IMG/VR virus record: IMGVR_UViG_3300037261_000140
Span: 1 to 44,948 of that record
Direction: 5' to 3' (one strand)
DNA length: 44,948 nucleotides
Source: a virus
In this document: piece by piece, positions 1 to 44,948 of the stretch
How the letters are laid out: the number at the start of each line of letters is the position of its first letter
Position numbering within the stretch: position 1 is the first letter of the stretch
Translations under genes and position numbers: made by a program
The notes under the pieces: model-generated
Told to the model about the DNA's origin: nothing
Seen by the model: the letters and a program-made list of their open reading frames with translations, nothing else
Databases searched by the model: none

Positions 1-1900
1 GCAACACAGCCAGCTACAGTTACGGCACCACCATTACCACCAGATGTTGAACCTGCACCACCAGCACCGCCAGTTAAAGCAGCAGTACCACCGGCACCAC
101 CGACTACACCAGCGCCGCCTGCGCCAGCCGTAAGAGTCATTGCTCCGCCGTTACCAGAAGTTGATGAGCCAATACCTCCGGCACCAGCTGTCCAAGTTAC
201 TGCGCCGCCATTTGCTCCAGCACCAGCTAAACCGGCACCGCCAATTCCGGCAGTTCCACCTATAGCACCGCCAACAGAAGCACCCTGAGACTTACCAGCA
301 TTAAGTGTTACGCTGCCGCCAGGAAAACTTACAGCATCAGTTCCGGCAGCTGAAGAACCAGTTATAGTTACGCTGCCGCCGCCTGATCCGTTTGCATTGG
401 CCGTACCACCAGTAATCGAAATTGCACCAGCAGATCCTCCACCATTAACGCCTCCACCGGGAGCACCTGATGTAATTGTGATACCACCACCGTTACCAGA
501 GGTAGTTCCACCAGCGCCGCCTATGCCAGCTGTCCATACAAAAGCACCACCAGCACCGCCGACAGTACCAGTACCGATACCACCAGCACCGCCAACAAGA
601 CCTAGTGTTCCTCCGGCGCCGCCTACATTTGTACCAATGCCGCCTGCGCCAGTTGTCCATGTGACACCACCGCCAGCTGCGCCAGTAAGAGCAAGACCTT
701 GACCACCTGCACCAGCCGTTCCAGTTATTGCACCGCCGGCAGAACTTCCGAATGAAAGACCTGCGGTAATAGTTACGTTACCGCCTGCATAGTTTGCTGT
801 TTGATCGCCTGTTGCAGCAGAACCAGTAATTGTAACTGTGCCGCCGGGTCCACCTGAACCAGCGCCCGTAACGGGATCTGCGACACCACCTCTAATTGTT
901 ACACCACCAGCGGCATTTCCACTTCCACCAGCACCAGCTGCTCCGCCAGCAATAGTTACAAGTCCACCAGCACCAGAAGAAGAAGAGCCAGAACCTCCGA
1001 CTCCACCATTGATATTTACTGCGCCGCCAGCACCGCCGGCTACACCTGCGCCGCCAACTCCACCATTGAATGTAAGTAATCCGCCGCCGCCAGAAGTTGC
1101 AGAACCTATACCGCCAGTTCCGCCAGTAAGAACTATATTTCCACCGGCAACACCTGCCGTACCAGTACCCGCACCGCCAACTCCGGCAGTTGCCGTGATT
1201 GCGGCTCCAGCACTATTTCCTGATGAATTACCCGCAACAATTGTAACAGCGCCGCCGTTACGACTTACAGTATTGTCACCAGCAGAATTTGCGCCGGTAA
1301 TTGTTACTGCGCCGCCAGTTCCACCAGAAGTATTTTGACTTGGAGTACCGCCCGAAATATTAACGGCACCACCAGAACCATTAGGATTTGTAGATCCACC
1401 GGGTCCGCCAGTAATGTTAACTGCGCCGCCGTTAGCAGATGTAGTAGAACCAACTCCGCCGGTACCACCATTTAGATTTAATGTTCCACCGGCACCGCCA
1501 GCACCAACACCATTTGGAATACCTCCAGCGCCAGAAGTAAGAGTGATGATACCACCAATTGCGCCGTTAGTTCCTTGTCCACCACTTCCAGCTAAAAGTG
1601 AAATTGCACCACCACTGCCAGAATTATTTGTGGTTCCATTGGCTGCATTTCCGCCATTACCGGATTGAATAATAGTTGAACCGCCATTACCGCCAGTATT
1701 TAAAAGTGCTCCGGCTTCAACAGCATTTCCGCCATTTCCGGGAGTTACTAAATAACCTCCGCCCGTTCCACCTTTGGCATTAACCGCAGCACTTGCAATG
1801 CCGCCGTTTCCGCCAGTAAAGCTATATCCACCTCCGGCTCCGCCGGTTCCAGTAGAAGCGATAGTAGTGTTACCACCAGTTCCACCAGTAAATTGAGCAG
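1..1900 (-). repeat. degenerate Gly-rich coding repeats in the tail fibre gene
   Basis: Tandem, imperfect repeats on the minus strand encode units of roughly 8-25 residues: two or three hydrophobic residues (VTI, LTF, AIT, VNI) flanked by GG or GGxGG. In DNA this appears on the plus strand as endless CCACC, CCGCC and CCAGC runs. Unit length varies and no unit is exactly conserved, so this is a protein repeat rather than a DNA satellite. Runs of this kind are prone to slippage and recombination, which would change fibre length. Confidence 0.8.
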
Positions 1901-4403
1901 CATTTATTCCAGGAGTGCCAGATGCATTCGCATTACTCGCAACGGCTTTAGCAATTACGTTAAGAGCGGCGGGTCCGCCAAGCATTATTGTTACGCCGTT
2001 ATTGGGTACCTGAGTACCATCGCCAATTGTTAAAGAAATTTGATTTGATGGATTGGCCGTATTCCAATTAGAAATGATAGTACTGATATTTGAAGAACCA
2101 TCAAAAACTAAGGTAACAGATAAACCAATTGTTCCAGGATTGTTGGCCGTAATTAATACAGGACCTTCAGCATTAGATAATATTCCGAGGTAATAAGCGT
2201 AAGTGAATCCAGTTGTTCCACCAAGGTCTACGCTACCATTAGAGTCAATTCGGAATGCCTCAACAGCGGTAACTGATCCAACAGGAGTGGTTTTGAAACT
2301 GATGTATGTTGGCATTGAAGTGTCAGTGAATGTTCCATCTGCAATAAATGATATAGATGCAGTTGAAGCGGCAGCAAATGCCGTTGCGCCATATCCTCTA
2401 CCGGAAATAAATCCTAAAGTGTTTCCTGAAATAGCAGCCGTAGGAGAAAGTAAAGTGCCGTTTGCATAACGACCTCTAAAACCAACTGAAGAACTGTACC
2501 CAGTTGCTTGGATAGCTTGCGTGCTACCAGAAGTATCTACGATGTCTATTGGTGAGCTAGGCGTCAGAGTACCAATACCGATTTGAGAAACATTGACAAT
2601 TGCATTATTGCCCATGTTAAGATTTGCAGATTGTATGCCTAAATTTTGTAAAGATGAATTAATGACATTGCTTGCGAGAGTGGTACCCAGCAAGACGTTG
2701 GCATCTACGGCTCCAAAAGCTTGAAGGAGGTACTTTCCAGCGATAGCGTTGTATACTATTGTCTGACCATCTGTTGGAGCAACGGCGGTAACACCTACTC
2801 CTTGAATCGCAACAACTGTAGCGACTTCAGATTGAGATCCCGATGCTAAGGCGGTAGTTACGTCGCCAGTTAATTGATTGATTGCATTTACTGTTACGGC
2901 ACCTTGAGCATTATTGACAGAACTAACTCCAGCAACAGGAGAAGCTAATTGCCATTTTCCAACTGACGCAGAATAAATGATCAGGTCGCCTATTTGGAAA
3001 TTGTGCATTGATGGATCAGTTAAACCAGCAACAGGACCTACAAAAGTTGCAGATACATAGTAGACATACCCATTTGTTCCAGTGCCATCAGAGAGTGCTG
3101 GAGTATTTGTGCTAGGATTCCAAGCACCTTGATATTCCATAACCGTTAATGGTAAATATGAAAGAGGAATTTTAGCAGAACCATCCAAAGGAGCATAGCC
3201 GTTAGCTATTCCTTTGTTAGATGTTAATTCGTAACTTCCGGCTGCTTGTTTACCAGAGATGTCTATGAATGCAGTTACTAAATTAGAATTGATACTTGCA
3301 AGGTCCGTAAGAAGACTTGTAACTTGTGATTCTGCAATTTGAATTGGAGCACTAGATGCCGCAGTAATTAAACCTTTGCCATTAACTGTAAAAATTGCAG
3401 AGTTTGATGCAGAACCAAAAGATCCAACATTTGTGTTGACCGTAGCCAATGTGAAAACAACATTGCCAGGACCGACAGCAGTTCCATCGCCAGTCAATTG
3501 AGTAATTGCACTGACAGAGGAGTTATCGATTTGGCTTTGCAGTTTACCGAATGCAGTTAAAATAGAATCTGTTGCGAGAACCGTAGAATCAGCACCGATA
3601 ACAAACCCAGTCAATAATTTACTGGTAACAACCGATGCCGCAATAGTATTTGATCCTATAGGACCAGTTACATCTCCGGCTAAAGTTCCGCCGCCGCCGC
3701 CCGGAGGAGGAGCCCAGGTTCCATCGGCTCGTAAAAAGTTTGTAGTGCCTCCACCTGAGAAGGGAACTAAACCATTGAGGAGTGCTGTAAATATAGGCAG
3801 AAATGAATTGACTTGAGCGCCAGTCAGGTCTGCTTCATTGGCAGTGGAAGCCGTGCTATTACCTTTGATGGTAAAAGCAGGAGCTTGTGCCAATTTTGCA
3901 TTTGTGACAACATTGGGTTGGATTGTGGCCGTCGCACTTCCAGGACCAGTGGCAACTATGTCGCCTATCAGTCCAGTGAGTGTAGAACCACCGCCGAAAA
4001 AGTTTCCTTGGATAGTCCAAGTGCCATTGATATTTGAATAATAATTTAAGCTGACATTATCGACATAAAAATCGCCGGCTTGTCCCAGACTTGGATCAGG
4101 AGCACCGTTGCCAGTGTAAATTTGACTTCCATTAGGAAAGTCTTTAAGAGAAATTTGGCCTGTGATAGGGTTGTAACCAATTGGCCCGATAGCGTTTATG
4201 GCGCTCCGTGCCAAAGCATTACTGAAATATTTATTCGTGACACCCTGCGGAATATTATCGGTGGTAAGTTTAATGGCCCCGGTAAAGCCCTGGACTGAGC
4301 GAACCGCACTGTTAAGGGCTATGTCATTTAAAAGTTCATTGGCGGCTGTCACATCGCCCATGATGAGTCTTAAAATATGCTGAGTACGAGGACTAATTGC
4401 CAT
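1..4403 (-). CDS. giant glycine-rich tail fibre / adhesin, incomplete at left edge
   Basis: On the minus strand one uninterrupted frame runs from ATG at 4403 to the window edge, giving over 1460 codons with no stop, so the C terminus is missing. An AAGGTG ribosome site lies four bases before the ATG. The N-terminal third (about 4403-2000) looks like a phage tail fibre: phrases such as TGDVTG, FLRADGTW, PLDGSAKIPLSYLP and NMGNNAIVNVSQIGIGT are typical of fibre and needle proteins that attach by the N terminus. Around 2175-1975 there is a beta domain (ITANNPGTIG, WNTANPSN, GDGTQVP) that recurs in the 36841-38037 product. From about 1900 to 1 the protein is glycine-rich repeats with short beta-like triplets between GG pairs (GGAVTITGG style), as in polyglycine or beta-helical phage adhesins. 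Expected role: distal host recognition. It has its own AATCTT box and follows a terminator, so it is probably a separate late transcript. Confidence 0.85.
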   Translation of the reverse strand, partial: MAISPRTQHILRLIMGDVTAANELLNDIALNSAVRSVQGFTGAIKLTTDNIPQGVTNKYFSNALARSAINAIGPIGYNPITGQISLKDFPNGSQIYTGNGAPDPSLGQAGDFYVDNVSLNYYSNINGTWTIQGNFFGGGSTLTGLIGDIVATGPGSATATIQPNVVTNAKLAQAPAFTIKGNSTASTANEADLTGAQVNSFLPIFTALLNGLVPFSGGGTTNFLRADGTWAPPPGGGGGTLAGDVTGPIGSNTIAASVVTSKLLTGFVIGADSTVLATDSILTAFGKLQSQIDNSSVSAITQLTGDGTAVGPGNVVFTLATVNTNVGSFGSASNSAIFTVNGKGLITAASSAPIQIAESQVTSLLTDLASINSNLVTAFIDISGKQAAGSYELTSNKGIANGYAPLDGSAKIPLSYLPLTVMEYQGAWNPSTNTPALSDGTGTNGYVYYVSATFVGPVAGLTDPSMHNFQIGDLIIYSASVGKWQLASPVAGVSSVNNAQGAVTVNAINQLTGDVTTALASGSQSEVATVVAIQGVGVTAVAPTDGQTIVYNAIAGKYLLQAFGAVDANVLLGTTLASNVINSSLQNLGIQSANLNMGNNAIVNVSQIGIGTLTPSSPIDIVDTSGSTQAIQATGYSSSVGFRGRYANGTLLSPTAAISGNTLGFISGRGYGATAFAAASTASISFIADGTFTDTSMPTYISFKTTPVGSVTAVEAFRIDSNGSVDLGGTTGFTYAYYLGILSNAEGPVLITANNPGTIGLSVTLVFDGSSNISTIISNWNTANPSNQISLTIGDGTQVPNNGVTIMLGGPAALNVIAKAVASNANASGTPGINAAQFTGGTGGNTTIASTGTGGAGGGYSFTGGNGGIASAAVNAKGGTGGGYLVTPGNGGNAVEAGALLNTGGNGGSTIIQSGNGGNAANGTTNNSGSGGAISLLAGSGGQGTNGAIGGIITLTSGAGGIPNGVGAGGAGGTLNLNGGTGGVGSTTSANGGAVNITGGPGGSTNPNGSGGAVNISGGTPSQNTSGGTGGAVTITGANSAGDNTVSRNGGAVTIVAGNSSGNSAGAAITATAGVGGAGTGTAGVAGGNIVLTGGTGGIGSATSGGGGLLTFNGGVGGAGVAGGAGGAVNINGGVGGSGSSSSGAGGLVTIAGGAAGAGGSGNAAGGVTIRGGVADPVTGAGSGGPGGTVTITGSAATGDQTANYAGGNVTITAGLSFGSSAGGAITGTAGAGGQGLALTGAAGGGVTWTTGAGGIGTNVGGAGGTLGLVGGAGGIGTGTVGGAGGAFVWTAGIGGAGGTTSGNGGGITITSGAPGGGVNGGGSAGAISITGGTANANGSGGGSVTITGSSAAGTDAVSFPGGSVTLNAGKSQGASVGGAIGGTAGIGGAGLAGAGANGGAVTWTAGAGGIGSSTSGNGGAMTLTAGAGGAGVVGGAGGTAALTGGAGGAGSTSGGNGGAVTVAGCV

Positions 4404-4436
4404 TATACACCTTGACTTGTTGAAAACGGATCTTAG

Positions 4437-4448
4437 CTATAAGATTAC
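4437..4448 (-). promoter_or_regulatory. AATCTT box before tail fibre gene
   Basis: Minus strand reads GTAATCTTATAG, 34 bases before the fibre ATG and just after the terminator of the upstream gene. It matches the motif found before nine other late-type units in this window. The terminator-then-box order argues for a new transcription start here. Confidence 0.5.
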
Positions 4449-4459
4449 TTCTAAAAGCA

Positions 4460-4494
4460 AAAATGCCGTTAAACTATTGATTTAACGGCATTTT
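4460..4494 (-). terminator. intrinsic terminator after the 175-aa fibre gene
   Basis: A perfect 14-bp inverted repeat (4460-4473 with 4481-4494) encloses a 7-base loop. On the minus strand the stem ends in a T-rich tract (ATTTTTGCTTTT), so it stops leftward transcription after the gene ending at 4523. The A-rich 5' arm gives a weaker T tract on the plus strand. Confidence 0.85.
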
Positions 4495-4522
4495 ATAATC
4501 ATTGTTTAATAATATTCAAGGG

Positions 4523-5050
4523 TTATCTCTTAACGGCCACCAATACAACGGCGCCCGGTCCCATGTCAGCAGAGTAAATTATACTGATTCCATTGGTTAC
4601 CTGAGAAGACCAGCCTAAAATGGGCAGATTTGCTCCGCCTTTGGTTTTTTGCGATACTGAAAGGATAGTGTCCGTGGACAATAGGCCCGTTACAGTTACC
4701 GCCTCTACAGCGGCGCCTCCGACTGTTGGATTGGAGGTAAATGCTAAAATATTGAAACTGACACCAACGCCGGCAATTGCCGTGTCTACATAACTTTTGG
4801 TCGCCGCATCCTGGGCAGAAGTAGGGTTAGCAAGAGCATTGATTTGAAAGGTACCCATGTTAAGGGCAGTATTCAGTGTAGGAGACACCAAGTTGTTAAG
4901 CGACGTATTGGCGCCGGCAGATTCGATGGAATTGACCATCTCAATTAGAAGATCGCCTAAACCAATATGGCCGGAAGTAGAGCTTTGGCTACGATATACC
5001 CCATTTAGGGCAGATTGAACCAATGTTAAATCAGTTAAAAGCTGTGTCAT
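4523..5050 (-). CDS. short tail fibre-like structural protein (175 aa)
   Basis: The middle of the protein carries a phage fibre signature: NMGTFQINALANP followed by DAATKSYVDTAIAG, the N-x-I-x-L-x-x-P...D-A-x-x-K-x-Y-V-D pattern common in tail fibre and collar fibre proteins. The N terminus (GHIGLGDLLIEM) resembles the N terminus of the 22091-22498 product (GDIGLGSHLLQL), suggesting a shared attachment module. The C-terminal half is beta-rich (AVTVTGLL, TKGGANLPILGW) and would form a small distal domain. It lies directly after the tail tube gene and before the large fibre gene, and a strong terminator follows. Likely a short fibre or adaptor; the fold assignment is inferred from the motif only. 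Confidence 0.65.
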   Translation of the reverse strand: MTQLLTDLTLVQSALNGVYRSQSSTSGHIGLGDLLIEMVNSIESAGANTSLNNLVSPTLNTALNMGTFQINALANPTSAQDAATKSYVDTAIAGVGVSFNILAFTSNPTVGGAAVEAVTVTGLLSTDTILSVSQKTKGGANLPILGWSSQVTNGISIIYSADMGPGAVVLVAVKR

Positions 5051-5067
5051 TTTATGCTATTCTCGTG

Positions 5068-5520
5068 TTAAGGGAGAGAAGCCGCTCCGGCACTCTCGTC
5101 TTGGTCACCATCTTCATCCTGCAAGCGAATCCCAGTGTAATTGATTGACACTCGGCTTGTTGCACGGGCGTTATGGCTACCGCTATAAGAGGTAGGGATA
5201 CATCCAATGGCGGTCATGATGGTCGTACCTGTTTGTCTGTCAACGACAGCCAAAGTGACGTTTTCAAGCTGCAAGAGATCTTGAAGCTTCGGGAACTTCG
5301 GGAGAACCATAGGTCCTTGGCCGACGACCCTAAACGCACCGCAGGTGAGTGTAACCGCGTCATAAGACGTAGGAGTGATCTCATCTGGACTGTAACGGCC
5401 CAGAAGATGAATTGGTTCATTTCCAATATTGACGTTATAAGAGACAGTCTCAAAGATACCGACGAGTGTATCATCGACGTAAACCTTGGTTCGGGCTCCA
5501 ACTAAAACTTTTGAGGGCAT
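5068..5520 (-). CDS. tail tube protein
   Basis: 150-aa protein encoded immediately downstream of the tail sheath, which is where contractile-tail phages place the tube (core) protein. The N terminus (VLVGARTKVYVDDTLVGIFETVSYNV) followed by an LLGRYSPDEITPTSYDAV segment and a VTLTCGAFRVVG strand looks like the beta-barrel tube family: a short N-terminal strand, an interaction loop, then barrel strands. The C terminus is acidic and Ala/Ser-rich (DEDGDQDESAGAASLP) and probably flexible. It would polymerise as hexameric rings inside the sheath. An AATCTT box overlapping the sheath stop codon, plus a good AAAGGAG site before the ATG, suggest extra transcription beyond sheath read-through. No family search was possible; position is the main support. 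Confidence 0.7.
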   Translation of the reverse strand: MPSKVLVGARTKVYVDDTLVGIFETVSYNVNIGNEPIHLLGRYSPDEITPTSYDAVTLTCGAFRVVGQGPMVLPKFPKLQDLLQLENVTLAVVDRQTGTTIMTAIGCIPTSYSGSHNARATSRVSINYTGIRLQDEDGDQDESAGAASLP

Positions 5521-5537
5521 GTTAATTCTCCTTTAAA

Positions 5538-5548
5538 CTAAAGATTAC
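5538..5548 (-). promoter_or_regulatory. AATCTT box before tail tube gene
   Basis: Minus strand reads GTAATCTTTAG, overlapping the sheath stop codon and ending 18 bases before the tube ATG at 5520; AAAGGAG follows as ribosome site. Same motif as before the fibre, DUF3494, portal-side and endolysin units. Confidence 0.5.
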
Positions 5549-8304
5549 GCGGCTGACTGAACCTGGGATACGTTAATACTGATCGGGATGAAATAGATGG
5601 CAGTAGCCAGCTTGATTTCAACCGCAACAGCCATTTCAGGCCCATTGATGGTGACCTTTTGGTTTTTATAACCAAGAGGAGCATCGGAACTGCCGGCGAT
5701 TAACTTCAACCGTTTGTAGCCGTCCATTTTTTGAGCCAAGAAGCTCAAAGCGGTAGCTGCATCGACATCGGCCAAACTCTTACCAACGAACGTGCTTTGG
5801 AAGCTCGCGGCCAGGTCGAGGGCCAAGATATCGGAACAGTAAACTGCTTGGATGCTGTTATAAACGAAGTTGGTATCAACTCCGTAGGTTGTTTGGTCAC
5901 TGACCCAACGATTGCCGGCTGTATCCTGTGTTAGGAACAGAAGACCTGCGCTGAGTGCATCTTCAACATCGCCGGGGCTGCCGGAATCAAATCCAGTAGG
6001 ATCGGTGAAGCTGATGACGTTTGCATATTTGTTGACGATGGCTTTATAGAATCCACCGGCTTGCATTCCAGCGGCCACACAAGCGGCGTACCAAGGCATG
6101 AAACTGGTAATAACCCCTTTGGAGTTAACCTGAGTCGGCCTTTGCATGGTAAGCGAGCAACGGTAGTTCGCGAGACTTTGAGCCTGCGCTTTAGCATTCG
6201 CATAACTTCCCCAGAAGGAAAGAATACAAATGCGATTCTTTTTGAGTTTTGGTGTGCTAAACTCGATACAATGCGATTTCGTCGCAGCATTGATCGCGGC
6301 GATTGTATAGGTCGAACTTGCATCGGTAAGCCCGGCGATGATATCAGCCGAAGCATCTTCTGAGAAAAGAGGAACGATGATGTTGACATCAATCGTAGCC
6401 AATAACTCGATAGCTTGGATGATTGTCGCAGCAGTAGTTCCACCTCTGGCGCCGCCAGCAAGAAACGCTGGGTTTACCATAGGATTGGGCAATCCGGCTG
6501 TAGCTATCATATTGAATTGCACTTTAGTCGCAACAGCAACATCTTGAGCGAATTCATAAGCTGCATCTTTGATTCTTCCAGGTTGACCAGCGGCCACAGT
6601 AGAAGCGATACCAACGGCGGCAACAGCGTCCAAAGCAGAAGGAGGTAACTGACTAGCTGAAGAATCAGCTGAAGCAGAATATCCCGTTTGAGAATTTAAG
6701 AATGCGGCTAAATCTCCGATTGTGGAATACTGAGCGAGATTAACGCTTAAGTTAGCGCCTGATCCGCCAGTAACGGCTGTGGTCAACAAGTTAGTTGTTT
6801 TGTTGATGGTAACCGTTCCAGAAGTACCTTGATAACCAAGATAAAGGGCAAAGGTTGTTGGAACGTCGATTGTTTGGCTGTAGCCAATATCGGTTCTGTT
6901 GATTTGAACTTCAACTTCGGCTTCTTGAGAAGCGACGTTGATACCGGGAGCTAAACCTAAAGCGGCCAGATCTCCGGGGGTAGAATCGATCAATTCAAAA
7001 CTTCTTCCCCAGCCACTTCTATAAGGAGCAGGGTTAGCGGCCATGGTCAATTGTACAGAGTTCGGAGCGGCACCGGCTGAAGCCACAAGGCCAGCAGGAA
7101 GTACGGCGTTAAGCTCGACAATTAATTCGGCGATATTCCCGTGGGCTGGCGTATTGATTATGCCAGGAGGGAAACCTGTGATAGTATTTGTCGGAGAAGA
7201 ACCTACGTCTCCGCTGATAACAGAGAAACCAGTGTTGGTTACAGCTGAAGCGCCCAAGAGAGCGAAATTTCCGGCTGATGCCAATAATGGAGCTTGTTGA
7301 GCATTCACGATAGTCGCAGCACTTAAGGAGATAGCTCCAGATAGAGCGATTAAGCTACCGTTGACAGTTCCACCAGAAGTATCCGTGATCGAGGTTTGAG
7401 CGATGACGTTACCATTGAAGGTACCGATAAATGCAGAGTTGAGGGTAGCAGAGCTACCAACGATGAAGTACACGTTTTTAGCAAGTGCTCCACCAGTTAA
7501 ATTGATGACTGGAATTCCAGTTGAACCAGTAACGAGGGTACTTGCAGTTTTGATAACGAATACATCGGTAGCCGTACCGTTAAAGGTAAGTGCTCCGCCG
7601 GCATCTAAAGTAGCCGCGCCAGTATTGTAATAACCGGCAGATAATGTTTGTCCATCGAGAACAGCAGGGATCGCGACATAACCGCCGTGACCAGCCAAAG
7701 ATGTATAGGCCGCCAAAGCATCAGCTTGAGCCGTTGCAGCAGAAAGACCGCCGCTGGATGAACTAAGGGTGACCACAGTAGCAGGTCCGCCATTCAATCG
7801 AACAGAAAAAGTATCTCCGTTTAAGGCAGCGCCGAAAGCGGTGATAGTATTACCAGCAAAAGAAGGAGGAGTTTCAGTTTCTAAAGAGGTGACTTGATAA
7901 CGGTAGAGATTTCCGTTTGTTCCGAAGTTGTTATCAAGAATTGTTGCATAGTCGGTGTCAACAAGGGCCGAAGCTTGAGAACTGGAGTTTGTTTTTACGA
8001 TGTAAATTTTGTTGGCCGAGCCGACGATATCTGCATCGCCTGACGGAGCAGAGAAAGCCGCGAAGGCATCAACAATGGGTCCTGAAACATATTGTTGCAT
8101 GACCTTATCGAGTTGATCGGGCGTAAAGGAGTTATTTTTCAACTGAAACGAGGGATCAGTGAAAACATCTCCGCCATCGGCTTCACCAAAGATAACTACG
8201 TTACCAGACGAACCAAGTCCAACTGGCTGGCTTTGAACCGTAATTTCCGGGTATGCGCCGGGAATATTAGTATTTAAAAAACTTGTTACTTCTCTTTGAG
8301 ACAT
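5545..8304 (-). CDS. tail sheath protein with inserted, permuted DUF3494-like domain
   Basis: 919 aa. The N terminus (NIPGAYPEITVQSQPVG, then GNVVIFGEADGGDVF) and the long C-terminal part (ATIIQAIELLATIDVNIIVPLF, ANYRCSLTMQRPT, VYCSDILALDLAASFQSTFVGK, KLATAIYFIPISINVS) match the contractile-tail sheath plan: an N-terminal exchange arm, variable domains and a conserved C-terminal core. Residues about 181-386 (7764-7147) are not sheath-like. They contain the DUF3494 ice-binding-protein signature in swapped order: DALAAYTSLA, LDGQTLSAGYY, INLTGGALAKNVYFIVG, FNGNVIAQTSI and SLIALSGAISL come first, followed by NFALLGASAV, VISGDVGSSP and NTITGF. The insertion splits another sheath domain (RLNGGPATVVTL before, NIAELIVELNAVLPAG after). 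At 919 aa it is larger than many sheaths. The domain should be displayed on the outer tail surface. The tube gene follows, and a 107-aa gene precedes it. Confidence 0.9.
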   Translation of the reverse strand: MSQREVTSFLNTNIPGAYPEITVQSQPVGLGSSGNVVIFGEADGGDVFTDPSFQLKNNSFTPDQLDKVMQQYVSGPIVDAFAAFSAPSGDADIVGSANKIYIVKTNSSSQASALVDTDYATILDNNFGTNGNLYRYQVTSLETETPPSFAGNTITAFGAALNGDTFSVRLNGGPATVVTLSSSSGGLSAATAQADALAAYTSLAGHGGYVAIPAVLDGQTLSAGYYNTGAATLDAGGALTFNGTATDVFVIKTASTLVTGSTGIPVINLTGGALAKNVYFIVGSSATLNSAFIGTFNGNVIAQTSITDTSGGTVNGSLIALSGAISLSAATIVNAQQAPLLASAGNFALLGASAVTNTGFSVISGDVGSSPTNTITGFPPGIINTPAHGNIAELIVELNAVLPAGLVASAGAAPNSVQLTMAANPAPYRSGWGRSFELIDSTPGDLAALGLAPGINVASQEAEVEVQINRTDIGYSQTIDVPTTFALYLGYQGTSGTVTINKTTNLLTTAVTGGSGANLSVNLAQYSTIGDLAAFLNSQTGYSASADSSASQLPPSALDAVAAVGIASTVAAGQPGRIKDAAYEFAQDVAVATKVQFNMIATAGLPNPMVNPAFLAGGARGGTTAATIIQAIELLATIDVNIIVPLFSEDASADIIAGLTDASSTYTIAAINAATKSHCIEFSTPKLKKNRICILSFWGSYANAKAQAQSLANYRCSLTMQRPTQVNSKGVITSFMPWYAACVAAGMQAGGFYKAIVNKYANVISFTDPTGFDSGSPGDVEDALSAGLLFLTQDTAGNRWVSDQTTYGVDTNFVYNSIQAVYCSDILALDLAASFQSTFVGKSLADVDAATALSFLAQKMDGYKRLKLIAGSSDAPLGYKNQKVTINGPEMAVAVEIKLATAIYFIPISINVSQVQSAA

Positions 8305-8318
8305 TGTGTTCTCCTTAA

Positions 8319-8642
8319 TTAGCTAACTTTTTTAAGCCCGAAATGTTTAATTCCTGCTTCAAACTGTGTTGGCGAAGCCATTTTTACAGATTTGAGATGA
8401 AGCCAAATAAACTGTTCAAGATTCTTGGTACTTGAATTGGCCCATTTTGATTTTGCTTGAGCCCAATACACTCTCCAAGCTTCTCTTAACTGATTTTCAC
8501 TTAAGACAGCATCGGAAGCTTTGGCCAAAGAAGCTCGCCATTTTCTGGCTTCTTCCGCAGACATTTCTTTTACAGCTTCAACTTTTGTTTCCACTTTTGC
8601 CTTTACAGCTTCAACTTCTTCTTTAAAACTTTTCTTTGCCAT
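8319..8642 (-). CDS. small conserved-looking phage protein upstream of sheath
   Basis: 107 aa, highly charged. Residues 1-25 are Lys/Glu/Val heptad-like (EEVEAVKAKVETKVEAVKEM), probably a coiled coil. The C-terminal part (WRVYWAQAKSKWANSSTKNLEQFIWLHLKSVKM, then FEAGIKHFGLKK) is helical with many aromatic residues and looks like a compact domain. No enzyme motif is visible. It sits between the 501-aa repeat protein and the sheath in the late operon, two bases from its upstream neighbour, so it is probably a tail assembly or virion protein. Function unknown. Confidence 0.6.
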   Translation of the reverse strand: MAKKSFKEEVEAVKAKVETKVEAVKEMSAEEARKWRASLAKASDAVLSENQLREAWRVYWAQAKSKWANSSTKNLEQFIWLHLKSVKMASPTQFEAGIKHFGLKKVS

Positions 8643-8644
8643 TT

Positions 8645-10150
8645 TTAACTCTTTTTCAATCGTTTATTGGCTTTGTCTTCCATAAACTTAGCAAGTTTGG
8701 CCGATCCAATACTTTTCCCAGCCGGCATTTCTGACTTGGTTACTGCCGAACTTGTTTTTGGCGCCTGAGCGTCCTTACCAGTATCAAGAGCTTTCTTTAA
8801 ATTAGCCGAATGATACTCAACTTTCCACATTCCAGATTCAGATTTTATTACCTGACCTTCCTCTGATTTTGCGGCAGGAGCAGGTGAGGGAGAAGGAGCA
8901 GGTGAGCTAACGCTTCTTGCACCTTGTTGTATTTTAGCGGGAGTGATCGAACCACTGGCCGCAGCATTCGCAAAATTTTGTCCAAAATCTTTCTTCAGCG
9001 ATTCAGACTTACCAAAAGCACCGCTAATCCCAGCTTGAACCCCTTGAGGAGTTGCTGTTTGGGTATGGGGTACTCCGCCTGCGGCACCTGCCGCTGCGAT
9101 CCCGGCTTGTATTCCGCCGTCTTTTTTAAGTTCTTCGCCTTCATGTTGATATGTGTCAGAACCATGAACGATTTCGTGACCGTTCAAATTCTTGATTCCG
9201 ATATTATGGGCATGTTCCTTAAATTGATTAGGAGATGCCTCATGTGTTTTGTATCCATGTTGTTTCATACTATGATGAACTTTGTCGATTAAATGTTGTC
9301 TAACCGACATTCCAAATTTATCGTTGCTGCTTTTTTTCTCTTCTGCTTTATCTACACCATCTTCACTTTTCGGAAGATTGGGTTTAGGCATATCTTTGAG
9401 TTCTGATAATTTATCGCTATGTAAAGACTTAGCATCTGACATCACAGAATCTTTACTTGATTTCATATCCGAGCCATATTTATTGGCATTTCTAACTCGA
9501 TTGCCCGCGCTAGATCCTTCTGTAGTTTCCATTCCGCTATGTTTGAATGGGCTTTTCTCATGGACACCCTTTTCATCTTTTTCTAAATTGGCTGAATGAT
9601 ACTCAACTTTGTGCATTCCAGCTTCAGTTTTTCTGACTTGGCCTTCCATACCGTATTTCTTGACGTTATAGGGCTGAGCGCCGGGAGCCGCATTGTTACC
9701 TTCAGCGTTCTCTTTCGGGTTCTTGTCGGGATCTTCTTGATGTCTAACTCGCCTTTTTCCCACGATGTCTTCTTTATCGACTTCTTCTTGGTGTCTGTGG
9801 GGAGCTTGCGTACCTAACTTCTTAGAGTTCTCAGATTCGTATTTATCCATGCCTTCTTCCGATTTGGGAAGGTTGGGCTTGGGCATTTCTCTTGAAGATG
9901 CCAACACGTCTCGGTGAAGATCTCTTGCTTTCGATTCATATGTTTCTTTTGCCTGGGGATGTTCACTAGGAGCATGATGAGCTTCTCGTGCCATTATTCC
10001 GGCACGCGACATACCTGGATGCCTATTAATTTCTTTATGAACGCCCTTTTCAGCCTTTTCTAAAACTTCAGACTTCCCAATCAATTCCTGTACTTTAGCA
10101 AGAATTGCTTCGGCTACCTGTCTTGGAGTTACTTGTTCATCGCGTGCCAT
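8645..10150 (-). CDS. repeat-rich hydrophilic late protein with KSE motifs
   Basis: 501 aa, very rich in Lys, Glu, Ser, His and Gly; most of it is probably disordered. It contains repeated modules: MPKPNLPKSE twice (coding positions 9857-9886 and 9362-9391), VEYHSANL twice, and several copies of a (K/E)GVH or SGM(H/W)K phrase. KSE occurs seven times. A central piece (residues about 285-345, HLIDKVHHSMKQHGYKTHEASPNQFKEHAHNIGIKN) may be a small folded domain. The same MPKPNLPKSE peptide occurs near the C terminus of the prohead protease at 28561-28590. No enzyme motif is seen. Its place among neck and tail genes suggests a virion or assembly protein, possibly processed by the phage protease (inference). 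The gene has an AATCTT-like box upstream. Confidence 0.6.
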   Translation of the reverse strand: MARDEQVTPRQVAEAILAKVQELIGKSEVLEKAEKGVHKEINRHPGMSRAGIMAREAHHAPSEHPQAKETYESKARDLHRDVLASSREMPKPNLPKSEEGMDKYESENSKKLGTQAPHRHQEEVDKEDIVGKRRVRHQEDPDKNPKENAEGNNAAPGAQPYNVKKYGMEGQVRKTEAGMHKVEYHSANLEKDEKGVHEKSPFKHSGMETTEGSSAGNRVRNANKYGSDMKSSKDSVMSDAKSLHSDKLSELKDMPKPNLPKSEDGVDKAEEKKSSNDKFGMSVRQHLIDKVHHSMKQHGYKTHEASPNQFKEHAHNIGIKNLNGHEIVHGSDTYQHEGEELKKDGGIQAGIAAAGAAGGVPHTQTATPQGVQAGISGAFGKSESLKKDFGQNFANAAASGSITPAKIQQGARSVSSPAPSPSPAPAAKSEEGQVIKSESGMWKVEYHSANLKKALDTGKDAQAPKTSSAVTKSEMPAGKSIGSAKLAKFMEDKANKRLKKS

Positions 10151-10170
10151 TGTTATGATCCTTTATACCC

Positions 10171-10182
10171 TAAGAAGATTGC
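10171..10182 (-). promoter_or_regulatory. AATCTT box before the 501-aa repeat protein
   Basis: Minus strand reads GCAATCTTCTTA, about 20 bases before the ATG at 10150, with AAAGGA between as ribosome site. It is the least good match at the 3' side of the box (CT instead of TA or AA). Confidence 0.4.
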
Positions 10183-10195
10183 TTCTTTGGGCCAA

Positions 10196-10531
10196 TTATC
10201 TCTTCTTACTAGCCATGAAATCCCTGAGTTTTCGCGTACTTGGGTGTTTTACGTCCTTAAAGTCCTCAGATTTGAACATAGTATGAACTTTAGGGGTCTT
10301 TGAAATAGTAGTCTGTTCGCCGGCTTTCATGGGGTTTGGAACCGATGTAGCAGACAGGGATTTAAGCAATTCTTCAGCTTTATCAAGTTCTTGGTGCTTT
10401 TTCATCTTGTGAAAAATGAAATTCGCAAGCTTCCAGTAGCCCTTAGAGCCCTTATCGGTCTCTTTATTCGAGGCGCCTTTGGCTTCGGACCATTTCTTTT
10501 CATCTTCTTTTGTTTTAACGAATGCTGGCAT
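10196..10531 (-). CDS. small basic late protein (111 aa)
   Basis: Lys-rich (MPAFVKTKEDEKKWSEAK start). A helical region GYWKLANFIFHKMKKHQELDKAEELLKSL spans residues about 31-59. The C-terminal half has a linker (SVPNPMKAGEQTTISKTPKV) followed by FKSEDFKDVKHPSTRKLRDFM. The KSE tripeptide is shared with the 501-aa, 173-aa, 489-aa, scaffold and protease products. An AATCTT box lies only three bases before the ATG, with no clear ribosome site, so expression may be leaderless or by read-through. The product is unrecognised; a virion or assembly role is inferred from the operon. Confidence 0.55.
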   Translation of the reverse strand: MPAFVKTKEDEKKWSEAKGASNKETDKGSKGYWKLANFIFHKMKKHQELDKAEELLKSLSATSVPNPMKAGEQTTISKTPKVHTMFKSEDFKDVKHPSTRKLRDFMASKKR

Positions 10532-10534
10532 AGT

Positions 10535-10545
10535 CTTAAGATTAG
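10535..10545 (-). promoter_or_regulatory. AATCTT box directly before the 111-aa gene
   Basis: Minus strand reads CTAATCTTAAG, ending three bases before the ATG at 10531. The spacing is much shorter than at other sites, so any transcript started here would be leaderless. Confidence 0.35.
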
Positions 10546-10551
10546 ATGAGG

Positions 10552-11562
10552 TTACTCATCATCCTCCGTGTCATCATCAATGGCCGTGGTCCACGATTCA
10601 TTGGTCTTATCGATAAAAGCTGGGGAATTCTCATTAGATATGATAGTTAGGCCGCCCTGAAAACCAGTCTTATTTTTCTCTTTTAAGACGATACTTTCGA
10701 TGTATCGGCGCGGAGTTTTTATCCAAGTATTTTCGACCTGGCCGGTGATCGTGATGACTCGTTTGTAAACTTCTTCCCCGGACACTCCGCCATAATTTCC
10801 ATCTTCCATGACATCTGAGTTTGAGATGATACTTTGGCCAAAACCACTAAATTCGAGTAGGCTTTCTCTATAACGCATGATGCTATAAAGTGCGATGGAC
10901 CAAAGCCAAAGAAGATTTTGGGGATCTCCGTGGGCGTGGCAGACAATATTGTAGGTTTCTTGGAAAAAGCTATGTTCGACCCTGGCTTTATATATTTGAT
11001 GTTGCGGGAGAATTCCGAATTTTCCGGCATTTAATTCTAGGCCGGCCTCAAGCATAATTCCCGTGGAAGTGACTTCTAGGATTCCATATCCATTCCCGGT
11101 AGCCGGGTCCACCAAGATCATTCCCACGGCGATGCCGTCGGTCCCCTTGATACAGTCCGGGATTACCATTTCGCCGGTCGATTGGTCATAAGACTCGGGA
11201 ACGAAAGGTTTAACAATATAAGGAATGGGCTTCCCAATGGTATTGGGCATCAAAAGGACGGTCTCGGTACTTTGGTCGGCCATGGACTTCATGTCTTCTT
11301 TTTCAGGACTTGGACCCATGGAAATTGTGATACAGGGCGTCTTATCTTTGTCGGCCCGGAGAGCCATATAGAATTCGATCTTGTTATTGGTAATCCATTC
11401 CTTACAGGCCTCTATTTGACCGCTGTATTTTTCTTTCAAATACTCATTTGTGGTCAGATCTTCAAACATGTGGTCAATAAGCCATAAATTCTTGCGCATA
11501 TCTTCAATGCCAAGTTCAATAGCCGTTTTGATTATAATGTCACCTTGAAATATGCCGCCCAT
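10552..11562 (-). CDS. putative neck / tail-terminator-type virion protein
   Basis: 336 aa, mixed alpha/beta, with no signal peptide or membrane segment. Recognisable segments are IIIKTAIELGIEDMRKNLWLIDHMFED at the N terminus, QIYKARVEHSFFQETYNIVCHAHGDPQNLLWLWSIALYSIMRYRE in the middle and VYKRVITITGQVENTWI near the C terminus, with an acidic tail (DDDTEDDE). The combination of a helical N terminus, a middle part with strand-helix pattern and a late strand resembles phage neck or tail-completion proteins. It directly follows the HK97-gp10-like gene with a one-base gap, the usual order connector, gp10, terminator, sheath. I cannot assign it to a named family; the neck/terminator role is inferred from gene order. 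Confidence 0.5.
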   Translation of the reverse strand: MGGIFQGDIIIKTAIELGIEDMRKNLWLIDHMFEDLTTNEYLKEKYSGQIEACKEWITNNKIEFYMALRADKDKTPCITISMGPSPEKEDMKSMADQSTETVLLMPNTIGKPIPYIVKPFVPESYDQSTGEMVIPDCIKGTDGIAVGMILVDPATGNGYGILEVTSTGIMLEAGLELNAGKFGILPQHQIYKARVEHSFFQETYNIVCHAHGDPQNLLWLWSIALYSIMRYRESLLEFSGFGQSIISNSDVMEDGNYGGVSGEEVYKRVITITGQVENTWIKTPRRYIESIVLKEKNKTGFQGGLTIISNENSPAFIDKTNESWTTAIDDDTEDDE

Positions 11563-11563
11563 A

Positions 11564-12355
11564 TTAGCCGCCGTACTTTGCTAAGATTTGTGGAAGGACA
11601 TTTGTTTCCCATTCATTCAAGGCCCATTGATATGCTGCTTCAAAGAAATTCTGAGCTTTATAGCCTGGATGAATAAATTTTCCTTCACTGGCACCGCTGT
11701 CGGTCACAGTGCGGAATGTCATAATTTCTCTTTTTACTGATGTTTTTCCAGTCGCCTTATCTTGTACTTCTCTTTGATAGACGCTGACTCGGGCTAATGC
11801 AGGAGTGTTGGCTTTTGATTTTAAAGAACGGCCAACAAAGCTACTTTTATCTGGAATGCTGAATTCATGAAGTTTTCCAAGCCGAGGATTGCCGCCCTTT
11901 TTCTGAATTGTACTCCAAGGAATTTTTCTTGCGGCCATCTCTGATCTAATTTGGCTGACCAAACTTTGAGCATAGGCATTATTTTTGCTAGGAGATTTTT
12001 CATGATGGAAAGGAACAGCAAGACTTTTATGGCCAGTACGAGGATTTACTGTGGCCTTACTACTTTTTAAAATATCATCTTTCATGTCTCTGGGGCCGGC
12101 GCCGTCTTCAATCCAAAGAGCACTTTCGTCAATTGTGAATAGGTGAACGTGTGGGGCAATTTCTGCAACGTGAAAAGCTTTTTCAAATATTTCTCGGCTA
12201 TGATCTAGTTTTTCTTCTGCCATTTCTGTGATTCGGGCATGGGTCATCGTAGCAAGAGCATCTACTCCATTTAGAATGTCTTGAGTGATCTCTTCTTTGG
12301 CTTCTCGAAAAGCATCGGCAATAGAATTTACGTCAATCTCTAGCTTAATACCCAT
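11564..12355 (-). CDS. HK97 gp10-like neck/tail-completion protein
   Basis: 263 aa. The N-terminal half is helical (NSIADAFREAKEEITQDILNGVDALATMTHARITEMAEEKLDHSREIF). The C terminus carries the characteristic phrase of HK97-gp10-like proteins: a serine/glycine strand (MTFRTVTDSGASEGKFIHPGYKAQNFFEAAYQWA) in which IHPG-x-K-A-x-x-FF precedes the last helix. Such proteins sit at the head-tail joint and help terminate or stopper the tail. The start ATG at 12355 overlaps the last base of the upstream mCpol-like gene, suggesting coupled translation, and the next structural gene begins one base after its stop codon. Confidence 0.7.
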   Translation of the reverse strand: MGIKLEIDVNSIADAFREAKEEITQDILNGVDALATMTHARITEMAEEKLDHSREIFEKAFHVAEIAPHVHLFTIDESALWIEDGAGPRDMKDDILKSSKATVNPRTGHKSLAVPFHHEKSPSKNNAYAQSLVSQIRSEMAARKIPWSTIQKKGGNPRLGKLHEFSIPDKSSFVGRSLKSKANTPALARVSVYQREVQDKATGKTSVKREIMTFRTVTDSGASEGKFIHPGYKAQNFFEAAYQWALNEWETNVLPQILAKYGG

Positions 12356-14532
12356 TATTTTTTATTCTCTTTAGAACCCTCTTTTACTGGAACTCCAGAT
12401 GGACCCATGACGACGCCTTTTTTGCGGTCGATCCAACGAGTCTTGCCGGTAACTTTGTCTGTAGTTTTTTGTTGACCTTTAAGGTTGATAGAACCTTCTT
12501 GCAAAGGAGTACGGGCCACATGTTTAGTGGTCGCACTGGTAGGCAATTTACCCGCGCCGCTACCGGCACCGGGTTTACTTCCTTTTGGGGGCTCGTTAGC
12601 TGCACCCTCCTTGGGGGCAGCCGATTTGTCGTCTTTTTTAGGGGGGAATCCACCTTTACCTTCGGTCTTCTCTTTACCTTCAGGTTTTTCCTTTTCGCCC
12701 GGTTTGGCGTCTTTCCCATCCTTTTTTGGCGGAAAGCCACCTTCTTTCCCATCCTTTTCTGGCGGGAAACCACCTTCACCAGCTTGTTGTTCTTGTCCAG
12801 GCTGTTCCTGACCGCCCTTACCACAAGTAGGACACGGTTGTTCTTGGCCTTGTTCTTGACCAGGAATTTCTTCAGAACCATCGCTGAGACCTAACATTTT
12901 AGCCATTTCAATCATGGCCAAAAGCATTGACACGCAGGAGGTGTAAAGTTCTGGAGCTTGAGCAGAAGCTTGTTCCAGAGCTTGTTTGTTATTTTTAAAA
13001 CCTTCAAGAGCTTGGCCAATCATTTGTTTGACCTTTTCTTCTTGCTCTTGATCTTGGCCGGCATCGAGGCCATCTTGCATGACGCCTTCAATTTCTTCTG
13101 CGCCTGGCTCACCAGCTTGCTGTTCTTGAGCTTGCTGTTGTTGCATGGCAGCGTCATTTTCTTGGTCGGCAGGGGATTGTCCGCCTAAACCATTATCCTG
13201 AGTGTCTTCGGGATTGCCATTTTCAACAGTAACTCCGCCTTCAGGTCCGCCATCCATTCCAACATCGCCTGGAACATTTTGTTCTTTGAAACCATCAGGA
13301 CGACTGACGTTTCCTTCCATCTCGGTACTTACAGGCATTTGAGTGTTGTCAACGGCATTCAACTGTTGTTGTTGAGTTGCCGCATCAGCAGGAGGATTAT
13401 CTACTGCCTCTTGAACGACTTCACTAGCCTGCGCTTTTGCTTGGCCGCATGACGGGCACACTTCGCTATGCTCTTCTTGGCCTTGCGGTGCAGCCTCTTT
13501 ACCTTGCGGTGGAGCTTCTTTAGGAGCTTCTTTACCTTTTTCATTTTTCACATCCTTTTCAGGTTTCTTTTCAGTTGCCATATCCACACTTTCTTGAGGC
13601 TCACCTTTTTTAACAGGAGCCTTAAATTCATCTTTCGAGGGATCATTACCAGTAGCTTCAGCCTTCTCCCGAGGAGTAGACATTTCTTTACCAATCACAT
13701 GTTTATTGGCTTGACCAATTTCTTCTTCTTGCTGTTTACTGACCGTTTTATCGGGCAGTTGTCTTTCTTCAGCCTTTGCATCTCCGGGCCGGGCATCAAC
13801 TTTACCTTCTACCGCTTTGCTGGCGGCTTCTTGGGTTGTTTTTGCCGATGCTTCTTGAGGAGATTCTGTAGTAACTGCGCCAGCTTGCGCATTTTCATCG
13901 GGGTTTTCTGCCGATGTTTTGGCCGATGTTGTGGCGGATTGTTCACTGGCTTCCCGTTCCTGTTTTTGTTCAGGGGACTCAGTAGCTAACTGAGCAGGAG
14001 GCTGGCCAGTTTTTTCCTTCTTAATTTGATCTGTCTGCCAAGAGTCTTGTTGAAACTGTTGGTCTTCTTTTCCTGGGCTTAAATATGCTTCTCCAAGCTT
14101 TTGTTCTTCTTCAGAACCCTGACCTTGTGCTACCCTATCTTGAGTGGCTTGGATATCGGATTCAACTGTTTGGTCATACATGACCACTTGATTTTTACCG
14201 CGAAACTTCGCGACCATGAGAGACTTGCCGGCCTGTGAAAGATTTTGGCCTACTCCAACCGACATTGTAAGGTTGGTAGAAAATTCATAGTCTCTGCGCA
14301 GTTCTTCAATATTTTCAACTGCTTCAGCGGGAAGAGAGAAACAGCCTTCGTCTCCGCCGCCACTTATAACTTGTCCATTATGTTCTTGGACCCATTTTTT
14401 AACAACTTCGTGTCCAAGATTTATTCTGGCAGATATTTCACTGAGCGCACCTGCGTCATCCGCAAGTATCGCACGGCCAACAAGCCGTCCGGCGTTGTCG
14501 CCGTCATATGCCAGAAAGATTTGGTTATTCAC
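12355..14532 (-). CDS. Cas10/mCpol-GGDEF-like nucleotidyl cyclase domain with long disordered tail
   Basis: 725 aa from a GTG start (14532), with AAGGA six bases upstream. Residues about 1-122 form a palm-type polymerase/cyclase domain: FLAYDGDNAG (D10, D12) resembles the first metal site of Cas10 and mCpol proteins; GGGDEG at 58-63 matches the GGD(D/E) turn; TMSVGVG and KFRGKNQVVMYD match the end of GGDEF-type folds. The expected reaction is NTP to a cyclic (oligo)nucleotide, not proven. Residues about 123-650 are low complexity (Gln, Glu, Pro, Lys, Gly), with two CPxCG knuckles (CPSCGQ near 365, CPTCGK near 590) and GGFPPKKDGK repeats. The basic C terminus (GKTRWIDRKKGVVMGPSGVPVK) may be a separate small module. 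It sits in the late operon between a zinc-ribbon gene (8-base overlap) and the gp10-like gene, so the enzyme may be virion-associated. A degenerate, non-catalytic palm is the alternative. Confidence 0.7.
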   Translation of the reverse strand: MNNQIFLAYDGDNAGRLVGRAILADDAGALSEISARINLGHEVVKKWVQEHNGQVISGGGDEGCFSLPAEAVENIEELRRDYEFSTNLTMSVGVGQNLSQAGKSLMVAKFRGKNQVVMYDQTVESDIQATQDRVAQGQGSEEEQKLGEAYLSPGKEDQQFQQDSWQTDQIKKEKTGQPPAQLATESPEQKQEREASEQSATTSAKTSAENPDENAQAGAVTTESPQEASAKTTQEAASKAVEGKVDARPGDAKAEERQLPDKTVSKQQEEEIGQANKHVIGKEMSTPREKAEATGNDPSKDEFKAPVKKGEPQESVDMATEKKPEKDVKNEKGKEAPKEAPPQGKEAAPQGQEEHSEVCPSCGQAKAQASEVVQEAVDNPPADAATQQQQLNAVDNTQMPVSTEMEGNVSRPDGFKEQNVPGDVGMDGGPEGGVTVENGNPEDTQDNGLGGQSPADQENDAAMQQQQAQEQQAGEPGAEEIEGVMQDGLDAGQDQEQEEKVKQMIGQALEGFKNNKQALEQASAQAPELYTSCVSMLLAMIEMAKMLGLSDGSEEIPGQEQGQEQPCPTCGKGGQEQPGQEQQAGEGGFPPEKDGKEGGFPPKKDGKDAKPGEKEKPEGKEKTEGKGGFPPKKDDKSAAPKEGAANEPPKGSKPGAGSGAGKLPTSATTKHVARTPLQEGSINLKGQQKTTDKVTGKTRWIDRKKGVVMGPSGVPVKEGSKENKK

Positions 14533-14818
14533 GTTTTTTCCTTAAAGTTTCCAGGAGCATTTCAATGTTTTCTGCATCCCAGCCTTTACCGAATCGAACC
14601 TTTATTCCCTGTTCGGTCTTTTTAATGAAGACTTTTCTTTCTCGATCCTCACCAAGACAAACGCAGCCGGAAAAAACAGATCCATCAAAAATGTGTTTAC
14701 CACAATCTGGGCATTCAACAGTTTCGCCTTTAGCCATTTCAATTGAAAATTCATTTTTCTTTCCTTTATTCTTTCTGGATTCAATAAACTCTTTTAATTT
14801 TGATGCACCGGAGGCCAT
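14525..14818 (-). CDS. small zinc-ribbon protein upstream of the cyclase-like gene
   Basis: 97 aa. A CPDC knuckle at residues about 36-39 and CVC about 13 residues later (HIFDGSVFSGCVCLG) could bind one zinc. The N terminus is basic and helical (SKLKEFIESRKNKGKKNEF), and the C terminus has helix ENIEMLLETLRKKRE. The gene overlaps the GTG start of the mCpol-like gene by eight bases, so the two are probably translated together and may act together. No named family recognised. Confidence 0.6.
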   Translation of the reverse strand: MASGASKLKEFIESRKNKGKKNEFSIEMAKGETVECPDCGKHIFDGSVFSGCVCLGEDRERKVFIKKTEQGIKVRFGKGWDAENIEMLLETLRKKRE

Positions 14819-14827
14819 GTTATTGCC

Positions 14828-15289
14828 TTATGTCTGGAAGAAGCCACTAGGAGGCATCGGATTGGCCGCAAAAGCAATATAGGTGTCATCTGCAATCAGA
14901 AATACGAGCATTGTAGCGGCGCTCGAAATCATGAAATTTGACTCTCCTGATGCAAAATATGACCATGAGTTTGGAGGACATGGAAGGCCTACGTTTCCAT
15001 TAGCATCGACGGCACCAGCAGCCAAAGAGGCAACTGTTCCCGCACTTCCAAATGTAATGGAGCCCATAGCATTTGCGTTATTGTAAACCGCAATGTTTTT
15101 ACCTGGCTGAATAGCTACAGCAGTAGCAATATTCGTGGTCCACGCGGGACTAGCAGCAGGTGTCGGAATTGGAATGAGTTTTCTCCCCACTTCCGTACTT
15201 TTTCTAGCGCCAGCCGGGCCGCTGTATGTAAAAACATCAGCATCTCCTGGACTAACTACTCGTGTTCCATCTATTTTTCTATTGTTCAT
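14828..15289 (-). CDS. small beta-rich virion protein
   Basis: 153 aa, rich in Ala, Gly, Ser and Asn, with alternating strands (NIAVYNNANAMGSITFGSAGTVASLAAGAV, GLPCPPNSWSYFASGESNFMISSAATMLVFLIADDTYI). This looks like a jelly-roll or decoration-type virion protein, not an enzyme. It begins a new unit: an AATCTT box and an AAAGGAA ribosome site lie upstream. A capsid or neck decoration role is possible but only inferred from composition and neighbours. Confidence 0.5.
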   Translation of the reverse strand: MNNRKIDGTRVVSPGDADVFTYSGPAGARKSTEVGRKLIPIPTPAASPAWTTNIATAVAIQPGKNIAVYNNANAMGSITFGSAGTVASLAAGAVDANGNVGLPCPPNSWSYFASGESNFMISSAATMLVFLIADDTYIAFAANPMPPSGFFQT

Positions 15290-15311
15290 ATGGTTTCCTT
15301 TACTTTCATGG

Positions 15312-15323
15312 ATTAAAGATTAC
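15312..15323 (-). promoter_or_regulatory. AATCTT box before the 153-aa virion gene
   Basis: Minus strand reads GTAATCTTTAAT, ending 22 bases before the ATG at 15289, with AAAGGAA as ribosome site. One of the best matches to the shared motif. Confidence 0.5.
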
Positions 15324-15358
15324 CTGTGGAAGGCCAAATACTGGATTTTACTACCCAT

Positions 15359-16318
15359 TTATTGGTCCTCGTCTCCCTTTATATTCTTCATATCGACCAC
15401 AATGATCGGGTTAACATTGTCCGTAGGAATCAAGGGTTTAGCCGGGTTGATAGAATCAACTGGCGCCTCCTGGACCCTTCCGGGGGTTTTTGATTTGAGT
15501 TGATTTGTTTGGCCGCCCTTATTTTGATTATGGTAGATGTATTCCCTAACAATCATGGCGTAGTAGGGCATTCTTTCAGGGCTTCTGACGCCTCCGGTCG
15601 TGACATTGGTCACGCGGATTTCTTTAGGTAATGACACGACGTACCAATAAGCTTTGTAGAGGTATCTTACTGAATATACGCGGCCTTTTCCCGTTACCGG
15701 GTCAATTCCTGGATTTTTTCCGCCGGCTGTCCAACTGATGTTTCCATCTTTTGTGATGCAAAAATCTGGGCCGACCTTATACTCTATATTTTGACTATCA
15801 ATCAAAATCTCAAGAGTTACGATAGGATACATTGGGATATTAGGTACGCCCTGTTCATAATCCATTTTTTGATATGTTGAAACGAACACATCTGCGTCCG
15901 GATCAGTGACATATAAACGGTCTCCAGGGGCCAGATAAATTCTTGTCCCATCAGATTGGCCGCCCGTGGTCGGGTCATTGTAAAATCTGGGGAGAACAAG
16001 CCGGCCTTCGGCAGTATCTACGAATCCGCCATCGCTTTTGCCTTTAGATCTTTTATCGTCGGTCATAGCACCGCTAAAAATGCCGCTGCATTTGTAAATC
16101 ATGCCATTTGAAGTGATTGTGTCTACGCCATCATTTCGGCGGTAATCGCCCTTGTCCTTTTGGCCAAGAGGACTCGGGATGGCCTTATAATGCGTGAAGT
16201 CAACCGCAAGGCTGGTCACGAAGGCATCTTGTTTTGCGAGATCTAGGGAATGCTGGACGAATGGCGTTTGACGCGATATATCATCGACCTGAATTCCGAA
16301 GGGATTACGTTTACTCAT
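15359..16318 (-). CDS. virion structural protein (319 aa), neck region
   Basis: Begins at ATG 16318 (MSKRNPFG). A TTG twelve bases upstream could add four residues but has no ribosome site. The protein is rich in beta strands and aromatic residues, with segments such as RIYLAPGDRLYVTDPDADVFVSTYQKMDYE, YPIVTLEILIDSQNIEYKVG and GRVYSVRYLYKAYWYVVSLPKEIRV, ending in a Pro/Asn-rich tail. It fits a phage head-tail joining or baseplate-type structural protein; no catalytic motif was found. It overlaps the upstream 120-aa gene by eight bases. I do not recognise the family. Confidence 0.55.
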   Translation of the reverse strand: MSKRNPFGIQVDDISRQTPFVQHSLDLAKQDAFVTSLAVDFTHYKAIPSPLGQKDKGDYRRNDGVDTITSNGMIYKCSGIFSGAMTDDKRSKGKSDGGFVDTAEGRLVLPRFYNDPTTGGQSDGTRIYLAPGDRLYVTDPDADVFVSTYQKMDYEQGVPNIPMYPIVTLEILIDSQNIEYKVGPDFCITKDGNISWTAGGKNPGIDPVTGKGRVYSVRYLYKAYWYVVSLPKEIRVTNVTTGGVRSPERMPYYAMIVREYIYHNQNKGGQTNQLKSKTPGRVQEAPVDSINPAKPLIPTDNVNPIIVVDMKNIKGDEDQ

Positions 16319-16673
16319 TTTTATTACCAATCAAACAAATAGTTGAAAGCTCTTCCAACTTCTTGTCGGTTTGAGCATAAGATAAAGTCAAAGATTTTAT
16401 CACTTCGTTAACACTCATTTTTTTCGCATATGAGGCGATCCTGCTTTTCACTTTGGCGCCGCCTACATTATTGTTATGCTTAACTTTTATGTTAAATGTC
16501 CGGCTTACCCCGGTCTGGCAAAATCGTTCAATTTCGCACAAAAAATTCACCAAGGAGGAATCATTGGGTTCGTAGTCCACTACGATCTGTTTGGCCCCTA
16601 CGATTTGTTCCTCTAGTGGCTTACTTATATCGTATTTGATTTCATCTTCTGCGCGTATAATCTTGATGCACAT
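16311..16673 (-). CDS. unrecognised small protein (120 aa)
   Basis: Mixed alpha/beta: strand CIKIIRAED, strand AKQIVVDYEPND, a helix (SLVNFLCEIERFC), then strand TFNIKVKHNNN, a basic stretch and helix VNEVIKSLTLSYAQTDKKLEEL. There is no membrane segment or recognisable catalytic site. It lies one base after the 173-aa gene and overlaps the 319-aa virion gene, so it is part of the same late operon. Possibly a chaperone or connector accessory; this is a guess from position only. Confidence 0.45.
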   Translation of the reverse strand: MCIKIIRAEDEIKYDISKPLEEQIVGAKQIVVDYEPNDSSLVNFLCEIERFCQTGVSRTFNIKVKHNNNVGGAKVKSRIASYAKKMSVNEVIKSLTLSYAQTDKKLEELSTICLIGNKNE

Positions 16674-16674
16674 T

Positions 16675-17196
16675 TTATTTCCCTTGAATCCGGATCTTCA
16701 CCGCACTGCAAGAAACGGCCTTTTCGGCAGTAGCACCGGCAAGTGCTCGGCTAAATTGGGACGGTGCGGCAAGAGTGTCAATTACAATGGAGTCCCTTTC
16801 TAAATGTCCAGTGACCGAGGCCACTTTACTGTCATTTTGCGTGATGTGGAATTCAATACGACTTCCATCCTGAATAGAATAGATGTCATGGCCTGATTTT
16901 CTAAGATCTTCGCTAAGCCAATGAGAATGTTGATCGACAACAGCAGTATCGGACATTCCTTCGCTTTTCATCAAAGCGGGTTGAAACTCAGGATACTGTT
17001 TCGCAAGGTTAAACTTGACGACAGCAGGATGACTCCCAGCGGCAAGAGCTTCTTCACGATATTTGCCCTTGGGTTTACCAATTGCGATCCAAAAGCCGCC
17101 ACGAGTGCGAATCATCTTAACAGGATGTTTGTCAAGCATACCCGCGTCTTCGATGTGTTCAATTTCTTTATCTGTCAAAATAGGCTTGTCGCTCAT
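16675..17196 (-). CDS. unrecognised late protein with KSE motif (173 aa)
   Basis: The N-terminal part has a compact motif (KMIRTRGGFWIAIGKPKGK followed by EEALAAGSHPAVVKFNLAKQYPEFQPALMKSEG) ending in MKSE. A second domain (RIEFHITQNDSKVASVTGHLERDSIVID) is beta-rich. The stop of the upstream 489-aa gene overlaps its ATG by one base, so the two are coupled. The KSE tripeptide between the two halves is placed as an inter-domain linker would be, and may be a cleavage site. Function unknown; no enzyme signature. Confidence 0.5.
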   Translation of the reverse strand: MSDKPILTDKEIEHIEDAGMLDKHPVKMIRTRGGFWIAIGKPKGKYREEALAAGSHPAVVKFNLAKQYPEFQPALMKSEGMSDTAVVDQHSHWLSEDLRKSGHDIYSIQDGSRIEFHITQNDSKVASVTGHLERDSIVIDTLAAPSQFSRALAGATAEKAVSCSAVKIRIQGK

Positions 17197-18665
17197 TAGT
17201 GGGCTCCTTGATAATTGGTAGTAATTTTCTGTACATATGGGTGTATTTTAATATCTTGTTTATTTTTCATGGCCTTATAGGTTCCACGGATTCCCTGATT
17301 CCAGGAGAAACCGATTTTCTGGGGATCTTGGCCAAAATGTTTTTCAAGTCTTTTTAAATGCGATTGTGCAATGGAATCTTCCAGGCCAGGATTGTCATTC
17401 ATATATTTATGAAGTTCGGGACCATGCAGCATTGTTGCTTTTTCGTATTTTGCTTTTAATTTGGGCTGAAGATGAATGGTCTCTCTAATGACATCGGGAG
17501 TCAAGCCATATTTACCATAAGCCGATTCGCCAGAAGCTAAAGGTGCATGGTTAGTATTTTTTCCACTGCTGCTTTCGACAGATGCAATGCTTCTAAGCAT
17601 GCGACCAGAGTCATAAGCAGAAGCCGCTACCGGGGCCTTCATTTCCATAGCTTTTGGAGCAGTAGGCTGACTAATCATAGAAGAGGCCGCAATCATAGCG
17701 CCGGCAGCTTTTGTCTTGAAGCTCTTGGCTAAATCAAGATCTTCAAATTCATAAATCGTATTTCCGGCGCCCTTTTCGACACTAAGGTTTTCAAAGTACA
17801 CATCTTCGGGAGCCAAACCTTCTTTATTGATTTGGTCATATAGGGGCTTATCGATGGTCACATGCATGAAATAAGTATCGTATTGAACACCATCCATTTC
17901 ATCATAGAATTTTTTGTAAGAAGGAGGACAACCATCAACCATGAGCATGAAGTATTCAGTATCGCTGGCCTTAGAATAGTGAATTTTTGTGTGAAATTTT
18001 AATTTCTTAGGATCGGGCCGACAAATTTCGAGTTCATGAACTTTCTTTTTGATTTCATCAAGATCCATCTTCTGCTTTGCGTCAAAAACCTTCAAGGACA
18101 TATGAAGTGGAATATCGGGCGTAAGCATGGCGCGTCCTTTAATGTTCACTTTAAAAAGAACATCTCCTCCTATCATCGCTTTTTTGCGATAATCATTGGC
18201 GACACCAGTGCCGATCTTTTCTTTCTTATCAAGCATGGAATTATTTATAGTCTCTTGAGGAGGAATCTGAACGCCAGTCTGTCCATAACCTTCAGCGCCA
18301 TAATTGGCACGAATATCATGATCGCCGATTTCAATAGCCAAAGCCTTGATGCCGTATCTGGACATTTCCATAGTCCATTTCTCGACTTCTTCTTTGGGGC
18401 ATGTAATATAAGCCGCATCGGTCGCACTGCGATTTTCTTCGAGTACAACGTGATCTGGATACTTCATGAACATAAGTTCAATGGCACCAGGAGGACTGGA
18501 AGCTTGATCGAAAATGATTTTTGAATCTGATGGAATGGCCAACATAGGCGAGTGAATGCCCTGTTCCGATTTACCAATAGGACGGTCCAGATCATTGACT
18601 TTTATAAGTGAGCCAAGTTCTTGGATAACATCTTCTAATGTTCGTCTCATGTGTTTATGCCGCAT
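17196..18665 (-). CDS. 2H phosphoesterase-like domain fused to lytic transglycosylase domain
   Basis: 489 aa. The middle region has two H-x-(S/T) motifs 80 residues apart, LHMSLKVF (H188, S190) and FMHVTID (H268, T270), each at a strand end, the hallmark of 2H phosphoesterases such as LigT and the anti-CBASS protein Acb1, which hydrolyse 2',5'- or cyclic phosphodiester bonds. The C-terminal region (about 350-475) looks like a soluble lytic transglycosylase: IASVESSSG (catalytic Glu about 364), SAYGKYGLTPDVI, and a late FSWNQGIRGTYKAM helix. This domain would cut peptidoglycan during entry or lysis. The N terminus (1-160) is less clear but has GKSEQG near residue 31. ATG 18665 was chosen because a weak GGAAGTGG site precedes it; an internal ATG at 18650 is possible. 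It overlaps the upstream gene by 11 bases. The fusion is unusual. Confidence 0.65.
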   Translation of the reverse strand: MRHKHMRRTLEDVIQELGSLIKVNDLDRPIGKSEQGIHSPMLAIPSDSKIIFDQASSPPGAIELMFMKYPDHVVLEENRSATDAAYITCPKEEVEKWTMEMSRYGIKALAIEIGDHDIRANYGAEGYGQTGVQIPPQETINNSMLDKKEKIGTGVANDYRKKAMIGGDVLFKVNIKGRAMLTPDIPLHMSLKVFDAKQKMDLDEIKKKVHELEICRPDPKKLKFHTKIHYSKASDTEYFMLMVDGCPPSYKKFYDEMDGVQYDTYFMHVTIDKPLYDQINKEGLAPEDVYFENLSVEKGAGNTIYEFEDLDLAKSFKTKAAGAMIAASSMISQPTAPKAMEMKAPVAASAYDSGRMLRSIASVESSSGKNTNHAPLASGESAYGKYGLTPDVIRETIHLQPKLKAKYEKATMLHGPELHKYMNDNPGLEDSIAQSHLKRLEKHFGQDPQKIGFSWNQGIRGTYKAMKNKQDIKIHPYVQKITTNYQGAH

Positions 18666-19836
18666 GGTGCCACTTCCCGTTGATTATTTCGTCGGGCAAT
18701 AACCCAGCTTTTTGTTCAGCGTAGACAGTCTTATGGGGATTTTTTCGATTACTCTCGCCATGTTTTCCAAAATTGACTGTATTATTTTGGCCCATGGTTT
18801 CACTGGCCAAAGCTTTTTGAGCTTCGGGAGAGTACATCGGTTTATGAGTTAAAAACGCAGAATGCTCACCTTTTGGTCCAAAGGAATGTCCTTCTTTTGC
18901 GTGACCAAAATAGTCATGGACGACTCGGAATACGTCATTTGCGAGCATAGGTTTACCATCATGGCTTTCGCCAGTAGTAACCAATAAAGGATGGTCTGTA
19001 GGAGCACTTCCTTCGGAGCCGTACCCTTCTTCTGTTGGGTAATACCATAAATGGTTATTTTTATGGATATCATTAATAACGTCTTTTGAATTTTTGTATG
19101 GATTTTCCTGGCCCGGTTTCATCTTGGAAATTTTAAGGCCGCTTTTTTTGATATGTTGAAATTGCTCAAGAGTTTCTTTGATTAAAGCACCGTAGGCAGC
19201 TTTAACTTTGGGATCATTTGGTTTGTGTTCCATTTGTTCATAGGCCGATGCAATCTGGGCTCCGTGGGCTGGATTAACAGTCACGGGATTTGAAGGAGCT
19301 AATTTTAAACCCTTGGATTGAGCATATCCCTCGGCGACCTGTTTCACCTTGTTATTTTCTGGAATTCCGCCTCCGGCGCTACCGGCTTGATTGAAATTGT
19401 GTGTAAAGTGATGAGATCCACCGGGCAACGTGGTAAAATTGTCTTTTGGGGCTTGATTGTGCCAAGTCGTGCCTTCTCCAAGAATTTTCTTGCCAGCTTC
19501 GGGTCCATGATGAATACGCATTTCATGTTTTTTCCCAGTAGAAAATATGGAGCTATCCTGGCCAAGTCTAGCGGCCAATCCATGAAGGTGTTCAGCGTGT
19601 TCTGGTTTTACTCCATAGACAGCAATGCTTTTTTCTTTTTTACCATCATAGCTACCTTGGGTTTCATGAGCATCGTATCCGGCGCCCTTAAGGTGAGCAA
19701 GAACCGTAGGATGATCCATTTTCAGTTCATTCTTCTCGGGATGTTTTGGATTTTCAGCGGACATAAGGAAATGCGGCTCAGAAATTTTCTGCTTATGATC
19801 TTTTAGCGCATTTGAGATGCCGGTTTGGATACCCAT
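18655..19836 (-). CDS. polyvalent-type protein: DUF3293-like plus metal-binding-looking domain
   Basis: 393 aa. Residues about 18-115 (HFLMSAENPKHPEKNE, HLKGAGYDAHETQGSYDGKKEKSIAVYG, LAARLGQDSSIF) resemble DUF3293, which has a NP...N...L...G pattern ending in FGQ-(A/S)-(V/I). Residues about 180-380 carry a second conserved-looking block: FRVVHDYFGHAKEG (H307, H312), GFGPKGEHSAF-like text, and ALASETMGQNNTVNFG (E346, Q350, N351). The clustered His and Glu suggest a metal site, but the reaction is unknown. Proteins of this build occur among polyvalent proteins of phages and plasmids, thought to be delivered into the host with DNA. The gene lies in the late operon, 9 bases after the neck gene. 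Function inferred only. Confidence 0.5.
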   Translation of the reverse strand: MGIQTGISNALKDHKQKISEPHFLMSAENPKHPEKNELKMDHPTVLAHLKGAGYDAHETQGSYDGKKEKSIAVYGVKPEHAEHLHGLAARLGQDSSIFSTGKKHEMRIHHGPEAGKKILGEGTTWHNQAPKDNFTTLPGGSHHFTHNFNQAGSAGGGIPENNKVKQVAEGYAQSKGLKLAPSNPVTVNPAHGAQIASAYEQMEHKPNDPKVKAAYGALIKETLEQFQHIKKSGLKISKMKPGQENPYKNSKDVINDIHKNNHLWYYPTEEGYGSEGSAPTDHPLLVTTGESHDGKPMLANDVFRVVHDYFGHAKEGHSFGPKGEHSAFLTHKPMYSPEAQKALASETMGQNNTVNFGKHGESNRKNPHKTVYAEQKAGLLPDEIINGKWHHAA

Positions 19837-19845
19837 TCTACACCT

Positions 19846-20784
19846 TTAAATGTTGTCCACGAAGTATTTGGAACTGAATATACCACGGATTTTTCTAACT
19901 AGCTCATCTCTTTGTCTTTGAAGTTCTTCCATCCGAAGTTGATAGATTCTAGGACCGGGACCGCTAGAAGACTGAGAAATGCCATCCTGTGATAAGCTCT
20001 GAGAAGTATGGAGGAATAGTACCGCGACCATGCTCAAAATTTTCATGGCAGCAATGACGCCAATCAGTTCATTAACGATAACGGGAACTTTACCTTCGGT
20101 GTTTGAAAGGCCGGCGGTATACCTAATTTGCCAATAAGCTGGAACCCAGTTTAGCCCGTCAATAACGGTCAAAAATGCGATCCCGGCGTTTCCCACGGCG
20201 CCCGACACGGAGTTTACCCCGTAGGCAGCCAATAAAGGGATTACGTTGATCAGGTTTTTACTGAAATTGGCCGCTTCGATCCAAAGGGGTGGAATTTCAA
20301 AAATAGTGACATTATCTGACGAAACAATCGCAAGCTGTTCAAGACTGACGATTGGACCGTGTTCCGCCCGGAGATGGATGAAAGATCGGTAAAGGCTGTA
20401 ATCAAAAGGTAGCTTTTCTTTAAAAGCCTCTCTCGTGATGGTTCGGCCTAAAAGCATCTCAGCGTCGTTCATAGCCAACATGATTTGGTCTTTAAACTCA
20501 TCTGGAGTGAAGAAATCGCCTGTGGGGAACCGGAGGGGAATACCCTTCAAGAACCTCGAAACAAGCTGATCTGGGGTCAATAGGGCCTCTGCACGCCTAA
20601 GTAAACCGGAGGTCCTAGTGGCGTGAACCGGGTACATAGCAGTGCTATAGGTCTTGCCGCGCTCGCGCTTTAAACGCCAGCCGTCGCCTTGGTGTTCGGG
20701 ATTTTCGCAATTGCGACCATCACAGTTTTGATCGTCACAATTGGGGCCACGCCCATTGAAATTATCGTCGTCTGGTAAACTCAT
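19846..20784 (-). CDS. putative head-tail connector/neck protein
   Basis: 312 aa. The N terminus is Cys/Asp/Asn-rich (DDQNCDGRNCENPEHQGDGW) and may bind a metal or be disordered. The next part (LLTPDQLVSRFLKGIPLRFPTGDFFTPDEFKDQIMLAMNDAEMLLGRTI) resembles adaptor proteins, with helices that dock on the portal. Then come beta strands (GPIVSLEQLAIVSSDNVTIFEIPPLWIEA), a hydrophobic region (IPLLAAYGVNSVSGAVGNAGIAFLTVIDGL) and a C-terminal coiled coil (MEELQRQRDELVRKIRGIF). Its place just after the 160-aa beta protein and before tail genes fits a neck role. There is no true transmembrane helix. Family not recognised. Confidence 0.5.
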   Translation of the reverse strand: MSLPDDDNFNGRGPNCDDQNCDGRNCENPEHQGDGWRLKRERGKTYSTAMYPVHATRTSGLLRRAEALLTPDQLVSRFLKGIPLRFPTGDFFTPDEFKDQIMLAMNDAEMLLGRTITREAFKEKLPFDYSLYRSFIHLRAEHGPIVSLEQLAIVSSDNVTIFEIPPLWIEAANFSKNLINVIPLLAAYGVNSVSGAVGNAGIAFLTVIDGLNWVPAYWQIRYTAGLSNTEGKVPVIVNELIGVIAAMKILSMVAVLFLHTSQSLSQDGISQSSSGPGPRIYQLRMEELQRQRDELVRKIRGIFSSKYFVDNI

Positions 20785-20793
20785 TTTTGCTCC

Positions 20794-21276
20794 TTAGCAG
20801 GACCCTTCATCTTGCGGGTATTCTACGGAGATCATGTTTAAAACACTGAATCTCCTGATGTTTTGTCCCTCGATAACTTGGAACTGGACATTTCCGCTAA
20901 ATGGTTGTAAATCTGGAGGGATGGTTAGCTGCCAAATGGAAGAATCGCTTGGGTCAGCTTGAGTAGCGACAAGGCATACTTGCTTTCGCTCGTTACTAGA
21001 TGGAAAGGTCACTTTAACCGCATATGGTTGATTTGACACACCAATTCCAACCAAATAGCGAAGGCCGGCGATCTGGCCCAGGCCGGCAGGAACATTATAA
21101 GGACCGCCGATTAAGCCTAAAGTCGAACCGGAAATATTGGCCAAGGAAGATTGATCTAGGTCAACTATTTGAAAATACAGCGTATTTGGATCACCCTGTC
21201 GGACGGTCCATTGATTGCCGTAACTGAACATGTTAACATCGCACCATGTAGCGAGGACTCTTGCGGATAATCTCAT
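20794..21276 (-). CDS. small beta-rich neck/virion protein (160 aa)
   Basis: Strand-rich protein with the opening MFSYGNQWTVRQGDPNTLYFQIVDLD after a 15-residue N-terminal leader. The WTVRQGD...LYFQIVDLD phrase is a beta-sandwich-like start seen in phage structural proteins that take part in head completion. A later part has SGNVQFQVIEGQNIRRFSVLN. An internal ATG (residue 16) could be the real start, but the first ATG follows an AATCTT box and GGAG site. It precedes the neck gene at 20784 with a short gap. Confidence 0.5.
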   Translation of the reverse strand: MRLSARVLATWCDVNMFSYGNQWTVRQGDPNTLYFQIVDLDQSSLANISGSTLGLIGGPYNVPAGLGQIAGLRYLVGIGVSNQPYAVKVTFPSSNERKQVCLVATQADPSDSSIWQLTIPPDLQPFSGNVQFQVIEGQNIRRFSVLNMISVEYPQDEGSC

Positions 21277-21308
21277 TGATTTTTACTCCATTTCGAGGTA
21301 TATCTTTG

Positions 21309-21320
21309 ACTTAAGATTGT
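21309..21320 (-). promoter_or_regulatory. AATCTT box before the neck operon
   Basis: Minus strand reads ACAATCTTAAGT, ending 32 bases before the ATG at 21276, in the gap between this leftward operon and the rightward dNMP kinase gene. It would start the long late unit running from 21276 towards the cyclase and tail genes. Confidence 0.45.
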
Positions 21321-21387
21321 TACAAAGTCTTTTGGATGAACAGAATAGGCTGTTTTTCCGAACACTTACACACATTTAGGAGAGAAA

Positions 21388-22005
21388 ATGAAGGTATTAG
21401 CGATTTCTGGTTGGAAGGGCTCCGGGAAAGACACAATTGCGGCGTATTTGATCGAAAAATACGGCTTTGTTAGGACAGCTTTTGCTGATCCGCTCAAAGA
21501 CATGACCGCTGCTGAATACGGCGTCGAACGCTCCTGGATGGATGATCCAAAATACAAAGAAGCTCCTCTTTTACATCTCCCGGTTAATCCCCAAGATGGA
21601 TTTAGCCGAATGCTCACCGATTTCATGGTCAAAGAATTCAAAAGTCCTTCACTTGAAGAAAAACAAGTTTACTGGACTCCTCGTGCTCTTTGCATTTTGA
21701 AGGGTTCGACCAATCGCTCAGTTGATTCAAGTTTTTGGGTTAAACGAGCTATTTCTGTGATTAAATCGGGAGAGAAATCCTTAAATGTAATCACCGATCT
21801 TCGCTACAACTCCGAAGCCAAACAATTGAAGGAAGCTTTTGGTAGTGATGTTGTTTTCTTGAGAATAAAACGATTTGACAAATCTCCAAGCAGCGATCCT
21901 TCCGAGAGAGATTTGGATAATTTTGAATTTGATCTCTACGTCGATAACACTGGTTCCTTAGATAAAGCCTATGGGCAGGTCGATGGAATAGTCAGTGGTC
22001 TTTAA
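21388..22005 (+). CDS. deoxynucleoside monophosphate kinase (T4 gp1-like)
   Basis: 205 aa with a P-loop at residues 8-16 (GWKGSGKDT) after strand VLAIS, and FADPLKDM soon after, the usual start of phage dNMP kinases that phosphorylate dNMPs to dNDPs for phage DNA synthesis. RALCILKGSTNR, FWVKRAISVI, VITDLRYNSEAKQLKEA and VVFLRIKR fit the family's core. ATG 21388 has a strong TAGGAGAG site. It is a single plus-strand gene between two leftward late units, so it probably has its own expression timing. No clear sigma70 promoter was found in front of it. The dUMP/dTMP/dGMP substrate range is known for T4 gp1 only; here it is inferred. Confidence 0.8.
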   Translation: MKVLAISGWKGSGKDTIAAYLIEKYGFVRTAFADPLKDMTAAEYGVERSWMDDPKYKEAPLLHLPVNPQDGFSRMLTDFMVKEFKSPSLEEKQVYWTPRALCILKGSTNRSVDSSFWVKRAISVIKSGEKSLNVITDLRYNSEAKQLKEAFGSDVVFLRIKRFDKSPSSDPSERDLDNFEFDLYVDNTGSLDKAYGQVDGIVSGL

Positions 22006-22013
22006 ATAAAAAA

Positions 22014-22038
22014 GGGCCTAGAGCGAAACTCTAGGCCC
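22014..22038 (-). terminator. intrinsic terminator for the leftward capsid-side unit
   Basis: A 10-bp GC-rich stem (GGGCCTAGAG with CTCTAGGCCC) with a 5-base loop; on the minus strand it is followed by TTTTTTATTTA. It ends transcription from the 22091-22498 gene before it can run into the oppositely oriented dNMP kinase, whose stop is 9 bases away. Confidence 0.85.
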
Positions 22039-22090
22039 AAACGGGAGAAGGTATAGACGGCTGACGAAGGCCGTCGTCGGGAGGAACTAA

Positions 22091-22498
22091 TTAGGAAACT
22101 GGAACCCAGGCAGTACCGTGCCAAAGTTGAGCATGGGAAACTCCGGGGGCTACCGATACTCCGCCAACGGTGAAGGCTGTCGAGCCAACATTAACCATGT
22201 GGGCGGTTCTTACGATTGCCGGATTGGAAGGGGTAGGCAGGCTAAGGGTTTGGCCAGCGGTTGTCTGGTTAACCAAAAAAGCCGCTGCGCTATCAACCGT
22301 TGCAGGAGCAGTACCGATTGGTCCACCACTGGTAAGGTTAGCGACAGGCTGAGCAGGCGATCCGAGACCGGGCTGAGCAGTAGCCAATTGTAAAAGATGA
22401 GAACCTAAACCGATATCTCCGCTCGCAGGAGCAGCGGAATAAATCGCATCTAGGGCAGGTGCCATGATTTGAGCATCTTGAAAAAAACTATTAGGCAT
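22091..22498 (-). CDS. short fibre/decoration-like virion protein (135 aa)
   Basis: The N-terminal part (MAPALDAIYSAAPASGDIGLGSHLLQLATAQ) resembles that of the 175-aa fibre-like protein (GHIGLGDLLIEM). The C-terminal half is beta-rich (FLVNQTTAGQTLSLPTPSN, HMVNVGSTAFTVGGVSVAPGVSHAQLWHGTAWVPVS); a closing phrase of this kind (hydrophobic strand, W-x-G-x-x-W) is common at the C termini of head fibres and decoration proteins. It lies after the DUF3494 gene and before a strong terminator, at the end of the capsid gene group, so head surface attachment is likely but not proven. Confidence 0.55.
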   Translation of the reverse strand: MPNSFFQDAQIMAPALDAIYSAAPASGDIGLGSHLLQLATAQPGLGSPAQPVANLTSGGPIGTAPATVDSAAAFLVNQTTAGQTLSLPTPSNPAIVRTAHMVNVGSTAFTVGGVSVAPGVSHAQLWHGTAWVPVS

Positions 22499-22544
22499 AT
22501 AAACTCCTTCGTTTATTGTAAAGACAGAAAAATTCTATCTAAAA

Positions 22545-23513
22545 TTATGCTTCGGTGATACCACTGATTAATGTAATTGCGGTCTGAGCATATAGAGCAC
22601 CATGAACCGTAGTAGTAGCTTGAGTTGCAATTGAAGTTGCAGCCAAGATAACGCCTCTAAATGTTGAAGCTGTTTTCAAAGTTACTGCGCCGGTAATGGC
22701 CCAGAAAACATTTTGCGGCAAAATTCCACCAGTTAAATTTACTGCGATTCCAGCTTCTAAATTAAGAGTTCCAGAAATCTGCATAACGATTGAATCTAAT
22801 GGTCCGCCATGAATTGTGATGGGGCCAGTGATATCAACAGGGGTAGACCATTTGTAAATTCCAGGAACAAGCGTTTGGCCGTTAAGAGTTCCGCCGCCTA
22901 ATCCAACGACTGGGGCCGGGACAACTAACCCTTGAGCAAAAGTGTATGCCGCTTGCATGTCAGTGATTGCCTGGGTCAAATTAGCGGGAGTCGGGGCTGC
23001 GTTGTCAGGAGAATCTACGTTTCCAGAAACTTCAGCAGCACTACCATGGGCTCCACCGAGGTTCGGAGTATAAGTAAATCCAGTGATTGCGGTATGTGAA
23101 ATTGGACTTACTGCGATATTTCCCGTAACTGTGGCACCAGAGGCATTACTGATTCCTGCTTCTGATAAAATTCGATAGTTTCCAGCAGTGAGTAAAGGAA
23201 CAATGCCAGGGCCGTGAGCAGAATTGATTGCGCAATAGGCTCCAATGTTGTTCACGATATCCATTGCATATGGTTTGCTTGCAAACCCATCGACCATTAC
23301 GGCGATGTCATGCGGAGTAAGAAGTTTTTGACAAAGGATAGCTGCCTGAATGTTTAAGGCAACTTGTTTATCGCCCATTGCATCGATCAGTCTCGCCATG
23401 GTATTTTTGGAAAGAACAGATCCGTTTTGAACTGCAAGTGCGAATTCTTTACCGGCAGGTTTGCTTGCCAGGGCGTCTATAATATCCAAAACTGTGTCAT
23501 TCATTAGGGTCAT
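22545..23513 (-). CDS. virion-type protein with C-terminal DUF3494 ice-binding-like domain
   Basis: 322 aa. Residues about 1-100 form a helical phage-specific N-terminal domain (DIIDALASKPAGKEFALAVQNG; note the repeated phrase ASKP at 16 and 78). Residues about 103-322 match DUF3494, the bacterial and fungal ice-binding beta-solenoid: LLTAGNYRILSEAGISN, VTGNIAVSP, AITGF, an alpha-helix phrase (LTQAITDMQAAYTFA), LGGGTLNGQTLVPGIYKWST, VNLTGGILPQNVFWAITGAVTL, ASTFRGVILAATSIA and ALYAQTAITLISG. The order is canonical and near full length. No signal peptide is present. It follows the capsid and zinc-ribbon genes and has its own AATCTT box, so it is probably a late virion protein, for example a head fibre. 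Ice binding is only one possible role; DUF3494 proteins also act as adhesins. Confidence 0.85.
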   Translation of the reverse strand: MTLMNDTVLDIIDALASKPAGKEFALAVQNGSVLSKNTMARLIDAMGDKQVALNIQAAILCQKLLTPHDIAVMVDGFASKPYAMDIVNNIGAYCAINSAHGPGIVPLLTAGNYRILSEAGISNASGATVTGNIAVSPISHTAITGFTYTPNLGGAHGSAAEVSGNVDSPDNAAPTPANLTQAITDMQAAYTFAQGLVVPAPVVGLGGGTLNGQTLVPGIYKWSTPVDITGPITIHGGPLDSIVMQISGTLNLEAGIAVNLTGGILPQNVFWAITGAVTLKTASTFRGVILAATSIATQATTTVHGALYAQTAITLISGITEA

Positions 23514-23563
23514 AAAAGCTCCTTAAATTACGACGCACTTATGCATGCGCCGGGGTGCGTGTC

Positions 23564-23575
23564 AATAAAGATTAA
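23564..23575 (-). promoter_or_regulatory. AATCTT box before the DUF3494 gene
   Basis: Minus strand reads TTAATCTTTATT, 50 bases before the ATG at 23513; AAGGAG precedes the ATG as ribosome site. It lies just after the stop of the zinc-ribbon gene. Confidence 0.45.
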
Positions 23576-23586
23576 CGCTCTAGGTC

Positions 23587-23868
23587 TCAGTCGGATTTTT
23601 TGATAATAGAAGTGAGGGTACAGCCGTCTGGGCAATCACCCTTCTTATAGGCTCTAAAGTTCTTATAATGGTTTTTACACCAGCAATACTCGTATCTGGC
23701 CATGGTCGGAGTACCAGATTGGTATAGTTCTCGATCTTTATCCGATAAACTAGCCAAGAATGCGATACTACTGGCTAATTCCTCTTCTGCCCATGCGCGT
23801 GATACTGCAACGGCGACGTTGCCGCATTTTTTACAGGTAACTTGTTTGAAACCGCCTGGAAATGCCAT
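23587..23868 (-). CDS. small zinc-ribbon protein (93 aa)
   Basis: Two cysteine pairs at the N terminus and centre (CKKCG at 12-16; YCWCKNHYK about 61-69) and CPDGC near residue 79 could bind one or two zinc ions. The middle is helical (SRAWAEEELASSIAFLASLSDKDRELY). A minus-strand TGATATAAA sequence places a predicted transcription start one base before the ATG at 23868, and no ribosome site is visible, so the mRNA may be leaderless. Between the capsid terminator and the DUF3494 gene it forms its own unit. Function unknown; a regulatory or nucleic-acid-binding role is possible. Confidence 0.6.
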   Translation of the reverse strand: MAFPGGFKQVTCKKCGNVAVAVSRAWAEEELASSIAFLASLSDKDRELYQSGTPTMARYEYCWCKNHYKNFRAYKKGDCPDGCTLTSIIKKSD

Positions 23869-23875
23869 ACAATTA

Positions 23876-23884
23876 TTTATATCA
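23876..23884 (-). promoter_or_regulatory. extended -10 promoter (TGATATAAA) before zinc-ribbon gene
   Basis: The minus-strand TGA-TATAAA is an extended -10 element. Counting seven bases on places the start at about 23869, next to the ATG at 23868. The same spacing is seen before the helicase gene and the 33141 RNA. Confidence 0.5.
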
Positions 23885-23901
23885 GATCTCTACAATTAAT
23901 T

Positions 23902-23938
23902 ATAGAAAAGAAAAAGGCCACGTCTTACGACGCAGCCT
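23902..23938 (-). terminator. intrinsic terminator after the major capsid gene
   Basis: A 10-bp stem (23915-23924 with 23929-23938; two G-U pairs) with a GTAA tetraloop, followed on the minus strand by TTTTTCTTTTCT. A second small hairpin (GCCTGG/CCAGGC, 23953-23972) lies between it and the capsid stop codon. Confidence 0.8.
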
Positions 23939-23994
23939 CTTCCTTCTTCGCCGCCTGGTCTTAAGCCCAGGCAGCTAAAATATTAGGTTACTTC

Positions 23995-25395
23995 TTATGA
24001 ACCGCCGGGGGTTAATTGACCCGTGATGTTCTCAAGGAGTACGTTCTTACGAGGTTGGAAAACAGCGAGAGACAAGAATCTGAAATGTGCTTCGGGGAGC
24101 GACAAGTCATTGATTGCGAGTTTCAATTTGCTGTAGGGAGCTAATTGAGCGATGCTCATGGTGTTCCCTTGAACCAAGAATCCAGTTACAGATCCACCTT
24201 GACGATTTCCGAGATCGGAGAACACTGGGTTACCGATGCTTTGAGAAATCTTACCGATGAATTTGGCTGAAGCAGCAGACCCGTTGGCATCACTACGATA
24301 CACGTTGTAATACTGGGCACCGGCTACGGCGGTAATGGTTACGGTAACCTTGTCACCGGCAGCAGCGACCACTTGGGAAGCTGAAGCAGAAGGGAGCGAC
24401 TCACCACGCATACTGACGGCAGTAACGTAGTAGAAATATGTCGCAGCCTGGAGCAGCGAACCAGCTGCACCTGCATCGGCAAGAGCGGGAGCAGCGGCTT
24501 GGGCCGGGCTACCTGAACGAGCGCGAGCGGGACGAGTTTTACCAGAGAGGAAACGAGACGCTTCGAGAGAAACGATTGCACTTGAGGTCCATTGGGTTCT
24601 CAAATGAGCGCCAGTGGCTTCTTGAGGAGAGCCGGCGAGCATAATACGTTCTTTCGCATGCGCGATTTTGTTGTATTGAGAGAGGGTGATGGGATCGAGA
24701 ACGAGTCTGTCAGCCGCACCCATGTTCATTGCTGAACGAACCGAACTGTCTTCGATGATGGACTGTGCTAACGCACCGCCAACAGAAAGAATAACAGTTT
24801 GATCTGAGCCGTACTCAGCAAACATCAAATCTTGAGTGTTTGATTGAGCGTCGGATTGACGAACTTGTTGATCGAGGCCGATCATGTTGGGGACTTTGGC
24901 TACCGCGAGAGGGTTACCATCAAATACTCCAGCATTGGAGAAATCGGATTGACCACGGAAAAGGTCAAATTCAATATCCCCCGCGAGTTTCATCGCAGCG
25001 TCAGCAGAGGCTCTGTCTTCGGCTTTAACACCGTCGAAAGCACCAATCATGTTCGCAGCAACAGTGACTCGACGAGTCGTGCTGTAATATGACATCGGGA
25101 CCACGGCACGAACATAGTTCGTTGTGTCTTCTTCACCGATTCCACCTTCAAATTGGGCAGAACCTCCGAAGATACCATAGTCAAGTTGACGGTTGAACTG
25201 ATGGAGTTGAGACTTAACGTCTTTACTCGGCAGCATCTTTTGCAACTTGATATGACTGTCGTCAAATGTAACATTATGCATCACTGGCGATAGATCTTCT
25301 ACCATTAGCGCGGCACCTTGGGCAAGCTGACCAGGAGCGGCATTGTAACTGCCTGCTTCTAGGGCTTTCATGAGAGACTGAAGTTGTTCAATCAT
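23995..25395 (-). CDS. major capsid protein, HK97 fold with Ig-like insertion
   Basis: 466 aa, coded directly after the scaffold-like gene and before a strong terminator. The N-terminal part (DLSPVMHNVTFDDSHIKLQKMLPSKDVKSQLHQFNRQLDYGIFGG) and the part that follows (FEGGIGEEDTTNYVRAVVPMSYYSTTRRVTVAANMIG, then DIEFDLFRGQSDFSN and DPITLSQYNKIAHA) have the order of the N-arm, E-loop and P-domain of large-phage HK97-fold capsid proteins. Residues about 300-405 (TYFYYVTAVSMRGESLPSA, VTVTITAVAGAQYYNVYRSDANG) form an Ig/FN3-like domain inserted before the last A-domain strands, as in SPO1/Twort-type capsids, and would stick out from the capsomer. The C terminus (RFLSLAVFQPRKNVLLENITG) returns to the core. 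It assembles the prohead shell. Confidence 0.9.
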   Translation of the reverse strand: MIEQLQSLMKALEAGSYNAAPGQLAQGAALMVEDLSPVMHNVTFDDSHIKLQKMLPSKDVKSQLHQFNRQLDYGIFGGSAQFEGGIGEEDTTNYVRAVVPMSYYSTTRRVTVAANMIGAFDGVKAEDRASADAAMKLAGDIEFDLFRGQSDFSNAGVFDGNPLAVAKVPNMIGLDQQVRQSDAQSNTQDLMFAEYGSDQTVILSVGGALAQSIIEDSSVRSAMNMGAADRLVLDPITLSQYNKIAHAKERIMLAGSPQEATGAHLRTQWTSSAIVSLEASRFLSGKTRPARARSGSPAQAAAPALADAGAAGSLLQAATYFYYVTAVSMRGESLPSASASQVVAAAGDKVTVTITAVAGAQYYNVYRSDANGSAASAKFIGKISQSIGNPVFSDLGNRQGGSVTGFLVQGNTMSIAQLAPYSKLKLAINDLSLPEAHFRFLSLAVFQPRKNVLLENITGQLTPGGS

Positions 25396-25421
25396 TTTCT
25401 TTCTCCTTCTTATGCCCCTAC

Positions 25422-26294
25422 TTATTTAAGTAGGTGGCTAATAGTTTCAAATCCGGCTTTATTCAAATAAAATTCGTTGATCGCATCTCTGTCAGATTTA
25501 GCCAGAGTAGGATCGGATGCTTTTTTGTTCAAAACTTGAGTAATCTCGCTCTTCGTGAGTTCAACTGTTTCGCTGTGTCCGCCTTCACCTTTGGCCAACA
25601 CTTCGATTTGCGTAATGGCTTTCTGGGGAGGAGGAGTCGTTTTCTCGACAAATTTGGTCAAGAAAGCAGAGACCGCGTTGAGTTGATTTTTACTGTCTTC
25701 GTTTTCCTTTTTAAGGGCTTCGATTTCAGACTTCAAAAGATCGGCTTCACTCTTGTTCATTTTCTCTCCATTAGCAGCTGAATCAGCTGATTTTGCGCCC
25801 GGCGAATTGCTCGGAGGGCATTTCTCAATTTCTGCCTTATTAAGGACAGGTTGAGGGGTTTCAGACGCTTCTGATTTTTTCCCTTCACTATTATGAGGGG
25901 CACTCGCCTCGATTTTGCCAGTTTCGGTTTTATTCAAAACAGGTTGGGGAGTTTCAGACGCTTCAGATTTGGGACCAGGAGAACCCTTTGGAGGATTCGC
26001 ACTCATTTCCCCACCATTTCCATCGGCTTTCGCGAGATTGCCGTCTTCCATGGCTTTAGCGATTGAGGCTTGATGGAAAGCTAATTCACCCTTAGACATA
26101 GACTTGTACATCTTATGGGCAGCGGCTTTATCATCTTCGTCGTAATCGCAATCTTCTTTCTTTTCAATCACAGCAGTTGGCTCAGATTTATTGAAAGAAG
26201 CAACAGATTCAGCTTCAGCTTTTTTGAGTTCGGCTGAAAACTGTTTCTCGATTTGACTTACGAGACCTACTAATTGCTCTTTTGTGTATGCCAT
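25422..26294 (-). CDS. capsid scaffold-like protein with KSE repeats
   Basis: 290 aa just upstream of the capsid gene, the usual place for the scaffold. It is charged and largely helical or disordered: an N-terminal helix (YTKEQLVGLVSQIEKQFSAELKKAEAESVASF), an acidic Lys/Glu region, a coiled coil at about 180-215 (KMNKSEADLLKSEIEALKKENEDSKNQLNAVSAFLTKFVEK) and a C-terminal helical tail (INEFYLNKAGFETISHLLK) that could bind capsid protein. The segment KSEASETPQPVLNK occurs twice (coding 25837-25877 and 25930-25970). There are six KSE tripeptides. Scaffolds are usually cut out by the prohead protease, so these may be processing sites (inference). Confidence in the scaffold role rests on position and composition. 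Confidence 0.75.
   Translation of the reverse strand: MAYTKEQLVGLVSQIEKQFSAELKKAEAESVASFNKSEPTAVIEKKEDCDYDEDDKAAAHKMYKSMSKGELAFHQASIAKAMEDGNLAKADGNGGEMSANPPKGSPGPKSEASETPQPVLNKTETGKIEASAPHNSEGKKSEASETPQPVLNKAEIEKCPPSNSPGAKSADSAANGEKMNKSEADLLKSEIEALKKENEDSKNQLNAVSAFLTKFVEKTTPPPQKAITQIEVLAKGEGGHSETVELTKSEITQVLNKKASDPTLAKSDRDAINEFYLNKAGFETISHLLK
25837..25971 (-). repeat. direct repeat inside the scaffold gene
   Basis: Two copies of a roughly 42-base coding unit, at about 25837-25877 and 25930-25970, encode the same 14 residues (KSEASETPQPVLNK). They differ at several synonymous positions, so the duplication is not recent or the protein sequence is under selection. Confidence 0.7.
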
Positions 26295-26323
26295 ATTTGC
26301 CTCCTTTGTTGATCCAACTACAA

Positions 26324-26791
26324 TTAAACGGACTTAGTTGGCCAATAAAGTTCTTGGAGATCGGCTACAGGGGTAGCAGCATTAAGAGAAGCTTCGTTAA
26401 CGGCAGTACCGTTAGCGATTTCTTTAAGTTGCCATTCAGCACCAATTTTGATTGTTTCAAAGTCAGCGTTAGCACGGTCAGCACTGGTAGGAATCGGAGC
26501 CCCAGGAACATTCAATTCATAGGCGACTTCTACGGTATGAGGAGCATACGCGATCAGGTTGTTCCCAAAGATGTCTTTCGAGACAGCGTTGACGTTCATC
26601 ATTCTGATAAGAATGACAGGTTGACCTTCGGCCTCATTTGCATTGTGAGACAAGAAAATCATCGGCCATCCGTTAGCATCAAAGGCTTGACGGAGTGTGT
26701 TTATGCCGGCAGCACCAGCCACATATCGTTTTGAAAGTTTATCGGCCACATCACGCAGGATTGCATTAGCTTTTGCGGTACTTTGATTCAT
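26324..26791 (-). CDS. virion-type protein upstream of scaffold (155 aa)
   Basis: Alpha/beta protein: N-terminal helices (STAKANAILRDVADKLSKRYV, NTLRQAFDANGW), then strands (MIFLSHN, PVILIRMMNVNAVSKDIFGNNLIAY, HTVEVAYELNV) and a C terminus with DLQELYWPTKSV. GAAGGAG precedes the ATG at 26791. It heads the leftward scaffold-capsid operon and diverges from the protease gene. A head assembly role is likely from position; the family is not recognised. Confidence 0.5.
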   Translation of the reverse strand: MNQSTAKANAILRDVADKLSKRYVAGAAGINTLRQAFDANGWPMIFLSHNANEAEGQPVILIRMMNVNAVSKDIFGNNLIAYAPHTVEVAYELNVPGAPIPTSADRANADFETIKIGAEWQLKEIANGTAVNEASLNAATPVADLQELYWPTKSV

Positions 26792-26814
26792 TGTATTTCT
26801 CCTTCAAATTTGTC

Positions 26815-26827
26815 AGTGTCAGACACT
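26815..26827. promoter_or_regulatory. perfect inverted repeat in the divergent intergenic region (possible operator)
   Basis: AGTGTC-A-GACACT is a 6-bp perfect palindrome with one central base, 24 bases upstream of the 155-aa gene start and about 120 bases from the protease promoter. The half site is also part of a direct TGTCAG TGTCAG pair. A regulator binding here could affect the leftward unit. No regulator was identified in the window. Confidence 0.35.
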
Positions 26828-26902
26828 AGACTATTCTTTTAAAACTAAGGAAATAGATAACCTTATGTAATGACTAAATGATTAATACTCTAGAAAATCT
26901 TG

Positions 26903-26908
26903 TATAAT
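26903..26908 (+). promoter_or_regulatory. possible -10 (TATAAT) in divergent region
   Basis: Plus-strand TGTATAAT has a perfect TATAAT, but no good -35 is found 16-18 bases upstream. It could give a longer leader to the protease gene, whose better promoter lies 44 bases downstream. Confidence 0.25.
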
Positions 26909-26946
26909 TCTAATATGTTAGAGCCAAATAATGGGAATTATTGGGA

Positions 26947-26975
26947 TTGACAGCTTTTTCGTGGTATTTTATAGT
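26947..26975 (+). promoter_or_regulatory. sigma70-type promoter before the prohead protease
   Basis: TTGACA (26947-26952), a 17-base spacer and TATAGT (26970-26975) form a near-consensus sigma70 promoter. The start would be at about 26982, giving a 13-base leader to the ATG at 26995. Confidence 0.7.
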
Positions 26976-26979
26976 AGGG

Positions 26980-26990
26980 GTAATCTTATG
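26980..26990 (+). promoter_or_regulatory. AATCTT box before the plus-strand protease gene
   Basis: Plus strand reads GTAATCTTATG. This is the only plus-strand late-type copy of the motif, and it precedes the only plus-strand morphogenesis gene, in coding orientation. It is four bases from the ATG, close as in the 10535 case, and downstream of the sigma70-like promoter, suggesting dual early and late control. Confidence 0.45.
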
Positions 26991-26994
26991 TGAT

Positions 26995-28722
26995 ATGGCC
27001 ACTAAAATTCACGGCATCGCCGCTTCAGAAAATATCGATTCATCCGGAGAACGAATAATCATCGCAGGCATGGATATTTCCAGCCTTGAAAAAGATGGTG
27101 TTTTTAACTGGGAACATAAAAGCGATCAACCTGCCCAAGTAGTGGGTAAGATATTGAAAGCAAAGAAGATTTTCTCAGAAAAAGACTGTGAAAATGACGA
27201 TGAAAGAGGCTTCTGGGAGAAATGCGGAGTTCCATTCGTCTATGTAATGGGCGAACTGCTCGATGACTATAAAGACTCAGCCAAAGAAGTCGCTGCCCAG
27301 TTCCGATACGACCATGACCATAAAGACCGCGACGAGCGCAGTATCAGCAACTTCTCTATAGAAGGCGCCAAAATCGATAAAGTTGGCATGGATATTCCCC
27401 ATTCCATCGCCCGGAAGGTCACAATTACGGTCCATCCATGCAATAAAGTGGCCGTGGCGTCAATCAAACTTGACAAAAAAGACAAAAAGTCCAATGATAT
27501 CAACTCTCTTTTCAAAACAGAGTCTATTGAGATCGAACTGTGCAGAACAGAAGAACTTGGATTTATTAATTTGGCCAAAAAGGAAGATCCCGCCGCACAC
27601 GCAAAAGCTTTAGGGGTAGCACCGATGAAAAAAGACGATCAAGACCTGGCCGGCACCACGGGCGCTCCCGCAGGTGTGGCCAAAAAAGTGCTTCCAAAAC
27701 TTCAAAATCAACAAATCACCCCCGGATCGACCCCTCTCATTAAAGACGGCGAAGCCGGCAAGAAACTTGGCACCACGAGTGGCGGCCATGACATTCTGAG
27801 TCATAAGCGGGTCCATGAATATGGAGCCCTTTCTCCCAAAGATCACCTTGAAGCTGCGAATTTCCATTTTAATGCCGCGAGCGGCGCCGGGAACCCCAAA
27901 GATGGCGCCCATCATATGGATAAAGTCAGACTTCACATGTCCGCCCATAAAACAGCCTCTCGCCGGGAAGAAAGACTTCATCCCTATGAAAGCGAAAGAC
28001 TCATTAAAGCCCTAGACGCTGGTTCCGGCATGGCGGCCCCTTCTAACCTGGCCGGCGGTGCCGCCCTCGGTTCGGAAAGCTTTAGCCTTGATCGAAAAAT
28101 GAAAAAGAATCCAATGTTGGCCCGTGCCGAAGAAGAATATCAGTCCTGGGACAAAAAAGAAGAATTCGTTAACTTCATGCAGCAAAAAGTGCCCGGAATG
28201 AAAAAGGGCGAAATTGACGCTATTGGTCGAACCGTTGCCTTGAGAAAAGGTATGGCCGACTCGAAAAAATGGCTCGCCAAATTTGACTTAAGCGGCGAAG
28301 GTAATCGTCCAGGCGGTAGCTTTGTTATGAAAGATGAAGAATTAGACAAGTCTGCCCAAAGACATCCTCCTAAGACCCCCGGAACCAAAAGTCCCACTGT
28401 TAGACAAACCAGAGAAAAAGGCACAATGGAGCAAAAAGGCGTTCATATGCCTCCTTTGGGCCAATCTGCCGGCGGACGCAGTGTTATGGGAGCCTTTGTT
28501 GATGACAAAGACAAATACGCTACACGTCACGCGGGGCACACCTTAAAAGAATTGAAAAATATGCCTAAGCCAAATCTCCCGAAGTCCGAAGAAATGAATA
28601 AATCCTCGGATATTATGATGCTTAACGAAAAAAGCATGTCTTCAATGAAAAAATTCTTCTCTAAAGCCATAGATGACCAGGCCAAAGAGTTAAAAACCAA
28701 AGATATCAACGATCTCTGTTAA
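26995..28722 (+). CDS. prohead (capsid maturation) protease with long C-terminal extension
   Basis: 575 aa from ATG 26995; an upstream TTG in the same frame (26941) would lie before the promoter and is rejected. Residues 1-160 match the T4 gp21/SPO1-type prohead serine protease: GERIIIAGMDISSLEKDGVFNWEH (catalytic His 41), VVGKILKAKKIF, FVYVMGEL, and SISNFSIEGAKI (catalytic Ser 121), then SIARKVTITVHPCNKVAVA. It cuts scaffold and head proteins during maturation. Residues 160-575 are hydrophilic, Lys/Gly-rich and without a clear domain except a possible helical His-rich block (LEAANFHFNAASGAG, MDKVRLHMSAH). The C terminus carries MPKPNLPKSEEMNKSS (28561-28590), the same motif as in the 501-aa protein. 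It is encoded opposite to the leftward head genes. A structured RNA begins at its stop codon. Confidence 0.85.
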   Translation: MATKIHGIAASENIDSSGERIIIAGMDISSLEKDGVFNWEHKSDQPAQVVGKILKAKKIFSEKDCENDDERGFWEKCGVPFVYVMGELLDDYKDSAKEVAAQFRYDHDHKDRDERSISNFSIEGAKIDKVGMDIPHSIARKVTITVHPCNKVAVASIKLDKKDKKSNDINSLFKTESIEIELCRTEELGFINLAKKEDPAAHAKALGVAPMKKDDQDLAGTTGAPAGVAKKVLPKLQNQQITPGSTPLIKDGEAGKKLGTTSGGHDILSHKRVHEYGALSPKDHLEAANFHFNAASGAGNPKDGAHHMDKVRLHMSAHKTASRREERLHPYESERLIKALDAGSGMAAPSNLAGGAALGSESFSLDRKMKKNPMLARAEEEYQSWDKKEEFVNFMQQKVPGMKKGEIDAIGRTVALRKGMADSKKWLAKFDLSGEGNRPGGSFVMKDEELDKSAQRHPPKTPGTKSPTVRQTREKGTMEQKGVHMPPLGQSAGGRSVMGAFVDDKDKYATRHAGHTLKELKNMPKPNLPKSEEMNKSSDIMMLNEKSMSSMKKFFSKAIDDQAKELKTKDINDLC

Positions 28723-28882
28723 CTGTGCGATGGTGGATGGACACCTTAGAGGTAGGCGAAAGCCTGGATCGTAGTCATCAGAAACTCTAGAAGTGGGAAC
28801 CGTCGTATGACTACGGACGGTCCCAGAGCCGGCATTAAAACCCGGTACACAGTTAGGACCCGCCAGTGATGGCGGGTTTTTT
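28720..28882 (+). ncRNA. structured RNA with pseudoknot after the protease stop codon
   Basis: An outer 8-bp helix (28720-28727 with 28848-28855) starts in the stop codon. Inside are two small hairpins (ACCT/AGGT at 28743-28753, and AGGC-GAAA-GCCT at 28754-28765). A long hairpin follows (CTCT, GGG and ACCGTC at 28785-28804 pair with GACGGT, CCC and AGAG at 28816-28828), and nine of its loop bases (28807-28815) pair perfectly with 28770-28778, making a pseudoknot. A CCGG/CCGG hairpin (28829-28845 region) comes next, and a strong terminator closes the element. This many nested perfect helices in 160 bases is unlikely by chance. It may be a regulatory 3' UTR, a riboswitch-like element or a separate small RNA. 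No known family was recognised. Confidence 0.65.
28858..28882 (+). terminator. intrinsic terminator after protease/structured RNA
   Basis: An 8-bp GC-rich stem (ACCCGCCA with TGGCGGGT) with a GTGA loop followed by TTTTTT. Plus-strand directed. Confidence 0.9.
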
Positions 28883-28883
28883 A

Positions 28884-28911
28884 TTGCCTTTTTCCTGAAA
28901 TGTGATATTCT
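28884..28911 (+). promoter_or_regulatory. promoter for the ligase/RyR cluster
   Basis: TTGCCT (28884-28889), 16-base spacer, TATTCT (28906-28911) with a preceding TGA (extended -10). Directly after the terminator, so it restarts transcription. Start about 28918. Confidence 0.5.
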
Positions 28912-28917
28912 GATCGG

Positions 28918-29013
28918 GTCAGGTGCAAGAGTTGAGTTGAGTAGCCGCCAGCTGATCTGTTCTGAAATGTCGATGCGGACGACAAACCTGGCAAATTTTT
29001 GCTAGGGGATAAA
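28918..29013 (+). promoter_or_regulatory. roughly 95-base 5' leader with possible fold
   Basis: The leader can pair TAGC..GCCAG (about 28955-28967) with CTGGC..GCTA (about 28988-29004), which includes bases next to the AGGGG ribosome site, and holds a small GTCG/CGAC hairpin. This could control translation of the 133-aa gene. The pairing is modest and may be accidental. Confidence 0.25.
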
Positions 29014-29415
29014 ATGAAAACACTTAAAGGAACACTCGAATTCTATTTTGCTACCGGAGAACAGCCCCGGCCACAGTTCGTCGGCAAAAAATCCCTAGAT
29101 AAAAATGGTCATATCCAAAATTATGATGAAGTCTATGACATTGCCGTTGGCGATGAGATACGATTTCTTCATCCGGCGCTGAAACGAGAAAAATTCGCAT
29201 CAGTTGACAACAGATTTCACGCATTTCTTTATTATCTGGCCTTAATGTGGGATCAAAAGGTTAAGAAAATGGAAGTTGAATACAAACCTAGTGTTACAAC
29301 TTTTAGTTGGGGTTATCACTCCACAAAATGTCCCCATTGCGGGGCCTATTCTGGCACTCATAATTTACTGTGTAAAGTTATCGCTAATGAAGGGAATCCA
29401 TATGACCGAAAGTGA
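29014..29415 (+). CDS. unrecognised protein with zinc knuckle (133 aa)
   Basis: Starts at ATG 29014 (MKTLKGTLEFYFATGEQ) after AGGGGA; a TTG at 28999 is less likely. The first two thirds are beta-rich with aromatic residues (LTFYFA, YDEVYDIAVGDEIRFLHPALKREKF). The C-terminal part holds CPHCG and a further Cys-x(n)-Cys (SGTHNLLCKV), perhaps a zinc site. The gene overlaps the RyR-domain gene by 14 bases, so translation is probably coupled. Function unknown. Confidence 0.55.
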   Translation: MKTLKGTLEFYFATGEQPRPQFVGKKSLDKNGHIQNYDEVYDIAVGDEIRFLHPALKREKFASVDNRFHAFLYYLALMWDQKVKKMEVEYKPSVTTFSWGYHSTKCPHCGAYSGTHNLLCKVIANEGNPYDRK

Positions 29416-29770
29416 AATTGAAGATGTTGCAGCCGCCTGTCATGAGATAAATCGAGCATATTGCCGGCTTATCGGTGACAATACCCAGGTTTCCTGGAAG
29501 AATGCGCCAGAGTGGCAGAGAACGTCTGCGATCAATGGTGTCAAATTTCACTTGGCCAATCCAAATTCACAGCCTAGCGATTCTCATGAGAGTTGGTCTA
29601 AAGAAAAGGTAGCCGACGGGTGGTCATTTGGCCCGGTAAAAGATCCAGCTAAGAAACAGCATCCATGCCTAGTTCCTTTTTCAAATTTGCCGCTACATCA
29701 ACAGATGAAGGACTTTATCTTTTTGTCTACTGTAAGGGCTGCGGAAGCCATTATTTTGGAGGATTCATGA
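29402..29770 (+). CDS. RyR-domain protein
   Basis: 122 aa from ATG 29402, with GAAGGGAA upstream. The sequence is a nearly complete RyR domain: ACHEINRAYCRLIGD (helix with H-x-x-N-R), VSWKNAPEWQRTSAINGVKFHLAN, HESWSKEKVADGWSFGPVKD (W...K..DGW.(Y/F)GP.KD), then HPCLVPFSNLPLHQQMKDFIFLSTV (HPC.VP(Y/F).LP..Q..KD). In ryanodine receptors these repeats are structural; in bacteria and phages their ligand is unknown, and a nucleotide-related role has been suggested. The stop codon overlaps the ligase ATG (ATGA), indicating coupled expression with the ligase. Confidence 0.8.
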   Translation: MTESEIEDVAAACHEINRAYCRLIGDNTQVSWKNAPEWQRTSAINGVKFHLANPNSQPSDSHESWSKEKVADGWSFGPVKDPAKKQHPCLVPFSNLPLHQQMKDFIFLSTVRAAEAIILEDS

Positions 29771-30942
29771 AAACATGGCCTACTCTTTATAAAAAGACCT
29801 CGACGGGTGCCATTCAAAAATGGGACATCGGGGTGGAAGAAATTGAATTCGGCAACGCACACAAAAACGAGGGCTCCTTGCCAGCGATAGTTACGATTTA
29901 TGGCCAATTAGGAACTGACTCACCGCAAAGAACAGAGGACATAATTAGGGAAGGGAAAAATGCCGGCAAAAAGAATGCCACAAATGCCTACCAACAGGCC
30001 GACGCTGAAGCCCAGGCCAAATGGGAAAAACAGAAGAAAAAGGGCTACGTTGAAACTATCGCAGCGGCAGAGGCCGGCGAATTAGATGAACTAATCGAAG
30101 GCGGCATAGTTCCTATGTTGGCCCACAAATTCTCAGAGCAAGGTCACAAGATCAAGTATCCCGCCTATGCTCAACCAAAACTTGACGGTATCCGCTGTAT
30201 CGCGATCATTAAAGAAGGTAAGTGTACTCTTTGGTCCCGGACCAGGAAGCCGATCACTTCCATGCCCCATATAGTAGCTGAGATCGAAAAAATTGGTTTT
30301 TTACAAAATACGATTTTGGATGGTGAACTGTATAACCATGAATTCAAAAGCGATTTTGAAAAAATCGTGTCCGCCGTTCGTAAGCAGCAGGCCGAAGAAG
30401 GCTATCTCAATGTTCAGTACCACATTTACGATACTGTAAGGGATCAAGATTTCGGTAGTCGAACAATGTTCCTGAGAAGTCTGTTCGGTATCCATGAAAA
30501 GAACCATGGAGAGTTGAAATATCTTAAACGAGTCCAAACTCTAGAAGTTTGCAATGAATCAGAACTTATGGACGCCTTCGATTTGTTCCGCTCTCAAGGT
30601 TACGAAGGCGCAATGGCCCGAAATGACCATAGCCCCTATGTCAACAAGCGTTCATATGATCTTTTGAAAATAAAGGAGTTTGACGATGCGGAATTCAAAA
30701 TTGTCGGAGTTGAAGAAGGTCGTGGAAAGCTTGCCGGGCACGCAGGTAGTTTTGTGTGTCGGACGACAGATGGGAAAGAGTTCCTTGCAAAGATGCGTGG
30801 CGAAACATCTGAACTCAAACGGTACTTTGAAGACCGAGCCTTGTGGGACGGAAAATTGCTTACCGTGCAGTACCAAGGACTTACAGGAGCGCAGGGCGTA
30901 CCTCGATTTCCTGTTGGGGTTAGGATCAGGGAAGCCGAATGA
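29767..30942 (+). CDS. ATP-dependent DNA ligase
   Basis: 391 aa from ATG 29767 with a strong GGAGG site. The N-terminal 50 residues (MKTWPTLYKKTSTGAIQKWDIGVEE, IVTIYGQLGT) look like a WGR-type domain, which binds DNA ends in PARPs and some ligases. The nucleotidyltransferase core has motif I AQPKLDGIR (Lys 138, forms the AMP adduct), motif III-type LDGELYNH, YEGAMARN and DLLKIK (motifs IV and V), then an OB-fold tail with GKEFLAKMRG and LLTVQYQGLT. It seals nicks in phage DNA. The WGR-ligase order is a little unusual. ATGA overlaps both at its start and with the 36-aa gene at its end. Confidence 0.85.
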   Translation: MKTWPTLYKKTSTGAIQKWDIGVEEIEFGNAHKNEGSLPAIVTIYGQLGTDSPQRTEDIIREGKNAGKKNATNAYQQADAEAQAKWEKQKKKGYVETIAAAEAGELDELIEGGIVPMLAHKFSEQGHKIKYPAYAQPKLDGIRCIAIIKEGKCTLWSRTRKPITSMPHIVAEIEKIGFLQNTILDGELYNHEFKSDFEKIVSAVRKQQAEEGYLNVQYHIYDTVRDQDFGSRTMFLRSLFGIHEKNHGELKYLKRVQTLEVCNESELMDAFDLFRSQGYEGAMARNDHSPYVNKRSYDLLKIKEFDDAEFKIVGVEEGRGKLAGHAGSFVCRTTDGKEFLAKMRGETSELKRYFEDRALWDGKLLTVQYQGLTGAQGVPRFPVGVRIREAE

Positions 30943-31049
30943 AGATAATCGCAAAAATTGCCCTGTTCTTATTTTTAAGCGTCCTGGCGTTTAGTTTGGG
31001 AACTTATACGGGCAAACAATTTTCTGAAGCCGTAAAGAGGTGCAAATGA
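30939..31049 (+). CDS. 36-aa single-membrane-segment peptide
   Basis: ATG overlaps the ligase stop (ATGA). The product is one hydrophobic helix (residues about 4-21, IAKIALFLFLSVLAFSLG) with a basic start and end. It has no lipobox Cys. The next tiny gene also overlaps by ATGA, so the pair is probably made together. It may be a membrane or signal-anchor peptide, possibly related to lysis because a endolysin gene is convergent nearby (inference). Confidence 0.45.
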   Translation: MKIIAKIALFLFLSVLAFSLGTYTGKQFSEAVKRCK

Positions 31050-31192
31050 CAACTAAGAAAGAATGGTTTTTATGTTTCGTGTTCGCCATTGCAATCAACC
31101 TGGCGCTTATTTATCTGTATGGAAGATTCATCAAGCCCGAGATTGATGGCGCAGCCAAGGGCATGGCAATCATGATACTCAATCATCATTAA
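31046..31192 (+). CDS. 48-aa membrane peptide
   Basis: Translationally coupled to the 36-aa gene (ATGA). There is one membrane segment at residues about 8-25 (FLCFVFAIAINLALIYLY), then a short soluble tail (IKPEIDGAAKGMAIMILNHH). Type and size suit a small holin- or spanin-like or toxin-like peptide, but nothing specific can be assigned. Its stop overlaps the stop of the convergent endolysin gene (31189-31192). Confidence 0.45.
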   Translation: MTTKKEWFLCFVFAIAINLALIYLYGRFIKPEIDGAAKGMAIMILNHH

Positions 31193-31743
31193 ACGTGAAA
31201 TTCTCGCCCACTCGGGCCGGGAGCCCTAAGATCCAAATGAACCCAAGTCGTGGTTCCAAATTCCATCCTGATCCCAAGCTCTTCTAGTTGGGGCCTCAAA
31301 ATGTCTTTTACTTGATCTATCGTGAGATTTGGTCCACAGTCAAAGTCAACCGCGAGGCTCATACTGTGAACATCGGCGCCGGTAGGGAGCAAAATACTCT
31401 GTTCGATATTATATTGTTTGCTGCGGAACATACAGTGGATATTTAGAGGAAACCCAAGGATCTCCCGAACCTGATCTAACTTAACGCAAAGAGTCATAAG
31501 TTGATTTGGGTCGAACCCATCTTCCGGGGTAGCCAGTCGGTTCCAGTTATGGAGCAAAAGGCAGTTGTTGACTGAGAAGTACTTTGACACCATGCATTCA
31601 GGATTCGTCCAGTCCAGAGTGTTCATCTCGGGCGGCGCGAGTGGCGCCGGGGCCGGCGCGGCCTGCACAGGCGGGTCCTGAATCTTTTGTTGAATTAATG
31701 CCAAAGCGGCTCTAAATAACTGGGTCCAAATTGGGTCTGCCAT
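31189..31743 (-). CDS. endolysin: M15-type peptidase
   Basis: 184 aa. The core matches M15_3 D-Ala-D-Ala-type peptidases: MFRSKQYN (Arg 107, an S-G-Y-R-S-x-x-Y-N-like site), HSMSLAVDFD (His 126 and Asp 133, usual pattern H-x-x-G-x-A-x-D; here Gly is replaced by Ser) and TWVHLDLR (His 169). These are the expected zinc ligands. The N terminus has a Pro/Ala linker (VQAAPAPAPLAPPEM) after a hydrophobic helix (LFRAALALIQQ) that could be a weak membrane or targeting segment. It would cut peptidoglycan cross-links at lysis. AATCTT and TGATATAG signals are upstream, and the ATG follows AGAGGAA. Convergent with the plus-strand membrane peptides. Confidence 0.8.
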   Translation of the reverse strand: MADPIWTQLFRAALALIQQKIQDPPVQAAPAPAPLAPPEMNTLDWTNPECMVSKYFSVNNCLLLHNWNRLATPEDGFDPNQLMTLCVKLDQVREILGFPLNIHCMFRSKQYNIEQSILLPTGADVHSMSLAVDFDCGPNLTIDQVKDILRPQLEELGIRMEFGTTTWVHLDLRAPGPSGREFHV

Positions 31744-31767
31744 ACATTCCTCTTGCTTCTCTATAGG

Positions 31768-31790
31768 CTATATCATACAATCAAGATTGT
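31768..31790 (-). promoter_or_regulatory. AATCTT box and TGATATAG signal before endolysin
   Basis: On the minus strand ACAATCTTGA (31790-31781) is followed six bases later by TGATATAG (31775-31768), 25 bases before the ATG at 31743. Both promoter classes of this phage may act here. Confidence 0.45.
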
Positions 31791-31800
31791 GAGGTGAGAT

Positions 31801-31968
31801 ATGAAGAAACCAATGTCATTATGGGTTAGAACTACAGTAGAAGGCCGTGTTATTTGGTCTGCTGGCCAAAAGGACTGGCTTCGTACCCCAGATAGCCTAC
31901 AAGATGAAGTTTTCTATGATGTTGAATTAAAAGGCGAAATTGAGGTTCCAGATGAAAAAGCCGTTTGA
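31801..31968 (+). CDS. small protein (55 aa)
   Basis: ATG 31801 with a strong GAGGTGA ribosome site nine bases upstream. The product (MKKPMSLWVRTTVEGRVIW start, DEVFYDVELKGEIEVPDE end) is short, acidic at its end, and strand-rich. It overlaps the next gene by 17 bases. Function unknown; too short for a family call. Confidence 0.45.
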   Translation: MKKPMSLWVRTTVEGRVIWSAGQKDWLRTPDSLQDEVFYDVELKGEIEVPDEKAV

Positions 31969-32233
31969 AGGTCTTGAAATTGGGGATGTTATTCTACTAA
32001 CCGACGGTCGGTTGGCGCGTGTCGCCAGTGAAATAAAGAAGTACCATAGCGGTGCCGACTATTTCATGCTCCAGTTCATGGACAAATCTGGAGAACATTT
32101 CCAGGAAGATGATGGCACTATAGACATCGAAAGAAATTTAGGACAATCCGAAGATACTTTGGCCAGCTTTTACACTGCCCGGAGCATACACATGAGACTA
32201 AACGATGCCAAAGGGCTGTTCGGTGAGGCTTAA
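31952..32233 (+). CDS. unrecognised small protein (93 aa)
   Basis: Starts at ATG 31952 with GAGGT five bases upstream; a TTG at 31940 is less likely. A strand-rich N terminus (GLEIGDVILLTDGRLARVASEI) suggests an SH3- or PilZ-like barrel; the C terminus (YFMLQFMDKSGEHFQEDDGTIDIERN, SFYTARSIHMRL) is mixed. No motif. Part of the four-gene cluster that ends with the HNH gene. Confidence 0.45.
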   Translation: MKKPFEGLEIGDVILLTDGRLARVASEIKKYHSGADYFMLQFMDKSGEHFQEDDGTIDIERNLGQSEDTLASFYTARSIHMRLNDAKGLFGEA

Positions 32234-32543
32234 ACTCAAATTCGGTATAGATGCAACTCCCATTCAATGTGACTGGCAAAAGAAGATCTTGGACTTTCCT
32301 AAAGTTGTAAGTTACAATTTTAGGAATTGGGAGTGGATAGTCTACAATGATGTCGGTACGATTGCTGGCACCATGTACGAATTGATCTTTGGAGAATTGA
32401 AAATTTACGACCCCAGAGCCATAGAAGACCACCCTACTTTGGCCGAAATTATCGGCGAATCTAATGATGGAAAATGCGACTGTGGAGGCGATAATAATCC
32501 CGGCTCTGGCGGTCACTGGATTTTTTGCAAAACGAGGAAATGA
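32223..32543 (+). CDS. unrecognised small protein with Cys cluster (106 aa)
   Basis: A GTG at 32223 follows AAAGGG and overlaps the upstream stop; an ATG at 32205 is the alternative but has no ribosome site. The N terminus has a strand FGIDATPIQCDW, then WEWIVYNDVGTIAGTMYELIFGELKIYD. The C terminus (CDCGGDNNPGSGGHWIFCK) has three Cys and one His and could bind a metal. The stop overlaps the possible HNH start (ATGATG). Function unknown. Confidence 0.45.
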   Translation: MRLKLKFGIDATPIQCDWQKKILDFPKVVSYNFRNWEWIVYNDVGTIAGTMYELIFGELKIYDPRAIEDHPTLAEIIGESNDGKCDCGGDNNPGSGGHWIFCKTRK

Positions 32544-33133
32544 TGGAACAGCCAACGCCTGGCCGATCAGGAAAACTGATGGCCACGAATGACCCCTTCA
32601 TTTATGAACTTCTTGCGGACCCAAATTATATAGTAAATTCTGATGGAACAATTTTCACCAGGGTAGCTGAAACGGGCAAAGTTTTCGTGGACCCGAACCA
32701 GTGGCGTGAAGTCAATACTTCTCTTCCTAATGACGAGGGCTATATCGATCTCAAATATCAAAATAGAAGCCTAAGACGCTGCCGAATCATGTATGCGAAG
32801 TTTGTGGGGCCTTTATCTCAAGATCTTATCGTAAATCATAAGAATTCCATCAGGAACGATGATTCTCCTGGCAATTTGGAGCTTATAACGCAATCTGGCA
32901 ATAATTTTCATCGTTTCTTGTCTAAGCCGGCGGTTATAGGGAACTGTGTCTTGACATGGGAAGTCGTAGATCAGATCCGGGCCGAAAAGCTGGCCGGCGC
33001 GACCCATAAAGAACTTACGGTAAAATTTGGTCTTTCAAAGGGCCATATAAGCGAGATAGTGAATCACAAAATTTGGATAAAAAATAAAGAGTACACAGGA
33101 AAACAGAAGACTTGTAAGACAGTTATGATATAA
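32543..33133 (+). CDS. HNH homing endonuclease with C-terminal helix-turn-helix
   Basis: 196 aa from ATG 32543 (an ATG at 32540 is equally possible); GAGGA is upstream. The first part (residues 28-60) is a NUMOD4-like start (IVNSDGTIFTRVAETGK) that matches the N terminus of phage HNH nucleases. NHKNSIRNDDSPGNLELITQSGNNFH (99-124) is the HNH centre: NH-K...D-(S/N)-P-x-NLE. A C-terminal HTH (VDQIRAEKLAGATHKELTVKFGLSKGHISEIVNHKIW) probably reads DNA. Such enzymes cut DNA to spread. It is free-standing here, just before a structured RNA gene, so a link with an intron was considered but is not shown. Confidence 0.85.
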   Translation: MEQPTPGRSGKLMATNDPFIYELLADPNYIVNSDGTIFTRVAETGKVFVDPNQWREVNTSLPNDEGYIDLKYQNRSLRRCRIMYAKFVGPLSQDLIVNHKNSIRNDDSPGNLELITQSGNNFHRFLSKPAVIGNCVLTWEVVDQIRAEKLAGATHKELTVKFGLSKGHISEIVNHKIWIKNKEYTGKQKTCKTVMI

Positions 33134-33134
33134 T
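33126..33134 (+). promoter_or_regulatory. extended -10 promoter for the long noncoding RNA
   Basis: TGATATAAT is a perfect extended -10 (TGN TATAAT). Seven bases on is A33141, the first base of the tRNA-like acceptor strand. It overlaps the end of the HNH gene. The -35 region (GAAGAC) is poor, as usual for extended -10 promoters. Confidence 0.65.
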
Positions 33135-33140
33135 ATTAAT

Positions 33141-33224
33141 AGCGGGATAGACTGGAGAACAGGTTCCACCAGCCCGGCTTCATACGCCGGTCCACGCAGG
33201 GCCAGGGTACTGCTCCCGCTACCA
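33141..33224 (+). other. tRNA-like domain at the RNA 5' end (CAU in anticodon position)
   Basis: AGCGGGA (33141-33147) pairs over 7 bp with TCCCGCT (33214-33220) and is followed by A and CCA (33221-33224), like an acceptor stem with encoded CCA. A 5-bp stem (CCGGC/GCCGG, 33174-33190) holds a 7-base loop TTCATAC, with U33 and CAU where the anticodon would be (Met or Ile2). The D-like arm (CTGG/CCAG) is offset, and the T arm lacks the TTCRA loop. So it is a tRNA mimic or a very degenerate tRNA, not a normal one. Confidence 0.5.
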
Positions 33225-33500
33225 AATCTGCAATCCTACGGCGCCTCGGTAGGAGTCTGACATCATCCGAGTATTAAGGGACGAAGAATCTTCAGACGAG
33301 ATTTCCCATCGGACTCGGAGAGAGGCAACAAATCAGAGGCAGCGCGGACAGTGACGCAGCTACTCGGGATAAAATGGTCTCCACAGGGTACCCTGTAAAG
33401 TCTGGTCGGCCCGACGGTGTGACGGAGATCAAGTAGGATGACTATACTCGTGCGCGAGGCAATTTCCTACCCTTGACGGCGGCCCTTCGGGGCCGTTTTA
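33141..33500 (+). ncRNA. long structured noncoding RNA (about 360 nt)
   Basis: A promoter and a terminator bracket a stretch without a convincing ORF. The first 84 bases form a tRNA-like domain (see next entry). The rest folds into many perfect helices: TCCTAC/GTAGGA (33234-33254); TCCGAGT/ACTCGGA (33266-33319) with inner GGGA/TCCC and GAAG/CTTC; GTCTGA (33255-33260) with TCAGAC (33292-33297), which crosses the previous helix and makes a pseudoknot; TGGTCTCC/GGAGATCA (33375-33431) enclosing ACAGGGTACCCTGT; and GTAGGA/TCCTAC (33433-33470) around CTCG/CGAG. It ends in a UUCG terminator. Large ornate phage RNAs near tRNAs (GOLLD, ROOL) are similar in style but longer; I cannot assign a family. 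Confidence 0.7.
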
Positions 33501-33504
33501 TTTT
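33480..33504 (+). terminator. UUCG terminator of the long noncoding RNA
   Basis: CGGCCC-TTCG-GGGCCG (33480-33495) followed by TTTTATTTT. On the other strand the flanking sequence is not T-rich, so it is plus-directed. It lies just before the convergent MuF-like gene end. Confidence 0.85.
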
Positions 33505-34267
33505 AGGCGCCCTGTGCCTCGTGACGGTCATAGTTTTCTCGAATATAGGCGACTTTCCCATATTTATTAAAACCAAAACCCTTAGCTAGATAGGTCAGGC
33601 TGCAACGGCAATGCGGATGTAATCCAAATGCTGAAGGAGCATCTTCGCCGCGCTTGTGGTAGGACTGTTTTAATTCGCTGAACTTCCAGACCCGTGGAGT
33701 AATTTTGTCTGGCATCATATGAAGTCTCAGGCATTCTGGACAAATTTTACCATCGCGAACGACGACAAAGAATACCAAAGGATCGTTGTCATTTATACTC
33801 GAAGCAATCCGGGTGATATCCATCATTCGGCCAACATTGCGAAATTTTGTGCTTTCACTCTCAGCTATCGCTTTCATGTGAGCTTTAGCTTTTCTGAATT
33901 CTTCTTTTACGACTTCTGAGATCTGTTCGTCTGAAACCTTCGTACCTTTTACTTTGGCTTCTTTGACAATGCCATCGATACCTTCAGTGAGATTGGATTG
34001 AGTTTTATTTTTGAGGGCTTCGATGTAACCGTCGGCGCTGTCCAACAAAGATTTCAGTGCGTCTTCCTCGAACATATTAGGACGGCGATTGGCCATAGAT
34101 TGGACAAAGAGATGGGCGAGACCCATGTTCTTTTGGCCAGAGATAATGAAAGTTTTAAGGTGAGCAAGACGAGGGATACTGCCGACAAAAGATAGGGCAA
34201 GCTGATCGAACATGTCTTCGATTATCAGCTTGATAGCATCTTTGCCTCTTGAGGACATGCCAAGCAT
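33503..34267 (-). CDS. MuF/SPP1 gp7-like head morphogenesis protein
   Basis: 254 aa. The C-terminal third matches the phage Mu F family: ESESTKFRNVGRMMDITRIAS, then VVRDGKICPECLRLHMM (CPEC) and LHPHCRCSLTYL, in the usual order of DGx-x-CPxC...HPHCRC. These minor head proteins sit at the portal and take part in assembly or DNA delivery. The N-terminal part is mostly helical. It follows the portal and the 234-aa gene, the usual place. It has three bases of spacing to the 234-aa gene. Confidence 0.8.
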   Translation of the reverse strand: MLGMSSRGKDAIKLIIEDMFDQLALSFVGSIPRLAHLKTFIISGQKNMGLAHLFVQSMANRRPNMFEEDALKSLLDSADGYIEALKNKTQSNLTEGIDGIVKEAKVKGTKVSDEQISEVVKEEFRKAKAHMKAIAESESTKFRNVGRMMDITRIASSINDNDPLVFFVVVRDGKICPECLRLHMMPDKITPRVWKFSELKQSYHKRGEDAPSAFGLHPHCRCSLTYLAKGFGFNKYGKVAYIRENYDRHEAQGA

Positions 34268-34270
34268 TGG

Positions 34271-34975
34271 TTAGTCCTTCTTAAGTCCTTCTACAGACAA
34301 AATGTTAGAGACAGCTTTTTCGGCTTTAGCTTCTTGTTGTTCCCATTTAGCCATGACATCTTTGACAACTTTTTCTTGCATAGACAAAGCTACCTTTTGA
34401 TTTGAGTCAAGGTTATGAGAAGCGACTTGATTGAGTTTGAAGTTGTGTTTGGCCGGACCATTAACAGCCTTCACAATTGCAGAGATAGCCTTTTGAGACT
34501 TTTGAAGTTCTACATAAGCGTGCTGTTTTCTATAAAAATCTGTGATTCCAGCCACAGATTTCTTTATTTCTTCAGTGGCTTCTGGGTTAGCAGAGGCACC
34601 GCCGGGAGCAGAAACAATACTTTCAAGTTTTGCAATATGTTGATCAAGTTCAGAACTATTAGGAGCACCGGCACCGGGAGGTTGTCCTTGTCCAGGAGGC
34701 TGTGCGCCTTCTTGTCCAGGAGCACCTTGACCGGGAGGTTGTCCGCCCTCTTCTCCGGGCTGTCCACCTTCATCTCCACCGATAGGATTACCTTCAGCAT
34801 CGACTTGGCCTTGAGCACCAGCAGCCGCAGCTTGAGCATCGGCAGCGGCCTGTACGGCCTGATCTACCTGGGCATCTTTACCGCCCTGTTCATAACCGAG
34901 ACGAAAAGCCATATCCATGGAGTCCATGAATTTGAGTCTTAGCGCATGATATTTTGCCTTATAATTAACTTCCAT
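34271..34975 (-). CDS. portal-adjacent structural protein with disordered middle (234 aa)
   Basis: A helical N terminus (YKAKYHALRLKFMDSMDMAFRLGYEQGGK), then a Pro/Gly/Gln/Glu-rich stretch (about residues 40-105, GQPGEEGGQPPGQGAPG style), then a helical C terminus (ELDQHIAKLESIVS, ITDFYRKQHAYVELQKSQKAISAIVKAV, MQEKVVKDVMAKWEQQEAKAEKAVSNIL). No enzyme motif. Its ATG overlaps the end of the portal gene by 11 bases. Perhaps an internal head or portal-associated assembly factor. Family unknown. Confidence 0.55.
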   Translation of the reverse strand: MEVNYKAKYHALRLKFMDSMDMAFRLGYEQGGKDAQVDQAVQAAADAQAAAAGAQGQVDAEGNPIGGDEGGQPGEEGGQPPGQGAPGQEGAQPPGQGQPPGAGAPNSSELDQHIAKLESIVSAPGGASANPEATEEIKKSVAGITDFYRKQHAYVELQKSQKAISAIVKAVNGPAKHNFKLNQVASHNLDSNQKVALSMQEKVVKDVMAKWEQQEAKAEKAVSNILSVEGLKKD

Positions 34976-36839
34976 AACTATCCTCTTCGTCTAACGAATC
35001 TGATACGAACATTTTCAACATCTCCATAGAGAAAGGCTTAGGAGAAAAATAAGCTTTAACTGCTAATGGATTTGTTTGGGCTAATAATTGCATCCATTGT
35101 AAAAAGAATGGATCGCGTTTGTATTTCAATAATGGATCAACCATGGAAGCAGGGCTATCCATAGTCTCGGCCCGGATTTCGGCCACGTTCATATATTTAT
35201 CGGCCAATAACTGCCATCGCTCATTGAACGGAACAGCGCCGCCCATGTAAGTTCCAATTGTTTCTTTATCTACTTGTTTTAGAACTTCGTCATAGGTCAT
35301 GTGAGTCGGCATGTCTTGTTGCAGACGTTGCGACTCTTGTTCTTTATTTTGTGCGTCTAGGCCAGCTAAACGTATTTCACAGATCTTGGCCAGCAAAGGA
35401 TCAATGAGTGGGAGGAGCTTCTCATTTAAGAAAGTTTGGAAGTGCAGTATTAAAGGTCGTAAACCTGTGTCCCTAGAAGCTGTGAGTTTAAATTCGTTGT
35501 TACTTTCACTGAGAGTTTGGGAATTGGTTCCTTTGGACAAATGATTATATCCAGGCAACTCATCAGGAGAAATGTTGAAGGCAGAAAGAATGTTTCTGCA
35601 CACTTGGTCGTACATGTATTGGAAGTCACCATCATGCATTCCTTCGCCGGTCATTGACAACCAATCAACTTTGTCATCTTTGCCGACGCCGAAGATAGGA
35701 GTACGGAAAGAGTTACTTACAGAGTTAATAGCTGCATTGAATTGTAATTTGACGTTGTTGATAACTGCTTCATCAACTTCATCACTTTGAATCAGTAAGA
35801 GACCTTTGGATGCTCTACCGTTCTGGAAATATAATTTTTCGTAGGTGTCAATCGAGATATGCGTCGTAATACAACTAACGCATGTATCAATAGGACTAAG
35901 AGGATAACCATTATGCTCGATGTCAGTAGATGGAAAAAGGTTCGTAACGAGAAGTTCTTCATGGGTAAAAGCCTGTCTCGGGAGACCTTCAATGACCTGT
36001 AACCAAGCGTACTGATCTTCTTTTAATTTTCTTGAGTCAATACTTGGTTTTTCGCCGGATAAAGCTTCGAGCATCTTGATCGCAACTTCGCGAAGGTTAT
36101 TCCCAATGTACTCGCCCTTACGGACAGTTTTGTAGATCGTTCCAATATCTACGGGACGGAAACGATTAAACTTGGGCACGTCTCCGGATCGGTCGTAAAT
36201 TATTTCAGTTCCAAACCTACCAAATGAAAGACCATTTCTGGCTTGAAGATCAAAGAATTCAGAGATAGTCATCTTGTCTTGATTTTCTAGACCATCAGAA
36301 TGACCGCAGGAAAGTAATATTTTTTCAAGTTGCTTCATCTTGAACTGAACTTTTTCTAATTGTTCAGGAGTAAGGATCTTTTCGATCTCAGCTTTAATGG
36401 CTACTTCAAGTCCGGTATCAAACCGATCTTTTCTTAAATGGCCATAAAGACTTAGCATGTTGCCGCGTGCTCTTAAGATCGCGGCGACCAAGTGATCTTG
36501 GATTCGGATTTGTTTGATTACATCGTCAGGAAGTAAACGTCTTTTGGATCTGAAGAGACCCAGGTAGTTTTCAGAAGGGGCCGGATGTTCAGTAAATGCT
36601 AACCTTGGAGCTTTTTTCGTGGCGGACCCAGAAGCCTGACTCAAAACATACATCAAAGGAGATTCAGGATTCGCAGCTTCATAACCAGCCTTTTTAAGAG
36701 GCTCATCAGCGGCTCCAGTAGTAGCAAACAAAACGGGACGCCCTTGAGATACAGCCCTATTGATTACGATAGCCGCATCGGCAGCAGCATTCATTGCCGC
36801 AGCTTGTTCTTCGTTTGTCGGTCTTTTCTGATCTGCCAT
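34965..36839 (-). CDS. portal protein
   Basis: 624 aa. It is encoded between the large terminase and the MuF-like gene, the normal portal position. The core (DDVIKQIRIQDHLVAAILRARGNMLSLYGHLRKDR, DLQARNGLSFGRFGTEIIYDRSGDVPKFNRFRPVDIGTIYKTV, FPSTDIEHNGYPLSPIDTCVSCITTHISIDTYEKLYFQNGRASKGLLLIQSDEVDE, FRTPIFGVGKDDKVDWLSMTGEGMHDGDFQYMYDQVCRNILSAFNISPDELPGY) reads as a phage portal: wing strands, the YxNGxxP/S-type stem region, and a helical crown part. It forms the dodecamer through which DNA is packaged. The C terminus (LKMFVSDSLDEEDSYGS) overlaps the 234-aa gene start. Confidence 0.85.
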   Translation of the reverse strand: MADQKRPTNEEQAAAMNAAADAAIVINRAVSQGRPVLFATTGAADEPLKKAGYEAANPESPLMYVLSQASGSATKKAPRLAFTEHPAPSENYLGLFRSKRRLLPDDVIKQIRIQDHLVAAILRARGNMLSLYGHLRKDRFDTGLEVAIKAEIEKILTPEQLEKVQFKMKQLEKILLSCGHSDGLENQDKMTISEFFDLQARNGLSFGRFGTEIIYDRSGDVPKFNRFRPVDIGTIYKTVRKGEYIGNNLREVAIKMLEALSGEKPSIDSRKLKEDQYAWLQVIEGLPRQAFTHEELLVTNLFPSTDIEHNGYPLSPIDTCVSCITTHISIDTYEKLYFQNGRASKGLLLIQSDEVDEAVINNVKLQFNAAINSVSNSFRTPIFGVGKDDKVDWLSMTGEGMHDGDFQYMYDQVCRNILSAFNISPDELPGYNHLSKGTNSQTLSESNNEFKLTASRDTGLRPLILHFQTFLNEKLLPLIDPLLAKICEIRLAGLDAQNKEQESQRLQQDMPTHMTYDEVLKQVDKETIGTYMGGAVPFNERWQLLADKYMNVAEIRAETMDSPASMVDPLLKYKRDPFFLQWMQLLAQTNPLAVKAYFSPKPFSMEMLKMFVSDSLDEEDSYGS

Positions 36840-36840
36840 G

Positions 36841-38037
36841 TTATCCTACGAGTGCCATGAAAACATTTGCGGTACTTAATCCGGTATTTACAACAGACAA
36901 AGAAAAAATAGTGTCCGTTCTTACGAAAATACCGGGAACAGTCGAACTTCCATTAACGAAAGGACGAACTGTGCCAGCCGCTACTCCATTTACTATCAGA
37001 GAAACGGGTTGATCTGCCTCTAAATAAATGAAAGAAAAGGCAGATTCATATATGGCTATTTGCGTCATAATGTTGTTTTCAAGAGGGATCGGACTGGCCG
37101 AGAAGAATTCAAGCGATTCGGCGTAGACAGCGGTTATAGGGTAGTTGCCCCATGTCGCTTGTGAGAAGCCGGCGCTTATATTGAGCGTGTCGCCTACCTG
37201 GACGCCCACGGCGCCAAAGATTTCAATTTGAGTGGCAAAGCCAGCGCCCAAAGTAATGGGGCCTTCTGCAACGCCTTGGGAATTCCTAACGGAGAAACTA
37301 GTGGCCGTCACGGCTATGATTTGGAATGAATTGGCCGCACACATCTGAGAACTTTGATTTAGGATATTAAACAATGAACCAATCGTAACAGAATCGCCTA
37401 CTTGAACGCCTGCAAGGTTAAATGGAGTGGCGCCTCCCGCAAGGTCTATTACGCCGGCAGCCGATGGGATTTGGGTACCGTTGCCCGTGGTCAGAGTAAC
37501 CGTATTTAAAGGATTGGCCGCATTCCAATCAGCAATTTCTAAAGCTACGGTTTTAATGCCGTCAAAAGAGAGTACGACAGAATTTCCGATAGAGCCGACA
37601 TAATTGGCCGTAATCGTAACATTCGTAGTCATTCCAGCTATTTGGCCAGTAAATGACGCAAATAAGGCCGGCGCAGAAAAGGTCGTTACTGGACCATTCT
37701 GAGTGACATTCACTTGGGTACTAGCATCGTCACCGAGAGCGCGGGGAATCCTAAAATCGGGTGCTGTTCCGCCAGTCCAGGAGAGAACGTAAGTATTTGT
37801 AGTTCCAGGCTTTAATGTGATTGAATAAAGAGTCGTTCCATCCTGGTCTAAAGTGCGGGACTTACTGAACACTGTTTGGTTTTCACCGGGGGCCAGAGCG
37901 ATATCTTCGGTTTCAGCGGTCTCAATGGCCAAACCGTTAACAGGACGAGACCATTTGAAATTCTGCATGTTAGGAGAATTACTGGGGTTTCGGTCAGAAT
38001 AAGCGTTCAAATAGAACAAAAGATTAAAAGTCGGCAT
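36841..38037 (-). CDS. beta-rich virion protein sharing a domain with the tail fibre
   Basis: 398 aa, nearly all beta strands. Residues about 135-200 (VTITANYVGSIGNSVVLSFDG, IADWNAANPLNTVTLTTGNGTQIPSAAGVIDLAGG) closely match a segment of the large tail fibre (ITANNPGTIGLSVTLVFDG, WNTANPSNQISLTIGDGTQVP). The C terminus (FSFIYLEADQPVSLIVNGVAAGTVRPFVNG, GIFVRTDTIFSLSVVNTGLSTANVFMALVG) is also a beta domain. It lies between portal and terminase, so a head or neck surface role is likely. An AATCTT box lies upstream. Not an enzyme by any motif. Confidence 0.6.
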   Translation of the reverse strand: MPTFNLLFYLNAYSDRNPSNSPNMQNFKWSRPVNGLAIETAETEDIALAPGENQTVFSKSRTLDQDGTTLYSITLKPGTTNTYVLSWTGGTAPDFRIPRALGDDASTQVNVTQNGPVTTFSAPALFASFTGQIAGMTTNVTITANYVGSIGNSVVLSFDGIKTVALEIADWNAANPLNTVTLTTGNGTQIPSAAGVIDLAGGATPFNLAGVQVGDSVTIGSLFNILNQSSQMCAANSFQIIAVTATSFSVRNSQGVAEGPITLGAGFATQIEIFGAVGVQVGDTLNISAGFSQATWGNYPITAVYAESLEFFSASPIPLENNIMTQIAIYESAFSFIYLEADQPVSLIVNGVAAGTVRPFVNGSSTVPGIFVRTDTIFSLSVVNTGLSTANVFMALVG

Positions 38038-38066
38038 TTATAAGTCCTCTACACGGTATGAGACCA

Positions 38067-38078
38067 CATTAAGATTGC
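38067..38078 (-). promoter_or_regulatory. AATCTT box before the 398-aa/portal unit
   Basis: Minus strand reads GCAATCTTAATG, 29 bases before the ATG at 38037, with AGAGGAC as ribosome site. It lies in the short gap after the terminase stop. Confidence 0.45.
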
Positions 38079-38084
38079 TGGGTA

Positions 38085-39941
38085 TTAGAAACTCCAGTGA
38101 AATCCGCCCTTCTTTCCATTACCTCCAGATAAACCGTCTCCGCCAAGTCTGTTGGTAATTTCGGCCTTCATTTGGGCCTCGGCGGCTGGGTTTGAGCTTT
38201 TTTGAGCATTTTCTTCTGGGGTTACCATTTGGGGCTTCTGTGGTCCCTTGATCGGGAATAGGTTTTGACCAACGTAACGCATTGCGTCAGCTTGGTCGGC
38301 AACACCCGGCGTATCGTCGGGCTCCAAAGTAGGGTTCCCGGCGGAGTCCAGTTTAAAGTGATGCTTCATGAAGGCATCTACGACTTTTTTGGTCTGATCG
38401 GTCAAAACGACCTTGAGGAGCCGGCGGCCATAGCCGTCCAAAATCTTTGATCTAAGGGCCTCAATGCCGCCCATAACGTCTTTGTCAAAATTGGGGGCTC
38501 TCATACCATTCTTGTTGAAAGACTTCAAGGATGCTGGCATACCAGTATCGCAGAACCATCTGGCCGGGTTGTAGCGATCCCTGTATTTCTTGGCCACTTC
38601 CAATTGGTCCGCGAATTCTAGGCCGGGGGAACTGAAACAGTCCACAATCCAGATCTCGCCATTTGGAATGAGTGCGAATATGACAATGACGTAATCATGT
38701 GTATATCCCCAGTCAACACCTGCGCAGAAAGAAAGACCTAAATTTTTCATGACCAAAAGAAGATCTGTTTCAGAGACTTTCTTTCGGAATTCACCCATAA
38801 GGGTTTCATATGCTTTTTCTAAAGTGATGACGTTGCCATTGACCGTACTTGATTCAAAACGAGGATAGACCAAGCCTTTAGATGAAGGCTTCCAGCACAT
38901 CAGCTGGGCTTCTCCCATGTCAGGATTTGTTTTCTTAAAGTTGTTGATGACGACATCGATTGGTTTATAGAGTCCGCCGGTCGCACTGGCTGGACGGTTT
39001 GCCAGACCCATCTTACAAACGGGCAACAGTCGGCATTTACGACAGCCTTCAAAAGCCTGTTTTACCAATTCATACTTGGGTTGTTCAACATCGGGCAGAT
39101 TATTGAAATCTTCAACTGAGATTTGTTTTAAGGGCAATGATTTGGCAACATAAACATCTTTTCGCTTGCCGGTAGGGATATGTCGTTCTTCCGGGCACCT
39201 TTCAGCCACGTCAACGATATTCCACCGAAGAACCGTGTCGCCCGAGATCGGGGCCATATCTAATTCTTTTTGCATGAGACCGAAAGCGAACTTACGAGTC
39301 GAGAGTTTAATCGTTAAAGGATAAATCCCTTTGGCGTATCCAGGAATCAGCTTGGCTTCATCGTAAGCCAAAGGATCTTTAACAACGTCGATCTCATCGA
39401 CAAATAGCAAAGAAGTATGTTCTGAGTTCGCACCGGAAAGTGTCGCAATAACGATCTTGATGTAAACGTCTTCTCCGCTCGGAGTGCGATATTCAACTTT
39501 GCTTTTATTTTGACTTCTATTAACCCATCCGGCCACATCAAGTAGCGGTTGGATTTTATTGAAAAAATAGTTAATGTATTGGATTGACTTAGCGGATTGA
39601 GATTGAATAGCCGCCATGTGAGCTATCGTCACTTCAAAATGAAGCATCAAAAGGGTTTCAAGGATAGATGCCGAAAGAGTTTTAAAACCTTCCCGGCAAG
39701 ATAGCATGATAAATCCAGGATTCTTATTTCCGGTGTTGTTTAAGATGGTACTGTAGATTGTCCACATCGCATCGACTGGACTACTGTTACTGTCATTGTC
39801 GATGAAACCTTGAGGCATGTCGAGACCAAAGAACAGGTTTATCCAGTCCTTTAATTCAGTGGCATTGGTTAATTTACGAAAGAGAAGTTTGGCCATACTT
39901 TGACGGTCGGCATCTGAACATTCTCTAAAATTCATTATCAT
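38085..39941 (-). CDS. terminase large subunit
   Basis: ATG 39941 forms an ATGA overlap with the 60-aa gene; an upstream TTG (39956) is less likely. The ATPase half has a deviant Walker A (SCREGFKT, about residue 82) and Walker B TSLLFVDEIDVV. The nuclease half has GVDWGYTHDYVIVIFAL (first Asp), IVDCFSSPG, WFCDTGMPAS and DQADAMRYVGQ (last Asp), the RNase H-like site that cuts DNA at packaging. A Cys-rich insert (CRKCRLLPVCKMG) could bind zinc or Fe-S. It pumps DNA through the portal. A C-terminal Gly/Lys tail (GGDGLSGGNGKKGGFHWSF) follows. Confidence 0.9.
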   Translation of the reverse strand: MIMNFRECSDADRQSMAKLLFRKLTNATELKDWINLFFGLDMPQGFIDNDSNSSPVDAMWTIYSTILNNTGNKNPGFIMLSCREGFKTLSASILETLLMLHFEVTIAHMAAIQSQSAKSIQYINYFFNKIQPLLDVAGWVNRSQNKSKVEYRTPSGEDVYIKIVIATLSGANSEHTSLLFVDEIDVVKDPLAYDEAKLIPGYAKGIYPLTIKLSTRKFAFGLMQKELDMAPISGDTVLRWNIVDVAERCPEERHIPTGKRKDVYVAKSLPLKQISVEDFNNLPDVEQPKYELVKQAFEGCRKCRLLPVCKMGLANRPASATGGLYKPIDVVINNFKKTNPDMGEAQLMCWKPSSKGLVYPRFESSTVNGNVITLEKAYETLMGEFRKKVSETDLLLVMKNLGLSFCAGVDWGYTHDYVIVIFALIPNGEIWIVDCFSSPGLEFADQLEVAKKYRDRYNPARWFCDTGMPASLKSFNKNGMRAPNFDKDVMGGIEALRSKILDGYGRRLLKVVLTDQTKKVVDAFMKHHFKLDSAGNPTLEPDDTPGVADQADAMRYVGQNLFPIKGPQKPQMVTPEENAQKSSNPAAEAQMKAEITNRLGGDGLSGGNGKKGGFHWSF

Positions 39942-40120
39942 AATCGGGATTTCCAATAAACGCAGATTAAATAGTGGAGCAAACCACCTATGGCGATATG
40001 GACTTGAAAGGCATGTCGGTATCCATGTCTCAAGGCAGAAGTCTTATGGACGTGGATCATCAGAATGGGTTCATGACCATGCATTTCTTGGCATGTAATT
40101 TCCATTCCGCCTATTTTCAT
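39938..40120 (-). CDS. 60-aa His-rich small gene between terminase genes
   Basis: ATGA overlaps at both ends (40117-40120 with the upstream gene; 39938-39941 with the large terminase) show it is a true coding link. Nine His residues lie in the middle (CQEMHGHEPILMIHVHKTSALRHGYRHAFQVHI), which could bind metal; the C terminus has a hydrophobic part (IAIGGLLHYLICVYW). Function unknown. It may be a small terminase-associated factor or merely a coupling peptide. Confidence 0.55.
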   Translation of the reverse strand: MKIGGMEITCQEMHGHEPILMIHVHKTSALRHGYRHAFQVHIAIGGLLHYLICVYWKSRL

Positions 40121-40563
40121 TCTTCTTTCTTTTCTGCCGCCTGTAGAAATTTAGCCACAATACCAACAGCAGCAGGATTATTTTCCCGCTCTTCTTCGAT
40201 TCTTTTCTCATAAAGCTTTGTGAGTTCTTCAACGGTAGGCTGAGCCAAAGCTTCGGTGGACTTTGCGTGCCTACCAGCTTGACGAGTAGTGGCCAGTTCA
40301 TTTCTTTCAATGATCTGGTCAGGAGTCAATTCCGCAGCTTTCTTTGGAAGAGGTCTTTCGCCCGGAGCAAAACCAACACTGGCCAAATCAAGCCCATTAT
40401 CTAATGCGAATTGCTTCAACATCCGAAGAGCAGTATTCAGAAGTCTAATTTCTGATTTGGCCTGGCCAAGTTCTAATCTGGCACTATAGAGTTCCTCTTC
40501 TAGACGTTCAATAGTTTCTGGTAATGATTCTGCATAGTCGTCATTCGGTCCACCTAATTCCAT
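40117..40563 (-). CDS. possible small terminase subunit (148 aa)
   Basis: The N-terminal 50 residues are a coiled coil (ETIERLEEELYSARLELGQAKSEIRLLNTALRMLKQFA). The middle is a Pro/Glu linker (GERPLPKKAAELTPDQIIERNELATTRQAGRHAKS), and the C terminus is helical (VEELTKLYEKRIEEERENNPAAVGIVAKFLQAAEKK). Position two genes before the large terminase and translation coupling to it fit a small terminase, which is often helical and oligomeric. No HTH can be pointed out, so this is by context. Confidence 0.5.
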   Translation of the reverse strand: MELGGPNDDYAESLPETIERLEEELYSARLELGQAKSEIRLLNTALRMLKQFALDNGLDLASVGFAPGERPLPKKAAELTPDQIIERNELATTRQAGRHAKSTEALAQPTVEELTKLYEKRIEEERENNPAAVGIVAKFLQAAEKKEE

Positions 40564-40574
40564 AAAATATCTCC

Positions 40575-42347
40575 TTATGGTCTTTCGTTTGCTTCGTTAA
40601 CGTATTGATCGGCCTGTGAAGTCGCCCGGCCAAATTCAGCGTCGGCCTTAGCTTCAGACCGTTCAAACATATCATCTCGGGGGTGACAGACGATTCCGCC
40701 GCACGTTCCCAGTATGGTCGCAATGCTTACTGCGTTACTTAAAGATTCCTCCACAGCCTTCGTCGCGTCAAATAGGCCTAATGACTCAGCTTTTCCGTAC
40801 TGCTGATTTTCGATGTCATAAACCAGATGGGGGTTATCTATCAGTTTTCTAAGGACTTCTTGGGCCTGTTCGGGGTTGTAACCGGCGTTATCCAGAAGCT
40901 TATTCGGCAACGCAAGGAGGGACGGCATGAGGACTTCCCTGGCCGGATCTCCGGCCTGAAGCTCAGTCGCCAGCTTAAGGAACATGTCGAGGGCGATACG
41001 GCATCCGCCGGGCAATGCACCGTGTTTGATTGCACTCCGAACGGCGCATACAGCGTCTTCGCATCTATCGTGAGCTTCTTTGAGTTCGCCATTTGATCCC
41101 CCAAAAATGGTCAGTTTTGCAATACCATTGGTTATTTTGCCAAGACGTTCTTCTAACCACATCTTATCGGCATCACTTTCTGCGCCGGCTATCATGGTTT
41201 TTAGTTCATCGGCCCTGATTTCAACAAGTGTCGGATCAGGATTACCAATGACCGTGGAACGAAATCGGTAACATTCAAAAGATTCTGGGCCAACTCCAAG
41301 ATCGCCCATTGTTGCATTTTGGACTGGATCTTTCATGCTGAATACTTTGGCCCCAGTGAAGGCAGCCAAGTCGTGCAAGAAATGGAGTTGACTATTGGTG
41401 AACTGATGCATTGGCGTAACCAGAGGAACAATGTTCATAGTTGTTGGATTATTCATGTTAAACGCCAACTGCGTCAGGACCGACTCACTAAAACCGTGAG
41501 CCACGACAACAATGTTTTTGAAGTCACTGTTGCCTTCTTCTACATACTTTCTACCGATGCCATCGAATAGACCTTGAAAACTTATGAGGTCATTAACCAT
41601 GCCATCATAAAGGATGTACAAAGGTTTTTCTAAATAACAGCGTTGATTACCTTGGTCATTAATGAAGGCCGTATGGAATTTTCCGATACTCTCTTCGTAG
41701 CCCATGGGAATAGGGAATCCATCGATCCGTTCGACCTTGTATCCGGACTTTCCGGATAGTTCGCGAATGGTAACGTGAGAAGAGTCACCGTATCCGACTT
41801 CTTCAAAGGCTTTGATAACGGCATCGGCCATATCGGTGTCACCATTGGCACTGATAGTAGCTACCATCTTGAGCATGCCTTGATTCTCAATTCCAACTGC
41901 GATACTGCGAGATTGGATGTAGGGAATCAAGATCTCTCTGGTGACCTTGTTAATTCTTCGTGCGGCCTTCTGTGGGCTATATTGTGGATTTTCTTTGCAA
42001 AAATCAAATAGGTTGGAAATAATGTTGTAGGATAAAATAGTTGCGGTGGTCGTACCGTCGCCGGCCTCTGAAGCAGTTCTTTTGGCCGCATCACGGGCTT
42101 GCTCGGTAATCAAGTGTTCATATGGATCGATTGCGCCAAGACTATCGAAAACGGTAACACCGTCTTTGGTATTTTTGTTTCCGATACCATTGAAATCACT
42201 CTCGATTAGAATGTTAAAACCGCCGGGGCCAAGTGTTCGACCGACCGCTTCAGAAACTCGATGCATTGTATCGAGAATTTTCTTCTGCAATTGTTTTTTA
42301 TCGATCATGTAAATCTTGGGGGAAGTTTTCGCTTTTCTATAAGACAT
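40575..42347 (-). CDS. groEL-like: GroEL-like chaperonin
   Basis: 590 aa, group I/phage chaperonin. Motifs: SEAVGRTLGPGGFNILIE (nucleotide-binding loop, residues 33-50), KDGVTVFDSLGAIDPYEHLITEQARDAAKRT, GDGTTTATIL (96-105; catalytic Asp region), and a C-terminal equatorial part with GALPGGCRIALDMFLKLA and IVCHPRDDM. The apical part (residues about 190-370) is divergent from host GroEL. No GroES gene is visible here and the C terminus lacks the GGM tail. Giant phages such as EL and OBP encode similar single-ring or double-ring chaperonins that fold phage proteins without GroES. AGGAGG and a TGATATAAG -10 signal lie upstream, divergent to the helicase. The symbol is descriptive only. Confidence 0.85.
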   Translation of the reverse strand: MSYRKAKTSPKIYMIDKKQLQKKILDTMHRVSEAVGRTLGPGGFNILIESDFNGIGNKNTKDGVTVFDSLGAIDPYEHLITEQARDAAKRTASEAGDGTTTATILSYNIISNLFDFCKENPQYSPQKAARRINKVTREILIPYIQSRSIAVGIENQGMLKMVATISANGDTDMADAVIKAFEEVGYGDSSHVTIRELSGKSGYKVERIDGFPIPMGYEESIGKFHTAFINDQGNQRCYLEKPLYILYDGMVNDLISFQGLFDGIGRKYVEEGNSDFKNIVVVAHGFSESVLTQLAFNMNNPTTMNIVPLVTPMHQFTNSQLHFLHDLAAFTGAKVFSMKDPVQNATMGDLGVGPESFECYRFRSTVIGNPDPTLVEIRADELKTMIAGAESDADKMWLEERLGKITNGIAKLTIFGGSNGELKEAHDRCEDAVCAVRSAIKHGALPGGCRIALDMFLKLATELQAGDPAREVLMPSLLALPNKLLDNAGYNPEQAQEVLRKLIDNPHLVYDIENQQYGKAESLGLFDATKAVEESLSNAVSIATILGTCGGIVCHPRDDMFERSEAKADAEFGRATSQADQYVNEANERP

Positions 42348-42375
42348 TTTGTGTCCTCCTATTTAATTCAATGTA

Positions 42376-42384
42376 CTTATATCA
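42376..42384 (-). promoter_or_regulatory. extended -10 promoter (TGATATAAG) for the chaperonin gene
   Basis: On the minus strand TGA-TATAAG (42384-42376) predicts a start near 42369 and a roughly 22-base leader with AGGAGG. It is six bases from the plus-strand -10 of the helicase gene, so the two promoters share the region and cannot be bound at once. Confidence 0.5.
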
Positions 42385-42390
42385 GAACCA

Positions 42391-42399
42391 TGATATATT
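42391..42399 (+). promoter_or_regulatory. extended -10 promoter (TGATATATT) for the helicase gene
   Basis: TGA-TATATT predicts transcription start at about 42406, which is the GTG start codon. No ribosome site is present upstream, consistent with a leaderless mRNA. Confidence 0.5.
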
Positions 42400-42405
42400 C
42401 CCGGT

Positions 42406-43947
42406 GTGAATTTAATTATCGAAAATCCAACAAAATGTTTGATCCAAGACGCTTCTATAGACGACATGAATGCGCTGAAGATCGCGCTTACCTATGAGAA
42501 CACAGGCATTAAGCATCAATTAAAGCGATGGGCCTCTAATAGATACGAACAGCGCGAAGATCCCGTGGGATGGCAAATAGAACTTGATCGACTAAAGGGT
42601 AGTATTATCAATACTTTAGTGTTCAAGGATGAAGAAGGTCGAGACTATATTAGGCCCGGCTCTATTACTCATCTGCCAATTTACAATTCACAAATTGTAA
42701 ATCGCGTGAAATATCCAATAGCTAAGGCGGTCGCCTGGGCTCATATGCTCCCATTTGAGTTATACGACTACCAAATCGAGAGTTTCCGAAAGCTTGCCAC
42801 AGTGCGCCATGGCCATGTAGAACTTTGTACGGGGTCCGGAAAGAGCGCAATCATCCTAAAGTATTGTAGAGAGACAGGTTATCGCACTGCCATTCTAGCA
42901 CCTTCAACTAGCATTTTTGACGAACTTTTTGACAAATTTGAGTATCACTTAGGCCGGGTCCACACCGGGCGGTACGGCGATGGGAAGAAAAAAATAGATA
43001 AAAGATTCACGGTATGTTTAGGCGATAGCCTGGTAAACATCCAGCCCGGTTCTGAAGAGTGGGAATTTTTTTCAAATCTGGACGCTATTGTGGTCGATGA
43101 GAGCCATACCTGGGCCGCTGAGACCCTAGAAAAACTCTGCCACGGGCTGTTCGCGAAGGTCCCCAACAGAATATTTATGAGCGGTACACAGACACGCGGA
43201 GATGGCACCGTAAAGCTTCTCCACAGCATCATAGGGCCTTGCCAGTACACACTTACGACCAAAGAGGCCATTGCTAAGGGGTACATCCATGACCATGACT
43301 TTAGGATCGTAGAATTAGAGTCGAGCAATCCAAATTACAAGAATGCCGATATCTTAAAGATGAAAAGGGCTCACTTCCTAAACAATCGTAACATCGCGGC
43401 CTTTATCGCGAAATTCGCAAATGCCACGGCGGCGCAAGGCCTCCAGACGCTTGTTTTGGTTCAGGAACTTAGCCAAATATCCATGTTAATCCCGCTACTT
43501 AGACCGGAAACCACATATGCTTATGCCCATAGCCAGAGAAGTAAATTGGCGTTGGAAGATACTGGCCTTGTTCCCGTGGATCGCAATGATGCCGTCGAAA
43601 GATTCAACAAAAATGAAGTCAAACTTTTGATCGGGACCTCTTGTATTGGCACGGGAACTAACATTTTCCCGATGCGTAATACGTTTAATTGGGTCGGGGG
43701 ATCGTCTGAGATCGTTGCCAAGCAGGGAGCCGTAGGCCGGACGGTACGACTTTGGAAGCATAACCCCTGGAAAGACAAATGTTTACAGCACGAAAAAAAG
43801 ACGATATGGGATTTTGATCTCTCTGATATAAATACCTTTGACCACCAATTGGACAAAAGAATTGGATTCTACAGCGAATCTGGAACAGAAGTCAAGAGGA
43901 TATATCTGTATGGCAAATCCCAAAAGAAACGCGAAGGAGAGATTTGA
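42406..43947 (+). CDS. SF2 DNA helicase (T4 UvsW-like)
   Basis: 513 aa from GTG 42406. Motifs in order: YDYQIES (Q-type, 120-126), CTGSGKSA (Walker A, 141-148), AIVVDESHTW (DESH, motif II), IFMSGTQTRGDG (motif III), and a C-terminal domain with GTSCIGTGTNI and GAVGRTVRLW (motifs V and VI). The N-terminal 110 residues (IENPTKCLIQDASIDDMNALKIAL) resemble the UvsW/phage helicase N-domain. Such enzymes unwind branched DNA in recombination and replication-origin control. It is in a divergent pair with the chaperonin and overlaps the sigma-like gene by 38 bases. Confidence 0.85.
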   Translation: MNLIIENPTKCLIQDASIDDMNALKIALTYENTGIKHQLKRWASNRYEQREDPVGWQIELDRLKGSIINTLVFKDEEGRDYIRPGSITHLPIYNSQIVNRVKYPIAKAVAWAHMLPFELYDYQIESFRKLATVRHGHVELCTGSGKSAIILKYCRETGYRTAILAPSTSIFDELFDKFEYHLGRVHTGRYGDGKKKIDKRFTVCLGDSLVNIQPGSEEWEFFSNLDAIVVDESHTWAAETLEKLCHGLFAKVPNRIFMSGTQTRGDGTVKLLHSIIGPCQYTLTTKEAIAKGYIHDHDFRIVELESSNPNYKNADILKMKRAHFLNNRNIAAFIAKFANATAAQGLQTLVLVQELSQISMLIPLLRPETTYAYAHSQRSKLALEDTGLVPVDRNDAVERFNKNEVKLLIGTSCIGTGTNIFPMRNTFNWVGGSSEIVAKQGAVGRTVRLWKHNPWKDKCLQHEKKTIWDFDLSDINTFDHQLDKRIGFYSESGTEVKRIYLYGKSQKKREGEI

Positions 43948-44947
43948 CGACAGCTTTTATAAGTTAGCCGGCGAAGTCACCCGCGCCCTTGAAAAGAATA
44001 AAGACGGTACCATCCAGGAACAACAGGTAGAAGAACTCTTAGATGCCGAGATTAAATTCAAAGAAGCCATCCTAAGATATCGACAAGCTTCAGAAATATA
44101 CAAAAAATTCCTTCAAAAAGTCTGCATCGTTAACCGAAATATTTTGTCTGCACGGCCCTATTTTCGCGAAACTGCGCCCACGTTCTCCAAAAAAATCACT
44201 CCGGCCATTAAAGCAAATAATATAGAAGAACTCAAGACTTTCAACATAAATTATCAATTTATTAAGTTCATCCGGGAAGCCTGGCTTGGGCCGTTCCCTA
44301 AAAGAGGTCAGGAATTATTTGACCGCGTATTCATCGCCCGGACCAAACTGATCGAGAATAATATGCCCCTTGCTATCAACCGGGCGAAGCTCTTCTATAG
44401 AAAAACGCCAAAGAGCCATCTGACTTTGATGGACTTCATTGGGATCTGTGCGATGGGTCTGGCCGCCGGAATTGATAAGTGGTGCGGTAAGTACTCCCCG
44501 GTCTTCAGGTCCGTGTGTATTGGCCGTATGGTTGGCAATATGATTGACAGTTACAGCGAGACTATGTTACATTTCTACCCATCAGATAAAAGGGTTCTTT
44601 ACAAAGCCCACACTATCCGAGGCCGTAAGGGCATAGATAAGATTGACAATTTGACCAAAGCGGTCAATAATGCTTTTAAACAAGATCAACTTGATGGCAA
44701 GACCATCCCAAAGAATGAAGTGAACGTGAGTGAACTAAGTGCCCTAATGAATGCTGCATCGACGGTCAGCGCAGATGCTACGGTGAATGACGAAGGTTAC
44801 GGAGTCTACGCCTATACGGAAGATTCAACTCAAGACATAGAGGGTTCCTACATCAAAAAAGAAGCGACTGAAAGAATGTTACATTGCGCCAAGGATCTTC
44901 CATTGATCCACAAGAAAGTCCTGCGCTTGAAAGGTATCAAAATATGA
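43910..44947 (+). CDS. sigma factor-like protein, ends at start of region 4
   Basis: 345 aa from ATG 43910 (AAGAGGA upstream; an upstream in-frame ATG at 43838 lies inside the helicase and is rejected). Residues about 145-215 match sigma region 2: RTKLIENNMPLAINRAKLFY (2.1-like), LTLMDFIGICAMGLAAGIDKW (2.2-like) and FRSVCIGRMVGNMID (2.4-like). Residues about 240-300 (IDNLTKAVNNAFKQ, KNEVNVSELSALMNAASTVSADATVND) look like region 3. The C-terminal end (MLHCAKDLPLIHKKVLRLKGIKI) looks like the first helix of region 4, but the frame stops there, so region 4.2 (the -35 reader) is missing. It probably directs RNA polymerase to phage promoters, perhaps the AATCTT boxes. The window ends one base after the stop. 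Confidence 0.75.
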   Translation: MANPKRNAKERFDDSFYKLAGEVTRALEKNKDGTIQEQQVEELLDAEIKFKEAILRYRQASEIYKKFLQKVCIVNRNILSARPYFRETAPTFSKKITPAIKANNIEELKTFNINYQFIKFIREAWLGPFPKRGQELFDRVFIARTKLIENNMPLAINRAKLFYRKTPKSHLTLMDFIGICAMGLAAGIDKWCGKYSPVFRSVCIGRMVGNMIDSYSETMLHFYPSDKRVLYKAHTIRGRKGIDKIDNLTKAVNNAFKQDQLDGKTIPKNEVNVSELSALMNAASTVSADATVNDEGYGVYAYTEDSTQDIEGSYIKKEATERMLHCAKDLPLIHKKVLRLKGIKI

Positions 44948-44948
44948 T

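Follow-up and report, generated by a model that had tools for sequence, protein, structure and literature searches.

The window, a viral contig of 44,948 bases, encodes a predicted myovirus tail sheath protein of 919 amino acids whose middle region is interrupted by a domain that profile searches and structure prediction identify as a circular permutant of the DUF3494 family, opened at the junction of the fold's N-terminal part with its helix (Table 1). We consider it probable (roughly 0.6) that this solenoid, hinged to a loop of the sheath, is an ornament of the virion surface that acts as a weak, multivalent adhesive.

Table 1 Features in the window (residues are those of the 919-aa sheath protein)
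Feature	Residues	Position	Strand	Evidence
Tail sheath with internal DUF3494 domain, 919 aa		5545..8304	(-)	phrog_279 tail sheath, E 6.2e-22
5' half of interrupted sheath subdomain	135-180	7765..7902	(-)	Aligns with insert-less sheaths as far as the insertion point
Permuted DUF3494 insert, including short hinges	181-386	7147..7764	(-)	PF11999 E 1.7e-32; AF2 pLDDT 89.2; absent in 58 homologous sheaths
Alpha helix opening the permuted domain	189-204	7693..7740	(-)	AF2 H189-204
DUF3494 C-terminal part (LDGQTL ... SLIALSGAISLSAATI), placed first	214-333	7306..7665	(-)	CP profile 156.5 bits; maps to 6eio 85-227
Linker around NAQQAPLLA, native C-terminus to native N-terminus	334-343	7276..7305	(-)	Similar NAQxAPLLxxAG in other permuted domains
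DUF3494 N-terminal part (AGNFALLGASAVTNTG ... ITGFPP), placed last	344-379	7168..7275	(-)	NP profile 61.7 bits; maps to 6eio 24-73
3' half of interrupted sheath subdomain	387-440	6985..7146	(-)	Aligns with insert-less sheaths, starting at the insertion point
322-aa protein, standard-order DUF3494 and separate N-terminal domain		22545..23513	(-)	PF11999 E 1.3e-51
Major capsid protein		23995..25395	(-)	phrog_752 E 4.6e-42

The contig belongs to a tailed phage with a contractile tail, and genes for the major capsid protein, portal and terminase all lie within the window. The interval singled out by the first-pass annotation corresponds exactly to residues 181–386 of the minus-strand sheath open reading frame. 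The best stretch of the phrog_279 match (residues 481–917) covers the conserved C-terminal sheath core, and the AlphaFold2 (AF2) model of the full-length protein (pLDDT 84.7) was matched by the sheath of phage phi812 (9eui_E; VIA Z 31.2 over 496 residues); unlike this fold comparison, a search of PDB sequences with the sheath profile gave no match. Like the phi812 and T4 gp18 sheaths, the protein pairs a conserved core with additional domains placed mid-sequence, but none of the solved sheaths matched is described as carrying a DUF3494 domain. Myxococcus phage Mx1 was the only isolate found by similarity to the sheath protein (42.9% identity, with 70% of the protein covered). Elsewhere the genome encodes a GroEL-type chaperonin (40575–42347; phrog_5725, E 1.6e-82), and a repeated peptide resembling MPKPNLPKSEE, perhaps a motif for processing or scaffolding, is common to two different charged proteins (8645–10150 and 26941–28722). 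The major capsid protein may have an extra inserted domain of its own, since its residues ~303–379 match profiles for head-closure and major tail proteins.

DUF3494 domains in standard order run from N-terminal coils through a helix, which comes after the N-terminal part, to C-terminal coils; in the insert the halves are swapped. Pfam PF11999 matched the insert with 113.2 bits in two stretches, above its curated cut-off of 28.7 bits, and the best stretch aligned insert residues 9–152 to profile positions 63–207. Across the whole window, positions 7309–7848 aligned to profile positions 28–207 and positions 6919–7257 to profile positions 2–109, that is, in swapped order, and comparison with EfcIBP (6eio) placed insert residues 11–153 at 85–227 and residues 156–204 at 24–73. 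Against a canonical-order profile built from standard-order phage domains, the natural insert gave two separate matches (148.5 and 32.9 bits), whereas in silico rotation at the predicted join produced a single match of 189.3 bits spanning profile positions 1–189. The best-scoring rotations were those at the predicted join, with lower scores elsewhere, and the top score was 5.9 bits among the residue shuffles of the insert that scored at all, which rules out a chance resemblance to DUF3494. Nor is the arrangement a tandem DUF3494 pair mistaken for a permutation, since the sheaths have neither an N-terminal part before the C-terminal part nor a second C-terminal part after it (a real tandem pair, in L143, was kept separate). 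An assembly or frameshift artefact was likewise rejected, as at least 14 distinct sheath sequences from independent contigs have intact frames and the same join. The PF11999 mapping, the 6eio mapping and the rotation scores thus agree with the first-pass annotation, which had read DUF3494 phrases in swapped order; the outcome that it named as counter-evidence, halves without a DUF3494 match even after exchange, did not occur.

Structure prediction pointed the same way. Supplied with 12 homologous inserts, AlphaFold2 modelled the insert (pTM 0.88) as a β-solenoid with a long α-helix, structurally matching solved DUF3494 members, so that the fold expected from the sequence, rather than an unrelated one, was obtained. 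In a Foldseek search of the PDB, ranks 1 to 31 were all DUF3494 ice-binding proteins, mostly aligned over ~145 columns, as would be expected of a sequential aligner given a permutant; VIA-align gave Z 17.2 with 7bwy, 9li0 and 7bwx. The predicted domain shares its solenoid and helix with the ice-binding proteins EfcIBP (6eio), SfIBP_1 (6bg8), AnpIBP (7bwx/7bwy) and FfIBP (4nu2), and aligned with solved DUF3494 proteins at 28–40% identity over ~147–153 residues (VIA Z 16–17); it differs from them in that its halves are swapped and that it sits in a phage structural protein. Within the full-length model the insert is confidently folded, with low-confidence hinges at residues 184–186 and 379–386 on either side. 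All AF2 models are of monomers.

The proposal that one sheath domain had been cut open was borne out by homologues lacking the insert. The sheath tree set comprised 72 distinct sheaths (80 loci were retained out of 240 relatives); 58 of these have no such insert at the insertion point and 14 carry the insert at the same place, and later scans yielded further carriers (L118, L120, L125 and L149). The insertion point lies between a strand ending VTLS and a helix HxNIAELIxELN, and insert-less homologous sheaths, mostly ~716 aa long, read, for example, VTLS-TPTDHDNIANLIIELN at the junction. The interrupted region precedes the conserved C-terminal core, with invariant sheath columns at residue 431 and beyond, and the regions flanking the insert are somewhat less conserved than that core (majority residue 0.66–0.67 versus 0.74). 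In known sheaths (T4 gp18 and relatives), domains inserted ahead of the core point outward, so the insert is probably exposed on the surface as well.

Other material also occupies this part of the sheath. L043:15001–17859 (Mx1) and L116:4001–6583 carry extra material, family unassigned, in or near the same region, which therefore accepts different inserts. A second optional cassette of ~65 aa (YTFTVTAANATVGATYSNNGQTFTV...GTLTKTSGTGDATI) occurs at two sheath sites—around residue 117 of the L052 sheath, where it accompanies a permuted DUF3494 domain, and after ELNEY/ELNRY in L084, L105 and L106—and in a baseplate-J-like protein (L024).

On a sheath tree built without the insert, its presence requires at least five changes, and identities of insert and sheath disagree between carriers (91% versus 59% for L044/L054, 81% versus 59% for L048/L049 and 81% versus 65% for L046/L048), which indicates that the module moves by recombination. 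Larger blocks are also exchanged: L052 and L055 share an identical stretch (residues ~172–621) that exceeds the insert, so this pair is no proof of insert-only exchange. Between diverged copies the insert has a dN/dS of ~0.06–0.19, that is, it is under purifying selection. It is therefore optional, patchy among relatives and exchanged between sheath genes, as a virion ornament would be, and its likely exposure follows from sheath architecture; it does not have the fold of immunoglobulin-like (Ig-like) ornaments, being a predicted β-solenoid.

DUF3494 domains are not confined to these sheaths. The permuted module also occurs in a second sheath lineage, distantly related to the first, where it occupies a different loop, ahead of an RLNGG hairpin instead of behind it; this lineage, too, has empty homologues. 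Permuted copies are found in non-sheath proteins of 2,422 aa (L123) and 353 aa (L211) and in capsid-adjacent proteins of 530–542 aa (L127 and L129). The phage studied here has a second DUF3494 protein, of 322 aa, near its major capsid gene. Homologues of that protein lie near capsid genes in L030, L127 and L129; in L127 and L129 they have the same N-terminal domain (38–51% identity) and capsid neighbour, but their DUF3494 domain is permuted. Standard-order domains are common in other phage proteins, including the baseplate-J-like protein of L024, and several phage contigs of 162–171 kb have four DUF3494 domains in three to four proteins. The permuted form accounts for 27 of 28 sheath domains and the standard form for 55 of 60 non-sheath phage domains, an association for which the Fisher P value (1.5e-16) is only indicative, given the relatedness of the copies and the use of a permuted sheath to seed the initial searches. 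The exception, a standard-order domain inside one sheath (L023, residues ~413–602), together with many standard-order inserts elsewhere, rules out that permutation is needed for insertion into a loop. The earlier suggestion that permutation would let both ends meet at a loop is thereby qualified, although sheaths strongly prefer the permuted form; the native C- and N-termini of permuted domains are joined by only ~10 residues, so the termini lie near each other in both forms.

Searches of isolate phages with the insert and with a standard-order phage DUF3494 domain gave no match, nor was there any PF11999 match in Synechococcus phage S-SKS1, which the literature lists as a carrier of PF11999 homologues. 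Among 84,980 bacterial and archaeal species genomes, only three relatives were found, all in standard order; the cellular relatives include Acidobacteriaceae metagenome-assembled genomes (MAGs) named 'palsa', a term for permafrost peat.

In the domain tree, permuted and standard domains interleave, and a single permuted clade was not rejected by the AU test (P = 0.056). The linker, ~10 residues of the NAQxAPLLxxAG type, is similar in most permuted domains across both sheath lineages and the non-sheath proteins, suggesting a common origin with later exchange of the C-terminal part. On these sequence comparisons, one permutation followed by exchange of C-terminal blocks with standard domains fits best. 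L261 and L176 have linkers different from those of other permuted domains and may derive from separate permutation events. In L261, a second-lineage sheath, the permuted domain (residues ~143–315 onward) is unlike the others in its C-terminal part as well as its linker and is perhaps an independent permutation.

If the solenoid is a surface ornament, two flexible hinges would tether it to a loop of the middle, probably outer, sheath subdomain, and sheath architecture would place one solenoid per subunit, and thus six per sheath ring, on the tail exterior. Displayed in this way, the solenoids may hold particles on a surface or in a matrix, such as host envelope sugars, extracellular polymers and possibly ice or mineral. 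In the permuted form the solenoid would be anchored at the loop that connects its N-terminal coils to the helix instead of at the native termini, and would therefore turn a different side outward; the strong association of the permuted form with sheaths suggests that the outward-facing side matters there. The nearest functional parallel, by analogy, may be an Ig-like ornament such as T4 Hoc: Ig-like domains of tailed phages lie on the virion surface, have been proposed to mediate interactions with the surroundings and, like the insert with its presumed exposure, vary between relatives (PMC10385173). Hoc, however, has an unrelated fold and sits on the capsid, whereas the insert lies in the tail sheath and is circularly permuted. 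A more far-reaching form of the adhesive reading is tentative at best: the permuted solenoid would be a mobile display cassette of single origin, marked by its NAQxAPLL-type linker and placed in two sheath lineages, at two or more loops, as well as in capsid-adjacent and other virion proteins, its re-oriented binding face making the whole contractile tail adhesive and possibly ice-binding.

Ice binding by the insert, judged from sequence and model, is possible and not favoured. That true ice-binding activity has been kept, fixing or protecting virions at ice in freezing soils, would accord with the ice-binding proteins that are its best structural matches and with the 'palsa' MAGs among its few cellular relatives, but seems unlikely given that the DUF3494 family also includes substrate-binding members (PMC12337378). 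A purely structural role, in which the solenoid has no external ligand but packs on adjacent subunits of the sheath or on the following ring, stabilizing the tail in its extended or contracted state, we also think improbable: insertion in the sheath itself and purifying selection would both suit such a cement, but some relatives are wholly devoid of the insert, unrelated proteins hold the same module and the low-confidence hinges are probably flexible. The same selection, along with the several DUF3494 proteins per genome, makes it quite improbable that the module is a neutral passenger, spread by recombination and tolerated in an exposed loop, even if its patchy distribution and exchange are what a passenger would show. 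A report on Arctic viral contigs describes PF11999 genes as auxiliary genes serving host cryoprotection (PMC11515562). They share the Pfam family with the insert, which is instead a domain of a virion protein; as it is internal to the sheath and yields no free gene product, that reading is contradicted for the 919-aa protein, and we give it almost no credence.

The surface-ornament reading, which we prefer, joins parts of known kinds; what is new, within the literature checked, is that the domain is permuted, sits in a sheath and is mobile. The open-access literature searched contained no paper joining DUF3494 with phage or ice-binding with tail sheath, and the open-access papers that mention 'circular permutation' together with 'ice-binding protein' are, judging from titles and abstracts, general works on repeat and symmetrical proteins. 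The first-pass remark that no sheath with such an insert had been described accordingly held for this literature, as it did for natural permutation of DUF3494. The insert seems to be a naturally occurring circular permutant of an intensively studied ice-binding fold. Its distribution indicates that phages carry DUF3494 as part of the virion, tail sheath included, rather than as an auxiliary gene only. Pipelines that label PF11999 matches as host cryoprotection genes would misread such virion domains. Filled and empty sheath pairs, together with a capsid-adjacent scaffold that bears either a permuted or a standard domain, provide a natural experiment that bears on why domains become permuted and on what use a displayed solenoid is to the phage.

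Follow-up and report, generated by a model that had tools for sequence, protein, structure and literature searches.

The 44,948 bases of IMG/VR record IMGVR_UViG_3300037261_000140, which were analysed as a whole and are referred to as the window, have the gene content of a myovirus-like phage. They encode a tail sheath (5545-8304, minus strand), a major head protein (23995-25395), a portal (34965-36839), a terminase (38085-39956) and a GroEL-like chaperonin (40575-42347, minus strand), the last of which is present too in relatives and in Myxococcus phage Mx1, where it is annotated as heat shock protein 60. The nearest relatives of the window are the 171 kb IMG/VR record G001 and, among named phages, Mx1 (170 kb), and the gene order is largely kept between the three. 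The relatives are mostly metagenomic contigs, and the host is known for Mx1.

The leftward genes from 20784 to 4523, which include the tail sheath gene, are separated by intergenic gaps of -20 to +69 bases. This tightly packed late unit contains an ORF with a domain of the mCpol type (12355-14532, minus strand) and, with five genes in between, an ORF with a pair of 2H motifs (17196-18665, minus strand). An earlier note on this DNA had placed a cyclase-like gene and a 2H-type gene in one leftward late unit, which is borne out by the match to the mCpol family PF18182, the 2H motifs and the packing of the operon. A dNMP kinase gene (21388-22005, plus strand; PF21448, 1.3e-12) opposes the leftward late genes and interrupts the leftward region at 21.4-22.0 kb, so that the head genes and the neck and tail genes may belong to two transcripts. 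The Mx1 kinase lies at the matching place but is oriented in the late direction. In the window and G001 the tail sheath is long and contains a stretch related to the ORF at 22545-23513 (minus strand) and to two further large G001 proteins; in most other relatives the sheath is about 200 residues shorter.

Phage mCpol proteins

mCpol, the minimal CRISPR polymerase, is an enzyme known from bacterial defence. The window gene encodes 725 amino acids, comprising an N-terminal mCpol domain (residues 6-119; 14176-14517, minus strand) and a tail of about 530 residues. The domain matches PF18182 with an E-value of 1.4e-14 and 54.9 bits (cut-off 26.4), and a seven-sequence profile matches the solved mCpol/OptS structures 9NWN (E 5e-12) and 9MNR (E 8e-12). 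The likeness to these Panoptes enzymes covers the whole length of the domain and includes the same DxD and catalytic aspartates, the ATP-selecting serine and the lysines: D10, D12, G15, S34, G59-G60-D61, K109 and K113 of the window correspond to D6, D8, G11, S30, A55-A56-D57, K105 and K109 of 9NWN. mCpol loses its activity on D57A substitution, and S30 has a part in the selection of ATP (PMC12657230).

We collected 20 distinct phage copies of mCpol. The catalytic and ATP-selecting residues of the solved enzymes are kept in 19 of them, Mx1 being the sole exception, and D10, D12, G15, S34, I37, G59, G60, D61, G93, G95, K109, G112 and K113 are invariant in 19 of the 20. This conservation persists down to 33-39% identity to the window. 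The window carries GGDE (G59-G60-D61-E62) where Panoptes mCpol/OptS has AADG, and E62 varies among the phage copies. Between the two closest genomes, dN is 0.10 in the mCpol domain, less than half of the 0.26 found in its tail, with dS saturated. The earlier note had named an inactive and unpaired cyclase domain as a finding that would contradict it; judged by its residues, the active site in the window is intact and apparently that of a working enzyme.

The low-complexity tail has CxxC pairs, a conserved C-terminal element of 50 residues and a conserved helical segment that is confined to the mCpol proteins of this lineage. From its GTG start the gene shares 8 nt with the upstream gene, and at its end 1 nt with the downstream ATG. 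A programmed frameshift at this end was considered, but gene fusion or fission is likelier, given that several relatives (G002, G012, G015 and L061) encode the C-terminal element as a small ORF of its own. The record G016 (5.8 kb) starts within the tail. Directly upstream of mCpol lies a small Cys-rich gene (14525-14818, minus strand), whose C-terminal module stands beside mCpol across the lineage. Its product has 97 residues in the window versus 300-347 in close relatives, the N-terminal two thirds being absent. The gene coupled downstream through the 1-nt overlap (11564-12355, minus strand) is conserved down to Mx1.

Panoptes mCpol makes 2'3'-c-di-AMP, by which a membrane toxin is held in check, and death follows when phage sponges take the 2'3'-c-di-AMP away (PMC12657230, PMC12657218). 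Unlike the Panoptes gene, the phage copy sits in a structural operon and is fused to a long tail. We rejected the window locus as a Panoptes defence system since it has no effector gene: the neighbours of mCpol give no Pfam match to a two-TM (S-2TM-beta) effector, and none of the genes between 8319 and 19836 contains a 19-residue stretch with a hydropathy above 1.6. A prophage or host copy of the phage mCpol was likewise discarded, as a scan of genome contigs returned no relative. No phage copies of mCpol are described in the open-access papers searched.

The Mx1 protein retains the fold (PF18182, E 4.6e-4) but has lost six of nine key residues (D10, G15, G59, D61, K109 and K113). Mx1, the one phage with an mCpol that is dead by its residues, also lacks the 2H domain, and no 2H was found near its mCpol. 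Among its head genes, near the prohead protease, Mx1 has an apparently intact GGDEF cyclase (OR576727, L015, 17173-17904; NGGDEF; PF00990, 1.3e-9). It is possible that in Mx1 one cyclase (GGDEF) replaced another (mCpol). A wider spread of the GGDEF gene was rejected, since no homologue was found in the phages or viral contigs searched.

The 2H protein and its association with mCpol

The 2H gene (17196-18665, minus strand) encodes 489 amino acids, with an N-terminal region, a 2H phosphoesterase-like domain (residues 151-320; 17706-18215, minus strand) and a C-terminal SLT/lysozyme-like domain (17199-17630, minus strand). The ORF as a whole gives no Pfam match, and its 2H part has none among the Pfam, NCBIfam or PHROG models. 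However, a 170-residue domain common to 12 genomes carries the motifs H-x-[ST]-[LIV]-K and H-x-[ST]-[ILV]-D, represented in the window by H188-M-S and H268-V-T. H188 and H268 are invariant in the H-x-[ST] motifs, at a spacing of 80 (about 70-85 residues are expected in the 2H superfamily), in an 11-sequence alignment (A4), and the motifs are present in all 12 genomes. The top PDB match of the 11-sequence profile is PH0099, a LigT-like 2H protein; the match is weak (E 0.17), with both motifs in register. One orthologue (G003) matches PRK13679, the YjcG 2H family, at 5e-4, and at 0.0023 a PHROG that bears the name RNA ligase. PDB matches of the G003 2H to designed repeat proteins were dismissed as repeat artefacts. 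The similarity to the LigT/PRK13679 type thus consists of both H-x-[ST] motifs in register at a spacing of about 80, with weak E-values; unlike that type, the 2H operon shows no RNA ligase partner. Taken together, the ORF very probably contains a 2H domain.

The C-terminal domain (VES...GKYGLTP) contains an invariant E-S and a G-K-Y-G-like stretch. A search of the PDB gave no match, and two orthologues give a sub-threshold match to Pfam SLT (E 0.008-0.013); the domain looks SLT/lysozyme-like by sequence. It is common to part of a 1479-residue Mx1 protein, where it occurs with ART-PolyVal, NUDIX and GNAT domains. This arrangement resembles the polyvalent phage proteins (PMC5512222), both in the combination of a 2H and a lysozyme-like domain in one late-gene ORF, each assigned here by weak matches, and in the ART-PolyVal, NUDIX and GNAT domains of the Mx1 counterpart. 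Polyvalent proteins with 2H and lysozyme domains have been proposed to be injected, and RNase or nucleotide-degrading roles have been proposed for phage 2H domains (PMC5512222); mCpol is not mentioned in the text of that survey.

The gene beside 2H (18655-19836, minus strand) is one of a family whose members carry a domain resembling S-adenosylmethionine-lyase/DUF3293 (Pfam 3e-6 in L063, 7.6e-5 in Mx1). Other members, at L063:5853-8564 and L066:1513-4899, lie beside 2H or mCpol genes, and in L066 this domain and mCpol are joined in one protein of 1128 residues.

mCpol is present in every relative whose sequence covers the region. Nine portal-bearing fragment records without mCpol contain neither of the two flanking genes and were rejected as counter-examples. 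In the close clade, all 12 genomes that cover the slot have a 2H gene in the same operon position with both H-x-S/T motifs intact, and in these 12 genomes mCpol likewise keeps its slot and its catalytic motifs. The 2H proteins fall into two deep types with about 16-25% identity, whose distribution conflicts with the tree of four neighbouring genes (three changes; AU test p 3e-84 against one clade), which indicates that the slot was exchanged between genomes and was always filled by a 2H. The co-location is more than chance, which is not proof of joint function. The pairing lies within a syntenic operon in which recombination in the flanks always swaps 2H for 2H, so the 12 genomes do not represent independent events. 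Moreover, four more distant phages (L063-L066) have an intact mCpol and no recognisable nearby 2H in the stretch covered, which is short in two of them; the pair is therefore not obligatory.

The RyR gene

A RyR-domain protein of the RyDEP type is encoded at 29387-29770 (plus strand; Pfam RyR PF02026, E 1.3e-11), immediately before an ATP-dependent DNA ligase (29767-30942, plus strand). The TGA of RyR overlaps the ATG of the ligase at 29767 (ATGA), behind a GGAGG, in agreement with the coupling at 29.4 kb described in the earlier note. None of the 17 relatives, of which four span about 170 kb, has RyR, although the ligase is kept in those that cover this stretch. In the isolate-phage collection, 287 records contain RyR, and the only record that matches mCpol is Mx1, which lacks RyR.

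According to a 2026 preprint (PMC13232231), RyR-domain proteins of phages (RyDEP) defeat Thoeris by acting on 2'/3' cADPR as glycosidases or sponges. The window protein shares 34% identity with RyDEP and keeps its catalytic H/D pair (H67/D109, equivalent to H75/D117 of RyDEP); its sequence is nearer to RyDEP homologues, for example the one in Pectobacterium phage Nepra (54%), than to RyDEP itself. On the grounds of distribution and RyDEP likeness we rejected RyR as a sensor of the cyclase product. Judged from its sequence, RyR is a separate anti-Thoeris counter-defence gene, apart from the mCpol/2H pair.

The earlier note had joined the three genes into one signalling or counter-defence system and had called for a search for their co-occurrence in related phages. 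Of this proposal the pairing of cyclase and 2H survives within the clade, where both recur with intact motifs, whereas mCpol occurs without a nearby 2H outside it; RyR varies independently of both and drops out as the third part. That mCpol would make, 2H cut and RyR sense a single signal is now extremely improbable. The window does contain all three genes, and RyR domains bind adenine-containing ligands (PMC13232231), but this arrangement is already contradicted by the absence of RyR from 17 of 17 relatives, by the 287 isolate records with RyR and without mCpol matches, and by the catalytic pair for cADPR retained in the window protein. What looked like a single module falls apart, on comparison with relatives, into counter-defence genes that are independent of one another.

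Possible roles of mCpol and 2H

We tentatively favour, at a probability of roughly 40%, the reading that a late-expressed, active mCpol cyclic-dinucleotide synthase and a 2H phosphodiesterase manipulate host nucleotide immune signals, with particle delivery suggested and RyR acting separately. Catalysis, its product, virion delivery, a functional link between mCpol and 2H and the counter-defence role are what we infer here. mCpol would be made late in infection and convert ATP, most likely to cyclic di-adenylate, and mCpol and 2H would each act within a larger protein whose gene lies among the head, neck and tail genes. The 2H domain may cleave cyclic oligonucleotides of the CBASS type (or else 2'-5'/2',3'-cyclic bonds); the cyclic dinucleotide of mCpol could serve as a decoy or inhibitor, for example by replenishing the 2'3'-c-di-AMP under which the Panoptes effector stays silent. 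Both proteins are possibly carried in the virion and delivered with the particle, as the fusions to the SLT-like domain and to structural-operon tails and the links to polyvalent proteins suggest.

We prefer this reading because the mCpol homology and residues are kept in 19 of 20 copies with low dN, because the 2H motifs are present in 12 of 12 genomes despite exchange, because the dead mCpol of Mx1 coincides with the lack of 2H, and because injection has been proposed for polyvalent proteins. It also draws on T4 Acb1, an unrelated phage 2H enzyme that is reported to degrade 2'3'-c-di-AMP, the product of mCpol (PMC12657230), which together with the shared operon slots strengthens the association of cyclase and 2H posited at the outset. 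Expressed T4 Acb1 also triggers Panoptes death, and deletion of acb1 from T4 left defence unchanged in one study (PMC12657230, PMC12657218). The window 2H resembles Acb1 (T4 gp57B; PMC9117128) as a phage 2H enzyme with an HxT/HxT pair; unlike Acb1, it is fused to an SLT-like domain and lies in a late operon with a cyclase. Hhalign assigns the two a probability of 17%, aligns the second motif only, and they fall in different PHROGs; with no significant sequence match, orthology to the T4 gp57B family is not supported. This weak profile similarity counts against the favoured reading, as does the occurrence of mCpol without 2H in distant phages, and late expression fits poorly with evading an alarm, unless the virion carries the proteins.

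The two enzymes might instead be unrelated and share the operon by descent, with 2H acting as a polyvalent-kind RNase or 2',3'-cyclic phosphate hydrolase unlinked to the mCpol product. The five intervening genes, the mCpol genes of L063-L066 that have no recognisable nearby 2H, the RNA-type proteins (PH0099, PRK13679) to which the 2H similarities, weak as they are, point, and the RNase or nucleotide-degrading roles proposed for phage 2H domains (PMC5512222) all fit this explanation; the intact motifs of both enzymes in 12 of 12 genomes and the refilling of the exchanged slot by another 2H do not, and we consider it somewhat unlikely. Alternatively, a protein of neck or tail assembly may have exapted the mCpol domain for structure or dimerisation, with any nucleotide binding being regulatory. 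Such a role agrees with the place of the gene, which lies between the head and tail genes and overlaps its neighbours at its coding ends, with the conserved helical segment in its long low-complexity tail, and with the Mx1 protein, in which the fold is kept and six of nine key residues are lost so that the gene is retained without catalysis. Yet a purely structural protein would not be expected to keep the catalytic and ATP-selecting residues, as 19 of 20 copies do even where identity falls to 33-39%, which makes this rather unlikely.

Returning to the favoured reading of two enzymes that manipulate host signals, a more specific version, decidedly unlikely as it stands, is that the lineage captured a Panoptes-type cyclase and carries it in its particles. 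Once injected, mCpol would keep the host's cyclic di-adenylate decoy, or another inhibitory signal, at a high level, and the 2H delivered along with it could then destroy CBASS signals without tripping Panoptes. Such a phage would make an immune-relevant cyclic nucleotide, and not only destroy or sponge it.

For the lineage in general, an active site kept over large divergence, beside a 2H of a type able to cut its product, suggests that phages also synthesise cyclic nucleotides that steer host immunity. The predicted anti-Panoptes or signal-decoy strategy is testable, and the proteins described here are candidates for assay.

The tripeptide K[STA]E, perhaps a protease site, is strongly enriched in two other leftward ORFs of the window, at 8645-10150 (minus strand; 10 versus 1.35 expected) and, adjoining the major head protein, at 25422-26294 (minus strand; 9 versus 1.13 expected). 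As proof of packaging such processing sites were rejected, since mCpol and 2H show no enrichment. In G002, G003, G004, L055 and L060, the tripeptide occurs directly after the mCpol domain.

Follow-up and report, generated by a model that had tools for sequence, protein, structure and literature searches.

The described system closest to the gene reported here is Panoptes, a bacterial anti-phage system whose OptS/mCpol palm (PF18182) has been solved (PDB 9mnr, 9pd0, and 9nwn). In Panoptes, optS adjoins the gene of a 2TM-beta effector, optE, and a constitutively made signal holds that toxic effector in check. Two papers from 2025 identified Asp6 and Asp57 of KpOptS as catalytic and S30 and N34 as base-selective (PMC12657218, PMC12657230), and the mCpol mining in the second drew on AFDB and the NCBI nr of 2018. 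In phages and mobile elements, polyvalent proteins, packaged and injected together with the DNA, carry GGDEF or RelA/SpoT domains, and Iyer et al. (2017) proposed that their GGDEF cyclases disturb host nucleotide signals (PMC5512222). Here we describe a 725-residue phage protein with an mCpol palm, encoded in a 44,948-base virus record that is probably a fragment and that we refer to, at its full length, as the window. Our searches of the open literature turned up no account of a phage mCpol, though one may exist in a preprint or behind a subscription.

The window palm has its fold, Asp pair, selectivity residues, and domain length in common with OptS and differs in being phage-borne, fused to a long tail, and placed among virion genes. 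No Cap15_CD_rec effector was found in 16 related records, in a search run without a positive control, and none was recognized near the window gene. Because no effector gene was found and the adjoining genes are virion genes, the palm gene is not a Panoptes system. The polyvalent proteins likewise place a nucleotide-messenger synthase on a late, possibly packaged protein, with the same proposed purpose, whereas the window protein has mCpol rather than GGDEF and is conserved across a whole phage group. Polyvalent proteins hold several enzyme domains; the palm is the sole domain that Pfam and NCBIfam recognized in the window protein. This comparison narrows the suggestion, made in the initial annotation, of a new phage strategy: the purpose had already been proposed for GGDEF cyclases (PMC5512222), and the novelty lies in the use of an mCpol-type domain, in the constancy of its place, and in its group-wide spread.

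The initial annotation had also read the motifs as a palm pattern of the Cas10, mCpol, and GGDEF kind, of which the mCpol branch held up. GGDEF diguanylate cyclases have the palm fold, two-metal cyclase chemistry, and DxD and GGDE motifs in common with the window palm, but PF00990 gave no hmmscan match to the 725-residue protein. The relation to the Cas10 palm of type III CRISPR is mainly at the level of fold. Cas10-Cmr2_palm2 matched weakly (26.5 bits for the whole protein and 30.8 for the domain alone, with a cut-off of 27), and the window protein has a single, much smaller palm of ∼122 residues, with no HD domain or second palm recognized, against the two palms, HD domain, and Csm/Cmr partners of the type III systems. 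Among the scanned neighbors, Pfam and NCBIfam detected no CRISPR families.

Sequence and predicted fold of the palm domain

The palm gene occupies 12355..14532 on the minus strand and has syntenic orthologs in 59 phages. It starts with GTG at 14532, 3′ of a Shine-Dalgarno-like AGGA. From the N to the C terminus, the protein consists of the mCpol palm, a long low-complexity tail containing two CPxCG knuckles (CPSCG and CPTCG), a conserved helical segment, and a short C-terminal tail. The palm, residues 1-122 (14167..14532, minus strand), is defined by Pfam, AlphaFold2, Foldseek, and column conservation. It holds the motifs DGDNAG (D10-G15), GGGDEG (G58-G63), SVGVG (91-95), and KFRGKNQ (109-115), and with them the metal residues D10, D12, and D61 (codons 14503-14505, 14497-14499, and 14350-14352, minus strand), the selectivity residues S34 and N38, and the lysines K109 and K113. 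Upon rereading the sequence, we found the ORF, strand, motifs, and knuckles as first annotated.

PF18182 matched residues 6-119 of the full-length protein in hmmscan (E 1.4e-14, 54.9 bits, against a curated cut-off of 26.4 bits), and the isolated domain scored 59.7 bits. The NCBIfam mCpol model NF033576 gave 39.8 bits against a cut-off of 40. When PDB sequences were searched, the only convincing relatives were the mCpol chains 9nwn and 9mnr/9pd0 (E 3e-8). The designed repeat protein 8fjf (E 6e-4) was rejected, as no matched stretch was significant alone. Identity to OptS/mCpol is only ∼26%; D6, S30, N34, and D57 of the solved mCpols align to D10, S34, N38, and D61 of the window palm with no gap in between. 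Selection measured against the nearest relative is strongly purifying (pN 0.09, pS 0.79).

The initial annotation had claimed a palm nucleotidyl cyclase fold and named the failure to predict one as an outcome that would refute it. From an alignment of 44 domains from the window and IMG/VR, AlphaFold2 returned a confident palm (mean pLDDT 96.7, pTM 0.88). Its top six PDB matches in Foldseek were Panoptes OptS/mCpol structures (TM 0.78-0.82 by query and 0.84-0.89 by target), followed by GGDEF domains at TM of about 0.6-0.7. The best viral match, in BFVD, was an uncharacterized protein of an uncultured Caudovirales phage (TM 0.89 by query). The domain at residues 1-122 belongs to the mCpol family.

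Genomic setting and distribution

The palm gene lies in a late operon, as first proposed. Upstream are the genes for the major capsid protein (23995..25395, minus strand; PHROG 752, E 5e-42), which defines the late-gene context, the portal, and the terminase. Downstream is the tail sheath gene (5545..8304, minus strand), which served as a marker of the phage group; its product is 43% identical, over the aligned parts, to its counterpart in Myxococcus phage Mx1, which is annotated as sheath. The gene immediately upstream (14525..14818, minus strand) overlaps the palm gene, start codon included, by 8 nt and encodes 97 residues with a zinc-ribbon-like C terminus. It is a shortened form of a 320-residue zinc-ribbon-like gene of the relative L001 from which the middle ∼220 residues are absent, through either a biological deletion or an assembly artefact. 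Two conserved neighbors follow the palm gene: a 263-residue gene (11564..12355, minus strand; PHROG 16819), for which a role in tail completion is a guess from position, and a 336-residue late gene (10552..11562, minus strand).

Further features of the window were observed in passing. Within the tail sheath, residues of about 149-332 resemble an ice-binding protein (NCBIfam NF045625, E 4e-14, short of the curated cut-off of 400 bits), and another late gene (22545-23513, minus strand; E 2e-45) consists largely of such a domain; by sequence, L001 appears to share these domains. A GroEL-type chaperonin is encoded at 40575-42347 (minus strand; PHROG 5725, E 1.6e-82) and is annotated in Mx1 too.

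Our protein search returned one cultured relative of the palm protein, from Mx1 (WNM70340.1), and a 171-kb IMG/VR phage at 86% identity. Relatives were fetched mainly via the tail sheath and the 336-residue gene, avoiding bias toward palm carriers. The Mx1-like version of the latter was added later as a query, and a few entries came from palm-based scans. The palm was present at the equivalent locus in 56 of the 59 phages of a mostly uncultured myovirus group of ∼165-175 kb that includes Mx1, and PF18182 matched every aligned domain (45/45). At nearly all loci reaching far enough, the gene is on the same strand as the sheath and just before the 263-residue gene. In the main branch it lies 4-6 kb upstream of the sheath; in the Mx1-like branch the distance is greater. 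Of the 13 records that are 149 kb or longer, 11 hold the palm in this slot, exactly one copy each, bearing in mind that IMG/VR records may be incomplete. Two more copies come from phage contigs that had been assigned to a deltaproteobacterial MAG from a bog; together with Mx1, these contigs hint at the host group. When cellular mCpols were sought in 58 genomes of one host-side phylum, only those two phage contigs matched. A single copy located on a plasmid came from Sulfitobacter.

Conservation, decay, and loss of the palm

Most members share just 33-60% identity with the window palm. Across 48 palms, D12, G93, and G95 are nonetheless invariant, D61, K109, and K113 are retained in 45, and S34 in 43; among the 56 palm-bearing relatives, D61 is retained in 52. 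Where it could be estimated, for four pairs, palm dN/dS was low (0.04, 0.07, 0.21, and 0.39). The metal residues, whose lack of conservation in homologues was the other refuting outcome named in the initial annotation, are kept in most of them.

We mapped the state of the palm onto a phage tree built from three neighboring genes of the 59 phages (quick-mode IQ-TREE with SH-aLRT support). The palm is intact in 41 phages, carries D10N in seven, has a changed K113 in four, is degenerate in four, and is absent from three. D10N forms one clade, in which D12, D61, and K113 are retained, the degenerate palms, from which most catalytic residues have gone, represent about four changes, and absence represents two independent losses. 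Since intact palms are present on either side of the deepest split, an intact palm is probably the ancestral state on this phage-only tree. Degenerate palms are retained in Mx1, L115, L117, and L175. For instance, the Mx1 ortholog, likewise upstream of the sheath, has lost D10, D61, and K113 and is predicted to be inactive.

The complete palm-less orthologs (L011, L023, and L086) retain the tail, the CxxC knuckles, and the conserved helical segment. This segment, KVKQMIGQALEGFKNNK...LYTSCVSMLLAMIEMAKMLGL, spans residues of about 495-550 (12880..13050, minus strand) and is carried by all 83 of 83 palm ORFs, as well as in Mx1. Because palm-less orthologs keep both tail and helix, the palm is separable from the role of the tail; the tail is the constant part of the gene and the palm the accessory part. 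Repeated loss or degradation of the palm, with the remainder of the gene left in place, suggests an accessory enzyme module rather than an essential structural domain.

One apparent exchange of palms has a simpler explanation. The palm of L096 is unlike that of L097, although the two are otherwise siblings at ∼97% identity, the N-terminal part of the palm having been exchanged. An HNH-like endonuclease gene, labeled by sequence motif rather than by profile, lies exactly before the mCpol gene of L096 (302-1228). We therefore rejected domain swapping in an arms race, since an endonuclease at the join points to homing with co-conversion as the explanation for the difference.

A second cyclase and other nucleotide-related genes

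The 'nucleotide cyclase' encoded between the prohead protease and capsid genes of Mx1 is a GGDEF protein (L123 17173-17904). Seven records, all from the Mx1-like branch, gave GGDEF matches (Mx1 and the phages of L115, L119, L164, L166, L171, and L177), and none of 11 large records outside that branch did, including the 171-kb relative. In the four proteins read, from Mx1, L115, L119, and L177, the metal and GGD(E) motifs are retained. The head-operon GGDEF genes of the Mx1-like phages lie at L123, L127, L128, and L190-L193, the one at L190 on a long fused ORF. The degenerations and K113 changes of mCpol are confined to the same branch, as would fit a shared cyclase function on which selection has relaxed where a second cyclase is present; a single clade amounts to one event, and we treat this as a lead only. 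Replacement of dead mCpol by GGDEF phage by phage was rejected because GGDEF coexists with intact mCpol in L119 and L177, leaving the link at the level of the clade.

Acb2-type sponges occur in two of 16 related phages, which indicates that the group encounters cyclic-nucleotide immunity. No linkage between Acb2 and the palm could be drawn, as one of the two carriers is palm-less and the other intact. Mx1 also encodes a nicotinamide phosphoribosyltransferase and a nicotinamide-nucleotide adenylyltransferase as a gene pair (L124 4120-4674 and 6022-7422). The pair resembles the NAD-restoring counter-defense of phages (PMC7824862).

Proposed function and alternative explanations

We propose, with about even confidence, that the palm is a working cyclic-dinucleotide synthase on a late, possibly virion-associated protein and is aimed at host nucleotide signaling. 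Two palms would pair as in OptS, and two ATP molecules would meet at a composite active site with metals on D10 and D61. There they would be joined into a cyclic dinucleotide, most simply of the c-di-AMP type in the window phage, since S34 and N38 correspond to the KpOptS residues. Through the tail and conserved helix, the enzyme would be tethered to the particle under assembly or to its cargo. The product would then disturb or replace a host cyclic-dinucleotide signal, most plausibly one of anti-phage immunity, and the palm would be dropped where the accessory function does not pay. Immunity is favored as the target because mCpol products, Acb2 sponges, and phage NAD-restoring genes all belong to that conflict; it is the weakest step of the mechanism.

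Some points weigh against this proposal. A late gene acts late for counter-defense unless its product is packaged, and in one clade D10N alters a residue that KpOptS requires. Because of that clade, and because four lineages keep a degenerate palm instead of deleting it, part of the value of the palm may be noncatalytic. As a possible sign of packaging we considered K[STAG]E, possibly a prohead-protease cleavage motif. It is strongly enriched in a likely scaffold protein of 290 residues whose gene precedes the capsid gene (25422-26294, minus strand; 11 against 1.6 expected) and in a 501-residue late protein (8645-10150, minus strand; 10 against 1.9). In the palm protein it is not enriched (four seen, 2.6 expected), and we discarded it as a packaging signal there.

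Unlikely but tenable is that the palm is a nucleotide-binding structural or assembly module of a neck or head protein, serving dimerization or NTP sensing, its conserved acidic residues binding metal and nucleotide with no signal released. Such a module would agree with the fixed place among head and neck genes in the phages examined, with a domain that outlasts its catalytic residues in Mx1 and the three other degenerate lineages, and with the residues still kept in the D10N clade. However, complete palm-less orthologs in two independent lineages imply that assembly does not need the palm, and conservation at the catalytic positions ranks with the highest in the alignment, beyond the needs of pure scaffolding.

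We consider it distinctly unlikely that the phage makes a second messenger for physiology, altering motility, development, or lysis timing controlled by host c-di-GMP, cGAMP, or c-di-AMP late in infection. S34 and N38 point to a dinucleotide made from ATP in the window phage, and we know of no host development run by such a molecule; nor was a receptor or effector recognized nearby. Known GGDEF members normally make c-di-GMP, and the GGDEF genes that adjoin the capsid gene in Mx1-like phages, the late-gene position, and a sole cultured host genus, Myxococcus, that is a social bacterium speak for this role.

Defense carried by the virus itself, with Panoptes or a related mCpol used against competing phages, is highly improbable even though the domain family is that of OptS. 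The Cap15_CD_rec search, which had no positive control, returned nothing in the 16 records, the gene is fixed among virion genes group-wide, and Mx1-like phages are virulent (PMC6070905), making defense by a resident element unlikely. Chance resemblance or a mis-called ORF, to which the low-complexity tail and GTG start might point, has a negligible probability given the Pfam E-value, the mCpol matches of all 45 aligned relatives, the confident fold, and the strong purifying selection, and is already refuted by conservation.

Returning to the proposed synthase, an active site kept in most members suggests that these phages make or mimic an immune-type signal. More speculatively, and in our estimate improbably, a virion-delivered mCpol could supply the nucleotide that restrains Panoptes-like guard effectors or could flood the immune nucleotide pool. 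If true, immunity would be defused by making signal, opposite in sign to Acb sponges and phosphodiesterases, and this would offer a testable way around Panoptes, a system vulnerable exactly where the nucleotide that restrains its effector is supplied. The spectrum present in nature (intact, D10N, degenerate, and palm-less) forms a ready series for mapping the function of the enzyme. To our knowledge, the strategies by which phages counter cyclic-nucleotide immunity either destroy the signal or sequester it; a phage gene that is widespread and seemingly built to make such a signal would invert that logic.

What the first reader, a model, noticed from the sequence alone, without database searches (positions are those of the whole stretch)
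17851..18105. 2H phosphoesterase domain joined to a lytic transglycosylase
Seen: HMS (188-190) and HVT (268-270) separated by 80 residues, and a C-terminal Glu-type transglycosylase domain. Known: 2H enzymes include the Acb1 anti-CBASS proteins that cut cyclic oligonucleotides, and LigT. Inferred: the protein may enter with the tail, open the cell wall with one end and neutralise a host nucleotide signal with the other.
Basis: partly seen in the sequence, partly recalled or inferred. Interest (0 to 1): 0.75.

Follow-up and report, generated by a model that had tools for sequence, protein, structure and literature searches.

The report
Phage nucleotide-cutter fused to wall-cutter
A bacterial virus encodes one protein that joins a cell-wall-cutting enzyme to a 2H phosphodiesterase, an enzyme type that other viruses use to destroy immune alarm nucleotides; both domains are real and conserved across a virus lineage, but what the 2H part cuts, and whether it is injected, is still untested.

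Summary
Confirmed. The 489-aa ORF (17196-18665, minus strand) holds a 2H phosphoesterase domain (~157-308; H188/S190, H268/T270) and a C-terminal Slt-type lytic transglycosylase (LT, ~351-487; Glu364). AlphaFold2 of the 2H region (pLDDT 89) matches 2H proteins: rotavirus VP3 2',5'-PDE (Z 9.6), then cyclic phosphodiesterases, Usb1, LigT, Acb1; unrelated folds score Z<=3.9. LT matches Slt (Z 12.4). In 28 related 2H domains from one contractile-phage lineage (distant cultured relative: Myxococcus phage Mx1) the HxS/T-HxS/T tetrad is intact in 25. The LT lost its catalytic half at least three times while 2H stayed intact; elsewhere 2H stands alone or joins a GNAT; Mx1 has GNAT+ART+NUDIX+LT. This is the 'polyvalent', predicted-injected architecture of Iyer et al. 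2017, who already proposed 2H as a counter to nucleotide immunity. I found no description of the 2H-LT fusion itself. More surprising nearby: an mCpol (Panoptes OptS-like cyclase) domain with intact catalytic residues in the same virion gene block, found in 43 viral loci.

The parts
17196..18665 (-). Complete 2H-LT gene, 489 aa; overlaps the upstream gene (18655-19836) by 11 nt and the downstream gene (16675-17196) by 1 nt
17742..18197 (-). 2H phosphoesterase domain, residues ~157-308
   Evidence: AF2 models; fold matches; PDB profile hit
18096..18104 (-). 2H motif 1, HMS (H188, S190)
   Evidence: H in 25/28 and S/T in 25/28 homologues
17856..17864 (-). 2H motif 2, HVT (H268, T270)
   Evidence: H in 26/28 and S/T in 25/28 homologues
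17205..17615 (-). Slt-type lytic transglycosylase domain, residues ~351-487
   Evidence: VIA-align Z 12.4 to Cj0843, 11.9 to Slt70; LT profile found in 18/18 related records
17574..17576 (-). Predicted catalytic Glu364 of the LT (VES..GK motif)
   Evidence: invariant in the 12-row LT alignment A3; catalytic role inferred from the Slt family
17670..17714 (-). Weakly hydrophobic, signal-like segment (residues ~318-332) just before the LT, preceded by K-[SG]; possible processing or export element (inference)
   Evidence: such a segment precedes the LT in 15 of 15 homologues checked and is the most hydrophobic stretch in 14
18321..18533 (-). N-terminal alpha/beta domain (residues ~45-115), seen in the window and closest relative G001
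   Evidence: alignment A1, AF2 secondary structure
18564..18572 (-). KSE element (residues 32-34, context KSEQGI); the same short motif recurs in other virion-block proteins
   Evidence: KSE 18 seen vs 4.6 expected in window proteins; K[STAD]E.G[MIV] 7 vs 0.2
18655..19836 (-). Upstream neighbour (phrog_3170-like); a homologue of its N-terminal domain is fused to 2H-LT in relative G033, linking the two genes
12355..14532 (-). Neighbouring virion-block gene with N-terminal mCpol (OptS-like) domain, D10/D12 and GGD(61)E intact; possible functional partner
   Evidence: PF18182 1.4e-14; KpOptS 9mnr E 4e-8; synteny

Best explanation
The gene encodes a two-enzyme 'polyvalent' phage protein, made late and most likely carried in the virion. 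At infection the C-terminal Slt-type lytic transglycosylase helps open the peptidoglycan for genome passage, and the 2H domain reaches the cytoplasm (fused, or after processing at the linker) and, by metal-independent HxT/HxT acid-base chemistry, cuts a small nucleotide substrate, most likely a cyclic or 2'-5'-linked oligonucleotide immune signal, before the phage has expressed any gene. Shown here: the two domains and their folds, the intact catalytic residues, conservation across the lineage, late-gene context, and modular exchange with other effector domains. Inferred: virion packaging and injection, catalytic activity, substrate class. Step probabilities: 2H fold 0.97; LT fold 0.95; 2H active 0.85; virion-carried 0.7; immune nucleotide as main substrate 0.5.
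For: 2H alone models at pLDDT 89, pTM 0.83; VIA-align's top rows are 2H proteins, best the rotavirus 2',5'-oligoadenylate PDE (Z 9.6, 3.5 A, 130 aligned), with BCSR5 phage PDE 7.4, Acb1 7.1, penguinpox cGAMP PDE 6.7; scores drop from 6.2 at rank 42 to 3.9 at rank 43. Both HxT motifs align to a LigT-family protein. Tetrad intact in 25/28; K192, F194 and G259 in 28/28. LT: Z 12.4, Pfam SLT 1.8e-5 in a relative. The gene sits in a block with sheath, tail and virion genes and overlaps both neighbours. The LT catalytic half was lost at least three times independently with 2H kept, so 2H has its own selected role. The slot is modular: GNAT-2H in G016, 2H alone in G017, GNAT+ART+NUDIX+LT in Mx1, the repertoire of polyvalent proteins (PMC5512222). 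G016, G017 and G019 (155-157 kb) keep an intact 2H without either RNA-ligase family searched.
Against: No direct evidence of packaging, injection or activity. Cyclic phosphodiesterases, Usb1 and LigT are within 1.2 Z of the best match, so structure does not choose the substrate. Not Acb1 by curated cut-off. RNA ligases occur in all five large genomes of the window's branch that were searched. Three relatives have lost the 2H tetrad, and G049 (172 kb) and Mx1 lack a detectable 2H, so it is dispensable for some.
Confidence: 0.5

Rival explanations
1. The 2H domain is an RNA-end enzyme (LigT/CPDase/Usb1-like) that removes 2',3'-cyclic phosphates from tRNA or mRNA cut by defence ribonucleases, or trims RNA; the LT only provides delivery.
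For: CPDases, Usb1 and LigT are close fold matches (Z 8-9); the only relevant sequence-profile hits in the PDB are LigT-type proteins; RNA ligases are present in G001, G002, G003, G010, G012 and G023.
Against: The RNA ligase genes lie far from the 2H gene (about 20 kb or more) and are not found in G016, G017 and G019, which keep an intact 2H; pairing with a wall hydrolase in a late gene is unusual for RNA repair; Iyer et al. saw no RNA-ligase association for polyvalent 2H domains (PMC5512222).
Confidence: 0.25
2. The 2H domain acts on NAD-derived nucleotides (ADP-ribose 1'',2''-cyclic phosphate or cyclic ADP-ribose signals), alongside the ART/NUDIX/GNAT class of effectors.
For: The same lineage carries ART and NUDIX with the LT in Mx1, and by eye NUDIX+GNAT+decayed 2H in G022; fold match to the plant ADP-ribose cyclic phosphodiesterase (Z 8.6); jumbo-phage 2H enzymes are discussed with NAD systems in PMC7824862.
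Against: Architecture alone does not fix a substrate; no macro or NADAR domain was seen next to the gene in the scans made.
Confidence: 0.12
3. The LT is a lysis enzyme acting at the end of infection, and the 2H part is a structural or regulatory domain without catalysis.
For: A signal-like hydrophobic segment precedes the LT; three relatives have a 2H-like domain without the tetrad.
Against: Tetrad kept in 25/28; lower dN in 2H than in the linker in all pairs compared; the gene lies in the tail/virion block; the LT catalytic half is missing in four relatives, unlikely for the sole lysis enzyme.
Confidence: 0.1

Closest known systems
Phage polyvalent proteins with 2H or lysozyme domains (Iyer et al. 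2017, PMC5512222)
   Same: Several effector domains in one late-gene polypeptide; 2H and lysozyme are both listed as phage-only polyvalent domains; same proposed role against nucleotide signals
   Different: 2H there is described fused to MuF or portal; a direct 2H-LT fusion is not mentioned in the passages read; this is a small example (about 360-490 aa)
Acb1 anti-CBASS phosphodiesterase (PMC9117128)
   Same: 2H fold with HxT/HxT tetrad, phage-encoded (Z 7.1; one relative E 0.012 to PF23474)
   Different: Below the Pfam cut-off; T4 Acb1 is not known to me to be fused to an LT; ligand-stacking residues of Acb1 could not be mapped here
Rotavirus VP3 C-terminal 2',5'-phosphodiesterase (RNase L antagonist)
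   Same: Closest fold (Z 9.6), and also a domain of a larger viral protein
   Different: 13% identity; eukaryotic RNA virus; 2'-5' oligoadenylate not tested here
LigT and 2',3'-cyclic phosphodiesterases
   Same: Fold (Z 8-9) and HxTxKF-type motif 1 as in P. horikoshii PH0099
   Different: Free enzymes; no LT partner
Slt70 / Cj0843 soluble lytic transglycosylases
   Same: Catalytic-domain fold (Z 12) and Glu-Ser catalytic motif
   Different: Phage LT is only the catalytic domain and is joined to 2H

Membership tests
2H phosphoesterase superfamily | Two-lobed 2H fold | tested here: met
2H phosphoesterase superfamily | Two H-x-[ST] motifs, one per lobe | tested here: met
   H188/S190 and H268/T270, 25/28 relatives; in register with PH0099
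2H phosphoesterase superfamily | Phosphodiester cleavage | not testable with these tools
   needs an enzyme assay
Acb1 (PF23474) | Pfam curated score reached | tested here: not met
   window protein no hit; best relative 15.7 vs 27 bits; none of 13 genomes over cut-off
Acb1 (PF23474) | Cleaves 3'3'-cGAMP and related immune signals | not testable with these tools
   needs an enzyme assay
LigT / 2'-5' RNA ligase family | Curated Pfam or NCBIfam score reached | tested here: not met
   best relative (G017): PF02834 13.9 vs 23.3 bits, TIGR02258 14.6 vs 65.7; none for the window protein
SLT lytic transglycosylase (PF01464) | SLT catalytic fold and Glu motif | tested here: met
   Z 12.4 to Cj0843; Glu364 invariant in A3; a homologue passes the Pfam cut-off, 24.7 vs 21.3 bits
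SLT lytic transglycosylase (PF01464) | Cleaves peptidoglycan | not testable with these tools
   needs a zymogram or muropeptide assay
Phage polyvalent protein | Two or more effector or enzyme domains in one polypeptide near late genes | tested here: met
   2H+LT in one ORF, flanked by tail and virion genes
Phage polyvalent protein | Packaged in the virion and injected | not testable with these tools
   needs virion proteomics

The most novel reading that the evidence does not exclude
The virion block carries both sides of a nucleotide-signal gambit: an injected 2H enzyme that erases CBASS- or type III-like alarm nucleotides and, a few kb away, an OptS-like mCpol cyclase that supplies a decoy cyclic dinucleotide so that a host Panoptes system, which kills the cell when its own c-di-AMP is depleted, stays silent. 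This would be a phage-carried anti-Panoptes nucleotide synthase paired with an anti-CBASS phosphodiesterase. For: the mCpol catalytic Asp pair is intact and aligns with OptS, and the 2H-LT gene lies about 2.5-5 kb away wherever both are detected. Against: G049 has mCpol without detectable 2H, G019 has 2H with a degenerate mCpol, and the product and timing of the phage mCpol are unknown.
Probability: 0.12. Interest if true: 0.9.

Novelty: new variant of a known kind. Interest (0 to 1): 0.55.

Why it matters
If right, a phage disarms nucleotide-based immunity at the moment of entry, before transcription, with an enzyme physically coupled to its wall-opening tool. The lineage offers a natural series of active, decayed and swapped 2H modules with which the 2017 polyvalent-protein prediction, and the substrate of such 2H domains, can be tested directly.

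Tried and rejected
Pfam, NCBIfam and PHROGs gave no usable hit for the window protein. A single-protein pattern search in viral contigs found nothing; the terminase gave the relatives instead. The 13-row 2H alignment was too divergent for a pattern search. A genome-collection scan with the 2H-LT alignment found no cellular relative (pattern-limited). Acb1 family search over 13 genomes: no member over cut-off. LT profile against PDB sequences: no significant hit, although the fold match is clear. dS is saturated between most available pairs, so dN/dS is not interpretable; only dN was compared. A strict coupling of 2H to intact mCpol was considered and rejected as a rule: G049 and G051 show mCpol without detectable 2H (G051 is a 67-kb fragment), and G019 has intact 2H with degenerate mCpol. 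The BCSR5 phage PDE (PDB 9q2y/9q2g) could not be traced to a paper in the library, and no paper on Mx1 was found.

Full report
What the window is. The 44,948-base window is a virus record holding the structural block of a contractile-tailed phage: terminase, portal, MuF-like protein, capsid-like protein, tail sheath, tail fibre (some names by eye). The terminase retrieves 34 related viral contigs of up to 177 kb. Among annotated phages the only match over most of its length is Myxococcus phage Mx1, 36.6% identical over 89%.

The observation. ORF 17196-18665(-) encodes 489 aa with HMS at 188-190 and HVT at 268-270. It overlaps both neighbours (11 nt and 1 nt), so it is in a compact operon with virion genes.

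2H domain. AlphaFold2 with 16 lineage sequences gives pLDDT 89 and pTM 0.83 for residues 147-310. VIA-align against Foldseek's candidates gives rotavirus VP3 2',5'-PDE Z 9.6, Deinococcus CPDase 9.0, Arabidopsis CPDase 8.6, Usb1 8.5, LigT 8.4, BCSR5 phage PDE 7.4, Acb1 7.1, penguinpox cGAMP PDE 6.7; the first 42 rows are 2H proteins or plausible relatives (a few mitoribosomal chains and ATU0111 were not checked), then scores drop from 6.2 to 3.9. Scores under 8 can be a common arrangement, but the sharp drop and the shared motifs argue for a true match. A profile of 13 relatives hits PH0099, a LigT-type protein, at E 0.0038 with both HxT motifs in register. In the viral structure library similar domains sit in Gordonia phage structural proteins and in Acb1 proteins. 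Among 28 2H domains the catalytic tetrad is intact in 25; G021, G028 and G022 have lost it; K192, F194 and G259 are invariant.

LT domain. Residues 350-489 match Cj0843 (Z 12.4) and Slt70 (11.9). A relative passes the Pfam SLT cut-off. Glu364 (motif VESSSGK) is invariant in 12 LT rows. The LT profile is found in 18 of 18 long relatives including Mx1. In G003, G005, G006 and G037 only the C-terminal part (model position 43 on) remains, without the Glu; the tree needs at least three separate events. Their 2H domains are intact, so the 2H function does not depend on an active fused LT.

Architectures. 17 of 28 carry 2H plus full LT in one ORF, four carry 2H plus an LT remnant, and seven have no LT called in the ORF (G044, 796 aa, was cut in that test and has a weak LT match). 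G017 has a stand-alone 188-aa 2H and G016 a GNAT-2H protein (Pfam); G019 shows the same GNAT-2H layout by eye, G021/G028 GNAT plus decayed 2H and G022 NUDIX-GNAT plus decayed 2H, also by eye. These phages encode the LT in a separate gene. Mx1 has GNAT+ART-PolyVal+NUDIX+LT in one 1,479-aa protein and no detectable 2H. In G033 the counterpart of the upstream neighbour's N-terminal domain is fused to 2H-LT.

How it most likely works. Iyer et al. 2017 defined phage polyvalent proteins as multi-domain late proteins thought to be injected; they list 2H and lysozyme as phage-only domains, suggest that lysozyme domains breach the wall during invasion, and that 2H domains act as RNases or degrade immune nucleotides (PMC5512222). 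The present protein fits: the LT would act in the periplasm, the 2H in the cytoplasm. A weakly hydrophobic, signal-like segment lies just before the LT in all 15 homologues checked, and a KSE motif is enriched in window proteins (18 vs 4.6 expected) and recurs at the 2H/LT junction of several relatives. I read this as a possible maturation site that could separate the two enzymes; this is inference only.

Substrate. Structure cannot choose among 2H substrates. For immune nucleotides: the injection-type partners, the best fold match to a 2',5'-oligoadenylate PDE, and intact 2H in G016, G017 and G019, where the two RNA-ligase families searched are not found. For RNA repair: the LigT-like sequence signal, and RNA ligases in the five largest genomes of the window's branch that were searched. 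I put about 0.5 on immune nucleotides, 0.25 on RNA ends, 0.12 on ADP-ribose-type substrates, and the rest on other or none.

A second nucleotide enzyme nearby. ORF 12355-14532(-) begins with an mCpol domain (PF18182, 1.4e-14) matching Panoptes OptS (9mnr, E 4e-8); D10 and D61 of the phage protein fall on the positions of the catalytic Asp pair reported for KpOptS, Asp6 and Asp57. The domain is found in 43 viral loci, nearly all with DGD/DAD and GGD motifs, and the 2H-LT gene lies about 2.5-5 kb upstream wherever it is detected. Orthologues in Mx1, G019, G021 and G022 have lost these residues. Because Panoptes kills when c-di-AMP is depleted by Acb proteins (PMC12657230), a phage cyclase could serve as an anti-Panoptes decoy source; this is untested and I give it low probability.

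Verdict. Observation confirmed; interpretation partly supported and largely anticipated in kind. The 2H-LT fusion and its decay series are a new variant of a known kind.

Noticed in passing
window 12355-14532 (-): mCpol (minimal CRISPR polymerase, OptS-like) domain with intact catalytic motifs at the N-terminus of a 725-aa virion-block protein; found in 43 viral loci, with degenerate orthologues in Mx1, G019, G021 and G022.
   Followed up: partly
window 5545-8304 (-): Tail sheath protein (phrog_279) also carries an ice-binding-like domain (PF11999, 6.9e-31); 22545-23513 looks similar by eye.
   Followed up: no
window 40575-42347 (-): Phage-encoded Cpn60/GroEL-type chaperonin (PF00118, 2.5e-34) near the terminase.
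   Followed up: no
window 8645-10150 and 25422-26294 (-): Short KSE-type motif strongly enriched in the proteins of the window (18 vs 4.6 expected), most of it in these two; possibly a maturation-protease site of this lineage.
   Followed up: partly
L002 7599-8330 (Mx1 WNM70324): Mx1, whose mCpol orthologue is degenerate, encodes a separate GGDEF protein (PF00990, 1.3e-9).
   Followed up: no
L002 14830-19269 (Mx1 WNM70333): A protein annotated 'NUDIX hydrolase' is in fact GNAT + ART-PolyVal + NUDIX + LT.
   Followed up: partly
L092 1048-1677; L094 7272-7973: ORF that reads like a GIY-YIG homing endonuclease directly after the 2H-LT gene, absent from the window (by eye).
   Followed up: no
L129 1695-2750: A relative with mCpol but no 2H detected has a different gene (DUF6321, 1.2e-15) before the conserved 16675-17196 orthologue, suggesting a variable effector slot.
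   Followed up: no

Follow-up and report, generated by a model that had tools for sequence, protein, structure and literature searches.

DUF3494 domains in a capsid-proximal protein and, circularly permuted, in the tail sheath of a phage: a probable head-decoration adhesin

What role could an ice-binding-type protein have when its gene lies among the head genes of a phage? The question is raised by an ORF in the 44,948-nucleotide stretch of viral DNA analysed here (IMG/VR record IMGVR_UViG_3300037261_000140; hereafter the window), which carries genes for capsid, sheath, portal, terminase and GroEL proteins. The ORF starts with ATG and encodes 322 amino acids (Table 1). It is separated from the major capsid gene by 482 bp on the same strand, with one 93-residue ORF in between, which agrees with the location beside the capsid gene given in an earlier note on this DNA. 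The capsid gene product shares 51% identity with that of Myxococcus phage Mx1, a lead towards Myxococcota as possible hosts, and 26-29% with those of SPO1-like phages.

Table 1. Coordinates of the features discussed, in positions of the window
Feature	Position	Strand	Evidence
322-aa head-region protein, helical N-domain and C-terminal DUF3494	22545..23513	(-)	ORF, Pfam, AlphaFold, Foldseek
Helical N-domain of six helices (residues 1-99), proposed to anchor the protein to the capsid	23217..23513	(-)	AlphaFold, conservation, hhalign
Canonical-order DUF3494 (PF11999) beta-solenoid, residues 103-322	22548..23207	(-)	Pfam, phmmer, AlphaFold, Foldseek
Pfam match within DUF3494, residues 115-317	22563..23171	(-)	Pfam-A
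Shine-Dalgarno-like AAGGAG, 5 nt before the ATG	23519..23524	(-)	Sequence
Major capsid protein	23995..25395	(-)	PHROG match (phrog_752, E=4.6e-42)
93-aa Cys-containing ORF between the capsid and 322-aa genes, conserved in L005	23587..23868	(-)	ORF list, comparison
135-aa downstream ORF with no family match; at a guess, a further small decoration protein	22091..22498	(-)	Pfam, PHROGs
Tail sheath protein, 919 aa	5545..8304	(-)	phrog_279, E=6.2e-22; fold nearest phage 812 sheath
Circularly permuted DUF3494 in sheath loop, about residues 183-386	7147..7758	(-)	Profile order, empty sites
N-terminal DUF3494 segment (residues 341-383) moved to the C-terminal end of the insert	7156..7284	(-)	Profile order

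Several other genes of the window were annotated in passing. A 725-residue protein (12355-14532, minus strand) in the late gene region has an N-terminal mCpol domain (PF18182, E=1.4e-14) and weak PADLOC matches to Cas10/CARF-HEPN-mCpol systems, a CRISPR-polymerase-like domain that is odd among phage structural genes. The GroEL-type chaperonin lies at 40575-42347 (minus strand; phrog_5725, E=1.6e-82), an ATP-dependent DNA ligase at 29665-30942 (plus strand; phrog_114, E=2.2e-86), and a possible endolysin with a weak Peptidase_M15_3 match at 31189-31743 (minus strand).

A two-domain protein near the capsid gene

The C-terminal part of the 322-residue protein is, as the earlier note had read it, a full DUF3494 domain in canonical order, a fold with which microbes living in the cold hold on to ice. 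The PF11999 (Ice_binding) profile matches with E=1.3e-51 and 175.7 bits, far above its curated cut-off of 28.7 bits, covers profile positions 1-204 of 208, and is the sole Pfam-A family in the protein; a search with the same profile gave no match in any of 14 control genomes. Among PDB sequences, phmmer aligned residues 101-318 with 9LI0 and 9LHN (E=1e-49), structures of the ice-binding protein of Ca. Cryosericum odellii. The AlphaFold2 model (45-row alignment, mean pLDDT 92.4) shows a discontinuous beta-solenoid flanked by the long helix (residues 175-195) that belongs to this fold. All 31 PDB chains matched by Foldseek at E<=0.001 are ice-binding or antifreeze structures of the DUF3494 type, the best at TM scores of 0.96-0.97 of the target and 1.0-1.2 Å, with 0.96 for 9LI0. 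Between the window and L004, the domain has a dN of 0.11 and a dS of 1.13, indicating purifying selection, and the N-terminal domain, with a dN of 0.28 and saturated dS, is under weaker constraint.

The N-terminal domain is predicted to comprise helices at residues 5-15, 18-30, 36-46, 49-59, 67-76 and 82-99. No signal peptide or membrane helix was found in the protein, whose best 19-residue Kyte-Doolittle mean is 1.33 overall and 0.71 in the N-terminal region, in keeping with the earlier description of this domain as helical and unlike a secretion signal. Searches with the domain gave no match below E=0.01 in Pfam or PHROGs and no fold match of its own in the PDB or BFVD, where the matches of the model were all to DUF3494.

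Related phages were collected at 70 loci by their capsid protein. A scan with the whole 322-residue protein returned three relatives, among them a 613-residue protein (L006) composed of the same N-domain, Chitobiase/Fn3-type repeats and DUF3494, and more were recovered with the N-domain as query. From these scans of IMG/VR relatives, the N-domain is conserved in at least 13 related phages, and its combination with DUF3494 near the capsid gene occurs in more than 10. The proteins recovered with the N-domain profile that bear DUF3494 are 322-710 residues long, and their spacers of Chitobiase/Fn3-type repeats range in length from zero to over 400 residues. Their genes lie 0.5-5.8 kb from the capsid gene, some of them divergent or on the opposite strand.

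Weaker matches to the N-domain were found in small proteins of about 100-220 residues that are encoded near the capsid gene and have no DUF3494. Its first 36 residues align with a group of three such proteins at an hhalign probability of 94.8. The gene for one of these N-domain-like proteins in a relative is only 69 bp from the capsid gene, and one small protein has a weak match to a head-fibre family (phrog_6994, E=0.0027). The N-domain therefore looks like an anchor that carries differing outer domains, with genomic position and the short profile match pointing to the capsid as its probable binding partner.

A permuted copy in the sheath and further copies in relatives

A profile search located a second DUF3494 copy in the sheath ORF, as the earlier note had claimed. 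The order of this copy, a point absent from that note, is circularly permuted: profile positions 28-207 come first and are followed by about 1-45. The surrounding protein was modelled at pLDDT 83. The same permuted insertion is present in the sheaths of three other phages (G001, G002 and G018), and in 27 related sheaths without the insert '..VTLS' runs directly into '..IAELVTELN'. Published face assignments for DUF3494 place the N-terminal strands at the solenoid's top, with the late strands close by (PMC12337378). With the strands so placed, a chain in which the C- and N-termini are joined and which opens before the helix would presumably run through the solenoid without a break, and its new ends would come to lie together. 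The sheaths of L093, L099, L100 and L110 carry different additional segments in this variable region or close to it, so the region looks like one that tolerates insertions.

The permuted form is not restricted to sheaths. It also occurs in two head proteins (L013:5398-6969 and L029:11422-12993), where it is internal to a beta-rich domain, in contrast to the C-terminal canonical copy of the window's head protein. Conversely, a different sheath protein (L216:2-2839) carries a canonical DUF3494 at another site, which would be another way of arriving at this kind of decoration.

Additional copies were found in long ORFs. The 171-kb G002 has four: besides those in its head and sheath proteins, one is in a fibre-like ORF (L118:1-6153; at least 2051 residues) and one in a baseplate-like ORF (L118:10279-13074; at least 932 residues). 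These two ORFs are named by the look of their sequences, with no PHROG match for either. G092 has three copies within two long structural-looking ORFs. It comes from the same metagenome as G018 (IMGVR_UViG_3300042090), and the two have complementary DUF3494 genes and might be parts of one phage. Overall, PF11999 was found in 14 of 71 searched records besides the window, which is no estimate of frequency because many of the records are fragments and some were chosen for carrying PF11999. A lipoprotein-like DUF3494 on a viral contig (L209:1-810) was set aside, since it groups with Polaromonas and is probably a bacterial gene. A tblastn search of a phage collection gave no match to the head or sheath copy, and the matches obtained in a plasmid collection were to ordinary cellular ice-binding proteins.

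We consider it likely that the 322-residue protein is a modular head-decoration adhesin resembling Hoc of phage T4, with DUF3494 replacing the Ig-like domains and no homology to Hoc implied. Under this model, the helical N-domain would anchor the protein to the capsid, and the C-terminal solenoid would point outward as an adhesion module, as do the Ig-like domains of T4 Hoc. A module of this kind would also be exposed on the sheath, where the circularly permuted version would fit into a loop, and relatives would carry it on fibre-like and baseplate-like proteins as well, which might render the entire virion surface adhesive. The data show the identity of the domain, its fold, the architecture of the protein, its gene neighbourhood and conservation, the empty sheath sites and the permutation; from several lines of evidence we infer incorporation into the virion, capsid anchoring and an adhesive function. 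Virion decoration is favoured by the lack of a secretion signal together with the capsid, portal, terminase and sheath genes in the same window, and by the presence of DUF3494 in proteins that are sheaths beyond doubt, where four phages have it in permuted form and L216 in canonical form. It is weakened by the finding that the gene can be divergent from the capsid gene or up to 5.8 kb away from it. The further copies in fibre-like and baseplate-like proteins of relatives make the decorating role that had been suggested earlier the likely one.

Two other roles were weighed against the same observations. The product might be a soluble auxiliary protein made during infection that shields the host or the lysate from freezing; viral PF11999 genes have been taken as host cryoprotection genes in an Arctic virome study (PMC11515562), and some bacterial DUF3494 proteins without a signal peptide may be intracellular (PMC9957290). 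Fusion to a conserved phage-specific domain, with no export signal, argues against such a protein, and free cryoprotection makes no sense of homologous modules built into sheath, fibre-like and baseplate-like proteins, which leaves this role most improbable. Alternatively, the solenoids might act as cement, touching their neighbours and protecting the particle, for example from freeze-thaw, with no outside ligand. Cementing is common among decoration proteins (PMC7602432), and tail stabilisation has been proposed for additional sheath domains (PMC9230969). We find cementing very unlikely here, given that 27 related sheaths work with no insert and that a spacer of such variable length, absent in some proteins and over 400 residues long in others, is more in keeping with an extended fibre than with a cementing contact.

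Origin of the viral domains

The earlier note proposed that the domain was acquired once and spread inside the genome, and that this could be examined by a phylogeny with bacterial DUF3494 proteins and the sheath insert. For such trees, permuted domains were put back in canonical order by a script. In the careful tree, built from 72 domains, 11 rows of head copies form a clade with support of 100/100, and the copies from sheath, baseplate and fibre proteins (11 rows) form a separate 100/100 clade, which groups with a different set of cellular sequences. Two acquisitions are therefore favoured, with within-genome spread in the second clade only.

A single acquisition followed by spread of all copies within genomes is disfavoured by these two clades. 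Forcing both viral groups into one clade cost 35 lnL units in the careful tree (p-AU 0.0575), and the corresponding AU test on the quick tree gave p=0.114, so that a single acquisition falls short of formal rejection. In addition, the head and sheath copies of the window are only 34% identical to each other.

The six permuted copies group together at 97/97 in the careful tree, so that permuted DUF3494 apparently had a single origin in that tree. The quick tree split them, and keeping them together there raised lnL by 28.7. Within one record (L029/G018), the permuted copies in head and sheath share 72% identity, which fits a permuted module that moves within genomes.

Possible ligands and relation to known systems

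If the modules are displayed on the virion, the next question is what they bind. The solenoid face used by ice-binders is conserved in its residue composition, in that the flat b-face with small, Thr and Ser residues is kept, a trait that is unspecific to ice. In b-face columns 2 and 4, the putative ice-binding ones, the share of A, G, S, T and N is 95% and 93% in head copies, 96% and 90% in the other viral group, and 80% and 83% in the cellular set. Because the composition is alike in cellular proteins of many settings, and DUF3494 itself is present in many habitats, ice is not singled out.

One reading is that DUF3494 recognises a carbohydrate on the host surface or in biofilm and helps adsorption, ice playing no part. 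This differs from the proposed head-decoration adhesin solely in the ligand, since a virion adhesin is common to both. Surface carbohydrates are the presumed ligands of extra virion domains such as Ig-like ones (PMC9230969, PMC10385173), DUF3494 is known in substrate-binding as well as ice-binding proteins (PMC12337378), and copies on fibre-like and baseplate-like proteins would suit such a role. On the other side, the literature surveyed yielded no glycan ligand of PF11999, and the conserved face is the same as in ice-binders. We give host recognition through EPS or a similar carbohydrate slightly less than an even chance. Among the ligands themselves, polysaccharide, EPS or a cell surface likewise falls a little short of an even prospect, ice or an ice-grain surface is a tentative candidate, and anything else seems unlikely.

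A broader proposal is that large phages related to Mx1 and SPO1 coat head, sheath, baseplate and fibres with DUF3494 domains that bind ice or ice grains, the permuted form being the insertable one. We regard this as doubtful. If true, the phage would be retained at those places in ice or frozen ground where its hosts are most concentrated, comparable to the adherence of phages to mucus. The distribution of copies over the particle suggests that the entire virion may serve to attach to a surface in the environment. The finding opens phage adhesion to ice or the surfaces of frozen soil to direct testing, for which one soluble domain is enough.

Modular decoration and extra sheath domains are already known kinds of phage structure (PMC9230969, PMC10385173). 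DUF3494 as a displayed module, and its permuted form, appear to be new relative to the literature searched: within openly accessible papers, no report was found of DUF3494 with a phage or of an ice-binding domain with a tail sheath. The findings add a non-Ig adhesion module to the phage decoration repertoire and provide a naturally occurring circular permutant of DUF3494 that can be compared cleanly with empty sites.

Like T4 Hoc and other modular decoration proteins (PMC10385173), the proteins described here combine a conserved anchor-type domain with a variable string of display domains and are encoded with head genes. They differ in that the anchor is N-terminal, the display domain is DUF3494 rather than Ig-like, and capsid binding is deduced; kinship to Hoc was found neither by sequence (N-domain against Pfam and PHROGs) nor by fold (model against the PDB and BFVD). 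The sheath resembles multi-domain (type 3) tail sheath proteins in having a conserved core near that of phage 812 and an added beta-rich domain. Here that domain is a permuted DUF3494, and the survey of such sheaths, in which additional domains are located away from the tail tube, mentions no ice-binding domain (PMC9230969).

Compared with the DUF3494 ice-binding proteins FfIBP, LeIBP, TisIBP, ColAFP and that of Ca. Cryosericum odellii, the window's domain has the same full-domain fold (TM 0.96, 1.1 Å), identity of up to 46%, and the small, Thr and Ser columns of the b-face. The phage protein is distinguished by the missing secretion signal, the fused phage-specific helical domain and the head-gene context, and the sheath copy by its circular permutation and its position inside a loop. 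The fold matches in BFVD were exclusively to DUF3494 proteins of a giant virus (Hyperionvirus), with no phage entry matched; these share the fold but come from a giant virus of eukaryotes and are 19-22% identical. The only phage PF11999 found in the literature searched is in the Arctic virome study, where members of the same Pfam family in virus contigs are called auxiliary metabolic genes (PMC11515562); S-SKS1, which that study names, gave no PF11999 match. There the proposed role is host cryoprotection, whereas in the present phages the domains are parts of virion structural proteins, and an ice-binding-type fold in such proteins, instead of an auxiliary gene, changes how PF11999 genes in viromes are to be read.

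Follow-up and report, generated by a model that had tools for sequence, protein, structure and literature searches.

In transfer-messenger RNA (tmRNA), a tRNA-like domain is joined to a long pseudoknotted domain that replaces the anticodon arm. Type III antitoxin RNAs and AbiF-type RNAs are small and pseudoknotted, and the engineered 'tRNA scaffold' is the artificial counterpart of a constant frame that holds an insert. Here we describe a phage RNA with a constant, tRNA-resembling frame and an insert, starting from a copy in IMG/VR virus record IMGVR_UViG_3300037261_000140 (positions 1 to 44,948; this whole 44,948-base stretch is called the window). The frame RNA has in common with tmRNA an acceptor stem, a T-arm and a long domain at the place of the anticodon arm, but differs from it in having a D-stem and hypervariable inserts, and in that only 2 of 173 elements encode CCA at the right position. 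With phage tRNAs (RF00005) it shares the 7-bp acceptor, the 2-nt link, the D-arm, the 5-bp T-stem and the zero link back to the acceptor, and frame elements lie near phage tRNA genes above expectation; unlike phage tRNAs, it has no anticodon arm, has an 8-nt T-loop and draws no ARAGORN call.

Type III antitoxin and AbiF RNAs belong to phages or plasmids, and each works with a partner protein; PMC12373285 concerns RNAs of this kind. The frame RNA is likewise small and knotted, but it is tRNA-like, and no adjoining toxin gene or repeat array stood out in the general survey. A tRNA-like fold is also reported for the yjdF riboswitch (PMC9142559), which on that account is likewise a non-tRNA RNA in a tRNA-like shape; in contrast to the riboswitch, which acts in cis on translation, the frame RNAs appear mostly to be free-standing phage genes.

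The structured RNA behind the protease gene

The window phage is contractile-tailed, as judged from protein matches to tail sheath, portal, terminase and major head protein, and the isolated phage closest to it by head protein is Myxococcus phage Mx1 (51%). Elsewhere the window encodes a RyR-domain protein (29402-29767), an HNH endonuclease (32525-33133) and a phage-encoded GroEL-like chaperonin (40575-42347). The parts of the locus discussed here lie on the plus strand. The upstream gene (26992-28722) is prohead-protease-like, matching the annotated Mx1 prohead protease at 42% over 26% of its length. The structured RNA lies directly 3' of it, beginning inside the protease stop codon with the 5' strand of its outer stem, and is followed by an intrinsic terminator (28858-28882), a hairpin with a T-run that is 91% identical over 34 nt to the terminator of the related locus L002. 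The stretch between this terminator and an ORF at 29011 (28915-29010) is probably a structured leader. In four related loci (L008, L009, L011 and L012), an extended -10 box (TGATATAATCTT) lies behind the protease terminator. Between this box and the next gene stands what by eye is a comparable structured leader, which includes a CCCTAGATTGAYGTGGG-like hairpin.

The RNA is closed by an acceptor-like stem, P1, whose 5' strand (28720-28727) forms 8 bp with its 3' strand (28848-28855), a ninth pair, U-G, being possible. Next comes a D-arm-like hairpin (28732-28745) of 4 bp with the loop GATGGA (28736-28741), also present in L002, L106, L010, L015 and the frame family. The P3 strands (28746-28751 and 28785-28790) are paired in the sequence and covary in homologs, and between them lie the P4 hairpin (28754-28765), whose GAAA tetraloop (28758-28761) corresponds to a GNRA-like hairpin in all five knot members, and the motif GAUC with the first pseudoknot strand (28767-28776; strand 28770-28776, extending to 28778 in the window), which is complementary in all five. 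P5 (28795-28824) is a covarying hairpin of 4 + 5 bp with a bulged A and an 11-nt loop, the length and UAU of which are kept in 5/5 members; in the window this loop contains UAU and the second knot strand (28809-28815). The last hairpin (28828-28846) is T-arm-like, with 5 bp and a 9-nt loop; the loop has 8 nt in the family, and L002, the same locus, has the family loop AATCAAGC.

The outer helix of 8 bp, the GAAA tetraloop, the 9-bp loop pairing (28770-28778 with 28807-28815), the hairpin and the terminator described by the first-pass annotation are all present in the sequence; the remaining small hairpins of that annotation are the D-arm-like and T-arm-like ones. The fold is beyond chance: its stability has a z of -3.43, none of 200 dinucleotide shuffles was as stable, and an equally strong pair of crossing helices arose in 2 of 200 shuffles of the window insert. 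The same annotation had the pseudoknot crossing a 13-bp hairpin. The crossing is kept, but the innermost pairs of that hairpin and the 9-bp pseudoknot use common nucleotides and are mutually exclusive when complete. Because all five members keep the 11-nt loop N-UAU-G-NNNNN-G, we draw the hairpin as two stretches of 4 and 5 bp with a bulged A between them. The conserved pseudoknot then has 7 bp, the length found across the family, against 9 bp in the window.

Relatives of the pseudoknot and their covariation

Using the major head protein, we recovered 70 related loci from IMG/VR; the protease as IMG/VR query recovered none. Among the 49 related loci examined that hold the sequence behind the protease stop, a counterpart directly behind the stop occurs in L002 only, and in L015 it stands behind a further small ORF; one additional head-protein locus had no protease stop and was left out of the 49. 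Comparison of the window, L002 and L015 gave a knot descriptor, consisting of a hairpin, GAUC, the knot strand, NNCAG and a hairpin whose 11-nt loop N-UAU-G-NNNNN-G pairs to the first strand. A scan of IMG/VR with this descriptor returned 105 stretches, four of which have a fully complementary knot strand: L152 (identical with L002), L117 (identical with L015) and the new loci L106 and L163. L106 belongs to a relative of the window phage and has the knot after a tRNA-Arg gene. L163 comes from a different, sheath-bearing phage, in which the knot stands right behind the tail-sheath gene and before a tRNA-Met.

The pairings, whose loss in homologous loci the first-pass annotation had named as the finding that would speak against its structure, are kept. 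In the four homologs, taken without the window, 95.1% of 102 cells over 26 pairs are standard pairs, 12 of the 26 pairs change on both sides, and none of 500 shuffles reaches any of five measures. Slid along the four-homolog alignment, the structure is at most 39% paired, a control that favours the structure since it was drawn from the same four sequences, and four sequences are few. P3 covaries in all but one of its 6 pairs; among the knot pairs, 3/7 change on both sides and 4/7 never vary.

A covariance model built from the four homologs, without the window and without the knot (R1), locates the window RNA at 28743-28821; the score is 22.6 bits, and E is 0.0014 over the record and 0.014 over 450 kb. 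The shorter joints of the window put its P3 out of register in the R1 alignment. Run on 50 whole records (of 73), R1 gives seven that reach E 1, the five members and two others; the hits in G034 and G040 (E about 0.95), like those in L313 (E 0.15) and L312 (E 0.43), were taken as chance. R1 detected no further insert of the window type in 100 frame-bearing or related loci. In species genomes a knot search yielded 10 stretches, but the knot strand matched fully in none of them. Wider knot patterns gave, among the matches listed, only the known members and chance matches. L263 has a matching knot strand and was dropped, as it sits in apparent coding sequence. We have very little doubt that the RNA family is real.

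The window and L002 inserts are 52% identical (59% without gaps), and the knot is still kept; in the same comparison the protease is 79-82% identical without gaps and the terminator 91%. Both the L163 RNA and the first RNA of L015 have the knot but no frame, so the knot does not depend on the frame.

A tRNA-like frame shared by many phages

Beside its knot, L015 has a second RNA, in which the outer hairpins known from the window, L002 and L106 surround a different inside; L010 has a further RNA with these outer hairpins. At L015 (minus strand of L304) a frame-less knot thus neighbours a frame with a different insert, and the second RNA starts right behind a promoter-like box (TGATATAG) and is followed by the ribosome-binding site of a 73-aa ORF. 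In L010, positions 3419-4957, about 1 kb upstream of the frame element, are protein-coding, with a product that we take to resemble nicotinamide phosphoribosyltransferase. The order of the frame is a 7-bp stem, 2 nt, a hairpin with loop GAWGGA, the insert, a hairpin with loop NAUCAAGC and, directly, the 3' strand of the stem. The insert occupies the place of the anticodon arm and in the window phage is a three-helix pseudoknot.

Two-arm scans of IMG/VR returned at least 120 stretches at insert gaps of 74-104 and 101 at gaps of 43-73; a few loci occur in both and a few matches are due to chance, for which a rough estimate that assumes a collection size had given fewer than one. In all there are at least about 200 frame-bearing stretches. 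A structural finder applied to the collected loci identified 203 elements, of which 173 differ in their inserts; it identified none in shuffled sequence totalling 5.76 Mb. The links measure 2 nt (acceptor to D-arm) and 0 nt (T-stem to acceptor) in 164/173 elements, and every one of the 173 has an A immediately before the T-stem; the D-loop, the T-loop and some stem bases were search keys, so that their constancy is partly by construction.

P1 was not selected for and the D-stem only partly so in an analysis of 190 elements with distinct inserts, of which 160 have a P1 run of at least 7 pairs. Pairing drops with position, from 177/190 at pair 7 to 143 at pair 8, 110 at pair 9 and 99 at pair 10. 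In these 190 elements, wobbles of the G-U/U-G kind outnumber A-C/C-A by 31 to 11 in P1 and by 25 to 1 in the outer T-stem, an excess expected for an RNA of the element's strand. The 7-nt P1 strands come in 91 different sequences among 173 elements. The T-like loop has 8 nt in the family and 9 in the window (7 in tRNA), and CCA at the tRNA position (N73-CCA) is encoded in 2 of the 173. On the strength of the topology, the 7 + 5 bp, the GG of the D-like loop and the UCAA of the T-like one, we think it probable that the frame has a tRNA-like fold.

The window frame departs from this scheme, with an acceptor-like stem of 8 bp and one nucleotide between the T-arm-like hairpin and the P1 3' strand. 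It matches only a relaxed frame descriptor (longer linker, 9-nt T-loop), which has one match in the window and none in 200 random windows on both strands. L002, the same locus, has the standard form, that is, the GAWGGA D-arm-like hairpin, insert, T-arm-like hairpin and P1 of at least 7 bp. Judged by this comparison of sequences, the window copy is a diverged member of the frame family.

Inserts vary within a nearly constant frame

By common 14-mers, the 173 inserts fall into 162 groups, with the frame nearly constant. Most inserts are 42-110 nt long. Adjacent copies carry unrelated inserts at L369 (and L434), L389 and L539. Two frame elements in one phage region were seen at L369, L434, L389, L539 and L420: the pairs at L369 and L434 have the same P1 and unrelated inserts, those at L389 are only 17 nt apart, and those at L420 are on opposite strands. 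Between L546 and L548 the flanks are 72-74% identical and the insert 59%, which is inside the range of random insert pairs (52% identity, 95th percentile 62%); between L486 and L493 the values are 96-97% and 88%.

Nested folding gives the inserts no advantage in stability over their shuffled versions (-22.0 vs -21.6 kcal/mol); crossing helices are mildly enriched (mean z -0.47, standard error 0.085, n = 171). A tRNA T-loop motif lies inside 8 of 173 inserts against 0.5 expected, and in Pseudanabaena phage Pan3 the insert reaches 34.9 bits with the Rfam tRNA model.

Gene context, promoter and 3' end

For the 149 elements with two callable neighbours (24 others are at contig ends), the neighbours are oriented same/same in 42 cases, same/opposite in 43, opposite/same in 32 and opposite/opposite in 32. 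An ORF above 200 aa overlaps 13/173 elements. Readings of the family as cis-regulatory, as ssDNA or as coding were rejected on this orientation, the wobble asymmetry and the ORF overlap (13/173). The motif TANNNT occurs 11-14 nt before acceptor nucleotide 1 in 38 cases against 4.3 expected (p 1e-23), with a peak at exactly 12 nt (21/170), where a -10 box would lie if transcription began with acceptor nucleotide 1; for the stricter motif TATAAT the count was 13/170 against 4 expected. Most elements, the window included, have no -10 box at the peak position. Downstream terminators are not enriched (11/168 vs 6, 8 and 9 in three controls), so the 3' end may come from processing. The wobble asymmetry and the position of the -10 box point to a stand-alone RNA gene, and the window copy, with a terminator and without the family -10 box, may be co-transcribed with the protease.

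A tRNA gene lies within 600 nt of 21 of the 173 elements, against 5.8 expected. Among 69 proteins beside sampled elements, no neighbour family recurs in more than 2, and no recurring family points to defence. On the minus strand of L106, the order is a tRNA-Arg gene, the element and, just downstream, a further closed structure (ACAACCGTGG...CCACGGTTGT) that terminates in a T-run; small RNA genes may be clustered here.

Distribution and database comparisons

The frame occurs in the isolated phages Caulobacter DMCA, Pseudanabaena Pan3, Alcaligenes QDWS595, Komagataeibacter phiKX1 and phiKX2, and Acidovorax AP1; those of all but phiKX2 are among the elements of the structural finder, and the DMCA element lies near 25,550-25,690 of PQ480021.1. 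None of the isolated-phage matches overlies an annotated feature. At gaps of 75-105 the frame is present in four of 42 records (L002, L010, L106 and DMCA), the 42 being the window, 39 head-protein relatives, L106 and DMCA. At insert gaps of 50-80 it was found in none of 398 Pseudomonadota and none of 282 Myxococcota genomes (680 sampled), and a plasmid scan returned 13 records with single-arm matches.

The first-pass annotation had recognised no known phage RNA class, and this holds against Rfam 15: none of its 4227 families matches the window element at the gathering cut-off, relaxed searches gave sub-threshold matches and neighbouring tRNAs only, and eight other frame loci had no match except one tRNA. 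No Rfam tRNA match covers the elements of the window, L002, L106, L015 or L163. ARAGORN called no tRNA in the 173 elements or in the window and no tmRNA in the window, where Rfam gave no tmRNA match either. Several known classes were weighed and set aside, with no Rfam match and with differing helix order or arms: group I introns, HEARO/omega RNA, hatchet and HDV-like ribozymes, cobalamin-type kissing loops and integron attC sites. In a phage BLAST of the region, the matches listed cover the terminator end of the query only. No description of the frame RNA was found at title and abstract level in the literature covered, which included few subscription papers and almost no preprints. The RNA group is apparently undescribed, as judged from Rfam 15 and this limited literature search.

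Discussion

The computed results comprise the structure and its covariation, the modularity, a wide spread among phages, the wobble asymmetry of an RNA strand and a -10 box positioned for transcription from acceptor nucleotide 1. One account of the window RNA, prompted by its start in the protease stop codon with a terminator after it, is a cis-acting 3' UTR element that would stabilise the protease mRNA, tune it or have effects at the stop codon. L002 keeps the protease-adjacent place and the window has no -10 box at the family position, as this account would have it. Control of the protease mRNA, one option of the first-pass annotation, nevertheless fares poorly: the same knot stands behind the sheath gene in L163, after a tRNA gene in L106 and behind another, small ORF in L015, relatives are oriented almost independently of their neighbours (opposite/opposite in 32/149), and part of the family has its own -10 box. 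We consider a cis role improbable; the mixed orientation and the -10 box favour the separate RNA that the annotation had also allowed for. Chance structure or terminator debris would fit the BLAST matches in other phages that, among those listed, cover the terminator only, but the covariation and the independent recovery by R1 refute it, as do 0/200 shuffles as stable and 0/200 random windows with the relaxed frame, leaving it a practically negligible probability.

A translation-related RNA, which would be charged or bound as tRNA and tmRNA are and would enter ribosomes or enzymes that act on tRNA, would account for the tRNA topology with its 7-bp acceptor and zero link to the T-stem, the closeness to tRNA genes and the tRNA-like character of some inserts; with no anticodon arm, no tmRNA or tRNA call, a correctly placed CCA encoded in 2/173 and a P1 free in sequence, we regard such a role as unlikely. 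The hypervariable inserts, on average no more stable than shuffled as nested folds, could instead belong to a regulatory RNA that pairs with messages of the host or of rival phages, as antisense or sponge. Against this, the window insert is a tight, conserved fold with covariation and crossing helices are enriched in inserts, and we rate this reading as unlikely. The loop-to-strand pairing could also be intermolecular, as in a virion structural or packaging RNA like phi29 pRNA, and some copies lie near structural genes; inserts that differ without limit, mixed neighbours and the lack of an Rfam match make such a role very unlikely.

That the family consists of trans-acting RNA genes is, to judge from sequence comparisons, quite probable. 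For a phage-encoded, stand-alone RNA of two modules, a constant tRNA-like frame and an insert acting in trans, we see about an even chance. The frame would give defined ends and stability, as the minihelix of acceptor and T-arm does for the enzymes that process tRNA. The insert would be the working part, acting in trans by binding or mimicking a factor of the host or of a competitor. Across phages the frame stays while the insert is replaced or diversified, and an arms race with defence would be the likeliest cause of the variability. Insert turnover, exchange between adjacent copies, sites between gene blocks and tRNA look-alikes lead us to suggest, tentatively, that the insert may be a counter-defence decoy. 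A possible, still speculative extension is a tRNA-shaped display frame, a leaderless RNA gene with exchangeable, fast-diversifying inserts (tRNA look-alikes, pseudoknots). Such inserts might act in counter-defence, whether as decoys or as effectors, and the gene would be the RNA equivalent of accessory 'moron' genes.

At least about 200 phage contigs, along with isolated phages, carry in annotation gaps an RNA gene absent from Rfam. With hypervariable inserts held in a constant frame, it would be nature's equivalent of the engineered 'tRNA scaffold'. It suggests a layer of phage-host conflict that works through RNA and is open to study in laboratory phage-host pairs.
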